Assembly (NCBI RefSeq): GCF_042453785.1
Contig: NC_091670.1
Span: forward strand, 40,125,501-40,189,500
Length of the DNA stretch: 64,000 nt
Direction: 5' to 3'
DNA from: Malus domestica
Taxonomy: Eukaryota; Streptophyta; Magnoliopsida; Rosales; Rosaceae
Under the pieces are notes generated by a model that did not search any database, was not told the origin of the DNA, and was given only the letters and a program-made list of their open reading frames with translations. The position numbers and the translations under genes were made by a program. Position 1 is the first letter of the stretch. Each line of letters begins with the position of its first letter. Positions 1 to 64,000 of the stretch are shown here, piece by piece.

Positions 1-128
1 AAGCTCAATCTCGTCTGCATTGTAAGAGGTTTGGGCTCTCCATGGTTCTTGCCCTTCTCTATAATATGTACGGCAGACATGTTGCCTCAGTAGCTATACC
101 AAAATGGGATGAAATGGTGGTATGACTT

Positions 129-3100
129 TCAGGGAACTGGCGGAGCATTTTTCGGATATCTAGAAGAAGAGGGCATCCGTTGCAGAACTTGTGGAAACTC
201 CTGCTTCATACGTTTATTTGGCATCCCTTGGAAAGACCTTTTTGCCAGAAACACCAAGTTAGAAGGGAAGAATACGCATAAGTTATACTCATGAGTTCTA
301 GTTTGTTGGCCACAGCTGTACAACTAATCAAAGCTGCAAGAGCTTTCATGTCATGTGCACCAAGAGCGACGAAATAGAGCCAACTGAATTATTGGCTAGC
401 TTTCGGGGATGGTTGATCCAGCCATAGTTCAAACTTCAATAAAAAACTGGCAAAAATAATTAAACGCTTGCAGCTGATGAATTCACACACCTTGGAGAAC
501 CCTGACGTTTCTGAGCAAATAGAGTTGGTCTTAGACTTCTGAGCGCCTTTTCAGCAGCCTGGAAAAAGGTTGTTTAGGTGCTAAGATATTACATTTCGAA
601 AATAATTAAGAGCCCACAAAGGGTACTCGGAATTGGAAGAGTAGAAAAATTACCTGCATCTTAGCCTCATCCCACGTCAACCCAATCCCCTTCCCCAGAA
701 CCTCTCCATCTATTTCAACCTGCAACATGATAACGACGCAGAATTATAAAGAAAAGAAAGAGAAAAGAAACATGCATCAAGGATACTGAAAGATTATCCA
801 CAAAAAATCATACAGCTCCAAATTCAGTGTCAGTACCAACACTTCTGGAAAGCATGACCAAGAAATGATTCATACTCACTACAGCCATCATTTGGAAGTT
901 GAGGGCCCAAACAAAAATTCTCAGAGCTCATGAATTATTTTTCTTGAACCCCGAAAACAACTTTCAAACCCCCAGTTCTAACTTTTCCCTCACACCACCT
1001 TTTAATTTCTTTATTGATTAACCAAGTGGAGGATGCATTATTCTATATCCAGTACATAAAAAAAGCACCCAATCTCAAAGGGAGTCTGCTTCCAGATTCA
1101 AATTAAGAAGAATAGATATTGTGATCTGAATCTGAAGTTCTTAAGTTACTTTAATGTATTTCTTTCAGCATTTAACTGAGTTTCCTGTCGACAACCGGCA
1201 CTCCTAGTTTACATCGAATCCTTATGAAAATTTAACCGAGTTTCCTCAGGAATTATGTGAAGCGCGGTGTTCTACAACTCTATACGATGAAATGTAGAAA
1301 CTTCCAAGACAAAATTCAAAAGTCATTCAGAATAATGAAGCATGTAATCATGGCAAATACAAACCTGTACATGCACTTCATCTTTCTCGACTGAATTAGC
1401 AGAGGGTGGAGGTCGTGGTTGAAAAACTACACCACCAAGACCCTCCATCATACACTGAAATAGTAAAAAATTATGGAAAGTCAATAATCAATAATCATAA
1501 CATCATTCAGCACCTGCAAATAAGGGAGAAAAAAGAGAGAGACTAGCTAACTATCATGTTTTGAGTCTTACAAGTTCTTTGAGGGCAGATACTGAACTCA
1601 TAGATTTTTTAGGGCCTTCAAGCCTAGGATCTAGTGGCCTAGAAGACTCTGAAGAAGATGACAGGGACTCATCTTTGGGAAATGACTGGATCCCAAAAGA
1701 ATTCGCATTACCCACAAAACCATTGTTGTTAACATTAGGAAACTTAATCATTTCTCCTTGAACAGGCACAGAATCATGCTTGAAGCGGGAAAGGTAAACA
1801 TCTGCAAAAACGTTGTCCAGGTTTCTCATATACACAATAAAAAAGGGAAACTAGAGATATGTCAAGAATACTTTCCCATCTATGAACAGAACCAAGCCAA
1901 CCCAATATTCCCTAGTACAGATCCTGTTTTGTGCAATAATTTCATAAGCAAGTTGACTTTGTTTTGGTTCGGTAGTTCCTCGGCGAGTAGTTTCATATTG
2001 TTCTAACAGTTAGTTGTACACTTTAAAAACTTTCAAAATTGATTGACTGGCATCTTTAACCCCTGATGGAAAGCTGAGAAGTTTTAAATAACCCCTCAAT
2101 CCTTCATCCATGACTTTTGCTAAAAAAGCACTTTGTTGAGCAGAATAATCATCTAAGATCAGCTCCAGTATGATTATATCAGCGACTCGAGAGTTCACAA
2201 TATTTAGCTGATATCAGAAACATGTGATCAAAGCAAAGCAGAAGATAGATCTTAAAAATATGTCATATATTGACTTAGTATTCCACAATATCCTTTTCCA
2301 TCGGAAGTTAAGAGATTGTAGTGTTTGTGGCTGAACAGTCAAGGACGGAACTTCTTAGATCTCTTTGCCTTCATTTAATTCATTCGGAAATAAAATAAGC
2401 AAATAGAATATTAACCTTGAGGTGGGCTTCACATGTCAAAATCAATTAGTTGTCAATTTGTTTTATCACTGCTCTAGTATCAAGTTCAGGTTGTTAAGCA
2501 CAAATTTCCCGGTATAAAAACTACTAAAAGAGGCACGACAAGAATCATTGAGACATATCGCCCCCTAGCTAGTGGCAATAAATACAGCAATAAGAAATCT
2601 TACTGGCTAAGTTTTTAAGAGAACCCTCAGCAGCCTGGAAATGAGCTTCCCTTCTTGTTTTACCAGTTCCTTCACCAATTTTCTCTCCTGCAAACGAAGC
2701 CTATAAAAGGCAAAATGGATAAGCTAATTAATGTGTAACAAAGGAATAGGCAACATTGTGAAGTCAGAAAGTAATAAAAACAATTTCTGGGAAAAGCTAC
2801 ATGGTATCAGTTTGACCTACAAGGCATATGAAATTCATTGATTCAGATAATCAGGCCCATTTACAAATGATTACCAACACTAATTACACCCATTACCATC
2901 AATTAGATCTGCTCCATTCAATTGTACTGTATAGCTATGAAATAGGGAGCGCAAATATTTACTATTTCAGATTTCAGATTTAAAAAATTAATATGATCAC
3001 CAAACTTAGTAAGATGTGGTCTTTAGAAGCAAACCATCATTTCAAAACGAAATAAAATACAAACAGAATGTGATTTCCTGTCGTAGCTCCCTCTTCACTC

Positions 3101-6100
3101 GAAGCCAAAATTACAACTCATGGACATAAAGTCCCTAAGATATCAAAAATTGAAATGCACATCAAAAGTCACGTACTCATACGACTTATTACTGAATTGC
3201 TTAACTTTTCATAAGACAAGATACATTATTTAAGTAGTCTTGCATTTACGCATCACTAACTCTCCCCAAACCTTTAAAACAAAAAAAAACAAAAAAAAAC
3301 AAAAAAAACTCTCCCCAAGAAAACACTAAACTATGGTTAGATAAGTTCAAAACTTGATATCCCAAAAACTAATGTGCAATTATAAGGTAGTAAGTCAAAG
3401 AAATGAAAGTACCTCAACATAAAACTGCAGTTCTGCGCTAGCAACCAAAGCTGGCCTAAACTCCACCTGTAAATTTCCATTTAGAAAAGGGGGGAAAAGG
3501 GGAAAAGAAATGAGATGGAGCATGAGGGTTTGACATATGCAAACATGAAGACTAAATTTTCTATTGCAACACAAACAGCTCAAAATACCTTGGCTCCACA
3601 CTTCATTGCGATTTCCTGTAAGGCTCCAGCAGGAGTTTCTGCATTTGATATAGCTTGTCCAGATTCAAAGTCCACATCTCTATTCATGGAAGAGGAACGA
3701 CTCAAGGGAATCTCCTCACCTTCAAAATTCATATCCCCATTATAACACCACTCTCATGATAATATAAAAAAAAGGTCGTACCCAGTGCACAAGGCTCCCG
3801 CTTTACGCAGGGTCTGGGAGAGGTGAATGTCGGCTAGCCTTACCCCCATTTATGGAGAGGCTGCTCCCAAGTCTCGAACCCGAGACCTACCGCTCATGGG
3901 CGAAGGCACTTGCCATCGCACCAAGTGCGACCTCTTACTCTCATGATAATATAACATAAATAATTAGTAATTACATATAAATTAGAAGACTGTTATTGAC
4001 AGTTACACATTTTAAGAAAGACAAGAACCATTAATGTTCCATTTAGATAAAAATTCAAAATGAAGATCAGATAAACCAATTGGGTAATAATACTCAATTA
4101 ATAACCTTCCAAAAAGGAAATAATCATCACCACAGTATAATTTCAATCATGTGAAACTCTAGGCAAATTATGATAGTAGACTGCTAAAGTAATTTTTAAA
4201 AATGTGAAGCATTGAAAACAGCATCTATCAGATATGTACTAAAATATAAAAAATAAAAGCACGAAAATCATCGTAGTACTCAATTGTGCATGTCATAGCT
4301 CACCTGACATTGAATGATAGCCAGCCAATTCATGGTTGAATCTCAGCCGATCATCTCTATGAAATGCCTGGAAAACAATCATCTTTTAGGACTGATCTTG
4401 TCTAAATCCAATCACATGCAACATCCACCACTCAACATAAAGAATTAGGATTTAAAGCCAAATCAACAAAGTGTAAATACCTCTTTTGGCAATCTTTGAT
4501 TTTCTTGAAGAATCCTATCAGATGGAATAGAATTATCAACCTTAGAGAAAAAAGATGAATGATGAGGTCGATGCTTCTCAATCTGCATGGGATCTGGATC
4601 TAACGGAAGTTCTTTGGGTACCATCCGGCTCAGTTGCCGTGGGCTCATTTCTTCTTCCACTGGAAACCAGCCTGGACGCGGTTGCACCCGTGGAACAGAG
4701 GCCTGTACTGGAGATCTGACAGGAAATGGAGGCTCACTTGGTGGTGGTTCTCTTGTATCTTGGCCATGCTGCAAAATCAGTAGCCTCCGTCTTGTATCAG
4801 GGTCTAACTCTGATTCAGGTACCTCTCCCTCCTCTCTAGCAGGAGAACTATGCAAGCTTGGTTCTGCAGCGCCAAGATGACCCAACGGTTTAACTACTGA
4901 AGCTGCCTGAGGGAACTGTATACTAGGAAAATGCATCGCTGATGGCTGACTTGATGGCAGTGAAATTATGCTAGAGGAAGGAGCCATTGAGTACTGAAGA
5001 GAAGCAAGCCTTGGATCTACATTAGTGACTACTGAAGAAGCCGTTAAAGCAGCTGAGGTTGCTTCCTATGTACCAGCAATAGGTCAACAAGCAAATTAAC
5101 TTTCACAAAATCACATATGCGGATGCAAAAATAAGTTAATCCAAAGTGTAAAAATTGCATGTCAATAAAAATACTTCTGTCAGCCGGGCTTACAAGCCAA
5201 ATGGTACATGTATCAATATTGAATCTTTAAATACCTTCAGTCTTCTTTCAACTTCAATGTCTGCCATGCCATCAAAAGTAAGTGGGTCTCTGTTTCCATT
5301 TATAGCAGAACCGTCATCCTGAACAACAAAAAACTATTATGGCAATCGTGAAGTGGGGAGAATTTTCAGGAAGAATGTTATAAAAAATTTAAAGAGTCAT
5401 AACACTGTTCCAACTGACCTCTGAAACTAGATAATTGCTCACATCAGGCGAAGGGACATCTTTAATATCATCTTCATAAAAAATTTCAGGAATCTTTTGT
5501 AGAAGACTGTCATCAAATTCTCTGTTATCACATCCAAAGGTGATGTCATGCTAACAGAACACCATTATTTTGCTCATAGACAGAGCATGGCTTTACATGA
5601 AAACAGTTTAGAGTCATTAATTTAATTCCTTTACCTAAAAAATCCACCTCTAACATTGCAGGCAACATTTCTTGCAACACACAGGACAGGGACAGCATTA
5701 TTTGCCTGTAATATTAAGAGTTACAATGAGTTCAAGTTAAAGAGGAATAAAACAATTATACAAAACGGGCATTTTTGACAATAGAACAGTTTTAGAAAGT
5801 TAATAGCCATATAAAACAGAGCAAATATTTTACTTCAGCTTGAGGAGCATAATACGGGGCAAATGCAGGAACAACATGCACCCGAGGTTGATCTCTGTCA
5901 TCCCACACTTTCAAGCGATCATCAATTACCAATGCCATCTTAGGATGACATAAGCTTTCTTGGAAGACACTGAACAACGACTTTCTTGAACCTATCATAA
6001 TATATGGAAGACATCAGTTAAACGGAAAAATGTATGAGACTTTCAGTGCAATTGCAAAACAAAATTTATAAATGAAGTATAATAACAGTTACCAGACTTC

Positions 6101-7996
6101 ACACAGACAATGCGATCCAGTAGTTTAGTTGGGTTTATCAAATTTGAATCAGGATCAAGAAGCCTCCACATTTCTAATGCATAATCCCTTTCAGCCATTG
6201 TGCAAACATAAACCTCAAACCGCTTGCGCCCCCTTGCAGTCAGGTAGCTCCGAAGATCCTCCCATGCAGGTCTCAACCTCACGAGAACACTTGTATCACG
6301 AATCTAAGACAGAAATTCTATGTTACTTAGGACCTTATAATGATGAGTACAGAAACTTAATACAAACAAAAGACTGATATTACGGAACAAAACCATCCAC
6401 ACAACCTGATCAAGCAGATGTTGAACAAAATGACCAAATGGGGATAAATAAATGAATGACGAAGATAATAAACAAGGTAATTACATACCTGCGGATTAAT
6501 GCGAGTCAGTATAATATTTTTCTCGTGTAATCGTATAAGGGGCCGAATAATAGGTTGATGATTGTCAGACAAGGCTGGAACAACCTCAGCTTGAGTTTTG
6601 ATGACCCTCCCATTATCAAGAACTTGATCATTTTCAGCATATTGTTTCAATATAAACTTGTCATCTTGATACCGTTTGATCTCTGCAAGCATACCAGAAA
6701 TGCGTTGTGGGTCCACCTCAGTGCTTATCTTCCTCTGCAAGGCCTCAATTCGATCTTCAAAGGAGCGCATTGTATTTGCAACAATGAGTGTTTCATCAAG
6801 ATCAAATACAATGCCCAGACATCTAAGATTCAGCATGACAAGGCAAGAATTGTATAGTCCTGATGCAACATAGAATCCCCAAAAACATGGACACTGTTTA
6901 TCACCATTCCTGGATTGCATGGCAACCAAATGAAGCTCCTCCCCTCCTAGCGGCATTACTGCAGTCTGAAGATAAGCATGACGGGAAGGTTTGCACAAAG
7001 TTACTACCATTCCTTCCAGATAACATAGGAAAAGACAAACTTACATTCCAATCAACATTAACACATAAAGATCAAACCATAATAAGAAGTAGGCAACTGC
7101 AGGTTTCCATTTTATAAAGGACTCTATGCTGCATTCCAACAAATAACAAAACTGAAAACTTGCACTGCAGAACTCTAGAGTTCTTCATTAAACACCCTAA
7201 CATCCAATTGCAGCAACAACAAAAGTAAAATCATCAAATTTTCATAAATGAAATATTCACGCTATCATCATCTCTACGTGGAACAGCATCCATGGACAGT
7301 AAGATCAATCACAAAAAACCACATGGTATATTCTTAGCATCAAAGCATTCTGTCATTGTACAAAACTCAGTAAATTGAGAAATAAAGTTCATCTTACAGT
7401 TCTACGAGGTAAGTCCACAGCTTCAGTTCAAAACAGATAGTTCCCAAAACAGCTAAAAAGTTCAAACAGCTCATGTAATTTGGGGCAACAATTTTACTGG
7501 GTTCATTCAAAGTTTCAAACTTTACAGTGAAATTCAAAAACGGGTCCCTGTAAAATTGTTCAGAGTCCTCTGTAATAACATTTTAAAGTTAAAAAAGGGT
7601 TTTTTAGAATCTGGGTTTTCAATTTTTATCTTATATTTTGTTTCAAATTCTGCAGAGTTGATATTTTCTTGGAGGTGGGAGTTTAATTCAATGGTTGTGC
7701 TGATATACCTTGTTCTCCTGAGTCATGGAGGAGTGCAAAAGAAAGAGCGGCGTGTCCTGAGACGACGACGGTGACGTCTTTGACTCCATCATTTTGAAGC
7801 AAACTCCATTGGAGCTTATGGTATGAAGCACTGCCACTGGTGGACATCTTTCACTTGGTTGAGAAAAATAGCTTATTCTGATTTCCTTCAACTCATCCTG
7901 AATATTCTTGTTCTCGTTCTCTGTTGGATATATCTCTACTTCCCCAAGTAAATCTTCGCCTTTATACACCGACTTATACATTTTCTCACTTGCCAA
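129..7996 (-). CDS. CPL1: RNA polymerase II C-terminal domain phosphatase-like 1 (CPL1/FIERY2-like), 17 coding exons
   Basis: This gene encodes a nuclear phosphatase that removes phosphate from the RNA polymerase II CTD; in Arabidopsis the family represses stress genes and affects RNA processing. I joined the coding exons (high to low) as 7996-7709, 6965-6489, 6303-6093, 5991-5834, 5705-5635, 5521-5419, 5318-5235, 5065-4481, 4367-4304, 3719-3589, 3466-3413, 2700-2604, 1801-1572, 1454-1365, 719-654, 558-491 and 237-129. All have GT-AG borders, phases agree throughout, and the product is 961 aa, close to the Arabidopsis protein. The catalytic DLDET motif lies near residues 151-155. The [20 protein letters not shown] block, two double-stranded-RNA-binding-like regions in the last third and a basic C-terminus (NKRMKQEF) follow. 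The start could instead be the Met five codons in, at 7981, which matches related proteins better. No break was seen. Recognition is by remembered similarity. Confidence 0.93.
3278..3308. repeat. Short A-rich tandem repeat (A8C units)
   Basis: Three or so copies of an A-rich unit ending in C occur in an intron of the CPL1-like gene. It is a simple-sequence tract with no apparent role. Confidence 0.6.
3768..3937 (-). mobile_element. Au-type tRNA-derived SINE in CPL1 intron 9
   Basis: Read on the minus strand, the element begins GGTCGCACTTGGTGCGATGG (A-box-like), carries the B-box GGTTCGAGACT and ends with ...GGGTACGACC and a short T tail, the layout of the Au SINE family found across flowering plants. 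It is flanked by a perfect 17-bp target-site duplication, CTCTCATGATAATATAA, at 3751-3767 and 3938-3954. The perfect duplication and near-complete body point to a fairly recent insertion. It lies inside the intron between coding exons 9 and 10, so the coding sequence is untouched. Confidence 0.92.
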
Positions 7997-8380
7997 ACAC
8001 CAATTTTCTCACTGCCCGAACACCATCCAAGAAGAGAAAAAAAAACCCACAGAAATGTTATTCCCTCCTTTGATCTCTCATCAAAGTTTCATTCAATAAA
8101 AACATCGATTTCGTTGATTTCTTTCAAAATCGTCGCCATCTCCCAAAGAATCCCAATTTTGGTCTTAAATCACTGAAATTCATAGTAAAAAAAACAAAAG
8201 TAAAAAGAATAAACATTAGGGTTTTATTTTCGAGTGAAGATCTTAGATCCTTGATTGATTTACGAAATGGAATTGGATTTTTGTTCAGAATTGTGGTGCT
8301 AAAAGCTAGGGTTTGGTGGTGACGATGAAGGACGAAGGAGCCTTCGTGAGGAGAAACCCTAGATCCAGATAGCAAAAAGT
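7997..8380 (-). promoter_or_regulatory. Probable 5'UTR and proximal promoter of the CPL1-like gene
   Basis: Upstream of the CPL1 start codon the minus strand reads through a pyrimidine- and CTAGGG-containing leader typical of plant 5'UTRs. A short upstream reading frame (about 83 codons, 8375-8124) lies in it; I see no homology for it and treat it as leader sequence. The exact transcription start cannot be placed. Confidence 0.4.
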
Positions 8381-8399
8381 CAAATTAGCACTGCAATTC

Positions 8400-8953
8400 A
8401 CAAGCCAGATAATAATATTTATAAAACAAAACTTTAATATTAATATAATACTAAAACGACACCTCGCCTCTTGGGCCATTTTCCTAATTTATACTTCTTT
8501 CATGCTATTTTTATAAATTTCCAATTCTGCTGTAATTTGTTATTTCTCGAGATTGTATACTGCGATGTTTAAACTACTCTAATCAACGAAAATAGATTTC
8601 AAATTGGATTCAAGTGAAATTTTATAGTATAATTATTAACATGCTTGCTTATTTTGAAATAAAATATTCATGAATCAAGAAAGTCATAAACAAAAAAAGA
8701 GAATGAACGAGATAGATTCACTTTTTCTGTGATCGATCTAATTTCAAGTTGTTTAAGTTTTGAATTCCTAATATAGTTGTGATAGCGGCGCAATTTTTAA
8801 TCAATGTAAGTTAGTAACGCATAGGAACTAGAATAAAAAAAATAATTATGATAACTGTGCCTTAACCGTACCTTAATAAAGACAAAACAAGTCGTAGATC
8901 AAAATAACGTCGATAGTCATTTTAAGTAAAACGTCATAAATTTTCTCATACTC
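8400..8953. other. AT-rich spacer, nothing recognised
   Basis: AT-rich DNA between the CPL1 promoter and the first MITE. No coding pattern, RNA gene or clear repeat boundary was seen on either strand. Confidence 0.5.
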
Positions 8954-8956
8954 TTA

Positions 8957-9319
8957 CATTATGTTTGGATAAGGGAAATAAACTTAGAATTTTGACAAAA
9001 GTTAGAATTTATAAATTGACATGCACCAATTTCTTTGTTTGGATTTATAAACATAGAAATTTAGAATTTGCGTGAAAAAAAAAACTTTTGGAATTTGGGA
9101 CCTCCAATTCCTAAGTTTAAATTTCATGTAAATATGTGTTATTTGTCAATTTCTATAAGCGATAGTTTAAAAATAACAAATTTTATATCTAAATTTCATT
9201 GTTCTTTTAGGTTTACTAAACAAGAAAATTCACAAATTCTATAAAATAAAATTCCGTATTCAATTTCCATTATTTTAAAATTTCATAATAATCTTAAATT
9301 TCTTCATCCAAACAGAGTG
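8957..9319. mobile_element. Tourist-like (PIF/Harbinger) MITE, copy 1
   Basis: A 363-bp AT-rich element has imperfect terminal inverted repeats, CATTATGTTTGGATAAGG at the left and CACTCTGTTTGGATGAAG read inward from the right. It is flanked by the 3-bp duplication TTA (8954-8956 and 9320-9322). A TTA duplication with short inverted repeats is the PIF/Harbinger signature. A second, right-truncated copy lies at 29474-29757, and the shared internal sequence supports the boundaries. No coding capacity. Confidence 0.85.
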
Positions 9320-9322
9320 TTA

Positions 9323-11754
9323 AATTGTTACACAAAGTTAACGTAAATATGACGGTGTTTAAAAGCAGGGGCTCAGGTGAAACGTGAGTTCATAAAGCTG
9401 GGGCGAATAAGCAATATGGAAAGTTATGGGTGACGGGTTAGATTTTGGGTCGTAATTTGTGGCAAATGGATGTTGGTTGACATTATGTACGGCTGTGGTT
9501 TTTAGATTCTCAAATTTAGTCTTGTCGGATGAAATATTACACTTTGCCCTCGTTCTGTCTGCCAACTTTCATGAAATATACCGTTTGCTTTCTTATTACA
9601 ACTTTCATTTCTATATATACCACTTGACTCATTTGACGTTAAATGGTAAGGTAACTGAGAATCCACAAAAAATTTCAATTTTGAGAGAGTTCTGTTAAAA
9701 TTTCTTTTTCTATATGTGCGTATTTACTACACTTGAAACGTTTCATAAATATGAAGTTGATGTGATAAATCTCCATAAGATTTTTATGTTAAGGATTTTG
9801 CTCAAATCAGACAACGAAACAATGATACCAATTAAGTATCGTTTTATTAATAAAATTGATTGTTATATTGAAAAATTAGTTGTTTGTACGTATTTTGTAT
9901 ATTCTCGTTTTGCCTTCATGGCCATGTTGGTTTTGTTGGGCATCTAATTGAATACTTTGAGCCTTGAAATTTACTAATTTTGGTTGAAAAAAATACGTAT
10001 ACACACTGATATTTTGCAATCAAAGCAAACATGAACGTATTATGGCCCACCTAATCTCAACCTACTCCCACCGACTTGAAGATAGATTTTTATTACTCTG
10101 ACGGAAACACGACCTAGTATATAAAGTGTCATAATACAATTAGATGAAGTTTTTCTTTAAGTTTCCAACCAACTATATTATTACATTTGGTATACCGGAC
10201 TGTGTTTTCGACACACTAAATAATTTCTCATACCAGAGGAGATGGTTTCCCTCACTTTTTATTGATGTTTGTTTAATTATTTGGTTGAACTACAATTCAT
10301 TCCATTTCTTGAAACCTTTATTTCATACATATGTTATGTACAAAGAGCTTTCAAAATACGTTATGACTACCACAATACCAATTGAGAAACAATAAGTCTA
10401 CAAAAGTAGTCTGATGATCAACACTTTATATGTCATTTATCTCATTTAATTCTTCAACCTGATCTGAATCTCTAAGGAAATCCTGATATGATTGTACCAT
10501 ATAATGTAGTATATTCGTGAGTAACGAGCCTAGTTTTTTACTCTACCTTTTTTTTTTCTTCACATACTCTATCCTCTTATACGAATTCGTTGAAATTAAT
10601 GAATATTGTATTTCTTTTAAAAAATGATAAATGTTAAATTAGTTAGGCAACATTACACAAACCTTAAAGTAATCATCAACAAGCAATTCCCCCACCCCAC
10701 CCCCCAAAACTAAAATAAAGAATAAAATAAAACAAATAAAATATTTGGGAGTTGGTTAATATGGGCTGGGCCTGATTTCCTTGTACATAGGCCCAGGCAT
10801 ATCTGTAAGGCCTTCGGCTCCGAAAATATATGCCCTGCAACCGAAAGGAACTTAATTAGCTTCTGGTAATGTCCTCAAAAGCTTTAGCTTTTGTAATTTA
10901 ACAAAAAAAAAGTTTAAAGCTTTTGCAACTTTCAGCTGGAGATGTCGTTTCTAAGACATGACATGACTACTTTGTTATGTCCAGAAAAAGGGAATTAATA
11001 TTTTTTTCGGCTCTCTTGTGTTCGGAGGCGATAGATTCGAAAATTCGAAGGAGAGATTTGAGCTGTTTAAGAGTTTAATTTATGTGAGGTGGGGTAGTGA
11101 AATGAGTTAAAGAGAGTCGCATAATTTAAATTGAATAGATCAGATTTCAAGTCCAGTGACTCCAGGCATAGAGATCCGAAAAGGATCTCGAGTCTTGAAA
11201 AGGTTTCTATGAGGCATAATGTAAAAGAAGTCACTTGATTATTTTGAATAATTAGAAGCAAAGCGCTATAACAAGTAGCAACTCAATAAATTTTTAATTT
11301 TACAAGGAAATTAGAGTTTCCAATGCTTCCCTAATTTACCTCACTCCGCTAAGACAAAAAAAAAAAAAAAAAAAAAAGGCTTCGAACAAGAAATTAGAGT
11401 TTCCAATGCTTCCCACTCCCAATCCCAATTATGGAAGAAGCAGGGGATTGAGGCAAATTAGGGAAGTTTTGAATCATATCCTCCTTTGAAAAACAAGTAG
11501 CAAACTAAGCAATTAGAAAGTGACAAAGCATAATTAAGCACTTTCTTGTGACACGGTTTGACACATGTAATTATAGTAGTTACGAATTTTTTTTATCCAA
11601 ATAAAACATAACCATGCTGCCAAAGTAAGTAGTAAATCGTTATGGTGATTAAAACATTTATCTTTAATCCACTACATGTCGAATCCAAACTATTTTTTAG
11701 TATAAAATATCGCTCGTACTAAAAAAAAAAAAAATCTTAAATTATATTTTCAAT
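9323..11754. other. AT-rich intergenic region, no gene recognised
   Basis: This spacer holds only short AT-rich open frames (for example 9714-9947 and 10144-10395) with no recognisable protein features. There is a poly(A) tract near 11357-11377, flanked by two copies of a short sequence containing TTAGAGTTTCCAATGCTTCC (about 11306 and 11394). That arrangement could mark a retroposed fragment, but I cannot name a family. Confidence 0.45.
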
Positions 11755-11757
11755 AAG

Positions 11758-12580
11758 AGCATTTCCAGTGTAGGAAGGCCCCCCATGGCAATTGAATCCC
11801 CTCCACTGAATAGTGACTGCCTTTAATGAACAGTAATTGCCTTTTGCATCTCCACCCTTAAATTGAATAGCCATGATAATAGGCAATAAAATATTAGTAT
11901 TTTTTATTTTATAAAATAATAAAATTTATTTTAAATTTCAAATAAGATTTTTAACCAATCTCGTCACGACATGTGTCATTATCCGAAAGTAAAATTTTTG
12001 TAGATAGATTATGATAAAAAATTTAACCAATTACATCGCGTGGCATACTCTTAATTGTTTAGAATCGTTGAAAATATTGAAATGTGGTGTAAAGTGGGAG
12101 AAAATGATAAGGTATTTATAGAAAAAAATTATAATTTTTTAATTTTTTAAAAAACTTTTTGGATCTTTAATTTTTTTTTAAAAGTTTATTAACTTAATTA
12201 ATCTGGATTGTTGGATTACAAAAAAAATTGAAATCCAACAATCCATAATGTGACACGTGGCCCACCATAACATTTTTGTTTTTTTGTTTCCATTTTTTTC
12301 TTTTTAATTTTTAAAGCCTAAAAACCTGGACCGTTGATATGGAAATCAACGGTCTAGATTCAAAGGTAACTGCATGGCGTTGACATGCGGGTCCCAACAT
12401 CTGAAAACACGTAGGAGACGTGCCCCGACACGCGCATGTTATGCACGTGTTTGATGTAAAAATTTTTATAACGTGGCTAATGTCAACCTTGCATTAATCC
12501 CCCTCATACGCTCAGGCTTGGACTCCTGCCCTCTCCCACAGGCTCCCCCTTTAAGCCCAATTGCCTGAATGGGCTGGAGC
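11758..12580. mobile_element. Non-autonomous PIF/Harbinger-like element, degraded copy
   Basis: The left end (TAA then GAGCATTTCCAGTGTAGG) and about 130 bp after it match the left end of the better-preserved element at 30310-31096. The right end (near 12480-12580, ...GGGCTGGAGCTAG) matches that element's right end, so this is the same family. The middle differs and is AT-rich without the captured gene fragment of the other copy. The right terminus is degraded and the flanking duplication is not convincing, so the right boundary is approximate. Confidence 0.6.
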
Positions 12581-12659
12581 TAGTTTGGGAGGGGATTGGG
12601 TTGGTTTAGTTCCCTGTCCACAGGCTAAACCCAAAGCTAGATTTCCTCTTAGCCATCAC

Positions 12660-13108
12660 TTCTATCCCATTGTTATGATTTGATTTAAATCCCAAAATAT
12701 GTTAAATGACGAAAGTACCCTTAGTTATATATAATCAAGAAAAATGTGATTGGACAAAGGAGAGGAAAAGGGCACAGAATTTTGCAAACAAGGGCAGCCC
12801 AAGCAGTTGAAAACCAAAACCAAATCAAATCGACAGCCAAACCTAAAACCCCAATCTCTCTATCTCTTTCTCTCTCCTCCTCGACCCAGTTTCTCTCTCC
12901 TCAATTTTGGCACAAGACCTCCTTCTTCTTCTTCAGCAGCTGAAGTACAGTCTTCCAGGCCTGCAATTTTCCAATTTTGCCCTTCAATTTCAAATCTTGA
13001 ATCCCCCAGAACAAAACCCTTGTCCATTTTTGTTCAGACATGCCCATCCCGAACCGATAACGCAGAGGAAGGAACCCACCCAAACCCAAAACGCCGCCGT
13101 TTACCAAG
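12660..13108 (+). promoter_or_regulatory. Probable promoter and 5'UTR of the WAPL gene
   Basis: The stretch before the WAPL start codon contains a CT-rich tract (about 12856-12905) and the C-rich sequence typical of plant leaders. Short frames here (from 12746 and 12907) overlap the start region in other frames and look like leader sequence, not genes. Confidence 0.45.
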
Positions 13109-16100
13109 ATGATCGTGAGAACGTACGGCCGTCGCAAGGGAGGGGGCATTCCCAGTACTTATTCCGACACAGAGCTAAACGACGCCGTTCACGACGACGA
13201 CGATGTCGGCAGCGATCCCTTCGGATTTTCCCTGTCGCAGCCGCAAGAAAGCAGCGACCCTTTCAATTTCTCGTCTCAGGAGGACTCGTCTTCCGGGTGG
13301 GCCCATTTCGATTCGGACCCCTACGTCACCAAGGACGACTCCTTGAAGCGCTTTCCGCTGGACGGCGTCGTCGCGGGGCGTTCCAAGAAAGCCAAGACTC
13401 GGAAGGAGGTGGTGGGAAAGAACTCCTGCAGGCCGCCACTGCCGCCGTCAATTCTTGCGACTTCGACTTTGATGGAGGCCCAGGAGTTTGGAGAGATGAT
13501 GGAGCACGTGGACGAGGTCAATTTCGCTTTGGATGGGCTCCGGAAGGGTCAGCCGGTTCGGATCAGAAGGGCTAGCTTGCTCTCATTGCTGTCTATTTGT
13601 GGGACGGCGCAGCAGAGGCGGCTTCTCAGGACTCAGGGGTAAGTTAGGCCGACTTTAAACTACTTCTTCATTGGTTCTTGGATATAAAAATCCAATTTTT
13701 GAAATGGGGTTTTGTGAAATATCAAGAATTTCTTGGTGGGGAATTGGAAATGTTAGTTTTAAGTCCTTTTTTTCTCATGGATATTTGAATTTTGGGTATG
13801 TGAGGGTTTGGAATTATAAGTAGTTCTTGATAGGTATGTGGATTTGGAGAGTGTGGTGGTGTGTATTTTAAGTAAACCTTGATTGCATTTCGAGTTTACA
13901 ACTTTACATTGAGGTTTTGGAGATCTGTGGTTAGAGATGCATGGTTTTTATTCGAATTTTGTTTACTGGTATGTGGATGCCTAGCTGTGTTGAATGTATC
14001 CGAGGTTACATGATAGTGCAATAGAAAATTTGATTTGACTGCTAATTTTTCATTTCAAATTATCAAGTGTATTTGCATCTTCGTTGGGGGCCATTTATTC
14101 CCAATATTGTGACACTGTGTAATGATTGCCTACGATATTGTTGTTTATCAAGTTTTTGCTTACTCCTTGTTTCTATCAAAATTGTTGTGTGTTGTTTTAT
14201 GGGTTATAAATTGATCGGTAGTCCCTTCGTTTCAGGATGGCAAAAACAATAATAGAGGCTATAATGGGTCTCAGCTTTGATGATTCACCCAGCAATCTGG
14301 CTGCTGCAACTATTTTCTATGTTTTGACAAGTGATGTAAGTCATTTAGTATTCGAAAAGTGATGATTCTAACTTGAAGTTTTTATCATTATCAGTACCTT
14401 TCATGAAGTTTTCTTGTGCACGACTCATGTCTGCTGTGAGTCTGTGATTTTTCAAGAGCACATACAATTAAGTTTATTTTTTTCTTAGTAGTAAACCTAA
14501 GGGATTGTCATCTTTCACTTTTGCAGGGTCAGGATGATCATCTTCTGGAATCACCAAACTGTATTAATTTTTTGATTAGGTTTTGCAAACCAATTGTCTC
14601 AAACACCACTGAAGATAAAGTACCAAAAATTGGACGTAAGCTTCTAGCATTGCGTATCGGTGCTGACATCTCTCAGTGTACGACAAAAAGATTGGACTCC
14701 AGCTCTGCCGCTATCTTTTCCAAAGTTCAAGAAATTCTTGTAGGTTGCAAGGACTTGAAGCCGAGTTGTGCGGATGATGGAGGAATGGAAAAGCCGGAGT
14801 TATGCCCAAAATGGATAGCTTTGCTGACTATTGAGAAAGCTTGCTTATCTACTATTTCTCTTGAAGGTCTGTTTCTGTGTTGAAGCTGATGGTTTTTTGG
14901 TTATGATGCACATTGCTATGTTTAATTTAGTCAGGATCTCAAGCATTCATAAGATTGTATTTAATGTTTAATTTAGGCATGAGATTATGCACAATGTAGA
15001 ACACCACATGGTTGCTTGAACTATTTCATTTGTGTTAAAACATCAACTGTGCATTATAATTTACTATGTTCTGATGACTATGCAATAGATTTTCAAATAA
15101 TTCTTCTTTAATCCTGGGTTGGGATGAGTAGGTAACTATCATGTTTTGTTTTGTTTTACATCCTTATTATTTTTCATTTTCGTCCTTTTATTTATTCCTG
15201 ATTGTTTTGTTTGTCTTCGCCTGCACTTTCAGAAACCACTGGCGCAGTAAGGAAGTTGGGGTGCAACTTTAAGGAAAAATTACGAGAGCTTGGAGGTCTT
15301 GATGCTGTATTTGAGGTGACCATGGGTTGCCATTCCAATATGGAGGTGTGAACCTGTATGTTTGTTTGATCTCATTGTCTGTTTCATCATATCAGAACTT
15401 ACATTCTGTGAAAAAATAATGCATGCCATGGTAAAGAACCAAAATGATAGTGAGCAGCCTTACTTGTATTAGGTTCACAAGTTTCTTCTGTTTCTTCACC
15501 TATATGCTTCTTTAGTTTATGAGCAACACTGACTACACATTATAGTAATAATTGGGCAGTTATCTATTTGATAGCATCATCTTCTTTATTGTTCATTGTA
15601 GTTCCTGATTTTCTTCTTGGAGTAACATGAGTGGTTTTGCATGCTAACAATATCACTTCTCAATCATGAATTTATGGAATTTATGTCTGCTTTTGAACAA
15701 TTTGTTTATGGTGGTGCTATCCACACATCCCTTTTTACCTCCCACACAACCTTGTTAAATTCTGTCCTTTGATATTCTTCAATTCATTCCATCTGATGGC
15801 CGGAAATTGAGAGGTGTGTGGAACATAAAAAGAGGTATGTGGATATAACCACACTTGTTTTATTTCTTTATTACATGCACATCATGAATGTTGAGTTGTG
15901 ATAAGTTGGTAACGAACCATAGTCACGACTCACAATATAACTATTTCCTTATATACTTTGTTGGTTTTTCATTTGAAACCTGGGGTCTATATGGTACTCA
16001 ATTGTTATTGGGGAAATTGCCTTTTTAAGCAGAAGAAACTAATATGCAGGGTTGGCTAAAAGATAGCTCACATTCTATTTGGGAAAAGGAAATCGACATG

Positions 16101-19100
16101 GTGCGGAGCCTGGTTCTTCTTTTGAAATGTTTGAAGATCATGGAAAATGCGACATTCCTAAGTAAAGAGAATCAGGTAATTTTACTGTGATTTACTCCCT
16201 CTCTGTCCCTCCCTCCTCTGTCCGTTGGTCTGTCTGTCTCTGTATCTCTCTCACGCTTATCTTCTCCTTTTTAGTTTGTAAAAATCATACTGCATTATGA
16301 TGTTGGATTATTGTTAACTATTGAAAGGGGTAATAAATCTCCACATCCATGTTTTCTAAACAGAGCCATTTGCTAGAAATGAAAAGGAAGTTGGATCCCA
16401 TGGCAATTCCTATGTCTTTTACAGAACTTGTTATAAGTGCCATCAATATTCTATCAGGTAACTATTAGTTTTTGGAGTTACGTTTGATTCTTAATCTTTT
16501 TGGCTTTCTGATAATTAATGGTATTGTTTTCTAGGGCTTTATCTACAGGAAAGTTCCTCATCTGCCTCTAATGACGAAAAGTCTTATAGTCTCTCTAATG
16601 GGGTTGAACATGTTTCTAAGAAGAGATCTGATATATGTCAGAGCAATCAGGTAATGTCAACGCCTTGCTCAGTGTATACTATATCCAGTTCGGAAACTAC
16701 CAGCACCTCCATGGCTGATGCTTATTCATTGAAGACAAGACTCAATTCTTCTAGAAATGGTTCTTCCAATGGTGTATCAAGCCATGTAAGCAGTGGAATC
16801 AGTAAATTTAGCAATCTTACCACGAAGAATGCTGGTCTCAGACGGCGATCCTCTAACTTTGACAACTCCAAAATTGATCTTTCAGAAGAGAGTCAAGATC
16901 CTTTCGCATTTAGCGAAGATTCCAGGATGGATGCTGATCTCAGTCAGAGATCCTATATTTCCCAAGACTCCAAAACTGATCTTTCACAGGAGAGTCAAGA
17001 TCCTTTTGCATTTGATGAAAATGATTATAAACCTTCTAAGTGGGACAAGTTATCTGGCAAGAAAAAGTTCTCTCTTTCGCAGGAGAATGCGACAGCATAC
17101 AGAGAAATTGATGACATTTGTCAATTGCAGCTTATTATGAGCCAAGAAGCATCAAGTAATGGAGAAAACCATCAGACACAAGAGACAACCTGTTCAGGTG
17201 CTGTTAGCAGAGAAGGTTCCAGTATTGTAGCTGACTGCCTTCTTACTGCTGTCAAGGTAATTCGGCAGTCCACTATATTAAACCTTTTTCACATCACATT
17301 GAACTTTTGTGGCTCTTCCTGTCAAAATCTATGCAGTTGAGGATGGGGCGGTGGTGTTACTGGTGTACAATGTAGTCTTTTTTGTTCTCTTGATCAGATG
17401 CAGGGTTTATTTTTAGATTCATTAGTTACTGTTTACTGTTATCATGGTCTACTATCAACTCTCAACTATGACTTGTTCAGTGATTTTTCCAGTGTAACTT
17501 TTGTGTTTATTAATACTCATCAGCTGTTTGATGATTTTGGCTACTCATATTAATGGAAGACCGCCTTTTCAATGAATCAAAATCCCATCATCCATGCAGT
17601 GTGTTGGAACACAGAAAAAGCCATTAAACTGTGCGGACTCATAAAAATTTTTCTTGGCAGGTTCTGATGAACTTAGCAAATGATAATCCTGTTGGGTGTC
17701 AGCAAATTGCTGCCTATGGAGGACTGGAAACCTTGTCTTCCTTGATTGCCAACCACTTTCCATCTTTCAACTCATTATCGTCTCCCTTCAGCGAGAGAAG
17801 TGAGAATACTTCCAGCATTGAACTTGACCATCAGAATGATAAACGTCTCACTGATCAAGAGCTGGACTTTCTTGTTGCTATTTTAGGCCTGCTTGTGAAC
17901 TTAGTGGAGAAAAATGGCCAAAACAGGTTACTTTCCATCTCATTTTTTGTCCATCTGTTTATACATTCTCATTTTAACAACCGACCTCCATTTTTTAGCT
18001 CAATTTATAGTTCAATCAAGAGAACAAGTTACCACATTCAATTTTTTAGCTCAATTTTTTAGCTCCAATGAAGTGGTATCGTTGAGAGAGTGAAAATGTC
18101 TTCCACATTCTATTCTTATAGAGTCCAAATTGCTTCTTAATTTGGTGTATCAGAGATGCTCCTTTTAAAGTATCTGGAATAATATGCATGAATACATTAC
18201 TGTTAGGCCAGTTTTGAATAATTGTATAGATAGGGTGAGGGGTCTGTACAAGAATTTGTCCAATATTTTTGTTTACATCTGTGTGGAAATAATGGCAGGG
18301 TTATGGAAGGGAATGCTCCCATTAAACAACTTGTAGATACAAAAAAAATTTAGTCAGTGAAAGTTGCTATATTGTAATCGTAGTGCTTGTGCTGTGGATT
18401 AACTAGTCTTAGTTTCCAATTCTTTATAAATCATTCTGCCGCATTAGGACTGTCATGCTCGTAAATTTAAGAAACTTGCTTTTCATCCAGATCGCGTCTT
18501 GCAGCAGCTAGTGTTCACTTACCTAGTTCGGAAGGGTTTAAAGAGGAGAGTCGCAAGGATCTAATTCTGCTAATCTGCTCTATCTTTCTAGCCAACCAAG
18601 GTGCAGGCGAGGGAGGTGGAGAAGAAATGGTTTTACCAGTGAGTGACATGTTCTTGTTGACTATGGAAATTTCAGTTTTGTTGTTTAAGTTGTGATTTCT
18701 TGAAAACACAAGTGCCTGCCTCCTAATGATTTTACCACTTCGCCTTCAGACTGATGAGGCAGCTGTCTTACAAGGAGAACAGGAAGCAGAGAAAATGATA
18801 GTAGAAGCTTATTCTGCCCTGCTTCTAGCGTTTCTTTCAACTGAGAGGTAGGTTTGTTTGCTCTCTTTCCTGTTTATCAAGCACATCGTTGTGCGTATTC
18901 TCATCTGAATTTGTTTGCTGTCCTCAGTAAGAGCATACGTGATGCAATTTCTGACTGTCTCCCAGACCGCAACCTGGCTATCCTAGTACCTGTGTTGGAC
19001 AGATTTGTGGTATGTGTATTAAGTTCTAAACCATGATATATATGATGTTAGAGCTTAACAGAACGAAATTTGTCGATGCCAAGTTATGCTAGAATTGAAA

Positions 19101-19274
19101 CATCAAAAAATTGGTGCACGTAGTTTGTTAACTGACGGAAAGTTATAGTTGCTCTTATGTGATTATATATATCTATGATTTCTTCCTCAGGCATTCCATT
19201 TGACGCTAAACATGATATCGCCCGAGACGCATAAAGCTGTGAGCGAAGTAATTGAATCATGTAGGATACGGTGA
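13109..19274 (+). CDS. WAPL: Wings apart-like protein (WAPL), cohesin release factor, 12 coding exons
   Basis: WAPL is a nuclear protein that opens the cohesin ring and removes it from chromosomes in mitosis and meiosis. Coding exons are 13109-13638, 14236-14335, 14527-14866, 15233-15345, 16050-16175, 16364-16457, 16535-17256, 17661-17926, 18491-18638, 18750-18847, 18928-19009 and 19191-19274. All borders are GT-AG, phases agree, and the product is 900 aa, similar in size to Arabidopsis WAPL1. Family landmarks include RTYGRRK at the N-terminus, EAQEFGEMMEHVDEVNFALD and RRASLLSLLSIC in the first exon, DQELDFLVAILGLLVNLVEK in the conserved WAPL domain and AFHLTLNMISPETHKAV at the C-terminus. 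Four DPF-x-F motifs lie in the disordered parts: residues 36-40 and 50-54, plus two in exon 7 encoded at 16897-16911 and 16999-17013. No break was seen. The 3'UTR runs to roughly 19550. Confidence 0.94.
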
Positions 19275-19600
19275 GAGCTTGAGAGATGGACGAGAATCCT
19301 GTACAGATTTGGCTTTCCTTTTAGAAAAATGGTTGCTTACCCATCTCCACGACGCTCACCGAGCCTGGATTCAGGTGCACGCCATGTTTAGCTGACTGCA
19401 GGCAGGCCTGTTTGCTTTGTATTTTTTTTAGGTTTTGGTCTTCCTTCCCTCTGTCACGCTATTCTTTTGTCTCCTTTTTTCTTGTCCCACCATTTTTAAG
19501 TAGGTCAGAGACCATACTTGTATACGAAGAATAATAGCTTAATGAAAATGTCTTGCTTTCCTTGTAATTAACATTTATTCCTTTTGTTTTGCCCATTATT
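19275..19600 (+). other. WAPL 3'UTR and downstream flank
   Basis: This stretch follows the WAPL stop codon. Much of it (from about 19335) is duplicated near 30270-30309 and 31100-31340, where it is split by a transposon. It therefore marks the left edge of the segmental duplication that built the TNL cluster. Confidence 0.7.
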
Positions 19601-19609
19601 TTTTCTTTT

Positions 19610-19987
19610 GGCTTAAATGTCAAAATGGTCATTGTGGTTTACTCTGTCAACCAATTTAGTTCCCGTGTTTTCAATTTGGCCAAATTGGTCCCTGTTTTTA
19701 TATCTGTTAGCCAATTCAAGACATTCCATTAAATGACCGGTAAAATTGACATATGTCAAGCACGTGAGAGGACAAAAACATAATACGGTGCCTATCTTTA
19801 GAAATTCATGTTTCATTTGATTCACTTGAGTATTATGTGATTTACGACATGTCAATTTTAATTGTCTTTTAATAGATTGTCTTGAATTTGGTAACAGATG
19901 TAAACCCAGAGACCAAATTGGCCAAATTGAAAATACAAGGACAAATTAGCCAACAGGTAGAACACAAAACATTTTGATATTTAAGCC
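19610..19987. mobile_element. Mutator-like MITE, copy 1
   Basis: A 378-bp element begins GGCTTAAATGTCAAAATGG and its right end read inward is GGCTTAAATATCAAAATG. It is flanked by the 9-bp direct repeat TTTTCTTTT (19601-19609 and 19988-19996). A 9-bp duplication points to the Mutator superfamily. The same element at the same relative position (31350-31738) in the duplicated block shows the insertion preceded the duplication. Confidence 0.82.
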
Positions 19988-20302
19988 TTTTCTTTTTGTC
20001 GTCCCAATAATAAGTATAATGTTATCTAAATCCTGCGGTCTACGAAAATTGTGGTCACTCACCATTTGTGGTCTCAATCTAATTGTAGGTGGCCATTTAA
20101 TTTTTATTATTGTATTTTCGCTTTCGCAGCTGAATTAAGATCGGCTCCACTTTGCATCGTTAACATTAATTCCGAAACGCTTGGGTTTATAAGTAGGACT
20201 TCTCAAATTGTACAAGAACTTAAATTCAGTGACTTTATGTGGACCTTAATTTAACCAAATTGGCTAGAGTTGTGTGCTTCAATTCTCCGAGTTGGGTTTA
20301 TA

Positions 20303-20366
20303 AGGATGGAACGAGAAACATTACAAGCCGCAAGAGAATTACAAAGTTTGCCTTCTGCATAAGATT
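20303..20366 (+). pseudogene. Remnant of an F-box-associated gene, 3' end only
   Basis: About 60 bp matches the 3' end of the F-box-like fragment at 32160-32686 in the duplicated block. The rest of that fragment is missing here, so this copy suffered an internal deletion (or the other copy an insertion). It ends beside the epoxide hydrolase pseudogene on the opposite strand. Confidence 0.6.
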
Positions 20367-22328
20367 TCATCTCTGGCCATCTTCAAGCAAAGCATCAGTG
20401 TTCGAAATGTGCTTTCGGAGGAAGGTGAGGATCAGCTGATTGACCTCGTCAGGCAACTGTTCTTGAACAAAATGCGTTCCTTGGGGAAGAAATACAATCT
20501 CTGAATTAGGGGCAAACTCTTTGACCTTTCCACTGTTTATGTAATCCTCTATCCCTGGAAATTTGTTCGAATAATCCTTGCCTCCCCGTATAAGAAGTGC
20601 CGGAGCTTTAACTACTGGATCTGATACAGCTTGGTAGAATGCTAGGTGCGATCGTTCGTTTCACATTAGTTAGTTTTCATCAACAGTTAAAGAGTATGTG
20701 ACAGCATAAACCACTTGATCAACTGCATTACCTGTATGGAACTTGCAGCGCTGTTCCGAAACCTGATTTCTCATACAAAGCTCCATATGCTGCAAGATCT
20801 TGCTCACTGAACCAAGGGGGAAGAGGCGTAGATGGATCCACGAGGTCCATAATCTCCTGGTCTTCTGCAGCTATTGGTATTTCGCTTCTGGAGAACAGGA
20901 TGTAAACATTACGAACAACTGTTTTTGCATCAAGGCGCCCAAAATCAGCCTCTGCCCGTCCAGGTTCCTGCAACAGAGGTAACAGTTAGTTGCAAAACTC
21001 GCAAGCAAATCATGCTTGCAAAAGTATAGAACATATAACAAGGTAAATGCACACCTGCCATCTTGAAATGTAGAGACCTTCTGGGAGAGATTTATCGATT
21101 CTACGAGGGCCTGGTGGCATGATTGGCGCTCCCATCGTTACAACGCCTAAGACCCTCTCCGCGTGCAGAAGGGAAAATAATGTCGCCACCCCAACTCCAA
21201 AATCTTTTGCAATTAGGAAAACCTATGCATATTTGAATACAATTTTTAGAGCCTTAAATCTTGAATACAGTTACCAACTAGCTCTTATGTGTAGTGATAC
21301 TACGGATCCCTACTCCAATTACAACAACAAAGCTTTATTCCACTAAGTGGAGTTGGCTGTATGAATCCTAGTACGCCACTCCCCTTGGTTTTGCATCAAG
21401 TCTTCCGTTAGTTGTACTCTCCATATCTTTTTTTAGAGTCTCTTTTCAAATCTTCCTAGGTCTTCCTCACCCTTGTCTCATAAGCACATCTTCTAATCAG
21501 AGCATCCATGCTCCTATAGGTCTTTGTTTCACGTGTCAAATTCACCTTAACCGATTTTCTCACATCTTATCTTCAATTACAGCCACTCCTATTTTACCTT
21601 AGATAATCTCGTTTTTAATCCTATTCTTTCACATATGCTCCCTTCAATTACTAAATTTAAAAAGAAAAAAAAGAATCCATTAACAATGAATTAACTTTCT
21701 TTTGAACAAATTAGTACTAATGACAAGAAATATTTTGGAGATGCCACTGCAATCGCATTCGAAACTAATTATTTGCCGACATGCATAACAATGACATCTT
21801 GTTGTCCGTAAGTTTGTTTTAACTTCTACCAAAACAAAAGGGAGAAAGACTTGTGTAATTAAGCAAATTAATCGGAATTAATAATTAGGGAGAAGAATCC
21901 GGAGACAAGGATTCTTTCAAACAAGTACCTTGGGAATAGCAAGGAAATCAAGAATTCCAAGGATGTCACTGGCGAGGTCACGGTACGAGGTCTTCTCGGA
22001 TTGGGGAGGCGGGTCGGATAGTCCGTATCCGCGGTAGTCGGGAGCGATGGCCCGGAAGCCGGCGTCGGCTACCGCAATCATCTGGTGCCGCCACGAGTAC
22101 CAAATTTCCGGGAAACCGTGCAGGAACACGACCACATTGGAGCCTATGAAAAACAAAAAAAAAAGAAGACGGCGATCGATCGATTGCGTTTGTGTTCGAT
22201 TTTATTAAAAATAATAAATGGTGTGCGCGAGAGGAAGTGGGGAGGAAGATAATCTGACCTGTTCCGATGTCGGCGACGTGGAGCTTGAGGCCTTGTACGG
22301 TTATGTACTTGTGCCGGATTTGCTCCAT
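20367..22328 (-). pseudogene. Soluble epoxide hydrolase-like gene, copy 1 (broken at last exon border)
   Basis: An alpha/beta-hydrolase of the plant soluble epoxide hydrolase family, which opens lipid epoxides to diols. Exons are 22328-22259, 22143-21929, 21222-21055, 20967-20732 and a remaining last-exon piece 20630-20367. Visible features are the oxyanion-hole motif HGFPEIW, the nucleophile context AKDFGV (Asp), and RWQEPGRAEADFGRLD in the cap. The C-terminal GTHFVQEQ holds the likely catalytic His. Relative to copy 2 (32790-34395), about 67 bp covering the last intron acceptor and the first codons of the last exon (about RAIRDEFA) are deleted. The nearest remaining AG puts the last exon out of frame, so the catalytic His would be lost. 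The other exons read cleanly, so inactivation looks recent. Mis-splicing to a shorter product is possible. Confidence 0.82.
21308..21660 (-). mobile_element. 3' end of an RTE-type LINE in the epoxide hydrolase intron
   Basis: On the minus strand this ends in ...TTTGTTGTTGTAATTGG, and the sequence before it resembles the common 3' portion of plant RTE-like LINEs, whose ORF2 end precedes a TTG-repeat tail. It sits in the intron between exons 2 and 3. In the duplicated copy only a short stub of it (about 33757-33786) remains. The family call is from memory of the conserved tail, with no reverse-transcriptase domain visible here. Confidence 0.6.
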
Positions 22329-22833
22329 TTCAGGTGGTTTTTCAGACAAGACAGTGTGTACGAAAAAGACAAGACAAATTAATGAAAGAGAAAATACCAG
22401 TCAGTTGACGTTGACTGTTTATCCAAAACGACATGTCGCTTTCACGCAGTATCTGAAAAACTAAAAAAAGCGGCTGCTTTTCTCGCACAAGACTGACATA
22501 CCCTGATCTCGCGCGCGGCAGACCGAATTGACTCAGCGAGTTTACGATCGCCTGAAAAAGGCGGGATCTTTTCAAATTTTACAAGCCCTTTAAATGCCTC
22601 GACTCTCTTGCTTTTGTCCGGCGAGTTGGTTATCCGAATATATCTAACCAGCGAAACCCTCAGATTTTTGAATATTTTCAGGTGACGTATTAATTTGATT
22701 TAATATTATCCTTTTGTTCGAGTACCGGAAATTTAAGTATTAAAACGGGTGAAAACTAAATACCCTTTTGGGTTTTGAGCAAGTTTTGCTGTAATTTGAA
22801 GAGATTAAGACATACAGGAAGGGACAGCAGATA

Positions 22834-23166
22834 ATGGCAGAGTTAGAAAATTTGCTATTGGAGGCTGCAGGAAGAACGAGTTCATCAGGGAAACCGAACT
22901 CATTTGTCTACTCAGCCGCAACTGTGAAGCAGATGATACTATGTGTCAAAGTCCGGTGGACAAAAAGGGGAGGCAGAGGCAATTGAAGAGGCTGATGGAG
23001 CCTTGACAGCAGTGGTGGGAGCAGTACGGGCTGGTATGGCAGCTACTGCGCCGGCTCTGGAAGCTGCAGCTGGCGTCAGAGTCCCAGAGAATGACGGGTG
23101 GAAGCATGCACTGACACTTACAGTTAGCGACTACAAGAGAAGAAGAGGGCTTCTCTGAAATGCGCT
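22834..23166 (+). pseudogene. VIP5/RTF1 (Paf1 complex) pseudogene, internally deleted copy
   Basis: The parent gene encodes the RTF1 subunit of the Paf1 transcription-elongation complex. The copy keeps the start (AELENLLLEAAGRTSSSGK), then jumps to the internal piece NSFVYSAATVKQM and then to the C-terminus, ending VSDYKRRRGLL plus stop at 23156-23158. Most of the coding region, including the Plus3 domain, is missing and the frame shifts between pieces. 5' leader and about 250 bp of 3' flank are also present, and the 3' flank matches that of the longer copy at 40379-43166. It lies between the epoxide hydrolase pseudogene and the 3' end of TNL1. Confidence 0.85.
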
Positions 23167-23675
23167 CGAGCCCGAAGAACAGCCACAGAGGCAATATAGA
23201 CACCATCTCCACCAACAAACTGAACAGGTGGTGCTGGTCTTCAAAGGTAAAAGCTTTAGATTACTTGGAAGTTAAAGCTACAATTACACTTGCTTCGAGC
23301 AGCAAGTGTGATGGCATGTTGGGGTATTTTGCGTTATCGGACGTCTGTATAACGAGCATTGATTCCTAATTTTGAATAAAACATGGCGTGTTTGATTTGT
23401 TCAAAGAGAAATCACAAAATGCGGCTTGTGGGACTTGATATGCAGAACCTTAATAAGATTCCAGTTGTTTCGATAATAAGTCATAAGTTTATACAATTTC
23501 TATTCGACCAAAACTTAAAAATGTATTGACCACCACCGCAACAGTTGAAAATAAAAAGGTATTAACCACACTAAGTGAGTGCATTTTTAAAGAAATAATA
23601 TAACCACACTAAGTGAAAGCTGATCCGTCTCTGTACTCGGTCAAATACTGGCATCAAACCTCAATCTCTAATGCT

Positions 23676-24311
23676 CTATGATAAATAATCGTCAGCTTCG
23701 TCCTTGTCGTCACCATCATCATGATCGGCATGATCATCAACATCGTCATCTTCATGATCGGCATGATCGGCATGATCATCATCATCATTGATAGAAAATT
23801 TGTTGATGGCCTCACCATAAGGGATGGAACCGTAATCAATAGACGAAAAGCTGAAGTTAATACGTTTGTCAGATACTAGACGTACCCCTGTTTTCTCCAC
23901 CCCGATGAACCCAGTCTCAGTGTCTCGGGCTTGTACAATAACATGGACGGAGTCGCCGCCCTCCAATTTGAAGTCTTTGTTTGAGAAATGTCCCATCCAA
24001 AGGTATTCTTCCAAACGAGCAGGCGGGTAGAAATCGGATACATCGGCATGAATGCAAGTGCACTTGGTATGATTGATAACAGAAATGGAATATGTCAAAG
24101 GAGAGTTCAACTCATAAGGACGACAAGAGAAGCACACAGCCAACGCTTTTAAATTATAACCGATTTCATGAGGCAATTGAAAACAGACTCGGTCACCCTT
24201 CTTGTTGACATTATTGAACCAAGTCGGAATATGATTTGCTCGAAGATAAATATATCCAGTACCAGTCCATCCCTATAGCATGTTCAACAAGATTTGTATA
24301 AGGTACATGGC

Positions 24312-24346
<35 letters not shown>

Positions 24347-27300
24347 CTGTAGTGTGCTATCCTTGAATAGGAATTCAGAGATTCTATTGTGCGCTCGCAT
24401 GCCAAGTATCATACCCGTGTTTAACGCCCTGTCCAAGCCCTGAAACTCAATGAGATTGGAGGAACCATCCAGAGCCACAACTCTCGGCCATCCTGATAAA
24501 TTTGCCATTCTTTCTAGTGCTGTGCAGTCATTCATACTCAAGAGACTCAAATTTGGTGGTAAATCATCAGTGATTTCAACCAGGTCTTCGCAACCATTCA
24601 AGCTTAGTCTTTGAAGCCTGGAGAGGCTACTGAAGCTTGGAAGGCTATGGAAACCATTGCGGTCCAGAAGTAATGATACCAAAGAAGATAGACTGCTGAT
24701 ATCGTTAGGAATTTCCTTTAAATTGCCGCCACTAAGATCTAATTCTCTTAATGCGTGCATGCCCATTAACGAAGGTGGTAACTTCAAAGACGACCTCATG
24801 TTACGCAGAGATAAGGACTCAAGCTTCTCCAGTAGTCCGATGGAAGATGGTACTTCTGTTATGGCCGTCTCATCTGCAACAAGGGTTGTCAAGGATGACA
24901 TTTTTCCCAAGTCCTCAGACAAGTTTTTGAATCTTGAACAACCTTTAAGAACAAGAATTTTAGCAGATTTCAACTTATAAAAAGTCCTGGGGAGTTCCTT
25001 AAGCAGTTCGCAGCCTTCCAAATTTACCAAAGCAAGACTCTTCAGATCTCCAATCGATTCGTGAACATTAGACAATCTCTTACAACCTTTGAGTATCAAT
25101 TTCTCAAGATTTGGGAGTTTTGAAAAGTCCGGCGATCGTGTTAGGTCATGGGAATGGCTGAGATTTAGAATCTTCAACTTGTAAAGCAACTGTTAGACAA
25201 AACCAAATTAAAAATCAAAATCCAAAAAGAAGATAAAGAGAGCATGATGTTTTGCACAGTACCAGAAGGAAAAAAAATATTAATTTGGTTGAGGTTACTT
25301 GGTACTTACTCCGGATTCCTCACAAAGAACTTGTCTGAGGCTGCTATATCTCATGTCAATAGCAACTATATTTGGTTGACACAAGTCTTTTGGTATGAAC
25401 TTTAGAGGGAATCCACGCCAGCACAACCATTTTAATTTTTTGGAAAGGCATTGATATCCTCCTATGAGCTGAATGTACTTGAGTTGGAGCAATCTGAGTC
25501 TCTTCATATTTGTAAATGCCTCGGTGCTGAAACTAGTCTCTTCATCAAGACTCGGCAAATTCAAAGATAGTCCTTCAATTTCTTGAGTTCCCTGCTAACC
25601 GAAACAGGCTCTAATATGAGAAGGTTTTGAATGCAAAAAAGTTCGATTGCTTACACATATATGCTTCTCTTCTATTCCTTACGCATTTAACATAAAGTTC
25701 GATCGGTAAAGTACTTACAGAATTGTCTATCAATAAAGCTTTTACATCTTCAGGACGCCACACCCTACTCCGTTTTTCAGGATACTTAGGATTTTCTGCA
25801 CGCACGATTTCTCTGCCCATGTCCCGAAGCAAATCATGCATCATTAGCTTGTTTTTTCTATTAACAGTTACAAGGCACCGTTCATGGAGGACCTCGATTC
25901 CTGCCGTTGCAGAAAAGCCACAACCATCCAAGATTTGCATGACATCAGTCTTGTCCATCCCAATAAAGAAACAAGATATATCACGGAATATCTCCCTCTC
26001 GTAATCATCATTTAGTCCGTCGTAGCTTATTTTCAGTTGTTCATGAATTTTTTCAGGAGGAATTTTGTCCAGTTTATCCAATGTACTTTTCCACACTCCT
26101 ATGCTTCTTTTGAACAGGGTAGAACCTAAAACTTGAAGAGCCAATGGCAGTCCTCCACAGTAATCAACAACTTTTCTTGCGAGCTCAAGATATTCACTAG
26201 GACAACGCTTACTTTCGAAAGCATGCCAACTTAGGAGCTCAAGAGCTTCTTCTTGTTCCATTCCTTTCGCTGGATATGTCTTATCAACTGCAAATTCTTG
26301 TAGCATATGTTCGTTTCTTGTTGTGATGATAATTCTGCTCCCCGGGCCAAAAGAGTGGCGATTTCCAGCTAATTCCCGTAGCTGCTTCACATCGTCTACA
26401 TCATCAAATATGACGAGTACCTTTAAGCGTCGAAATCTTTCCCCTACCAAGGCGGTCCCTGCAGCAACACTGTTTACCTTTGTCTTGGTCGTTTGCAAGA
26501 TATCTGAAAGTAGTTGTTTTTGCAATTTTTCTACTGCCTTTTCCCTCACTTTTTCAAGGAAACTTTTACGTTCAAACTTGTCATAAAATTTGTTATAAAC
26601 AGCTTTAGCAATCGTTGTTTTTCCTATTCCACCCATGCCCGAAATTCCAATTACGCGAACATCATTTGAATCTCCGACGACTACATATTTACTGATATCT
26701 TGCACTCGAGAATCTATTCCGACTTGGTAAGGTGCTACGTCTAAGTATGTTTTGTTCAGCACCCGAATGACTTCACTAGCAATCTCACTGATAAACCGTG
26801 CTTCAGACCTGGCAATAGTCGAGTTGAGAAGCAAAACGAAGATTGTTATGCAACTACAAGGCTAAAATGAACTAATACACAAAATTATTTATCATGACTA
26901 GAGATGTTTAATTAAGACAACTTTCTTTAAGATGTTTTGTTTAAACTTAGTAAACATCAATTAAAATTATAATTTAAATAAGAAACACAAACAAACAAAA
27001 CGCAGCATCCCCTTCCCTCCGCAGCCATTCGCCGGCGACTTCCCTGCTGTGATTAGTGTAGCCTTAACAGTTTAAGCTTTATTGTACGATTTTATTAAGA
27101 GAGGTCTAAGAATTCACAGTTGTATCATAACATGGTCCGAAGAAGGGAAATGTTTTCCTTTATTTTATTTTATGTTGCAAAGATACGGACACGGATACGG
27201 CGAAACGCCACACAGCAACATAAAAAATCTCAAAAGATAAAAACACGAACACAACTAGGACACGGCAATTAAAGTCTAATATTTACAAATATGCCCCAAA

Positions 27301-28770
27301 ATATTTTAGATTTAAGGGGTTTTTTTAACTTTAATCCTTGAAAAAAAATTGAAATTTAATAAAAACCTAGTGTTAAACTACATATTAATTATAGTCAATT
27401 GATATGTCCTTAATTAAAATTAATTATTTTTTATTTTATTCAACGTATCCCATTAAATATTTGATTTTATTAATATACACATTTTAATTTATTTTTTATC
27501 AAAAAAAAGTTTTTAAATTTATTAATTTTATTCAACATTCTTTAAACTTAAAAAACTCAATTAATGTACCTAAAATGTATGTACCAAAATGCATGAACCA
27601 AATTGTATACACCAAAATGTATTATATTAAATTAATGTTCTTAAATATGTGCATTGAAATGTATGCATAGAAATGGTAGTAGCGAAATGTATTATATTGA
27701 ATTAATGTATCGATATGTTTGTAGTGAAATGTGTGTATTAAAATGTATACAACAAAATGTATTATATTAAATTTAATATACCGAATCGAGATATATTGTA
27801 TAACAAAAATTAGTTTATCTAATGTTTACAAACGAAATATATTATGATGAAGGAAATGAAAATAATAATTAAAACTTTAAATATTATTAATAAATGAGAT
27901 TAATGTCAATGGACTAAAATTAAATTTTGACGGTACTCATGATTTTAGTCTAAAAAACATAGGTTTTATTCAATCTATAAACCAAGTAAATAGAGGTCCG
28001 TTAAAGCCTGAATGCATAAAAGAAGAAATTAGTAGATACCCGCTATCGTGAACAAAACCAGCCCAAGTTGCAACAAAACCAGCCAAACTTGCAGCTTCAG
28101 TAAGAGCAGCTCGCCACCTCGCTACCTTCTTTTTATCTGTATGTTTTAGAAACGATTGCGCAAAACTACCGGTCTGTTTCCTGACATGCGAAGGATCAAC
28201 TTTATAAAATATCGGTATAACTATTTGCCCCAGCGTTGTTCTACACTCCATGATATGAACCAGCTCCTCGAGGCACCAGCTGGAGTCCGCGTACCGTCTT
28301 GAGAAGACGATGAGAGAGATCTTAGAACCTTGGATTGCCCGCCCTAGGGCGGTAGTTATATTTTCTCCTCTTTTTAGTTCTTCGTCGTCAATAAAGGCGT
28401 TGACTCCGGCCTTTGTTAATGCTTCATAGAGGTGGCCTGTGAAGACTTTACGTGTGTCTTCGCCTCTGAAGCTTATGAACACATCGTAGAGCGAACCTTT
28501 CGAGAAGGAGACAGACGACGAGGAGGACAAGGAGGTGGAGGATGATGAAGAGGAGGTTTCATCGGGGACCGAGATGGACGAGGAGGAGGAGGAGGAGGAG
28601 GTGGAGGATGATGAAGAGGAGGCTTCATCGGGGACCGAGATGTTCATTTGGCGAAAGACAAGGCCGATAGAGAAGAGGAGGAAGACGAGGACAGCAAAGT
28701 GGTAGGACTCTAAGCAACCACATACCAGCACCATGATTGACAGCGTCACTAATTTCCGCCAGTTATCCAT
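23676..28770 (-). CDS. TNL1: membrane-anchored TIR-NB-ARC-LRR disease-resistance protein, intact
   Basis: An intracellular-type immune receptor. Exons are 28770-28040 (TIR), 26808-25719 (NB-ARC), 25591-25310 (LRR start), 25189-24347 (LRR) and 24272-23676 (C-JID-like plus tail). Phases agree and the product is 1180 aa with no stop. The N-terminus carries a hydrophobic segment (about residues 7-40) and a Ser-rich linker with two repeat units. The TIR follows with DVFISFRGEDTRK and the catalytic-Glu context DSSWCLEELV. NB-ARC motifs are GMGGIGKTT (P-loop), VLVIFDDVDD (kinase 2), GSRIIITTRNEHM (RNBS-B), GGLPLAL and LMMHDLL (MHD). LRRs follow, then a post-LRR domain (IPTWFNNVN...) and an Asp/His-rich tail. 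The TIR end has an extra segment (FVATWAGFVHDS) compared with its paralogues. Best match in the cluster is TNL3. Confidence 0.9.
23695..23788. repeat. Trinucleotide repeat coding for the Asp/His-rich C-terminal tail of TNL1
   Basis: An imperfect ATC/ATG repeat on the plus strand encodes alternating Asp and His/Ala at the end of TNL1 (DDDDHADHADHEDDD and following). Longer and shorter versions end TNL3 (44690-44822) and TNL2 (about 34828-34885). Confidence 0.85.
24317..24345. repeat. (GA)n microsatellite in TNL1 intron 4, abutting the splice donor
   Basis: A (GA)n run on the plus strand, (CT)n on the coding strand, starts within a few bases of the intron-4 donor. Equivalent but longer runs are in TNL2 (35408-35461) and TNL3 (45341-45386), so the tract varies in length among paralogues. 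Confidence 0.85.
26809..28039 (-). other. TNL1 intron 1, with degenerate AAATGTAT-type repeats
   Basis: The 1.2-kb AT-rich intron separates TIR from NB-ARC exons. Between about 27560 and 27790 it holds many degenerate copies of a motif like CCAAAATGTATNTA. A related array is at about 49840-50130 in the intron of the fourth unit. A short conserved patch near 27000-27065 (GC-rich, ...CCATTCGCCGGCG...) is also shared with 47815-47875 and 49250-49315. Confidence 0.6.
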
Positions 28771-28925
28771 TTCTTTGATTTTTTTTTTTTTACCAGCTCA
28801 GCTGCTAGCCAACCCACTCCAGCTACAAAACAGAGAGGATGAGCAGCTGCAGACCCACGCCTGCCAATTTGAGAATAGCTTCCTGCAGCAACCCACTTCG
28901 CTGAAGCTTCATCCACTCCTCAAGT
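28771..28925 (-). promoter_or_regulatory. Upstream region of TNL1, conserved in the fourth TIR unit
   Basis: About 120 bp upstream of the TNL1 start is nearly identical to 51555-51672, upstream of the TIR exon at 50767-51536. It probably contains the shared leader and core promoter. I cannot identify a TATA box with confidence. Confidence 0.45.
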
Positions 28926-29055
28926 TTTGCTCTAATTGATTCGCAGACCCGAGCTTCAGCTACCACTACACCTCTCCATTTTTTCAACTCTAATTGACCA
29001 CGTGGGGGAGGGAAATCTCAGAATCAGCACCGCTGCAACCCCAATTGAACCTACG

Positions 29056-29202
29056 ATCACATGCTCTCTAGCATTTCGTTGGAATGCAAACGGATCGCCT
29101 CTCTGCCGCAGAGGGCCGGCATTTCCAACTTGATTGGGGTTCAGGGTGCAGTTAATATCCAAGGAGAGGACCAGAAGAAACTTGATGTTGTCTCCAATGG
29201 AT
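29056..29202 (+). pseudogene. Fragment of chloroplast fructose-1,6-bisphosphatase
   Basis: The plus strand encodes LSSISLECKRIASLPQRAGI and then SNLIGVQGAVNIQGEDQKKL plus DVVSN, which closely matches the N-terminal part of plastid FBPase. The similarity stops abruptly at a CT-rich tract, and sequence before it is unrelated. It is an isolated exon-sized piece of about 49 codons, not a gene. It lies 5' of TNL1, so it may have been carried in by a transposon or by repair-linked insertion. Confidence 0.8.
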
Positions 29203-29473
29203 GTTCTCTCTCTCTCTCGGTGGTCTCTGTGGCTCCAAAGTAGCAGCGGCTGCAAAAAGTACAAACGAAAAAGAGGAGGAAGGGGGCACGGTTAGAAGGC
29301 TAGGGTTTTGAAAACAAAGGAAAATATGCAAAAGAACATGAGGAAACCCTTGGGCCGTGGGCTGCTGCAAACATGCTGCTGGGCCCAAATGGGTCTAGTT
29401 GTTTAAATTAAAAATCAAAGGGTGGGTCACAGCCACAAGGTAACAAGGAGAGCAATTTGGAATGAAACAATAA

Positions 29474-29757
29474 CATTATGTTTGGATAAGGAAAATGAAC
29501 TTGAAATTTTGACAAAATTTATAATCTATAAATTAACATACATCAATTCCCTTATTTGAATTCATAAACATAGAAATTTATCATTTTTCACGTTGAAAAA
29601 AAACTTGGAATTTGGAACCTCAATTTTCAAGTTTAAATTCCATGTAAATATGAGTTATTTCTAAATTTTTATGAGTGAGAGTTTTAAAATAATAAATTGT
29701 GTGTTTAAATTTCATTGTTCTTTTAAGTTAACCAAACAATAAAATTCACAAATCTTG
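29474..29757. mobile_element. Tourist-like MITE, copy 2 (right end missing)
   Basis: It matches the 8957-9319 element from its left inverted repeat (CATTATGTTTGGATAAGG) for about 280 bp, then stops before the last 75 bp or so. The right inverted repeat is absent. The match to copy 1 is clear but diverged. Confidence 0.78.
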
Positions 29758-29875
29758 AGATGACCATATAATTTTTTAACACTATTCTGTTGCTATGCGT
29801 AACCCATTATCCAAATGACAAAGCCATTGTAACTTTGAGAATCCGTTTTCTTATCCCCTAAAATGTATTTTTTAT

Positions 29876-30010
29876 GCATACGGGTCCGTTGATCCATGAC
29901 TCCATCACCATAGTATATGGTGGAAGTTTCCTTGTTGATACATTTGTGGAAGTTTCACGGGAAGACTTGTTGATGGATGACCCGTTGACCCATGACTCCA
30001 TCACCATTGA
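29876..30010. repeat. Internally duplicated segment shared with 39063-39153
   Basis: Two partial copies of a sequence containing GTTGACCCATGACTCCATCA occur here about 105 bp apart, and another copy lies at 39063-39153 just upstream of TNL2. An open frame (29874-30170) covers it but its repeats explain the apparent coding length. The repeat probably marks an old duplication breakpoint. Confidence 0.55.
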
Positions 30011-30309
30011 ATTGCTCATTAAAAATTTGAAGGAAACAAAACAATGTTTGTTAGATAAAATTGAAATGAAAAGGGGGCATGAAAAAACCTTAATTAAAAA
30101 GAATCTAACACTTTCATGGAGTCAAAAAATTTCTTTAACTGGAGTAACCTTAATCTGTAGTTATATTTGAGGAAAAAAAATTCATCATGACCTTATCTTC
30201 CATGACTTCGTTGCCGTTTCTTTTTTCTCAGACTTCATTAAACCACAACTTGTAGTTATTACAATGATGGGGATATAAAATGATTGTTTACCCAACTCCA
30301 CGACGCTTA

Positions 30310-31096
30310 GAGCAACTTCACCGTTGCTAAGGTCCCCAGGGTTATTTACTATTTAATCTACCCAGTGAATAATAACTGCCTTTAATGAACATAAATTATC
30401 TTTTGCATCTCTACCTCTACACTGAATAGCCCTGAAATAGACAATAAAATAATTATAATTTTTTATTTATAAAATAACACAAATAATTATTTTAAGAAAA
30501 GTAAAACAGAAACCCAAACACCACCCAGCGGTGACTCAATAGAATTGAACAGAATAGAATTGAATAGTTCCCAGTTCCATCTCTCCCTGTTTCTATCATT
30601 CTCTGCAAATTGCAATGTCCGGAAACCACCATGTCCTCCGCGTAGTGCTCTCATGTCCCAAAATCACAGCACAGGTGACGAGCCCCAGCAGCTCCTCAAT
30701 CATAGCCATGGCCTCCTCCTCCGAGCAAGAGTTCGTCGCTCGCTACAGATCCAATCTTAACCGCTTCCCTGGCTCCCAAACCTTCTAAGACGCTAAGGTC
30801 GCCTCTTGCGTCGGCAAGAAGCTTGCCCTCCGTCTTCGGGATATCGGCGTCACTGGCGTCGAGATCGACATCCGCGAAGAGCTGTCCATTCCCGTCCACC
30901 ACGTGGCTGATGTTGCCTAGACGTCAACCTTACGTCACATGCCCTTCGGGGCTCTCGAGCTGGCAACTCCTGCCGGGCCTCTCCCTCTGACCCGCTCGGG
31001 CTCCATCGTCAGCACACGCTGGACCAAGTTGCTCGGGCTTTTTGACCCTGTTTGAGAGCCAGTCCACTGGGCTATTGCCCAAGGTGGAACTGCTCT
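30310..31096. mobile_element. PIF/Harbinger-like non-autonomous element carrying a captured gene fragment
   Basis: About 787 bp has inverted repeat ends GAGCAACTTCACCGTTG (left) and GAGCAGTTCCACCTTGGG (right, read inward), flanked by the 3-bp duplication TTA. The left 130 bp and the right end match the element at 11758-12580. Between them it carries a piece of a mitochondrial uL18-like gene. It is inserted in the duplicated WAPL 3'UTR tail: the uninterrupted version is at about 19340-19380, which helps confirm the insertion site. Confidence 0.75.
30615..30920 (+). pseudogene. Mitochondrial-type ribosomal protein uL18 (L18) fragment captured in a transposon
   Basis: From ATG at 30615 the frame reads SGNHHVLRVVLSCPKIT, then ASSSEQEFVARYRSNLNRFP, an in-frame stop at a position where the parent has Trp, then DAKVASCVGKKLALRLRDIG and VTGVEIDIREELSIPVHH. 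This matches plant organellar L18-family proteins, which bind 5S rRNA in the large ribosomal subunit. The similarity ends at about 30903, where the parent would continue HRKMVLP. It has one in-frame stop and no C-terminus, so it is a fragment inside the 30310-31096 element. Confidence 0.75.
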
Positions 31097-31349
31097 TATG
31101 GAGTCGGGATTCAGGTGCACGCCGTGTTGGGCTGACTGCAAGTCTATTTGCTTTGTATTGTTTTTTAGGTTTTTTTTTCCTTCCCTCGGTTACTCTATTC
31201 TTTTGTATCTTTCTTTTTTCTTTTCCCACCATTTTTAAGCAGGTCAGAGACCATACACTTGTATACGAAGAATAATAGCTTACTGAAAACGTCTTGCTTT
31301 CCTTGTAATTAACATTTGTTCTTTTTGTTTTCCCCAGTATTTTTCTTTT

Positions 31350-31738
31350 GGCTTCAATGTCAAAATGGTCACTGTGTTTTACTCTATTAGCCAAGTTAAT
31401 AATGTGTTTTCAATTTGGCCAATGGTCCTGTGTTTACATCTGTTAGCCAATTCAAACATTCCATTAAAGGACCGATAAAATTGACATGTGTCAAGCACGT
31501 GAGAGGACAAAACATAATTTTATGTACACCCACTAAGCAAATACGATGCCTATCTTTAGAAATTAGTGTTTCGTTCGATTCACCTGAGTACTATGTGATT
31601 TAGGACATGTCAATTTTAACAGATTATCTTGAATTGACTAATAAATGTAAACACAGGGACCAAATTGGCCAAATTAAAAACACATGAACTAAATTGGCCG
31701 ATAGGGTAAAACATAGAGACCATTTTGACATTTAAGCC
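31350..31738. mobile_element. Mutator-like MITE, copy 2 (duplicated with its block)
   Basis: This is the duplicate of the element at 19610-19987, with the same ends (GGCTTCAATGTCAAAATGG) and the same left flank TTTTCTTTT. It sits in the same order relative to the WAPL tail and the epoxide hydrolase pseudogene, so it was copied along with them. Confidence 0.8.
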
Positions 31739-32159
31739 TTTTCTTTTTGTTGTCACAATAATAAATGTAGTGTTCTCAAGGTCCTGCTGTCTACAAGATT
31801 ATGGTCACACACTGTTTGTTTTCTCAATCTAACTGTAGGTGACCATTTAATTTTTATTATTGTATTTTCTCTTTCGCAGTTGGATTAAGATCGGGCTCCA
31901 CTTTGCATCATTAACATTAATTCCGAAACGCTTTGGTTTATAAGCAGGACTTCTCAAATTGTACAAGAACTTAAATTCAGTGACTTTATGTGGACCTTGA
32001 TTTCACCAAATTGGTCAGAGTTGTGTGCTTCAATGCTTTGCACCCAATTTTGAATCATTTTTTTCATAGTTTAGATGAATTTAATGTAATTATCCTCGTT
32101 GTTGGACGAATTGGAGCCCCCAATATTGATCCAAAACATGATTGACGAAGGATGTATTA

Positions 32160-32686
32160 ACCTTGTACAATGACTAGTTTTATACCACTGGGGATTTCCG
32201 CCTTGTGATGAACAAGCATTGAGAGATTACTACATCATTTGCAATCCATACACCAGGCAATGGGTTGCTCTACCTCCCTGCCAGAATTCGATGTCTACCG
32301 AAATGACACCTTTCGTTGTCAAGGTTTTACTTACAAAGGAAAGTTGTACTGGGCAGGCGTATTGGTGGCGTTATGGCGTTGGATCTGTTGGCGTACAACG
32401 GCAACAATCTAGTAGTGCTTGTGATGGTTGTGAATTTTTTGAGAAATTTTTCATAGAACTTGATGAGGTTAAGCTGCCTGTACACCTTGACAAGTTTGTA
32501 TGTGAGAGTCGAGGCATGTTATGCCTCGTAGTGTTTTGCCGTTGGGACGAAGATGTTCATATCTGGGAGATGAATGTTGAGGATGGCTGCTGTTTCAGTA
32601 TTAGACACAAGGTTAGCTTATTGCCAAGGATGGAACGAGAAACGTTACATGCCACAACAGAATTACAAAGTTTGCCTTCTGCATAA
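32160..32686 (+). pseudogene. F-box-associated-domain gene fragment
   Basis: A plus-strand frame (from about 32190, Met at 32219) encodes YYIICNPYTRQWVALPPC and later RGMLCLVVFCRWDEDVHIWE, typical of the F-box-associated interaction domain of plant F-box proteins. The F-box itself and the start are missing. The frame closes with a stop in sequence shared with the remnant at 20303-20366. It is probably not functional, although a 155-codon frame is open. Confidence 0.65.
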
Positions 32687-32789
32687 GATTCGTCGTCGCT
32701 ACATTACTGGCAGTCTCACAACACATGCATCTTTTTCCCAAGACAAATCTCACTCATCTCTGGCAATCTTCAAGCAAAGCATTAGCGTT

Positions 32790-34395
32790 TCAAATGTGCT
32801 TTACTAGGAAGGTGAGGATCAGCTGATTGACCTCGTCAGGCGACTGTTCTTGAACAAAATGCGTTCCTTCGGGAAGAAATACAATCTCCAAATTGGGGGC
32901 AAACTCTTTGACCTTTCCACTGCTTATGTAAACCTCTATCCCAGGAAATTTGCTCGAATAATCCTTGCCTCCCCTTATAAGAAGTGCTGGAGCTTTAACT
33001 ACTGGATCTGATACAGCGAACTCGTCTCTAATTGCCCTATCAATGTGTAAAAAAGAGTTCAACACTCCTTAAATGTGGTTACAACTTGGTAGAATGCTAG
33101 GTGCGATCGTTTCACATTAGTTAGTTTTCATCAACAGTTAAAGAGTATGCGACAGCATAAACCACTTGATCAATTGCACTACCTGTATGGAACTTGCAGC
33201 GCAGTTCCGAAACCTGATTTCTCATACAAAGCTCCATATGCTGCAAGAACCAAGGGGGAAGAGTCATAGATGGATCCACGAGGTTCATAATCTCCTGGTC
33301 TTCTGCAGCTATTGGTATTTCGCTTCTGGAGAAAAGGATGTAAACATTACGAACAACTGTTTTCACATCAAGGCGCCCAAAATCAGCCTCTGCTCGTCCA
33401 GGTTCCTGCAACAGAGGTAACAGTTAGTTGCAAAACTCGCAAGCAAATCATGCTTGCAAAGGTATATGACATATAACAAGGTAAATGCACACCTGCCATC
33501 TTGAAATGTAGAGACCTTCTCGGAGAGATTTATCGATTCTACGAGGGCCTGGTGACATGATTGGCGCTCCCATTGTTACAACGCCTAAGACCCTCTCCGC
33601 GTGCAGAAGGGAAAATAATGTCGTCACCCCAACTCCAAAATCTTTTGCAATTAGGAAAACCTATGCAAATTTGAATACAATTTTTAGAGCCTTAAATCTT
33701 GAATACAATTACCAACTAGCTTTATGAGTAGTGATACTTCGAATCCTACTCCGATTACAACAACAACAAAGTTTTATTCCACTAATTATTCGCTGCGATT
33801 TTGGAGATGCCATTGCAATCGCATCCCAAACTAATTATTCGCCGACAAGCATTACAATGACATCTCGTTGTATGTAAGTTTCTCTCAACTTCTACCAAAA
33901 CAAAAGGGAGAAAGACTTGTGTAATTAAGCAAATTAATCGGAATTAATAATTAAGGAGAAGAATCCGGAGACAAGGTTTCTTTCTAACAAGTACCTTCGG
34001 GATAGCAAGGGAATCAAGAATTCCAAGGATGTCACTGGCGAGGTCACGGTACGAGGTCTTCTCGGATTGGGAAGGCGGGTCGGATAGTCCGTATCCGTGG
34101 TAGTCGGGAGCGATGGCCCGGAATCCGACGTTGGCTGCCGCAATCATCTGGAGCCGCCACGAGTACCAAATTTCCGGGAAACCGTGCAGGAACACGACCA
34201 CATTGGAGCCTATGATAAACAAAAAAATAAAAAAAGACGGGATCGATCGGTTGTGTTTGTGTTCGATTATATTAAGAATAATAAATGGTGTGCGGACGAG
34301 AAAGTGGGGAGGAAGATAATCTGACCTGTTCCGATGTCGGCGACGTGGAGCTTGAGGCCTTGTACGGTTACGTACTTGTGCTGGATTTTCTCCAT
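32790..34395 (-). pseudogene. Soluble epoxide hydrolase-like gene, copy 2 (frameshifted)
   Basis: This is the duplicate of the gene at 20367-22328, with exons 34395-34326, 34209-33995, 33660-33493, 33405-33183 and 33036-32790. Exon lengths match copy 1 (215 and 168 bp for exons 2 and 3), and the intact last exon begins RAIRDEFAVSDPVVKAPALL. In exon 4 a 13-bp deletion (223 versus 236 bp) shifts the frame after DPSMTLPPWF, losing the rest of the cap and the C-terminal His region. The two copies thus broke by different lesions: copy 1 lost the last-exon border, copy 2 shifted in exon 4. A productive transcript from either copy would need unusual splicing. Confidence 0.85.
33757..33786 (-). repeat. 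Stub of the RTE-type LINE
   Basis: Only the tail (ATTACAACAACAACAAAG...) of the LINE seen at 21308-21660 remains in the same intron of the second epoxide hydrolase copy. The rest was deleted after the block duplicated. Confidence 0.55.
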
Positions 34396-34598
34396 TTCAG
34401 GTCGTTTTTCAGGCAAGACAAGGTGTACGAACAAGACAATGTTTGGACTTGCAAATGGTAATCCCAAAACGCCATGTCCTTCAATGCATTTTCGGAAAAA
34501 CTATGGATCGCGGCGGACCGAGTCTTTTCAGATTTTACAAGCCCTTTAATCCCTCGACTCTCTTGCTTTTATCTGGCGCAATTGGATTATCTTTGACT

Positions 34599-34676
34599 AG
34601 TACAATAACAGTAACGGAGTCGCCGCCCTTCAAATTGAAGACGGCGTTTGATATCTGTGTCATCCAAAGGTAATCG
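34599..34676 (-). pseudogene. Orphan fragment of a TNL C-terminal (C-JID-like) exon
   Basis: About 75 bp matches part of the TNL C-terminal exons (compare 23935-24006), including ACGGAGTCGCCGCCC. It lies between the epoxide hydrolase copy and TNL2's own C-terminal exon, about 150 bp beyond the TNL2 stop. It is a leftover from an unequal exchange at this site. Confidence 0.6.
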
Positions 34677-34825
34677 TGCTAACTTTTGGAACTCCATTCT
34701 TGTTCGCCTGTGTCACTCAGTTAAACGTCAATCTTTTGGAAGGTCTATGAATTGTGTCGTCGTCATAATCATCATCATCATCATAATCACCATAACCATC
34801 ATCATCAGAATCAGAATCATCATCG

Positions 34826-35404
34826 TCATATATAATCACCAGAATCATCATCATCAGAAGCAGAATCATCATCATCATAATTGAAATAAAATTTGTAGAT
34901 GGCCTCATCATAAGGGATAGAACCCGTAAATAAAAGCGAAGATTCGAAGCTAATAAGTTTGTCAGCTACTAGACGTACGCCTGTTTTCGTCACCCTGATG
35001 AGCTCAGTCTCACTGTCTTGTACTTGGATTTGTACAATAACATGGACGCAGTCGCCTCCCTCCAAATTGAAGATGACGTTTGGTAAATGTCCCATCCAAA
35101 GGTAATCTTTAAAGCGAACAGGTGTGTAGAAATCGATTATAGAGGCAAAAATGCAAGTGCACTTGGTATGATTAACAACAAAAAAGTAATTTCTCAAAAA
35201 AGGGTTCAACTCGTAATGACGAGAACCGATGCACACAGCCAACGCTTTTAAATTACAACCGATTTCCTGAGGCACTTGAAAACAGACTCGGTCACCATTG
35301 TTGTTGACATGATTGAACCAAGTCGGAATATGCTTTCCTAGAAGAGAAATATATCCACAACCAGTCCATCCCTGTAGATGTTCAACAGGATTTGTATAAG
35401 TAAT

Positions 35405-35469
<65 letters not shown>

Positions 35470-38400
35470 CGAGCCTGTAGCGTGCTATCCTTGAGTAGGA
35501 ATTTAGTGATTCTGTTGTGCGCTCGCATGCCAAGTATCATGCCCGTGTTTAACATGCTATCCAAGCCTCGAAACTCAATGAGCTTGGGGCAACCATCTAG
35601 AGACACCACTTCTGGCCTTCCCGGTAAGTTTGGCATTCTTTCTAGTGCAATGCAGATATTCATCGATAGGTAACCCAAATTTGGTGGTAAATCATCAGTG
35701 ATTTCAACCAGGTTGATGCAAAAATCCAAGCTTAGTGCTTGAAGCTTGGAGAGGCCACTGAAGCTTGGAAGGCTATGGAAACCATTGCGGTCCAGATTTA
35801 CTTCTTCTAAAGAAGATAGATTCCTGATATCGCTAGGAATTTCCTTTAAATTGCAGCCACTAAGATCTAATTCTCTTAATGCGTGCATGCCCATTAACAA
35901 AGGAGGTAACTTCAAAGACCACCTCAAGTTACACAGAGATAAGTACTCGAGCTTCTCCAGTCGTACGATGGAAGATGGTACTTTTAGTATGGCCGTCTCA
36001 TCTGCAAGAAGTGTTCTCAAGGATGCCATTTCTCCCAAGTCCTCAGACAAGATTTGGAATCTTGAACATCCTTTAAGAACAAGAATTTCAATAGTTTTTA
36101 ACTTATAGAAACTTCTCGGGAGGTCGTTAAGCATTTCGCAGCCTTCCAAATTTACCAAAGCAAGACTCTTCAGATCTCCAATCGATTCGTGAACATTACA
36201 CAATCTCTTACAACCTTTGAGTATCAATTTCTCAAGATTTGGGAGTTTTGAGAAGTCCGGCGATCGTGTTAGGTCATGGGAATGGCTGAGATTTAGAATC
36301 TTCAACTTGTCAAGCATCTGTTAGACAAAACCAAATTGAAAATCAAAATCAAAATCCAAAAAGAATATAAAGAGAGCATGATGTATTGCAAAATACCAGA
36401 AGGAAAAAAATTATTAATTTGGTTGAGGTTACATAGTACTTACCCCGGACTCCTCACAAAGAACTTGTCTAAGGCTGCTATATCGCATGTCGATAGCGAC
36501 TATATTTGGTTGACACAAGTCTTTTGATATGAACTCTAGAGGGAATCCACGCCAGCACAACCATTTTAATTTTTTGGAAAGATATTGATATCCTCCTGTG
36601 AGCCGAACGTACTTGAGTTGGAGCAATCTGAGTCTCTTCATATTTGTAAATGCCTCACTACTGAAACTAGCCTCTTCATCAAGACTCGGCAAATTCAAAG
36701 CCAGTCCTTCAATTTCTTCAGTTCCCTGCTAAATAAGAGAGGGTTTTGCATGCAAAAAAGTTCTATTACTTGCGTATATATGCTTCTCTTCTATATTTCT
36801 ATTACTTACATATTTGACATAAAGTTCGATCGGTAAAGTACTTACAGATTTGTCTATCAATAAATCTTTTACAACCTCAGGACACCAGAGTCTACTCTGT
36901 TTTCCAGGATACTTAGGATTTTCTGCACGCACGATTTCTCTTCCCATGTCCCGAAGCAAATCATGCATCATTAGCTTGTTTTTTCTATTAACAGTTACAA
37001 GGCATCGTTCAAGGAGGACCTTGATTCCTGCCGTTGCGGAAAAGCCACAACCATCCAAGATATACATGACATCGTTCTTGTCCATTCCAATGAAGAAACA
37101 AGATATATCGCAGAATATCTCCCTCTCGTAATCATCATTTAGTCCGTCGTAGCTTATTTTTAGTTGTTCCTGAATTTTACCAAGAGGAATTTTTTTCAAT
37201 TTGTCCAATGTACTTTTCCATTCTCCTATGCTTCCTTTGAACAGGGTAGAGCCTAAAACTTGAAGAGCCAATGGCAGTCCTCCACAGTAATCGACGACTT
37301 CTCTTGCGAGGTTGAGATATTTTCTAGGACAACAACTACTTCTGAAAGCATGCCAACTAAAAAGCTCAAGAGCTTCTTCTCGTTCCATTCCTTGTGACCG
37401 ATATATCACATCAACTGCAAATTCATTTAACACATGTTCATTTCTTGTTGTTATGATAATTCTGCTCCCCGGACCAAAAGAGTGGCGATTTACAACTAAT
37501 TCGTCTAGTTGCTTCACATCATCTACATCATCTAAGATGACAAGTACTCTTAAGCATCGAAATCTTTTCCCTACCAAGGCGGTCCCTTTGGCAATACTGC
37601 TTACTTTTGTCTTAGTTTGCAAGATATCAGAAAGAAGTTGGTTTTGCAAGTTAACTAGGTTCTTTCCCCTCATGTTTTCAAGGAAACTCTTACCTTCAAA
37701 CCTGTCATAAAATAGGTTATAAATGGCTTTAGCAATCGTTGTTTTACCTATTCCACCCATACCTGAAATTCCAATCATGCGAACATCATTCGAATCTCCG
37801 ACACCTAAATAATTACTGATATCTTTAACTCGAGATTCTATTCCTACTTGGTATTGCGCTACGTTTAAGTATGTGTTGTTCAGCTTCGTACTGACTTCAT
37901 TAGTAATCATACCGATAAACTTTGCTTCATTCCTGGCATTAGTCAAGTTGAGAAGGAAAACTAAGATTGTTATACAACTACAAGACTAAATAATAAAACT
38001 AAAGCATATTATTGATCACGAGTACTATGGATTTTCAAGGCAAAATATATGTTAACTAATTTAAGCTGCGCTCATGAAGTTTTGCTGAATCAAATCTTTC
38101 ATTGCCCTTAATTTTGTTAAACTTCTAAAACATTCATAATTAAAGAGGCCTCATATTGAAAAACAGTACATAATAGTACAGGATGGTGAATAAATTATGT
38201 AAAATAAAATGAAAGAGAGAATTAGTAAGTACCCGTCCATAGTGTTTTTGAGATCCCAGCCAGACAAATTCAAAGCTTCAGTAAGAGCAGTTCTCCACCT
38301 TCCTGCCTTCTTTTCATCTGAATGTTTCAGAAACGATTGTGCAAAACTACCAGTCTGTTTCCTGACATGCGAAGGATCAACGTCATAGAATATCGGCAAA

Positions 38401-38885
38401 ACTAATTGCCCCAGCATTGTTTTACACTCCATGATCTTAACCAGCTCCTCGAGGCACCAGCTGGAGTCCACGTACCGTTTTGAGAAGACAATGATAGAGA
38501 TCCTAGAACCCTGGATTGCCCGCACAAGTTCGGTAGTTATATCTTCTCCTCTTCTTAGTTCTTCATCGTCAATAAAGGTGTTGATTCCAGCCTTCGTTAA
38601 TGCTTCATGGAGGTGGCCCGTGAAGTTTTTACGTGTGTCTTCGCCTCTGAAGCTTATGAACACTTCGTAGAGTGAACCCTTCGAGAAGGAGAAGGACGAG
38701 GAGGAGGACAAGGAGGTGGAGGATGATGACGAGGAGGCTTCATCGGGGACCGAGATGTTCATTTGGCGAAAGACAAGGCCGATGGAGAAGAGGAGGAAGA
38801 CGAGGACAGCGAAGTGGTAGGACTCTAAGCAACCACATACCAGCACCATGATTGACAGCGTCACTAATTTCCGCCAGTTATCCAT
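34826..38885 (-). CDS. TNL2: membrane-anchored TIR-NB-ARC-LRR resistance protein, altered last splice donor
   Basis: Exons are 38885-38233 (TIR), 37932-36846 (NB-ARC), 36725-36444, 36317-35475 (LRR) and 35371-34826 (C-JID-like plus short Asp/Ser tail). Exons 3 and 4 have exactly the TNL1 lengths (282 and 843 bp). Only one linker repeat unit precedes the TIR. P-loop, kinase 2, RNBS-B, GLPLAL and MHD motifs are all present. The donor after exon 4 reads CTACAG|GCTCGTTC where TNL1 and TNL3 have CTACAG|GTTCTC, a 4-bp (GCTC) difference. Use of GC at the old position gives 1136 aa. Use of the GT four bases later shifts the frame and stops soon after, and intron retention adds a Ser-Leu run ending YKSC at 35382. 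Met at 38885 is chosen to match TNL1; an upstream in-frame Met (39020) lacks support. Confidence 0.85.
35408..35461. repeat. (GA)n microsatellite in TNL2 intron 4
   Basis: A run of about 27 GA units (CT on the coding strand) lies just inside intron 4, the longest of the three in the cluster. Confidence 0.9.
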
Positions 38886-39489
38886 TTCTTTGATTTTCTT
38901 TAGGATAATTGAAATGGATATATAATACACAGCTAGCTCGTCGGAAGGTTGTTTGGCGAGTGGCGATTTGAACAATATTAATATTAAGTTCGATTGGTTG
39001 GCGAATGACGATTTTAACAATAAAGTTCGATTTTAACAATATGGATTTTAACATATACAAACCGACATTTGTGGAAGTTTCCTTCTACATTTGATCTCAC
39101 GGCAAGACTTGTTGATGGATGACCCGTTGACCCATGACTCCATCACCATTGGATATAAATTTCTTTAACCAAGATATCAGATATTTACTTAGAGGCAATG
39201 CAAAGGGAGACCAATAATTTGAAGGTGTATTTTTACTCACTTACATTAGCTTTGGTCTACCAAGTGTCCTCTTACTTGATCCCAGTTAACTTTGGTTAAT
39301 TGCTCTTTATTAATTTTAAAAAAGAATTATAAAAAAAAAACTAAATATAAAAAAGGAAAAATACCCAACTGATATTGTTTTATAAATTTAGTATTTTGTA
39401 TGATGATTTTGGAAGGATTGAAGGCACCAAGGATGGTGATTTTTGCACAGAAATATAGAAGGGAATATCGGTTAAAAGAGTAATGTGAG

Positions 39490-40378
39490 CTGCTCTTAGA
39501 CAGATATATTGTAGCTAACAGAATAGACATGATCACCTGGTGCTGTATACCCGATTGTCGCGAGGGTCTTCGTTCGTGCTGTAGATGCCCCTTCGCCCAA
39601 GAGTTTGGAAATGCCAAAATCAGATACATGCGCAACCATATCTTCATCAAGAAGAACATTGCTTGGCTTTATGTCACAATGAACGATCGGCATTGAATAA
39701 CCATGATGCAGATACTCCAATGCTAATGCAACATCCACAATTATGTTCAGTCTTTGCAGCATGTCCAAAAAAACAGTTGCGAGAGTGCAACCATTTCTCG
39801 AGGCTTCCGTTAGGCATGTATTCGAGTATCAAAGCTTTGAAATCAAAACTGGAACAACTTGTGCTGATTTTGATGGGATTTCTGTGGCGGACATTTTGCA
39901 GTGTTTTACATTCAGTATCAAAAGTCTTGGAAGCTGCTTCGGTGTCTGTGTCCATGTTGAATACCTTGATGGCCACGTTATTATTGAAAAGTATTGCTTT
40001 GTAACACATAACTGAAGCCTCCTGCCTAGCAAGTTGCTCTCATCGAAACCATTCCTGGCAAGCAGAAGTTCGTGGTAGGAATCCTTTTTGGCGCAGGTAA
40101 AGGGAATGATGCATCCTCTGGATTTAGTACTTTGCTTTTCTTTCTATGATATTTTTTCCTTGCAAGTACACAAAGTAGTAGCAGCATTATTGACACAGTT
40201 GTTGGCAGTACAATCTTCAATACGTGCAACTGACCTCTCCTTGCTTTCGCAGGTTTTCTATTGCAGGCCGGGACATTCAATCTAGCAGTGCCACATAGTG
40301 CTTTGTTAATCATAAAAGATTCAGCTGCAAAGTTGGCGAAGGGGCCCCTTTTTGGAATTTCTCCTTCCATACTCTCAG
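39490..40378 (-). pseudogene. LRR receptor-like kinase fragment (LRR end, membrane segment, partial kinase)
   Basis: Read on the minus strand, the pieces run MEGEIPKRGPFANFAAESFM, then a membrane segment (VLPTTVSIMLLLLCVLA), then kinase N-lobe (VAIKVFNMDTDTEAASKTFD) and catalytic loop IVHCDIKPSNVLLDED with DFGISKLLGEG. They match LRR-RLK subfamily XII (EFR/XA21-like). Frames shift between pieces, the Gly-rich loop region is damaged and the C-lobe is missing, so it is a pseudogene with several breaks. It abuts the VIP5 fragment exactly at 40378/40379 on the opposite strand, which looks like a rearrangement join. Confidence 0.85.
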
Positions 40379-43166
40379 GTTCGTTCATCAGCTAGATCTG
40401 CTGACAGGGCAGCTGCCAAGGATGATGCATTGAATGAGTTACGAGCAAAACGTTTGAAGCAACATGACCCTGAGGCTCACCGCAAGTTGAAAGATGCTTC
40501 TAGTGGAGGAAGTTCAAGCAATCGAAATTTCTCACACCTGAACAGGAAATCCTTCACTGCAGTGGGTCGGAGTAGATCTAGTCAGAGTGACAGTGATAGT
40601 AGGTCTCGTAGTGAAGATGAAGGATCATCAGGGGATGGCACAATGATTGACAGTGACGATGAAAGGTCAGAGGGACTAACTTTAGATGATATAAAGGAGA
40701 TTACCATTCAAAAGTTGAAAATTGCAAATTGGTTTATGGAGCCGTTTTTTTATGAGTTAATTGTGGGTTGCTTTGTGAGGGTTGGAATTGGGAGGTCAAA
40801 ATCTGGGCTATCTACAGGCTCTGCAGTTGAATATCAGAGTGCACAACGACCAAGATTACAAAATAATAAGAATATTATTAAACTAACAAAAATGGCAGAA
40901 CGGCTACAAAATCCTAAGAGACTACATTGTGAATAACTTATTCTCTAACTAAATTACAAGCTCTATTTATAGAGCAATAAACCAAAGAAATCCTAATGCG
41001 TATATGCCAAAAATACCCTACTACAAAATCAAATCAAATCTCTAATTAATTTCCTAAATAAACCTAATAAATTCCAACACCCCCCATCAAACTCATGGCG
41101 GTACACGACATGAGTTTGCCAACAAGCAGATGTGGATGCAAGCCTCCAAATTCCGATGCCGATGCCGATTTCCGATGCCAATTTCAATACGAAATTCCAT
41201 CGGTGCAAGTGCAAGATTTCAATGCCAGTGCAAGATTTCTATGCCAGTGCAAGATTCCAATGCCAGTATCAGTGCAAATGTCGATGCCGATGCCTAACAA
41301 ACAAACAAAAAATCCAACCAAATATTTTTTTTCTTCCTTCTTTCTTCCTTTTTTTCCTTCTGTGCGATTCCTTCCTCTTTTTTTTTACCTTCTGTGCGAA
41401 CCAACGTGCGACCCAACATCACCAACCTCCTTCCTTTTTTTCTTTTGTGCGAACCAACATCACCAGCCTCTTTTTTTTTTTTTTTTTTTTTTTTTCCACG
41501 AGGGTACGGTTGTGGACGGATCCAGATGCAGGGTGGGGCTGGAGAATGCAGAAATCCTAGTGCGATGGATTCACCAAATTCCTTTTTTCAAAAAACAGAA
41601 TTTTTTTTCCCTTTCTTGAAGACTACCAAGGACAAACTGAAAACCAAACCAGAAAACGTAAAAAATCTACGGACAAGACTAACACAATTTGACGGTCAAT
41701 ACCGAAATCCAAAGACAAAGAACATAAACAGAAATCCAAAGACAAAACGAACAAAAACAGAGTGACCAAGAACAAAGGACACAGACCAAAGCGGAAGCGA
41801 AAGCCTAAACGAGACCCAAACTAAACCAAAAAACAAAAAGCAACAAAACAAATTGATACCAACAAGAACGGATTGAACCATAAGGATCGAACCCGCTCTG
41901 ATACCAAGTTGAATATCAGAGTGCACAACGACCAAGATTACAAAATAATAAGAATATTATTAAACTAACAAAAATGGCAGAACGGCTACAAAATCCTAAG
42001 AGACTACATTGTGAATAACTTATTCTCTAACTAAATTACAAGCTCTATTTATAGAGCAATAAACCAAAGAAACCCTAATGCGTATATGCCAAAAATACCC
42101 TACTACAAAATCAAATCAAATCTCTAATTAATTTCCTAAATAAACCTAATAAATTCCAACATCTGCATGGTCCGGAATGTTGATGCTTCAGATACTGATC
42201 GACAGTACAAACTAGAGAACAAAACCACACTTAAGTATCTGAATGTTGTTTAGGGCAATGAGAACTCTGCTGCCAGGTGGCAGATGGCTATGATTTCCAA
42301 CTCTGTGCCACTGGAGGAGGAGTTTAAACAGTGGGTTAGAGAGGCGGAGAGAAGTGGTGGCCAGTTGCTAAGCAAAGAGAATGTGTTGGAAAAGGAGGCC
42401 ATAAAAAAAAAAGGAACTCATTTGTCTACTCAGCCGCAACCGTGAAGCAGATGATACAGGAGAAAAAGTCTGCTTCGTCAAGGCCATTAAACATTGCACT
42501 TGAGAAGGACCGGTTGAGGAGGGGGAGTTAGAAGTTGCAAAAAGTAAGCAAGACGATGCAGAGGTGGAGAGGATCCATACAAGATTGCAGCAATTAGAAG
42601 CACGCCGGCAATCACAGGGGAAAGATAGCAAGGCTATTAGGCTTGCTGAGATGAACAGAAAAAAAACAGGGTTGCATAAAGAATTAAAACCTAAGAATAT
42701 AGGTTTGAAAGCGGGGGAGGCCGGTTATGATCCTTTTTCAAGAAGATGGACTAGGTCAAGGAATTACTGTGTCAAAGACCGGTGAACAAAAAGGGGAGGC
42801 AGATGCAATTGCCGAGGCTGATGGAGCCTTGGCAGATACGGAACAGCAGTGGTGGGAGCAGTAAGGGCCGGTATGGCAGCTACTGCAGCGGCTCTGGAAG
42901 CTGCAGCTGGTGCGGGGAAGCTGATTGATACGAGTGCTCCTCTTGATTTTGGAACAAAGTCAAATGTAAAGCACAATTTTGAGGTCCCAATGTCATTGGC
43001 CGCTCTTCAAAAGTTTGGCGTGCCGCAAGGAGCTCAGGAAGGGTTCGTGGCAAGAAAACAGCGAATAGAAGCAACGGTTGAGTGTCGAGTCCCAGAGAAT
43101 GACGGGCAGAGGCATGCACTGACACTTTCAGTTAGCGACTACAAGAGATGAAGAGGGCTTCTCTGA
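40379..43166 (+). pseudogene. VIP5/RTF1 (Paf1 complex) pseudogene, long copy
   Basis: It begins inside the parent coding region at VRSSARSADRAAAKDDALNE, runs through the acidic/Ser-rich part and into the Plus3 domain (LIVGCFVRVGIGRSKSG), where a small LTR element (40825-42161) is inserted. After the element it resumes with CMVRNVDASDTDRQYKLENK, then NSAARWQMAMISNSVPLEEE, with several frame breaks and stops, and ends near VSDYKR. One premature stop replaces the last residues (RRGLL in the shorter copy). It is intronless in the stretch seen. The 3' flank matches the shorter copy at 22834-23166, so both come from one duplicated ancestor. Confidence 0.88.
40825..42161 (-). mobile_element. Small non-autonomous LTR retrotransposon (TRIM-like), complete and young
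   Basis: Two 255-bp direct LTRs (40825-41079 and 41907-42161) differ at about one position, so the insertion is very recent. On the minus strand the LTR begins TGTTGG. The primer-binding site TGGTATCAGAGC (complementary to initiator Met tRNA) follows the 5' LTR directly, and a G-run polypurine tract precedes the 3' LTR. Target duplication is TCTGC (40820-40824, 42162-42166). An LTR TATA-like CTATAAATAGAGC is present. The 827-bp interior has no gag or pol and is low-complexity, so it depends on other elements for movement. It looks whole as a non-autonomous element. Confidence 0.92.
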
Positions 43167-43433
43167 AATGCGCTCGAGCCCGAATAACTGCCACAGATGC
43201 AATATAGACATCATCTTCACCAACAAAATGAACAGGTTGCTAAGCAGTAAGTGTGATGGCATGTTGAGGTCTTTATAACGAGCATTGATTCCCAATTTTG
43301 AATAAAACATAGCGTGTTTTATTTGTCTAAAGAGAAATCACAAAATGCAGCTTGTGGGACTTGATATGTAGAACCTTAAGATTGCTGTTGTTTCAATAGT
43401 AAGTCATGAGTTCATATACAATTTCTTTTCGTC

Positions 43434-44515
43434 ATTTTCTGGATGGATGAATTCGGTATGTTTTCTCGAGCGCTGCCGTATAAAATTGAAACTCGGCATT
43501 GTTTTTGTTGATACAAGCGATATTTGAGGTGGTACAGGATCTTGGGTGAAACAATAAATGTGTTGAAGTTTTGAGACTCTTGTCCCACATCAGGGAAACA
43601 AGATTCCCAATGACCTTTATATATGTTTTGTCTTCTACAATATTAGTTAGGTGTTGGACCATTTGGAATGATGATTGAGGCTTGGGCTACTAATTGTGTG
43701 GATTAGGCTTGATGATTGTACCATAATGTTAATATAAATTAATCTGATCAATTAGTTTTAATTTCGAATTAAGTTTTTAATTAAAATTAATTAAAAACGT
43801 TTTGATTAATAGACACAACTCCTTGGAAAGAGTTGTAATTTCGAATTAAGTTTTTAATTAAAATTAATTAAAAACGTTTTGATTAATAGACACAACTCCT
43901 TGGAAAGAGTTGTACAGCTTCAGATACATCCAAAATGTATTTGAAGAGGTATGAAAGAGCCCATATAACTGGAGTCCTTAGTTCCATCAAAAATCATCTT
44001 TTAGCCTTCCTTTTCTTTCGTACAAACTTTCCAAAGTGAGTAAACACGAAACACACAAAGCATTTCACTAGAATTCTATAATCCAGTGCGGGTTGTAGAA
44101 TTAGGTAGTTGTATCCTGGTCGAGCAGACGTTGTAGAACTACAAACACAAGAGTGAGACGGAAATACTGTTCGAAGGACATAACTTTTGCACTAGCCTCT
44201 ACCTTTGATTCATTCAAGTTAGTATCATTTTAATTTTTTGTATTTATTGTGTATCATTCTGTATTGCAAGTATTATTGGGTAATAGAGTATAAGTATATC
44301 AAGTTCTGTTATTTCTGTTTCTAAATTGTTCTCCAACAAAATGCTCGTTCATTGTTGTCATATCTCGAGTACAAAAAGTGAATTGAAAACGGAGCGTTAT
44401 ACGACCACTCCCGGTCTCTAAATGATTGCTCATTGAATGCATATCTCAAGTATTTTTTTTAAATTGCTTTTCCTTCTCCAAAAATTAAAAAAAAAAAATG
44501 CATTGATAAGAGAAA
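43434..44515. mobile_element. Inserted block with possible solo LTR
   Basis: Compared with the matching region downstream of the short VIP5 copy (about 23505-23525), roughly 1.1 kb is extra here. Inside it, 43654-44338 starts TGTTGGA and ends TCCAACA, as many LTRs do, but I find no convincing target duplication, so a solo LTR is only a possibility. It also contains the 77-bp tandem duplication at 43760-43913. Confidence 0.45.
43760..43913. repeat. Perfect tandem duplication of a 77-bp unit
   Basis: Two copies (43760-43836, 43837-43913) that I read as identical contain AATTTCGAATTAAG at the start and CTTGGAAAGAGTTGT at the end. Identity suggests a recent slippage or replication event. Confidence 0.9.
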
Positions 44516-44689
44516 TTAACCACCACCGCAACAGTTGAAAATAAAAAGGTATTAACCACACTAAGTGAACGCATTTTTAAAGAAATAATATAACCACACT
44601 AAGTGAAAGCTGATCCGTCTCTGTACTCAGTCAAATACTGGTATCAAACCTCAATCTCTAATGGTCTATGATAAATGATCGTCAGCGTC

Positions 44690-44822
44690 GTCCTTGTCGT
44701 CATCATCATCATGATCGGCATGATCATCATCATAATCATGAATGGCATGATCATCATCATCGTCATGAACAGCATGATCATCTTCATTGTCATGATCGGC
44801 ATGATCATGATCATCATCATAA
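44690..44822. repeat. Trinucleotide repeat coding for the long Asp/His tail of TNL3
   Basis: An imperfect ATC/ATG array on the plus strand encodes Asp-rich runs punctuated by His and Ala (HADHDDDDDKDD near the end). It is about 40 codons long, the longest of the three TNLs. Confidence 0.85.
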
Positions 44823-45337
44823 AATTTGTTGATGGCCACATCATAACGGATGGAACCGTAATCAATAGACGAAAAGCTGAAGTTAATACGTTTGTCAGAT
44901 ACTAAACGTACCCCTGTTTTCTCCACCCTGATGAACCCAGTCTCAGTGTCTCGGGCTTGTACAATAACATGGGCGGAGTCGCCGCCTTCCAGTTTGAAGT
45001 CGTCGTTTGAGAAATGTCCCATCCAAAGGTATTCTTCCAAGCGAGCAGGCGGGCAGATATCGGATACATGGGCATGAATGCAAGTGCACTTGGTATGATT
45101 AACAACAGAAACGGAATATGTCAAAGGAGAGTTCAACTGATAAGGACGACAAGAGAAGCACACAGCCAACGCTTTTAAATTATAACCGATTTCATGAGGC
45201 ACTTGAAAACAGACTCGGTCACCCTTCTTGTTGACATTATTGAACCAAGTCGGAATATGATTTGCTCGAAGATAAATATATCCAGTACCAGTCCATCCCT
45301 ATAGCATGTTCAACAAGATTTGTATGAGGTATATGAC

Positions 45338-45340
<3 letters not shown>

Positions 45341-45386
<46 letters not shown>
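45341..45386. repeat. (GA)n microsatellite in TNL3 intron 4
   Basis: A (GA)n run lies immediately after the intron 4 donor on the coding strand, equivalent to the TNL1 and TNL2 tracts but of intermediate length. Confidence 0.88.
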
Positions 45387-45388
<2 letters not shown>

Positions 45389-45649
45389 CTGTAGTGTGCT
45401 ATCCTTGAATAGGAATTCAGTGATTCTGTTGTGCGCTCGCATGCCAAGTATCATACCAGCGTTTAACGCCCTGTCCAAGCCCTGAAACTCAATGAGATTG
45501 GAGGAACCATCTAGAGCCACAACTCTCGGCCATCCTGATAAATTTGGCATTCTTTCTAGTGAAGTGCAGTCATTCATACTCAGGAGACTTAAATTTGGTG
45601 GTAAATCATCAGTGATTTCAACCAGGTCTTCGCAACCATTCAGGCTTAG

Positions 45650-45780
45650 GGGGGTGTATTCAATTGAGAATGTGAGAGATTTTAATGGATTTATAAATCC
45701 ATGGATTTTTATGGAGTTTAATTGATTTGTAGAGATTCCATATAAAATTTTGATTCAATTCCCTCGAAATCTCATGGGAA
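45650..45780. mobile_element. MITE end replacing LRR coding sequence in TNL3
   Basis: The insert starts GGGGGGTGTATTCAATTGAG, a form I recognise from plant MITE ends, and contains the palindrome-like ATTTATAAATCCATGGATTT. A matching opposite end is not obvious, so only one end or a degraded copy is present. Deletion of neighbouring LRR codons accompanied the event. Confidence 0.55.
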
Positions 45781-48341
45781 GAACAAGAAATTTAGCAGAT
45801 TCCAACTTATAAAAAGTATTAGGGAGATTCTTAAGCATTTTGCAGCCTTCCAAATTTACTAAAAATAGACTCTTCAGATCTCCAATCGATTCGTGAACAT
45901 TAGACAATCTCTTACAACCTTTGAGTATTAATTTCTCAAGATTTGGGAGTTTTGAAAAGTCCGGTGATCGTCTTAGGTCATGGGAATGGCTGAGATTTAG
46001 AATCTTCAACTTGTCAAGCAACTGTTAGACAAAACCAAATTAAAAATCAAAATCAAAAACCAAAAAGAAGATAAAGAGAGAATGATGTTTTGCACAGAAC
46101 TTGGTACTTACCCCGGATTCTTCACAAAGAACTTGTCTGAGGCAGCTATATCTCATGTCAATAGCAACTATATTTGGTTGACACAAGTCTTTTGGTATGA
46201 ACTTTAGAGGGAATCCACGCCAGCACAACCATTTTAATCTTTTGGAAAGACATTGATATCCTCCTGTGAGCTGAATGTACTTGAGTTGGAGCAATCTGAG
46301 TCTCTTCATATTTGTAAATGCCTCAGTGCTGAAACTACCCTCCTCATCAAGACTCGGCAAATTCAAAGACAGTCCTTCAATTTCTTCAGTTCCCTGCTAA
46401 CCAAAAACAGGCTCGAAATATGAGAAGGTTTTGCATGCAAAAAAGTTCGATTGCTTACGTACACATATATGATTCTCTTCTATTCCTTACGCATTTAACA
46501 TAAAGTTCAATTGGTAAAGTACTTACAGAATTGTCTATCAATAAAGCTTTTACATCTTCAGGACGCCACAACCTACTCCGTTTTTCAGGATACTTGGGAT
46601 TTTCTGCACGCACGATTTCTCTACCCATGTCCCGAAGCAAATCGTGCATCATTAGCTTGTTTTTTCTATTAACAGTTACAAGGCACCGTCCATGGAGGAC
46701 CTCGATTCCTGCCATTGCAGAAAAGCCACAACCATCCAAGATCTGCATGACATCATTCTTTTCCATCCCAATAAAGAAACAAGATATATCGCAGAATATC
46801 TCCCTCGCGTAATCATCATTTAGCCCGTCGTAGCTTATTTTCAGCTGTTCATGAACTTTTCCAGGAGGAATTTTTTCCAGTTTATCCAATGTACTTTTCC
46901 ACTCTCCTATGCTTCTTTTGAACAGGGTAGATCCTAAAACTTGAAGAGCCAATGGCAATCCTCCACAGTAATCGACAACGTCTCTTGCGAGCTCTAAATA
47001 TTCACTAGGACAACACTTACTTCCGAAAGCATACCAACTTAGGAGCTCAAGAGCTTCTTCTTGTTCCATTCCTTTCGCCGGATATATCTTATCAACTGCA
47101 AATTCTTGTAGCATATGTTCGTTTCTTGTTGTGATGATAATTCTGCTCCCCGGGCCAAAAGAGTGGCGATTTCCAGCTAATTCGCGCAGCTGCTTCACAT
47201 CGTCTACATCATCAAATATGACAAGTACTTTTAAGCGTCGAAATCTTTCCCCTACCAAGGCGGTCCCTGCAGCAACATTGCTTACCTTTGTCTTGGTCGT
47301 TTGTAAGATATCTGAAAGAAGTTGGGTTTGCAATTTTTCTACTTCCTTTTCCCTCACTTTTTCAAGGAAACTTTTATGCTCAAACTTGTCATAAAATTCG
47401 TTATAAACAGCTTTGGCAATCGTTGTTTTTCCTATTCCACCCATGCCCGAAATTCCAATCACACGAACATCATTTGAGTCTCCGACGCCTAAATATTCAC
47501 TGATATCTAGCATTCGAGAATCTATTCCAACTTGGTAGGGCGCTACATCTAAGTATGTGTTGTTCAGCTTCTTAGTGACTTCACTAGTAATCATACTGAT
47601 CAACTTTGCGTCATCCCACCTGGCATTAGTCGAGTTGAGAGCAAAACGAAGATTGTTATACAACTATAAGACTAAATTGAACTAATACACAAAATTATTC
47701 ATCCTGACTAGAGATTTTTATTTAAGACAATTTTCTTTGAGATGTTTTGTTTAAACTCAGCAAACATCAAGTAAAATTTAAGTTAAAATTTAAATAAGAA
47801 ACACAAACAAACAAAACCCAGCATCCCCTTCCATTCGCCGGCGTGGCTTCCCTGCTGTGATTAGTGTAGCCTTAAAAGTTTTAAGCTTTATTGTATGATT
47901 TTATTAAGAGAGGACTAAGAATTCACAGTTGTATGTATAAACATGATCCGAAGAAGGGAAAGGTTTTCCTTTATTTTATTTTATGTTGCAAAGATACTCA
48001 CACGGATACGACGAAATGCGTCACACCAACACAAAAAATCTCAACAGGTACGAACACAAACACAGCTAGGACATGACAATTAAAGTCTAAAAAATTTAAA
48101 ATAAATATTACATAAGTTTTTATATTTACGAAACCGCCCGAAATGTTAGGTGTTATAAGTTTTTATATTTACATATATGCCCCAAAATATCTTAGATTAA
48201 AGGTTTGTTTTTCTTTTTCTTTTTATTTTAAAACTTTAATCCTTGAAAAAGATTGAAATTTGATAAAAATATGGTGTCAAACTAGATATTGATAGAGTTA
48301 CGTTAATGCCTGAATTCATAAAAGAAGAAATTAGTAGATAC

Positions 48342-49051
48342 CCGTCTAAAGTGTTTCTGTGATCCCAGCCAAACAAATATGAAGCTTTAGTAAGAGCAAC
48401 TCTCCACCTTTCGACCTTCTTTTTATGTGTATGTTTCAGAAACGATTGTGCAAAACTACCAGTCTGTTTCCTGACATGAGAAGGGTCAACATGATAGAAT
48501 ATCGGCAAAACTATTTGCCCCAGCGTGTGTCTACACGTCATGATATGAACCAGCTCTTCGAGACACGATCTGGAGTCCGCGTACCGACTTGAGAAGACGA
48601 TGAGAGAGATCTTAGAACCTTGGATTGCCCTCACTAGTTCATTGGTTATATCTTCGCCTCTTTTTAGTTCTACGTCGTCAATAAAGGCGTTGACTCCAGC
48701 ATTTGTTAATGCTTTATAGAGGTGGCTTGTGAAGCTTTTACGTGTGTCTTCGCCTCTGAAGCTTATGAACACATCATAGAGCGAACCTTTCGAGAAGGAG
48801 AAAGACAACGAGGAGGACAAGGAGGTGGAGGATGATGAAGATGAGGCTTTAGCAATCGTTGTTTTTCCTATTCCACCCATGCCCGAAATTCCATTCATGC
48901 GAACATTATTTGAATCTCCTACACCTAAATATTTACTGATATCTAGCACTCGAGAATCTATTCCGACTTGGTAGGCATTACGTCCAAGTATGTGTTGTTG
49001 AGCCTCAAAGCGACTTCACTAGTAATCTTACTGATAAGCGCTGCTTCATTC
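48342..49051 (-). pseudogene. Chimeric NB-ARC/TIR exon joining two TNL units
   Basis: From its acceptor at 49051 this exon begins like an NB-ARC exon (NEAALISKITSEV) and, after a small frame-changing deletion near 48974, reads DISKYLGVGDSNNVRMNGIS and GMGGIGKTTIAKA. At about 48845-48848 it switches abruptly to the Ser-rich linker and a complete TIR (DVFISFRGEDTRK), ending at a normal TIR-exon donor at 48342. The switch shares the microhomology AAGC. The frame from Met at 48949 is open for 202 codons and in phase with the TNL3 NB-ARC exon. The TIR has Ser for the usual Trp in the catalytic region (DSRSCLEELV). The membrane segment is gone. It is probably the product of a deletion between tandem TNLs. 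Confidence 0.85.
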
Positions 49052-49839
49052 CTGGCATTAGTCGAGTTGAGAAGCAAAACGAAGATTGTTATACAACTAC
49101 AAGACTAAATTGAACTAATACACAAAATTATTTATTATGACTAGAGATTTATTAATAAGACAATTTTCGTGCGATGTTTTGTTTAAACTTAGTAAACATC
49201 AATTAAAATTTAAATTTAAATTTAAATAAGAAACACAAACAAACAAAACCCAGCATCCCCTTCCTCCGCAGCCATTCGCCGGCGACTTCCCTGTCGTGAT
49301 TACTGTAGCCTTAACAGCTTAAGCTTTATTGTACGATTTTATTAAGAGAGGTCTAAGAATTCACAGTTGTATGCATAAACATGATCCGAAGAAGGGAAAG
49401 GTTTTCCTTTATTTTATTTTATGTTGCACAGATAGGGGCATGGATATGTCAGAAACAGGACACGGTTACACGAAAAATCTCAAAAGATAAGAACACGAAC
49501 ACAACTAGGACATGACATGTAAATTCTAATAAATTTATAATAAATATTACATAAGTTTTTATATTTACATAACTGCCCGAAATGTTAGGTGTTATAAGTT
49601 TTTGATATTTACAAATATGCCCCAAAATATTTTAGATTAAAGGATTTTTTAACTTTAATCTTTGAAAAATATTGAAATTTAATAAAAATCTGGTGTTATA
49701 CTACATATTAATTATAGTTCATTGATATGTCCTTAATTCAAATTAATTAATGTGTATTTTATTTAATGTTTCCCATTAATTATTCATTTGATTTAACATT
49801 CTTTAAATTTGAAAGACTCAATTAATGTACCTAAAATGT

Positions 49840-50130
49840 TAGTACCGAGTATGTGCCGAAATATTTGTATCGAAATGTATATACTGAATTGTATGCACTG
49901 AAATGTATTATATTAAATTAATGCACCCAAATGTATCAAAATGTGTGCACCGAAATGTTATGACTAAATTGTATCATACTAAATTAATGTACCTAAATGT
50001 ATATACCAAATATATGTACATAAATGTTAATACCGAAATGTATTATATTAAATTAATGTACCAACGTATTTGTACCGAAATGTGTGTATCAAAATGTATG
50101 CATTGAAATGTATTATATTGAATTTAATAT
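49840..50130. repeat. Degenerate AAATGTAT-type repeat array
   Basis: Many imperfect copies of a unit like ACCGAAATGTATNTA lie in the intron between the TNL4 TIR exon and the chimeric exon. A similar array is in TNL1 intron 1 (27560-27790). Short frames over it are repeat translations. Confidence 0.6.
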
Positions 50131-50422
50131 ACCTAAATGAAGAAGACAAAGTATTTCTCGATATATTGTACAATAAAAATTAATTTATCTAAATATTTAA
50201 AATAAAATATATTGAATAAAATGAAAATGAAAATGATAATGTAACATAATTAATAGATCAGAATTTGGAAGAAAAAGAGAAATAATTAAAACTTCTAAAT
50301 ATAATTAATAAGGAGGTGATTAATGTCAAGAGACTAAAATTAGATTTTAATCTTACTTATGATTTTAGTAAAAAGGTCATCTTTATTAAGGATTATAATG
50401 AAGTTTTTCATAATTGAAGGGA

Positions 50423-50576
50423 ACTTTAACGAAAAGCTCCCAGTACTGTTCACTGTAACGAAAAATCACATTTTTACATTAAAAAGTCAATACTGGTACT
50501 ATTCACTTTATCATTTATTTTGTCTTTATCGTTAAAACTCAAAGTTTTCAAACCATTTTCATTATTTTTTCTTAAA
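50423..50576. repeat. Common dispersed repeat (starts GGGAACTTTAACGAAAAGC)
   Basis: The segment GGGAACTTTAACGAAAAGCT... to ...AAACTCAAAGTTTTC resembles a short repeat that I recall as abundant in apple and pear spacers. It is probably a MITE or SINE remnant. The family name is uncertain. Confidence 0.5.
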
Positions 50577-50766
50577 TTGAATTGTCCCAAAATGTTTTTA
50601 TATTTACAAAAAGATCCCTGCCGTGTCTTGATCGTGTCAAAACCGTGTCCGAACACTTTGGGGTTTCCCAGTGTTGGTGCAACATAGGTTTTATTGAATC
50701 TATAAACCGAAAGTAAATAAAGATACGTTAAAGCCTGAATTCATAAAAGAAGAACTTAGTAGATAC

Positions 50767-51536
50767 CTGTTTTCGAGATGCCATCCAGCCAAATTTGCAG
50801 CAAGAGTAAGAGCAGCTCTCCACCTCGCTACCTTCTTTTTATCTGTATGTTTCAGCAACGATTGCGCAACACGACCAGTCTGTTTCTTGACATCCGAAGG
50901 ATCAATGTCATAGAATATCGGGTAAACCATTTGTCCCAGCGTTGTTCTACACTCAATGATATGAACCAGCTCCTCGAGGCACCAGCTGGAGTCCGCGTAC
51001 CCGCTTGAGAAGACGACGATTGACATCTTAGAACCTTGGATTGCCCGCACTAGTACGTTAGTTAATTCTTCTCCTCTTTTTATTTCTTCTTCGTCAAAAA
51101 AGACGTTGACTCCGGCATTTGTTAATGCTTTACGGAGGTGGCTTGTGAAGCTTTTACGTGTGTCTTTGCCTCTGAAGTTTAAGAACACATCGTAGAGCGA
51201 ACCTTTCGAGAAGGAGAAGAACGACGAGGAGGACAAGGAGGTGGAGGATGATGAAGAGGAGGCTTCATCGGGGACCGAGAAGGATGACGAGGAGGACAAG
51301 GAGGTGGAGGATGATGAAGAGGAGGCTTCATCGGGGACCGAGATGGACGACGAGGAGGACAAGGAGGTGGAGGATGATGAAGAGGAGGCTTCATCGGGGA
51401 CCGAGATGCTCATTTGGCGAAAGACAAGGCCGATAGAGAAAAGGAGGAAGACTAGGACAGCAAAGTGGTAGGACTCTAAGCAACCACATACCAGCACCAT
51501 GATTGACAGCGTCACGAATTTCAGCCAGTTATCCAT
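50767..51536 (-). CDS. TNL4: membrane-anchored TIR exon, probably a TIR-only (TX-like) protein
   Basis: The exon begins MDNWLKFVTLSIMVLVCGCL with the membrane segment, then a linker with three copies of a 21-residue Ser-rich unit, then a full TIR (DVFLNFRGKDTRK, DSSWCLEELV, FFDEEEIKRGEE). It ends at a GT donor at 50767/50766. Spliced to the next acceptor (49051), translation continues NEAALISKIT... for about 30 codons and stops, giving about 287 aa. So the unit probably encodes a membrane-bound TIR with a short tail, like the TIR-X class of plant proteins. Its upstream region (51555-51672) matches that of TNL1. No NB-ARC or LRR remains in frame. Confidence 0.75.
51215..51410. repeat. 63-bp minisatellite coding for the Ser-rich linker (three units in TNL4)
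   Basis: Three units of about 63 bp encode ISVPDEASSSSSSTSLSSSS and variants. TNL1 has two units (28525-28650) and TNL2 one (38695-38765). The opposite strand shows long Glu/Asp- or Arg-rich open frames, which are shadows of this repeat. Confidence 0.88.
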
Positions 51537-51672
51537 TTCTTAGATTTTTTATTTTTTTTTTGTTACCAGCTCAGCTGCTAGCCAACCCGCTCCAGCTACA
51601 AAACAGAGAGGATGAGCAGCTGCAGAACTACGCCTGCAAATTTAAGAATAGCTTCCTGCAGCAACCCACTTG

Positions 51673-52504
51673 TTAGAGTAAATATGTTTTTATTTAAATA
51701 TTTAAATTGCTATGCTTTTGTCCGATGTGGCTTTTATATCTATTCTATAAAAAGAACCTTCTTGTCAAATTTTTTCCTATTTTTTTTTTTAATTTTGTCT
51801 TCATTTTTTATATACATTATTGATAAAATTAGGGTAAAATAGTAATTTTACACCTTTTCACAGAATGACAATCATATCCCTATTTTTCCAATTTTACCTT
51901 TTTTTTAAGAAAATGACAATCATATACTTATTTTTCTAATTTTACCCTCATTTTTGATACACAATATGTACATAAGAAATAAAACAATAATTATGTAATA
52001 TTAAAAAATATGCACTTATTAAGAAAAATTGTTCACACATATAAAATGTGTGCTCTCTGCTAATTGGGTTTATTACAATCATTAAATTTATATAACCTAA
52101 ATTGTCTTTAACCGTATCTTTTGATGAGGAGTAATTTCCTCCCCACTTTTGAAACGTGAGAAAGCTTTCTCACATTAATTGATGGGATCCCTTCTCAGAA
52201 TGGTGAATCAGATTAGGTCAGATTAGGTACTTACTTTCTTTTGTTCTGTTTGAATATTTACGTTTTTGATTTGATCGTTTAGGTTTTCTTCAGTTTTGAT
52301 TCTTTAAGATTTTAAGCCCTTGAATCTCTCAAACTTGCAACGTATATTTGATCGAAGAAAAAGTGGAAAAAAAACTACAACTTATATATTTTTTTAAAAA
52401 TTGAGTTCTGAAATCAACATTTAGATAATATGTGAATTCAAAGGTTTTTGCATTGTTCAAGAAAGAACTTATTAGAGGAAGAAGGTTTTGGATTGTTTTC
52501 TCCT
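51673..52504. other. AT-rich spacer, nothing recognised
   Basis: It follows the TNL4 upstream region. There are T-rich tracts and a near-repeat of ATGACAATCATAT (51867 and 51913), but no coding signal or repeat boundary that I can support. Confidence 0.45.
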
Positions 52505-53724
52505 ATTGAATATTAGAGTGATAACTAAGACTACAAATTAATAGAAATATTATTAAACAAACGAAAATGTCAAAACGGCTACATAACCTTAGGAGGCTAC
52601 ATTGTGACTAACTTACTCTCAAATGAATAACAAGCATGCTATTTATAATAAACTAACCATAATCCTAAAAGATAAGAAACCGAAATCCTAATGCTAACGG
52701 GCTAAGCCTAGAAAACCAAAATTCAAATAAATCAAAATACTAATATTTTCCAACATCCCCTGTCAAACTCATGGCGGTATACGACATGGGTTTGCAAACA
52801 AGCAGATGTGGACTAGCTCCGTTAGGCGGACTGTCAGGCATGCAAACTTGACTCGACTTGACTGGCGAACTGGAGAACTGGTTCTTGTTGGCAAGCTAAT
52901 TCTGGCTAACAAACTGATTCTGATTCAAACTGACTAGTGTTGAGAGTATGTAAAGAACCCGTCTCTAAATGGACGAGATTTCCATATCTCAATTATAGCA
53001 ACGAACAAACAAAACACAAACACTATCACTCGAGTGGTCACAATTCCAAGCACTCGAGTAATAGTCACAAAACAATCTCAAACAAGCCAACAACTCGTGT
53101 GGGCCTTAAACACATCAAACCAAAAAATGGGCGGTAAACAGCCTCCAACCCATTTTTCCTCTTTGCCCATGTAGGCCAAAACCTCCAACAATTTTTTTCC
53201 TACTTTTTTTCTTTTTTTTTCTTTCTCTAATATAGAAGCAGCAATGGTGTAATCCATGGAGATGGAAATGGGTGCAGGTTGGTGGACAATCTGGATTTGG
53301 TACAATGCGGTGACTGGGCACGATGGACAGCAGCGGTAGGCTTGGATGGGTTTCTCAGCAATGGTCGATGGATCGGGCGGTTCGGATTTAGTCAAATGTG
53401 GCGGCGGGTACTAGCATGGTGGGTTCTTGCAAGTTGGGTTCAACATAAAAGCCTAAGGTAGAGACGAACTTGATCCGAGTTTGTGATTCTCGAGTCAGAG
53501 CTTCATTAAAACCGTCGTCAAACAAATTCTTTTTCTACACGCTTTTCTTTACTTTTTCTGCAACCTAAGCCAACGACAAATGAGAACAGAACAACAAACA
53601 AACGGACGAGACATACAAATTGATTGATACCAAATTGAATATCAGAGTGCACGATAACAAACTAATAGGGATATTATTAAACAAACGAAAATGTCGAAAC
53701 GACTACATAACCCTAAGAGGCTAC
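52505..53724 (-). mobile_element. Second small LTR element related to the 40825-42161 family, incomplete
   Basis: A left LTR-like segment (52505-52755) resembles the young element's LTR but is clearly diverged. It is followed by an interior starting with the related polypurine-side sequence (CAAACTCATGGCGGTATACG), a tRNA-primer-type site near 53621-53632 and a partial right LTR (53633-53724). It is older than the 40.8-kb copy and broken, since one LTR is cut short where other sequence starting TGTTGAGC begins. No gag or pol is visible. Confidence 0.75.
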
Positions 53725-54036
53725 TGTTGAGCAAAAATTGTACACAATATGTAAAAAAATAATTTACTCGACATAATTTCACCCTCGTTCATTTTGTCGA
53801 AGAGGGTTTTATTAATTTGAGTTCGACCCATTCTAGGCTACGTGCCTATTAATTACAACCTTTCTTTTGGGAAAGGAATACCCTTTGATTCTAATATGAA
53901 TAAATCGTAACTTGGGGATTTGGGTGTTTATTTGATTTTGTGACTGCACCTAAGTAGAGCCCTAGATTGCCTATGTACCCTCGTTGAGGGATCAAGTCAC
54001 TCGTAGTTCCTTGGTATTTGGTACTTGTTTGGATTT
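53725..54036. other. Unassigned repetitive DNA beginning TGTTGAGC inside the partial LTR
   Basis: The sequence starting at 53725 interrupts the second small LTR element and begins with TGTTGA, so it could be the end of another inserted element. I cannot find its partner end in the window. No coding region was recognised. Confidence 0.35.
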
Positions 54037-54206
54037 GATGCCTTGTGCAATTTTAGCACGTGCAGGCGAGGACTTTGAACCATTGGAGCGATTGATGCCT
54101 TGTGTAGTTTTAATTCGTGCGAGCGAGGACTTTAAGCTGTTGGAGCGTTTAATACCTTGTGCAATTTTAGCTCATACGAGTGAAGACTTTAAGCCATTGG
54201 AGCGAT
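54037..54206. repeat. Three tandem copies of a 57-bp unit
   Basis: Units start at 54037, 54094 and 54151 (GATGCCTTGTG...TTGGAGCGAT). As 57 is divisible by three, an open frame (53984-54217) runs through with repeats such as LMPCAILARAGEDFEPLER. I regard this as a repeat artefact. Confidence 0.85.
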
Positions 54207-55136
54207 CAGTGTTCTAAAAATCTGCCTAGGCGCTGGGCGGTGGAGCTCCGACCCGATTTAGACCAAAACATTCAGTTAGGCGAGGAGGATATAGGCGGCC
54301 GCCTATGCGCTCACTAGGCGCCTGAGGCGGGCTAGGCGGCGCTAGGCGGTAGTCTAGGCGGTTTGAATCTAGCTGCAAATTCCAAACTTGCTGCAATTTT
54401 CGCAAAGATCTACAACTTCCGATCTCTTACGTAGCAACAGAGACCCGGAAAATTTTATGTAGCTCGTATCTGTGAATATGAGGAAAGAGAGAGTGCGAAG
54501 AGAGAGAGAGAGAGACTGTCGGTGAAGATAATTTCATAATTTCTGCAACTCATCTGTGAAGATGAGAGCAGAGAAGAAAGTGCGAAGAGAAAATGCGAAA
54601 AGAGAAAGAGAGAGAGACTAACATTTCTGTGTTGGTGGTGCAAGTTGAGGACTAAAAGCTTGGGTGATGTGAAAGAGCATGGACGGTTTGTGATTTTAAA
54701 ATTGAAAACCATGGACTTTGATAGTTTTGCGGATGGGTGATGTGAAAACCACCTTGGGTGGATGGGTGATGGACGGTTTGATGGTTTAACAATGAAAACC
54801 ACCCACTATGTGGGTTTTTTATATTTTTAAAAGTTTGGGATATATATTATGTGTGTATATATATATCTTATATAAATTATAAATTATTTAGATAATATTT
54901 TGTTTTTTTTTCCTAGGCAAGCATTTCATATATGTACATAAAACTTTCATATATGTATGTTCTTATATAAGAAATAGCATATTAGTCAATAATTATTTAC
55001 ATTTTATATAGTAAATTTAATTAATTTATATAATATATCATAAATTTACCTAAATCCGCCTAGACCCTGTCTAGCCACCTAGGCACTAGGCGCTAACCCA
55101 TCGCCCGACTAGCGCCTAGCGTTTTTTAAAACCTTG
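54207..55136. mobile_element. Non-autonomous hAT element, 930 bp
   Basis: The ends are CAGTGTTCTAAAAATCTGCC (left) and CAAGGTTTTAAAAAACGCTA (right, read inward). They are flanked by the 8-bp duplication GGAGCGAT (54199-54206 and 55137-55144), which is diagnostic of hAT. Sub-terminal regions are rich in the CCTAGGCGC motif in both orientations, probably transposase-binding repeats. The interior has no transposase frame. It inserted in the last unit of the 57-bp repeat. Confidence 0.9.
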
Positions 55137-55144
55137 GGAGCGAT

Positions 55145-57834
55145 TATAAATTTGATATGGCTTTATGCCATTTGAAATTTGATACGGCTTTGTGCCATTT
55201 GACCACTTTGGTAATTAAAGGGAATATGATCCATGGTGTGAGTTTCACCAACTTGAAGTGGTGAGTCTATCAAATTTTGTACTTTGAGATGGTTCACATC
55301 CATAGTATTGAAGTGGTTCGGAGTTGTCTATATTTGTATTGCTTTTGTCCTCCACTTTGCTCTGTGTCTTGATTTGATCTTGGCCTAACAATGACCATCC
55401 AAAGATTTTGAAGACAAGCATTAATTCAATCATGCTCATGAATTAATTCAAGCCATAGGTTGCGTGGGTTTGTCCTTGTGGGATCAAACCAACCTTCAAC
55501 TAAAGTCATGACAAATTTTGTCTCTTCACCTACTTAATTGCTTGCTGGAGATCTTTATTCCAATTCTTCACATGAGCAACATTCCCTATAAATTAGAAAT
55601 TTTGTTGTGTGAGCGACATCCATTAAATGGAAATCTAGGAATTGTGCTTTGCAGACTTCTCTTTTACTCTTTGTAGAATTTGTCATTACTTGGTCAAAGT
55701 AGTAGAAGTGAATTTAGTTTATATAAACCAGGGATTCGTTCCGGTTTCACGATTGCGTCTAAAATTTGATATCAGACTTCCTCTGTATCTTTATCGGAAT
55801 ACAACCGACGTAATTCATGATATGCTAGCCTTGGATTTGCGTACTTGTGTTCAGACTTGGCAAAATGAGTAGTCAATTGGATTTATTTAAAACTCATATA
55901 TGACCTTTGGTAATATCGAATAGGTCTTTGTGAAATAGGACTTCATTTTTTCCTTAAGTAGAAACCCACGTAAGATGCACGGTTCAAAGTGAAAATGGGA
56001 CTTTGTCTTTTCCTTAAGTAGAAAGTGGGACTCCAAGTCCCACATGAAACGCACAGTTCAAAAACCCAATCAAAAATCTTCCATGCTCCAATATTCATTC
56101 CTCTAAACAGCGATGTCGATATATTTGAACTCCACGTCGATTTGGCAATGTTTTTTTTTAAAATTCCTTTTGGGTTTATTAGCTGTTGAATTCCAAACGA
56201 AGATGAGTAAGATTGGTGGAGTTCAAAGTCTTTTGAATTGCTCCAATTTATCCTCTTTTCCTCCTAAATCACAGTTTCTTCTTTTATGCAGGTCACAAAA
56301 GCCTTTGTTTTTTAGCTGCCTTGTTCTTTTGCTCGTGTGCTTCCTTTGTGGATCAAAATTTCAAAGCGGAAAGGAGGAGAAAATTACCAGCATGTCACCC
56401 CATTTTCGTTTTCTATGTTTTGGGTTTGTTTCGGAGTGGGTTGAAACTCTAAACTACAACTAATTCATTTAATTATTTCGTGCAGGCGTCACTGGCAATA
56501 GTATCACTTCGATTTGGTTGTTGCTATGTCCCTTAGGTTGAATTGTCCAAACCCTTTTTTGTGTACTGGTAGATGATAAACCCCACTTCTTGTTGGTAGC
56601 TTTTGTAGTCTAAATTCATTTAGCTTTTCGTTTATCACGAGTAGCTTTTCGGTATCAGTTTGACTTGGTTTTTGACATGGTTGCTGGACAAACTATTTTG
56701 CAACATTGGGTCCGTTGAAAACAAGTGTTGATTCATGGCTCCAAAGGTGAGAATTGCACTCTAAAATTTGTAGTAACACACTCATAGTATCTACCGTATT
56801 TTTAATGGGTTTCGATGTATTAGTGTGTAATTATCACTCTCTGTCATTTCTACTTCCACATAGAGAATTATTTGACTGGTCTTGATAGTGGGCATTTGAA
56901 CACCCTTTTTGTGTTCCCATTCATGTTTTGTCTCCGATGCTTGCCATCCTTTCTCATTAACACTTGTACAAAGTGAAGCTTTTCCCAAAATCTTCTGTAG
57001 TTTTGATTTGTCTTCTAGTTCTTAGGGTGTTAATACAAAGGTTGCCATATGAATGAGTTTTCCAAATAATTTGGGAAGTTTGACAACAAGCTTTTCCTTC
57101 TTTGTAAACTTGGGACAACTTGAATTCTTTCAAGTCCAACTTCTCGTGGCAGAGAAGCAAATACCTTTTAGCTACTTATTTAGAGATTGGCAAACTTTCT
57201 TTCTTTCCTTTTGTCTTATAGCATTTGTCAGTTTCATTTCAATGTTTTTGGTCAATATTTTGACCCAATATTTGACCAAAATGGTATCCACATTTAAGTC
57301 CTCCGAAAGATGTCCTCCTCTCTTTTTATTTGTCTTTATCAAAAGTTGAATTGGGGAATTTCTATTAGGAAAGATGATACGTCATCCATTTCTGTTAATG
57401 AAAAATAGTTTAGAAAAACTAAATGTGGTTAGTTTTGTTATTAGTTGTGGTTAGTTAGAATAATAAAAGTTTAGTTAAGGAAGTTAAGGGTATAAATGTA
57501 AAGAGCCTAAGGCTAGATATATACACATCCATGTAATTGTTTATTCACTGAATGAAATACAATCTTGTAGTAGAAGAAGTTTTCCTCTTGTGGAATTGGA
57601 CCAAGCATGAGTCGGTCACTTCTTGTCCCTTGTTCATTTGTCTACACATGCACTTATTCTCTTATTGGACCACAAAAAATGACTTTGCATATAAGACTTG
57701 ACTTCCTGTATCTGTGTCCTTAGCTTGATTTTTCTGACTTCTTGTGTTTGCATATAAGACTTGACTTCTTATGTCTGCTTCATTAGAATTAACTTTACCC
57801 AACATGACAACAATGTGAACGGTGTTCATGTTAT
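55145..57834. other. Repeat-like spacer with no gene recognised
   Basis: This contains short frames without recognisable domains (for example 56113-56463, with a hydrophobic stretch) and paired phrases such as ATATGGCTTTATGCCATTTG/ATACGGCTTTGTGCCATTTG near 55158-55201. An LTR-like leader (TATATACACATCCATGTAATTG, 57518-57539, before a TGAATGAAATACAATC stretch) suggests degraded retroelement DNA. I cannot name or bound an element. Confidence 0.4.
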
Positions 57835-58007
57835 CTAGAAGTCTTTTCTTGTTCCTCCTATTGACACTCCCCGATCCCGATATTCCACGAACACCAAGAT
57901 AGGCATGTGTTGGCCGACACCCGAGGGTGACGAAAGCCATTTATTGAAAGCAAATGCTGAGAATAAAGAATAAATAAGACTTATAAATTTAAATATAATG
58001 AATAAGG

Positions 58008-58257
58008 CATGGACTCTGTTGTGGGGAGCATTGCACGTGACACCAATCCATGCGCAAACAGTAGTTGCAGACCAGTTTTTTGCCATGACAATGTGAGGGT
58101 CATGAGTGATGTTGGATTTGAGAGCAAGCAGGGCAGATTGGTCTGTGGTGATGTTGGTTACTGCTGCCGCCACAATGAAGCTACGAAGAAAGCAGTGCAG
58201 CAGCGGCAGCAACAGATTCGTACACCGAAATGGTGAGGACCGAGCTCTTCCCTCCAT
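58008..58257 (-). pseudogene. N-terminal fragment of an LRR receptor-like kinase
   Basis: On the minus strand, Met at 58257 begins a signal peptide-like region (LLLPLLHCFLRSFIVAAA) followed by an LRR N-terminal cap (TNITTDQSALLALKSNITHD, then NWSATTVCAWIGVTCNAPHN and RVHAL). The similarity then ends in unrelated AT-rich sequence. It is the opposite end of the kind of gene whose membrane and kinase parts lie at 39490-40378, but whether the two come from one gene is unknown. Alone it could encode at most a short secreted peptide. Confidence 0.75.
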
Positions 58258-58963
58258 GAGGTACGCGCGGCTGTTGACTTTGTCTTATACAAGAGGCTGC
58301 AAGTGAAGAAATTTTATGAAGTAATTTTCTCTGTTTCAGTTGTATGTCACTTTCATGCTTGAAATATTTCTTGATCTATGAAAAGAAACTTATGTGCTCT
58401 CCACGTTTATATCATGAAAGGACATCTCGCACAATCGATGCGTGTGACACTTCCTTTTCTTCTTTTTTAGTAGTATGTTGCTTTTAATCCCCCGTTTGAA
58501 GAGCGTTTGCGGAGAGGCTAGTAAGAACCTTATAGAAGTCAATGTGCCCTTTGAGGAATTAAGGGGACAGAAGGCCTCTTAACAACCTTAATAAGATAAC
58601 TATAAACAAAAGAAGATAGGATAACTTCTGTAGGAAAATTGAGTAGAATAAAGCCTTTGCCTAATCCTCGATTCAAATCGCAAACGAGCATAATGGTTAG
58701 AATTGCAGAAGACTGGAAATTAATCCTTATTGTTTCAATTAAATCAATACAATCTGATTTCAAACTCCATCAGCCTTCAAAATGAAAGTTCATGGAAGAT
58801 CTAAATAAGTTTCAAGTACATGGGAGCCAAGAACAAGATGGCCGGGAAAATATTTCTCTTTTGATTCTGCTGTAATATATGCAATCGGGTACATTTTGCA
58901 GTCAAACAAATTGAGGAAACGTAAGTATGCTAAAACTAATATATGTAACGCGCAACCTGCCTA
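58258..58963. other. Spacer and likely 3' end of the polyol transporter gene
   Basis: No gene is recognised. The part nearest 58964 is presumably the 3'UTR of the transporter on the minus strand. Confidence 0.4.
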
Positions 58964-61346
58964 TTATGGCTCCAGACTTGTTGCAGGCTCTACTATTGGA
59001 AGCTTGTTCTGCACTAGACGTTCTGCATCTCCCATTTCAACCTCACCACCGCCTTGCCATTCTCCTTCGTCTTGGAAAAGCTTTTCAATTTCTTCCAAAG
59101 TCTTTCCTTTTGTTTCTGGAACACATGTGTGGACAAAAGCAACAGAGAGAGCTGAAATCATTGAAAAAATAAAGAAGGTTCCTGCCACTGTTATTGCTCC
59201 AGACACGGAGAGGAATGACATGGTAATCACACCACTACTAACCCTACTACCAACGGCCCCAAGGGCGGATGCTTGAGCTCGAAGCTTTAGAGGGAAGACT
59301 TCCGATGACAATACCCAACAAATTGGGCCAATTCCTACTGAGAAGAAAGCTACATTCCCACAAACAGCTAATATTGCCGCTCCAATCCCCAGTTTCCCCT
59401 GTCCTGGCAATGCTAGAGCAATGCTCAGAAGAAATAAACAAGAGGTCATTCCTATAGTGCCCACATAAAGCAAAGGCTTTCTCCCCACTCTGTCAATCAG
59501 AAAGATAGCTACCAAAATGAACACAGTTTTGGTAAAACCAACAACAACAGTTGCAGCAAGAACTTCAGTGTTGCCTTTAATCCCAGCATCTTTGAAAATC
59601 GTAGGACTATAATACACAAGTGCATCAATACCAGTAATCTGTTGGAAACATTGGATTCCACAACCAGTAATCAGCATTCGTCGAACTGCAGGATTAGGAA
59701 TAAAAATTTCGCGCCATATAGCTTTTGCTTCATAGTTTTCAGCATTGGCCATCCCTGCGGCTTGCTGTATTTCTGCCAATCTATCCTCAACATCTTTTTC
59801 ACTCTCATTAGTCCTGGTCAATACCATCCTTGCTTCTTCCATCCTATTCTGTGTCACCAACCACCTTGGGGACTCCGGGATCACAAAAAGAGCAAATCCA
59901 AGAAAGACCGAAGGTATGATCCCCACACCAAGCATGACCCTCCAGCTTATATGTACCGGAAGTCCTGAAAAAACATAATTTGATATATATCCAAGCAGGA
60001 TCCCAAAATTTATAAATATCTCAGGAAAAGATGTAAGAGAGCCTCGTGCTGTTGCAGAAGAAATCTCAGCAATGTAAACAGGCGCAACCATGACCCCGAA
60101 CCCTATCCCCACCCCAGCAAAGAGTCTACCAATCATCAGTACTGTGAAATTAGGAGCAAGTGCCATTATAAGAGCACCAGTCTGAAAGACAATTGATGCC
60201 AATGCAATTGTCCACTTTCTACCAATGACATCGGATGTTTTTCCACCGGCTAAGCTTCCCAATAGGGAGATGATACTCAAAATTCCAACAAGAAGTTCTA
60301 GTTGTACGTTGGTGATTTTCAGATCCTCTTGGATGAATATAATTGCTCCACTCATTACACCCACATCTGCATTGTGATAAAACAGACATCATAAACCAGG
60401 CAGTTGTACTGCATAAAAGTTACCAGCTAAGTAAAGGGATAAACAAACACCGGTGAAGAAGTATTAAAGTTTCCGCTTACACAAGACCAAAATCACAATG
60501 AACCAAGCCAATGTTACGCCATTTTTTTCAAAGGGGAGCCCTTATCTTCTGGTGCATTTAGTATTGAACAAATCAAAGGAGAATCAACGGATAAAAACAA
60601 AGGGAGGAACGCAGAAGTAAAAAAAGGGAGCATGAAAACCTTCCCCTTTTTCGAAAAAGCCATAACTTTAAGAGTCAAAACAGGTTCTTTACTTCGCTAC
60701 GCCATTTCAACTGCTCAAAGCATTGAAAATGGATCTTGGAACATGACACATTAACTTCACATTGGCAACATTTGTCACTCAAAATTTCTGGAACTTAAAT
60801 CCAAATTGGATACACTTACTCGGATTATCTTACTGAAATTTAGACAACTAGACAAGTGTTTTTTTAACAATTAAGTCGGAAAAACATCCTTAAAAATTCT
60901 ACATCTAAATATAGTTGTCTAGTTAATTTCAATAACTAAATAAATATATTTCCAACCATTAAATCCCGATAGGAGTTTGCCAAACAAGCAGATCAAGCAG
61001 AATTACAGAAACATATAATTATACCAATAAAATAAAATAAAACAAGAAAAATGCAAAAAAAGCAAAATGGTCGGGCAGATCAAGCGAAAAACAAAACATA
61101 GATCAAGGAAAGAGAATGAAACAAACCGTATCCAAGAAGCACGGAATTGAGGGAGGCAAAGATTGCGCAGGCGAAGACATATCTCTCGGTATTTTTGTCG
61201 GTCAATGGAGCATCTTCCTCTGTCTCTCCGACCTCGGACTCCATTCTCTTGTACTTGGTCTTGCTCCCTCCGAGTTGAAATTCGCACCCAGCAACCCCAT
61301 TCTCAGCTGCATTCCCGTTTTGCTGCCCACCCAGCAACCCCATCAC
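58964..61346 (-). CDS. PLT4: Polyol/monosaccharide transporter, PLT4-like (MFS sugar porter)
   Basis: A plasma-membrane proton-coupled polyol or monosaccharide carrier of the PLT group, most like Arabidopsis polyol transporter 4. Two coding exons, 61346-61127 and 60366-58964, join in phase (GGATACG|ATGTGGG) to give 540 aa, within the family's normal length. Sugar-porter signatures are GRKW after the second membrane segment, PESPRWLV, QQITGIDALVYYSP, DRVGRKPLL and VPETKGKTLEEIE. About twelve membrane segments are apparent, with the N-terminus hydrophilic (residues 1-55). The start MGLLGGQQNGN matches the family. In Rosaceae, sorbitol is a major transport sugar, so the gene may be relevant to sugar-alcohol movement, but substrate cannot be told from sequence. 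No break was seen. Confidence 0.92.
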
Positions 61347-61500
61347 CCTCTTTCTCTCTCTCTTACCCCTCTCTCTCTCTCTCCTCTGTTCTGACGAGGT
61401 GGGAGAGAAAAGAAGGACCTTTTTTTACGTGGGCAGCTGTTTTTTCGAGTTCTTAATCCGATCGAACTCAGATTTCCGAAAAAAACAAAAGAATTATTGT
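61347..61500 (-). promoter_or_regulatory. 5'UTR of the PLT4-like gene with (CT/GA) tract
   Basis: Immediately upstream of the start codon the strand carries GA-rich sequence (61340-61390), a common feature of plant 5'UTRs. Confidence 0.45.
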
Positions 61501-61947
61501 GGGTTTTGTGACTTTTGTCTCAGATCTGGAACAGAGGAGGAGGGATTTTTGGTTATGTTTTCTGTCTCTACGGACGATCCCGCGTTTTTCGGGTTTTTTT
61601 TCTTCCTTTATTGCCGTCTGTGTCGGCTTTTCCCTTTTTTCTGAAGCAAAACGGAGGATTTTTTAACATTTTACTTGAAGAAATTGGGTGTTTTGTGATT
61701 TACCGAACAAATTACTATTTATAAACCAAATTAGGACCTAATTAGTACACTCTTTGACTATGTATACAGTACATGTGAGACTTAATGTATAAATTGAGTG
61801 TATTTTGGCTCACCACCGTCAAGCTGTGTAGTCATCACCTATTTATTATTATGTAATAAATTTAAATTTTGAGATTTGTATCTATCCATTAAATAGATCT
61901 CGAAATTTAAATTTATATAACAATGATAAAAAAGAGTAAAAAATATC

Positions 61948-61992
61948 GTATCCAGTGCACAAGGCTCTTGCTTTACGCAGGGTCTGGAAGAG
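61948..61992 (-). mobile_element. Truncated Au-type SINE (3' part)
   Basis: The sequence TCCAGTGCACAAGGCTCTTG...GCAGGGTCTGGAAGAG matches the 3' part of the SINE at 3768-3937. Only about 45 bp remain, so it is a truncated, older copy. Confidence 0.7.
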
Positions 61993-62551
61993 TGATGAAC
62001 AAAAATATTTCCGTATAAATTATTACGAGTAAAGTTACGAATAACATATTAGTTGTACAATTACAATGCCTTAATTTTTTTTAATAAAACGTAAAATTAT
62101 TTAGATACATTTTCTGGCACAATCTCTAATATAATTGAGATTCATATACAACAGAGTTTATATCACTTGAGAGTGTTTTTTTTATTGACAAATAAAAGTA
62201 TCATTCAACCGTCATATAAAGTCATTTTATATAACACTTTGGACAAATCAATGTTGAAACTTTCTTCTTCTTTAAAAAAAATAAACGTTGAAACTTCTTT
62301 CGTTGGAAAATTAGGACAAAATATTCCTTCAAATCAAGGATCAAAATGATAACACTGGTAATTCTATTTAAATTGGAAGACAATCTTCTTCGGATTATAT
62401 CCTTTGTAGAAATCTACCATAATTGTAAATTCATGCTATTTAAAAAAAAAGTGAAACTAATTAGTGACTTCGTTACAATAGTCTACCATTTTGAAGGAGA
62501 TCAGAGTGAAATAATAAATCACTCTCTATTTCTTAAGCATAGAAGAGGTAT

Positions 62552-62911
62552 GCACAGCCTGAAAGTGACGTCAAGGAATATATAATATAATTATAAAAGG
62601 ACAACGATTGTCTGTCATCTTTGTTCCCGTGTCCTTCTGTTTGTATGGTCACGGTTAAGCTACGTCAACATTTTATATTACTATTCATTTTTGTCTTATT
62701 ATCTCTATAAAAAACAATATAAAATATTAACGTTGCTTAACCGTCACCACACAAAACAGGAGGGCACGAAAACAAAGAAGGCAGACAATCTTTGCCCTTA
62801 TAAAAGAATGCACAGCATGAAAGTGACGTCAAGGAATATATAATATAATTAGAAAAGAATGCACAGCATGAAAGTGACGTCAATAAATATTATATATAAG
62901 TACAAAAATAT
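62552..62911. repeat. Tandem 51-bp repeat, three copies, each with TGACGTCA
   Basis: Units begin GCACAGC(C/A)TGAAAGTGACGTCA at 62552, 62810 and 62861. The second and third are 51 bp apart. The first is separated from the second by the 198-bp MITE at 62600-62797 plus its 9-bp duplication; subtracting both restores the 51-bp spacing. Each unit carries the palindrome TGACGTCA, a bZIP (TGA-type) binding core, although the third diverges just after it. Confidence 0.88.
62600..62797. mobile_element. Foldback MITE, 198 bp, Mutator-type 9-bp duplication
   Basis: The element is a long imperfect hairpin. Its left arm (GACAACGATTGTCTG..., CCCGTGTCCTTCTGTTTG, GGTCACGGTTAAGC) pairs with its right arm. 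The flanking repeat is TTATAAAAG at 62591-62599 and 62798-62806. A 9-bp duplication suggests a Mutator-like origin. It has no coding capacity. Confidence 0.85.
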
Positions 62912-63749
62912 ATAAAAACACAGAGAATACCATTCCAAAACTTACGTTGCCAGCAAGCAAAGTGGGGCCAGATGTCGCTTTGTAGTTGAGCTAAGTTTTC
63001 ACATATTTTGGGCTTAGCCCACTCAAACTGTCATATGGGCCTGAAATTTTAAGCCCAATTATTATTATAGTAGCTTCTCTGACGTTGAATAATTAGGGTT
63101 TTGTAGAGACATTTTCAGATAATTAAAAGCATTTTTTTACAGTCTTTTGTATAATATAGCTTGTGTAAAAGTTCTTTGAAAATGAATTAAAGCACTTGTG
63201 ATGGAATTACTTTCGATACCAATCTTAAGTAAAAATGCAAGTGAATCCAGAAAAAACACTTTAAAAGACATTCATAAAAAACGCTTCCAAGAGGATCTAA
63301 ATTAAGTGTTTCTTCAAAAAGCGTTTTCTATTGTTTTGTATTAGGAACTTGAATTTTTATATTACAATGTTTGAGAGTCAAAATGCTTCATACGAAAAAA
63401 CCTTCAGTAGAGCAATGAACACCCGTAGTAATAAATAACTTATTGGATGACTCTGAAAGTCCGACCGCGTGACACCCTTACTGAAGAGATTCTCTCCCTT
63501 AATTGGGCTTCATATGGGTCCCCAGCCCACTTAAAACCTGACGCATCCACAAACTTTGATATGGGCTATCAGGCCCAACTACGGTGGCCTCTCACGTGGT
63601 GAGTCACGTGCCAATTCTTGCACGCTGTAAATACCATTCCCATTTCCTGCCCAAATTATCTTCCCAAATTGTTTACACGCGCGGCCACTCTGAGAGAGCC
63701 TCTTTCCTCTCGATTCGGTTTTCCGCTGTTCGCTTTCCGATCCCGAACC
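62912..63749 (+). promoter_or_regulatory. Upstream region and 5'UTR of the SF3B2-like gene
   Basis: AT-rich spacer passes into GC-richer DNA before the start codon. Plant promoter-type CACGTG boxes occur at 63594-63599 and 63605-63610. The exact promoter start cannot be fixed. Confidence 0.4.
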
Positions 63750-63968
63750 ATGACTGCGGAGGTTCTCGCGCAGCCAAACGGCGCCGTCGCGAACGGCGAC
63801 CTGAACGGAATCCCTAACAACAACGCCGCCGCCGCCAAGAAGTCGAGGGAGAGCGAGCGACGCCGTCGCAGGAGAAAGCAGAAGAAGAACAACAAAGCCT
63901 CTCAGGCGCCGGAGTCCAGCGCCGGCGAGACCGACGATGACGTCAAGGAGAATAATGATACTCAGCAG
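63750..63968 (+). CDS. SF3B2: Splicing factor 3B subunit 2-like protein, first coding exon (runs off window)
   Basis: The start ATG at 63750 begins TAEVLAQPNGAVANGDLNGI, then a highly basic run (SRESERRRRRRKQKKNNKAS) and an acidic stretch (GETDDDVKENNDTQQ) before a GT donor at 63969. This matches the N-terminus of plant SF3B2 (SAP145-like), a U2 snRNP subunit that holds the branch-point region. Only 73 codons are in the window, and the SAP, proline-rich and other domains must lie beyond 64000. Recognition is from the N-terminus alone. Confidence 0.75.
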
Positions 63969-64000
63969 GTTCTTCGCCTCCCTCTCCCTCTGATTCTTTT

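Follow-up and report, generated by a model that had tools for sequence, protein, structure and literature searches.

The window, as the whole stretch of DNA analysed here is called (64,000 nt, G000:C10:40125501-40189500, in a 651-Mb genome of 19 contigs), contains three TNL genes, all of them on the minus strand: TNL A, TNL B and TNL C (51536-44666). The models of A and B were built with splice sites common to the family, and a chimeric exon sits within TNL C (Table 1). In the parent units, the TIR, NB-ARC and winged-helix domains are all matched by the corresponding profiles (PF01582, PF00931 and PF23282). In TNL C, the TIR1 exon corresponds to a Pfam TIR match (E 1.8e-48) upstream of the first NB part, and the second NB-ARC is likewise recognised by Pfam (E 4e-32). 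For the post-LRR exon of this gene, which we take to be a C-JID, a Pfam search at E 0.01 gave no match. Long Asp/His-rich tails are present at the C-termini of TNLs C (44666-44830) and A (23676-23790).

Table 1. Positions of the TNL genes used for comparison and of the parts of TNL C, in window coordinates.
Feature	Position	Strand	Remark
TNL A	23676..28770	-	open 1180-aa model, comparator
TNL B	34826..38885	-	open 1136-aa model, comparator
TIR1 exon of TNL C	50767..51536	-	N-terminal hydrophobic stretch, Ser linker, TIR; phase-2 donor
NB-ARC half of chimeric exon	48846..49051	-	ends at GMGGIGKTTIAKA; 1-nt deletion near 48975
Junction microhomology AAGC(C)	48845..48849	-	
Ser linker and TIR2 half of chimeric exon	48342..48845	-	phase-2 donor
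NB-ARC and winged-helix exon of TNL C	46527..47619	-	phase-2 acceptor
Short exon after NB-ARC exon of TNL C	46112..46393	-	
LRR exon of TNL C, shortened	45389..46021	-	stop TGA at 45757-45755
Post-LRR exon of TNL C	44666..45298	-	Asp/His-rich tail

Other features accompany these genes. Beside TNLs A and B lie two duplicated segments (20367-22372 and 32754-34439) of about 93% identity, in which pieces of hydrolase-like ORFs can be discerned by eye; the tandem unit seems, from its sequence, to reach beyond the TNL itself. On the minus strand, positions 39496-40391 carry broken pieces whose translation resembles a leucine-rich-repeat receptor kinase. In addition, the segment 40825-42161 contains two copies of a 255-bp repeat at a distance of 1082 bp from each other (99.6% identity), one of which is adjoined by what is presumably a TGGTATCAGAGC-like primer site. 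The 255-bp repeat is found in at least 38 other places at 91-94%, of which 24 form 12 pairs separated by 0.7-1.1 kb, and the whole segment resembles a short, probably non-autonomous element of the LTR type.

A preliminary description of this DNA had reported a chimeric exon at 49051-48342 on the minus strand, and both the existence of the exon and its exact coordinates hold. As that description stated and alignment confirms, the exon reads as the NB-ARC exon of a TNL up to GMGGIGKTTIAKA and, from there on, as the TIR and the preceding Ser-rich linker of a different TNL. Its first 206 bases (49051-48846) align with the 5' end of the NB-ARC exon in each of the three TNLs, the intron upstream of it aligns with those of A and C, and the remaining part (48845-48342) aligns with Ser linker and TIR exons. 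The exon edges, CCAG/G and GG/GTATCT, match the corresponding sites in the neighbouring TNL genes: the acceptor agrees with its counterparts in all three genes, and the same is true of the donor with respect to A, B and the TIR1 of C. The TIR2 donor is, as had been proposed, in phase with the NB-ARC exon at 47619, and the junction itself is in frame. Furthermore, the P-loop, the linker and TIR2 share one frame that is open from 49015 (a 259-aa ORF), and no LRR is present between the first NB part and TIR2 in TNL C. When this chimeric ORF was searched with Pfam, a TIR was found at residues 80-222 (E 2.6e-51), together with a 27-residue piece of NB-ARC at residues 35-61 (E 8e-4) whose score of 19.1 bits falls below the cut-off of 23.5 bits, as expected, since only a fragment of the domain is there. 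With respect to ordinary TNLs (Roq1, A and B), each half of the chimera aligns to its usual domain. The PDB entry of Roq1 matches both parts (the P-loop stretch weakly, with an i-Evalue of 0.012), but the order is inverted: the TIR comes first in Roq1 (4-160, with the P-loop region at 187-231) and second in the chimeric ORF (72-223, after a P-loop region at 13-58).

The joint itself shows the AAGC microhomology that had been noticed (48849-48846), or AAGCC if the NB parent was like gene B. The NB parents read AAAGC(T/C), the TIR parents GATGAAGCCTC and the chimera GCTAAAGCCTC, which gives 4 or 5 bases in common; with the true parents gone, this length can be stated only approximately. When gene B's own NB and N-terminal sequences were joined at random 200,000 times, 4 or more matching bases occurred in 1.6% of the joints and 5 or more in 0.5%. 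Self-alignment shows colinear units in A (27956-28898 / 26602-27281) and C (50681-51671 / 48846-49531), with the colinearity broken at 48846. Gene C can be described as a colinear TIR-intron-NB half unit followed by a TIR-intron-NB-LRR unit, likewise colinear, which lacks its N-terminal coding part. This arrangement and the microhomology joint give good support to the earlier proposal that sequence was deleted between tandem TNL units; such a loss would explain the joint, and so would an unequal exchange of which the joint is the deletion product. According to the mechanism proposed here, a deletion at 4-5 bp of microhomology would join two neighbouring minus-strand TNL genes, with one breakpoint just past the P-loop codons in the NB-ARC exon of the upstream gene and the other at the Ser-linker codons in the TIR exon of the downstream gene, and the product would be a TIR-NB'-TIR-NB-LRR (TNTNL-type) gene.

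The chimeric exon might instead be an error of assembly, but this is highly improbable. The window contains no Ns, and the best matches elsewhere are of 88-89% for the NB half and of 86-88% for the TIR half (figures which exclude pieces of Ser linker of 40-52 bp at 92-93%), so that the join is not one between two copies present in the assembly. Besides, a second NB-ARC/TIR fusion exists on another contig.

The reading frame of the window copy is broken. The 1-nt deletion in the chimeric exon occurs in one of 14 aligned NB exons (a fifteenth row, C12_41, is missing from this alignment since the P-loop pattern did not pick it up, and reads without a stop in another comparison); in consequence, the exon measures 710 nt, and its acceptor half and its P-loop/TIR half stand in different frames. 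Spliced from TIR1, the chimeric exon adds 31 residues and stops at the TAG at 48960-48958, for a total of 287 aa, and no single frame runs through all the domains of the window copy after splicing. With the chimeric exon skipped, the phases of TNL C fit and its start is that of an ordinary TNL; translation then runs for 803 aa before it meets a stop in the LRR exon. This LRR stop is borne by a 138-bp fragment of a high-copy repeat (45646..45783, minus strand), with at least 39 other places at 99-100% identity among the 45 matches listed (the best 40 of 1031 candidates were scored). Compared with gene A, about 350 bp of LRR sequence are missing in TNL C.

Two steps of decay after the fusion can be proposed: (i) the 1-nt deletion, which would break the frame of the fused exon; and (ii) the insertion of the repeat, which would add a stop in the LRR exon. 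Since the stop lies upstream of a later splice junction in both splice forms, decay of the message is to be expected, and both transcripts, with their stops after 287 and 803 aa, are predicted targets of nonsense-mediated decay. Given the frame break on the acceptor side and the lesion in the LRR exon, the window copy is, judging from its sequence, most likely a decayed pseudogene. The same two lesions leave unsupported, for this copy, the working P-loop-TIR-NB-ARC protein that had been envisaged. Against decay, it must be mentioned that both splice sites of the chimeric exon are preserved and that TIR2 is still open across its exon and looks constrained. A constrained TIR2 is unusual for part of an old pseudogene, and most of its history may predate the fusion.

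Selection on the TIRs was assessed by means of pairwise dN/dS, which is unable to date the fusion, and of counts of private changes in 15 TIRs (129 gap-free codons). The window TIR2 has a dN/dS of 0.31-0.55 against the 14 other TIRs, with 4 synonymous and 2 nonsynonymous private codon changes; one of the latter two (W71S) has removed the Trp of SxWCLEEL, kept in the other 14. The window NB half ranges from 0.34 to 1.19 in 13 comparisons based on few sites. The TIR1 of gene C gave values of 1.50 vs A, 1.28 vs B, 0.55 vs TIR2 and 0.69-0.97 vs 11 C5 and C12 rows, and its private changes amount to 2 synonymous and 7 nonsynonymous. The pattern of TIR1 is not clear-cut: it would fit a copy released from functional constraint or, alternatively, diversifying selection. 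At window positions 50767-51206, TIR1 has nine private residues at places where the other 14 TIRs agree.

These values bear on a different reading of the locus, in which the chimeric exon is an alternative exon whose inclusion yields a short membrane-anchored TIR protein of 287 aa. Shortened proteins that take part in resistance are known from other TNL genes, the acceptor and the donor are conserved, and inclusion gives TIR1 plus the 31 residues and then the stop. Nevertheless, TIR1 looks relaxed or diversifying, not conserved, in its comparisons with A and B, and this reading is regarded as quite unlikely. It is also very unlikely that translation of the fusion persists, by way of a cryptic acceptor (at 48935 or at 49013) or of an internal Met in MNGISGMGGIGKTT, and yields a (TIR-)P-loop-TIR-NB protein whose LRR is cut. 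Although entry at either of these AG sites would bring back the frame with no stop, and P-loop, linker and TIR2 stand in one open frame, both sites have poor pyrimidine tracts and adjoin an intact canonical acceptor, the LRR stop persists, and TIR2 is devoid of the SxWCLEEL Trp.

The second fusion is found on C5. Its gene model (C5:43501697-43507956, or L029 1697-7956; minus strand) is open over 1732 aa and comprises TIR-NB-TIR-NB-LRR and a post-LRR exon; the C-terminal tail is Asp/Glu-rich. In the fusion exon (L029 6869-5256), an NB-ARC is fused to a hydrophobic stretch, a Ser linker and a TIR within a 574-aa ORF. Pfam recognises the NB-ARC (E 1.9e-30) and the TIR (E 2.4e-52) of this ORF, and gave no winged-helix match for the fused NB-ARC. 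The exon is in frame, its breakpoint is other than that of the window, and the joint has only about 2 bases in common with the TIR parent. As its length of 1614 nt is a multiple of three, both forms are open, with 1732 aa when the exon is included and 1194 aa when it is skipped. In the C5 copy, a hydrophobic stretch is kept before each TIR, and both stretches (residues 30-48 and 542-560) pass a simple hydropathy cut.

The C5 cluster is syntenic with the window according to the two flanking markers tried, both of which were found, at C5:43535435 (93%) and C5:43457512 (80%). The flanking genes are presumably a sugar/polyol-type transporter (93%) and a WAPL-like exon (80%). The flanked interval does not include two further members of this TNL group, which are found at C5:43.37 and 43.41 Mb. 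As for selection, the C5 fused TIR shows dN/dS values of 0.17-0.26 in three chosen pairs, 0.32 vs the window TIR2 and 0.69 vs the window TIR1. The open frame is nonetheless weak evidence of selection, because the fused NB is at a dS of only 0.07 from its nearest C5 neighbour, C5_30, and the C5 fusion may simply be young. The C5 gene is the more promising candidate of the two fusions.

The trees place the two fusions apart. In the NB tree, the window NB half groups with A and C (91/91, not starred) and the C5 fused NB falls within six C5 rows (98/97, starred). In the TIR tree, the window TIR2 groups with A and TIR1 (100/98, starred) and the C5 fused TIR with C12 rows (94/91). When the two fusions were forced together, the result was 48.1 log units worse for the NB (AU p 3.5e-5) and 28.4 log units worse for the TIR (AU p 6.4e-4), for a pair that was chosen by structure, but after earlier trees of the same data had been viewed. 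One could alternatively think of a single old fusion, older than the split between the C10 and C5 clusters, the window copy being the same fusion after further internal deletion. Both fusions are in syntenic clusters, a second deletion could turn a C5-type joint into that of the window, and gene conversion could conceal an old origin. However, a common clade is rejected for both halves by the AU test, and the C5 fused NB, which over its 5' segment shares 97% identity with the neighbour C5_30, is at the short distance from it already mentioned; a single old origin is highly improbable. The window and C5 fusions probably arose independently of each other, which is likely rather than proven, as gene conversion within clusters could mimic the tree result. 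For the account as a whole (that is, a deletion between tandem units, later decay of the window copy, and an apparently independent, similar fusion on C5), we would put the probability at roughly three in four.

Regarding the domain order, which the preliminary description did not know from ordinary TNLs, both TNTNL and NTNL are already in print: an excerpt of PMC3782705 lists TNTNL for both Arabidopsis and Medicago, with NTNL for the latter as well, and reports the TNTNL RPP2A as functional in resistance. Two TNTNL genes are counted for Arabidopsis in an excerpt of PMC2175511, where RPP2A is given the TNTNL label; At4g19500 and At4g36140 are given as TIR-NBS-TIR-NBS-LRR in part of PMC4008172; and RPP2A is paired with RPP2B in a portion of PMC12856790. 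Arabidopsis RPP2A / At4g19500 and At4g36140 have the same TIR-NB-TIR-NB-LRR order in one gene, a likeness drawn by domain order alone; in contrast to these TNTNL receptors, the window copy is frame-shifted and its LRR is cut. The NTNL of Medicago truncatula, likened here by class name alone from the excerpt of PMC3782705, has an NB part ahead of TIR-NB-LRR, like the window order. In the open-licence full-text literature, no account was found of an apple NBS-LRR gene under the label TIR-NBS-TIR. This kind of TNL fusion is, then, already known, and the added interest is the second fusion, open and apparently independently made, in a syntenic cluster.

One broken and one open fusion in syntenic clusters make up a natural record of how doubled TNLs of the RPP2A type may come into being: tandem units would be joined, at a few bases which they share, by a deletion that keeps the frame, and the resulting exon would be skippable in frame if its length is a multiple of three. 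The open C5 gene is, in addition, a concrete candidate for asking if doubled TIRs change signalling. A more far-reaching reading would take the C5 gene for a working double receptor of 1732 aa, with two membrane-anchor-like stretches and convergent with Arabidopsis RPP2A, and would have in-frame doubled receptors recur by tandem-unit deletion in the TNL arrays of this genome, the window copy being a decayed independent case, perhaps read via a cryptic acceptor; this is conceivable but unlikely.

Concerning the spacing of TIRs, the same-strand neighbours among 216 TIR places (pooled from the best 150 of 848 and the best 150 of 516 candidates) include 10 pairs less than 8 kb apart and two less than 3 kb apart, the latter being those of the window (2425 bp) and of C5 (1985 bp); NB-TIR fusions without an upstream TIR are missed by such a survey. 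A search with the NB-ARC family listed 123 places of 894 candidates, none of them in the three TNL clusters studied, and is therefore uninformative here. Six other candidates for fusion (C2:36131543, C2:1734322, C2:1944731, C2:3295516, C5:43465783 and C5:43520585) were discarded, all six having the TIR before the NB, i.e., the normal order, with no NB match upstream of the TIR in the flanking stretch examined; they are the matches in which the query starts at residue 41 or earlier, starts at 45-53 being mostly outside this check. Finally, at G000:C5:4073099-4073644, a TIR match covers the whole Pfam profile within an open frame of 554 aa, longer than most TIR exons among the matches listed.
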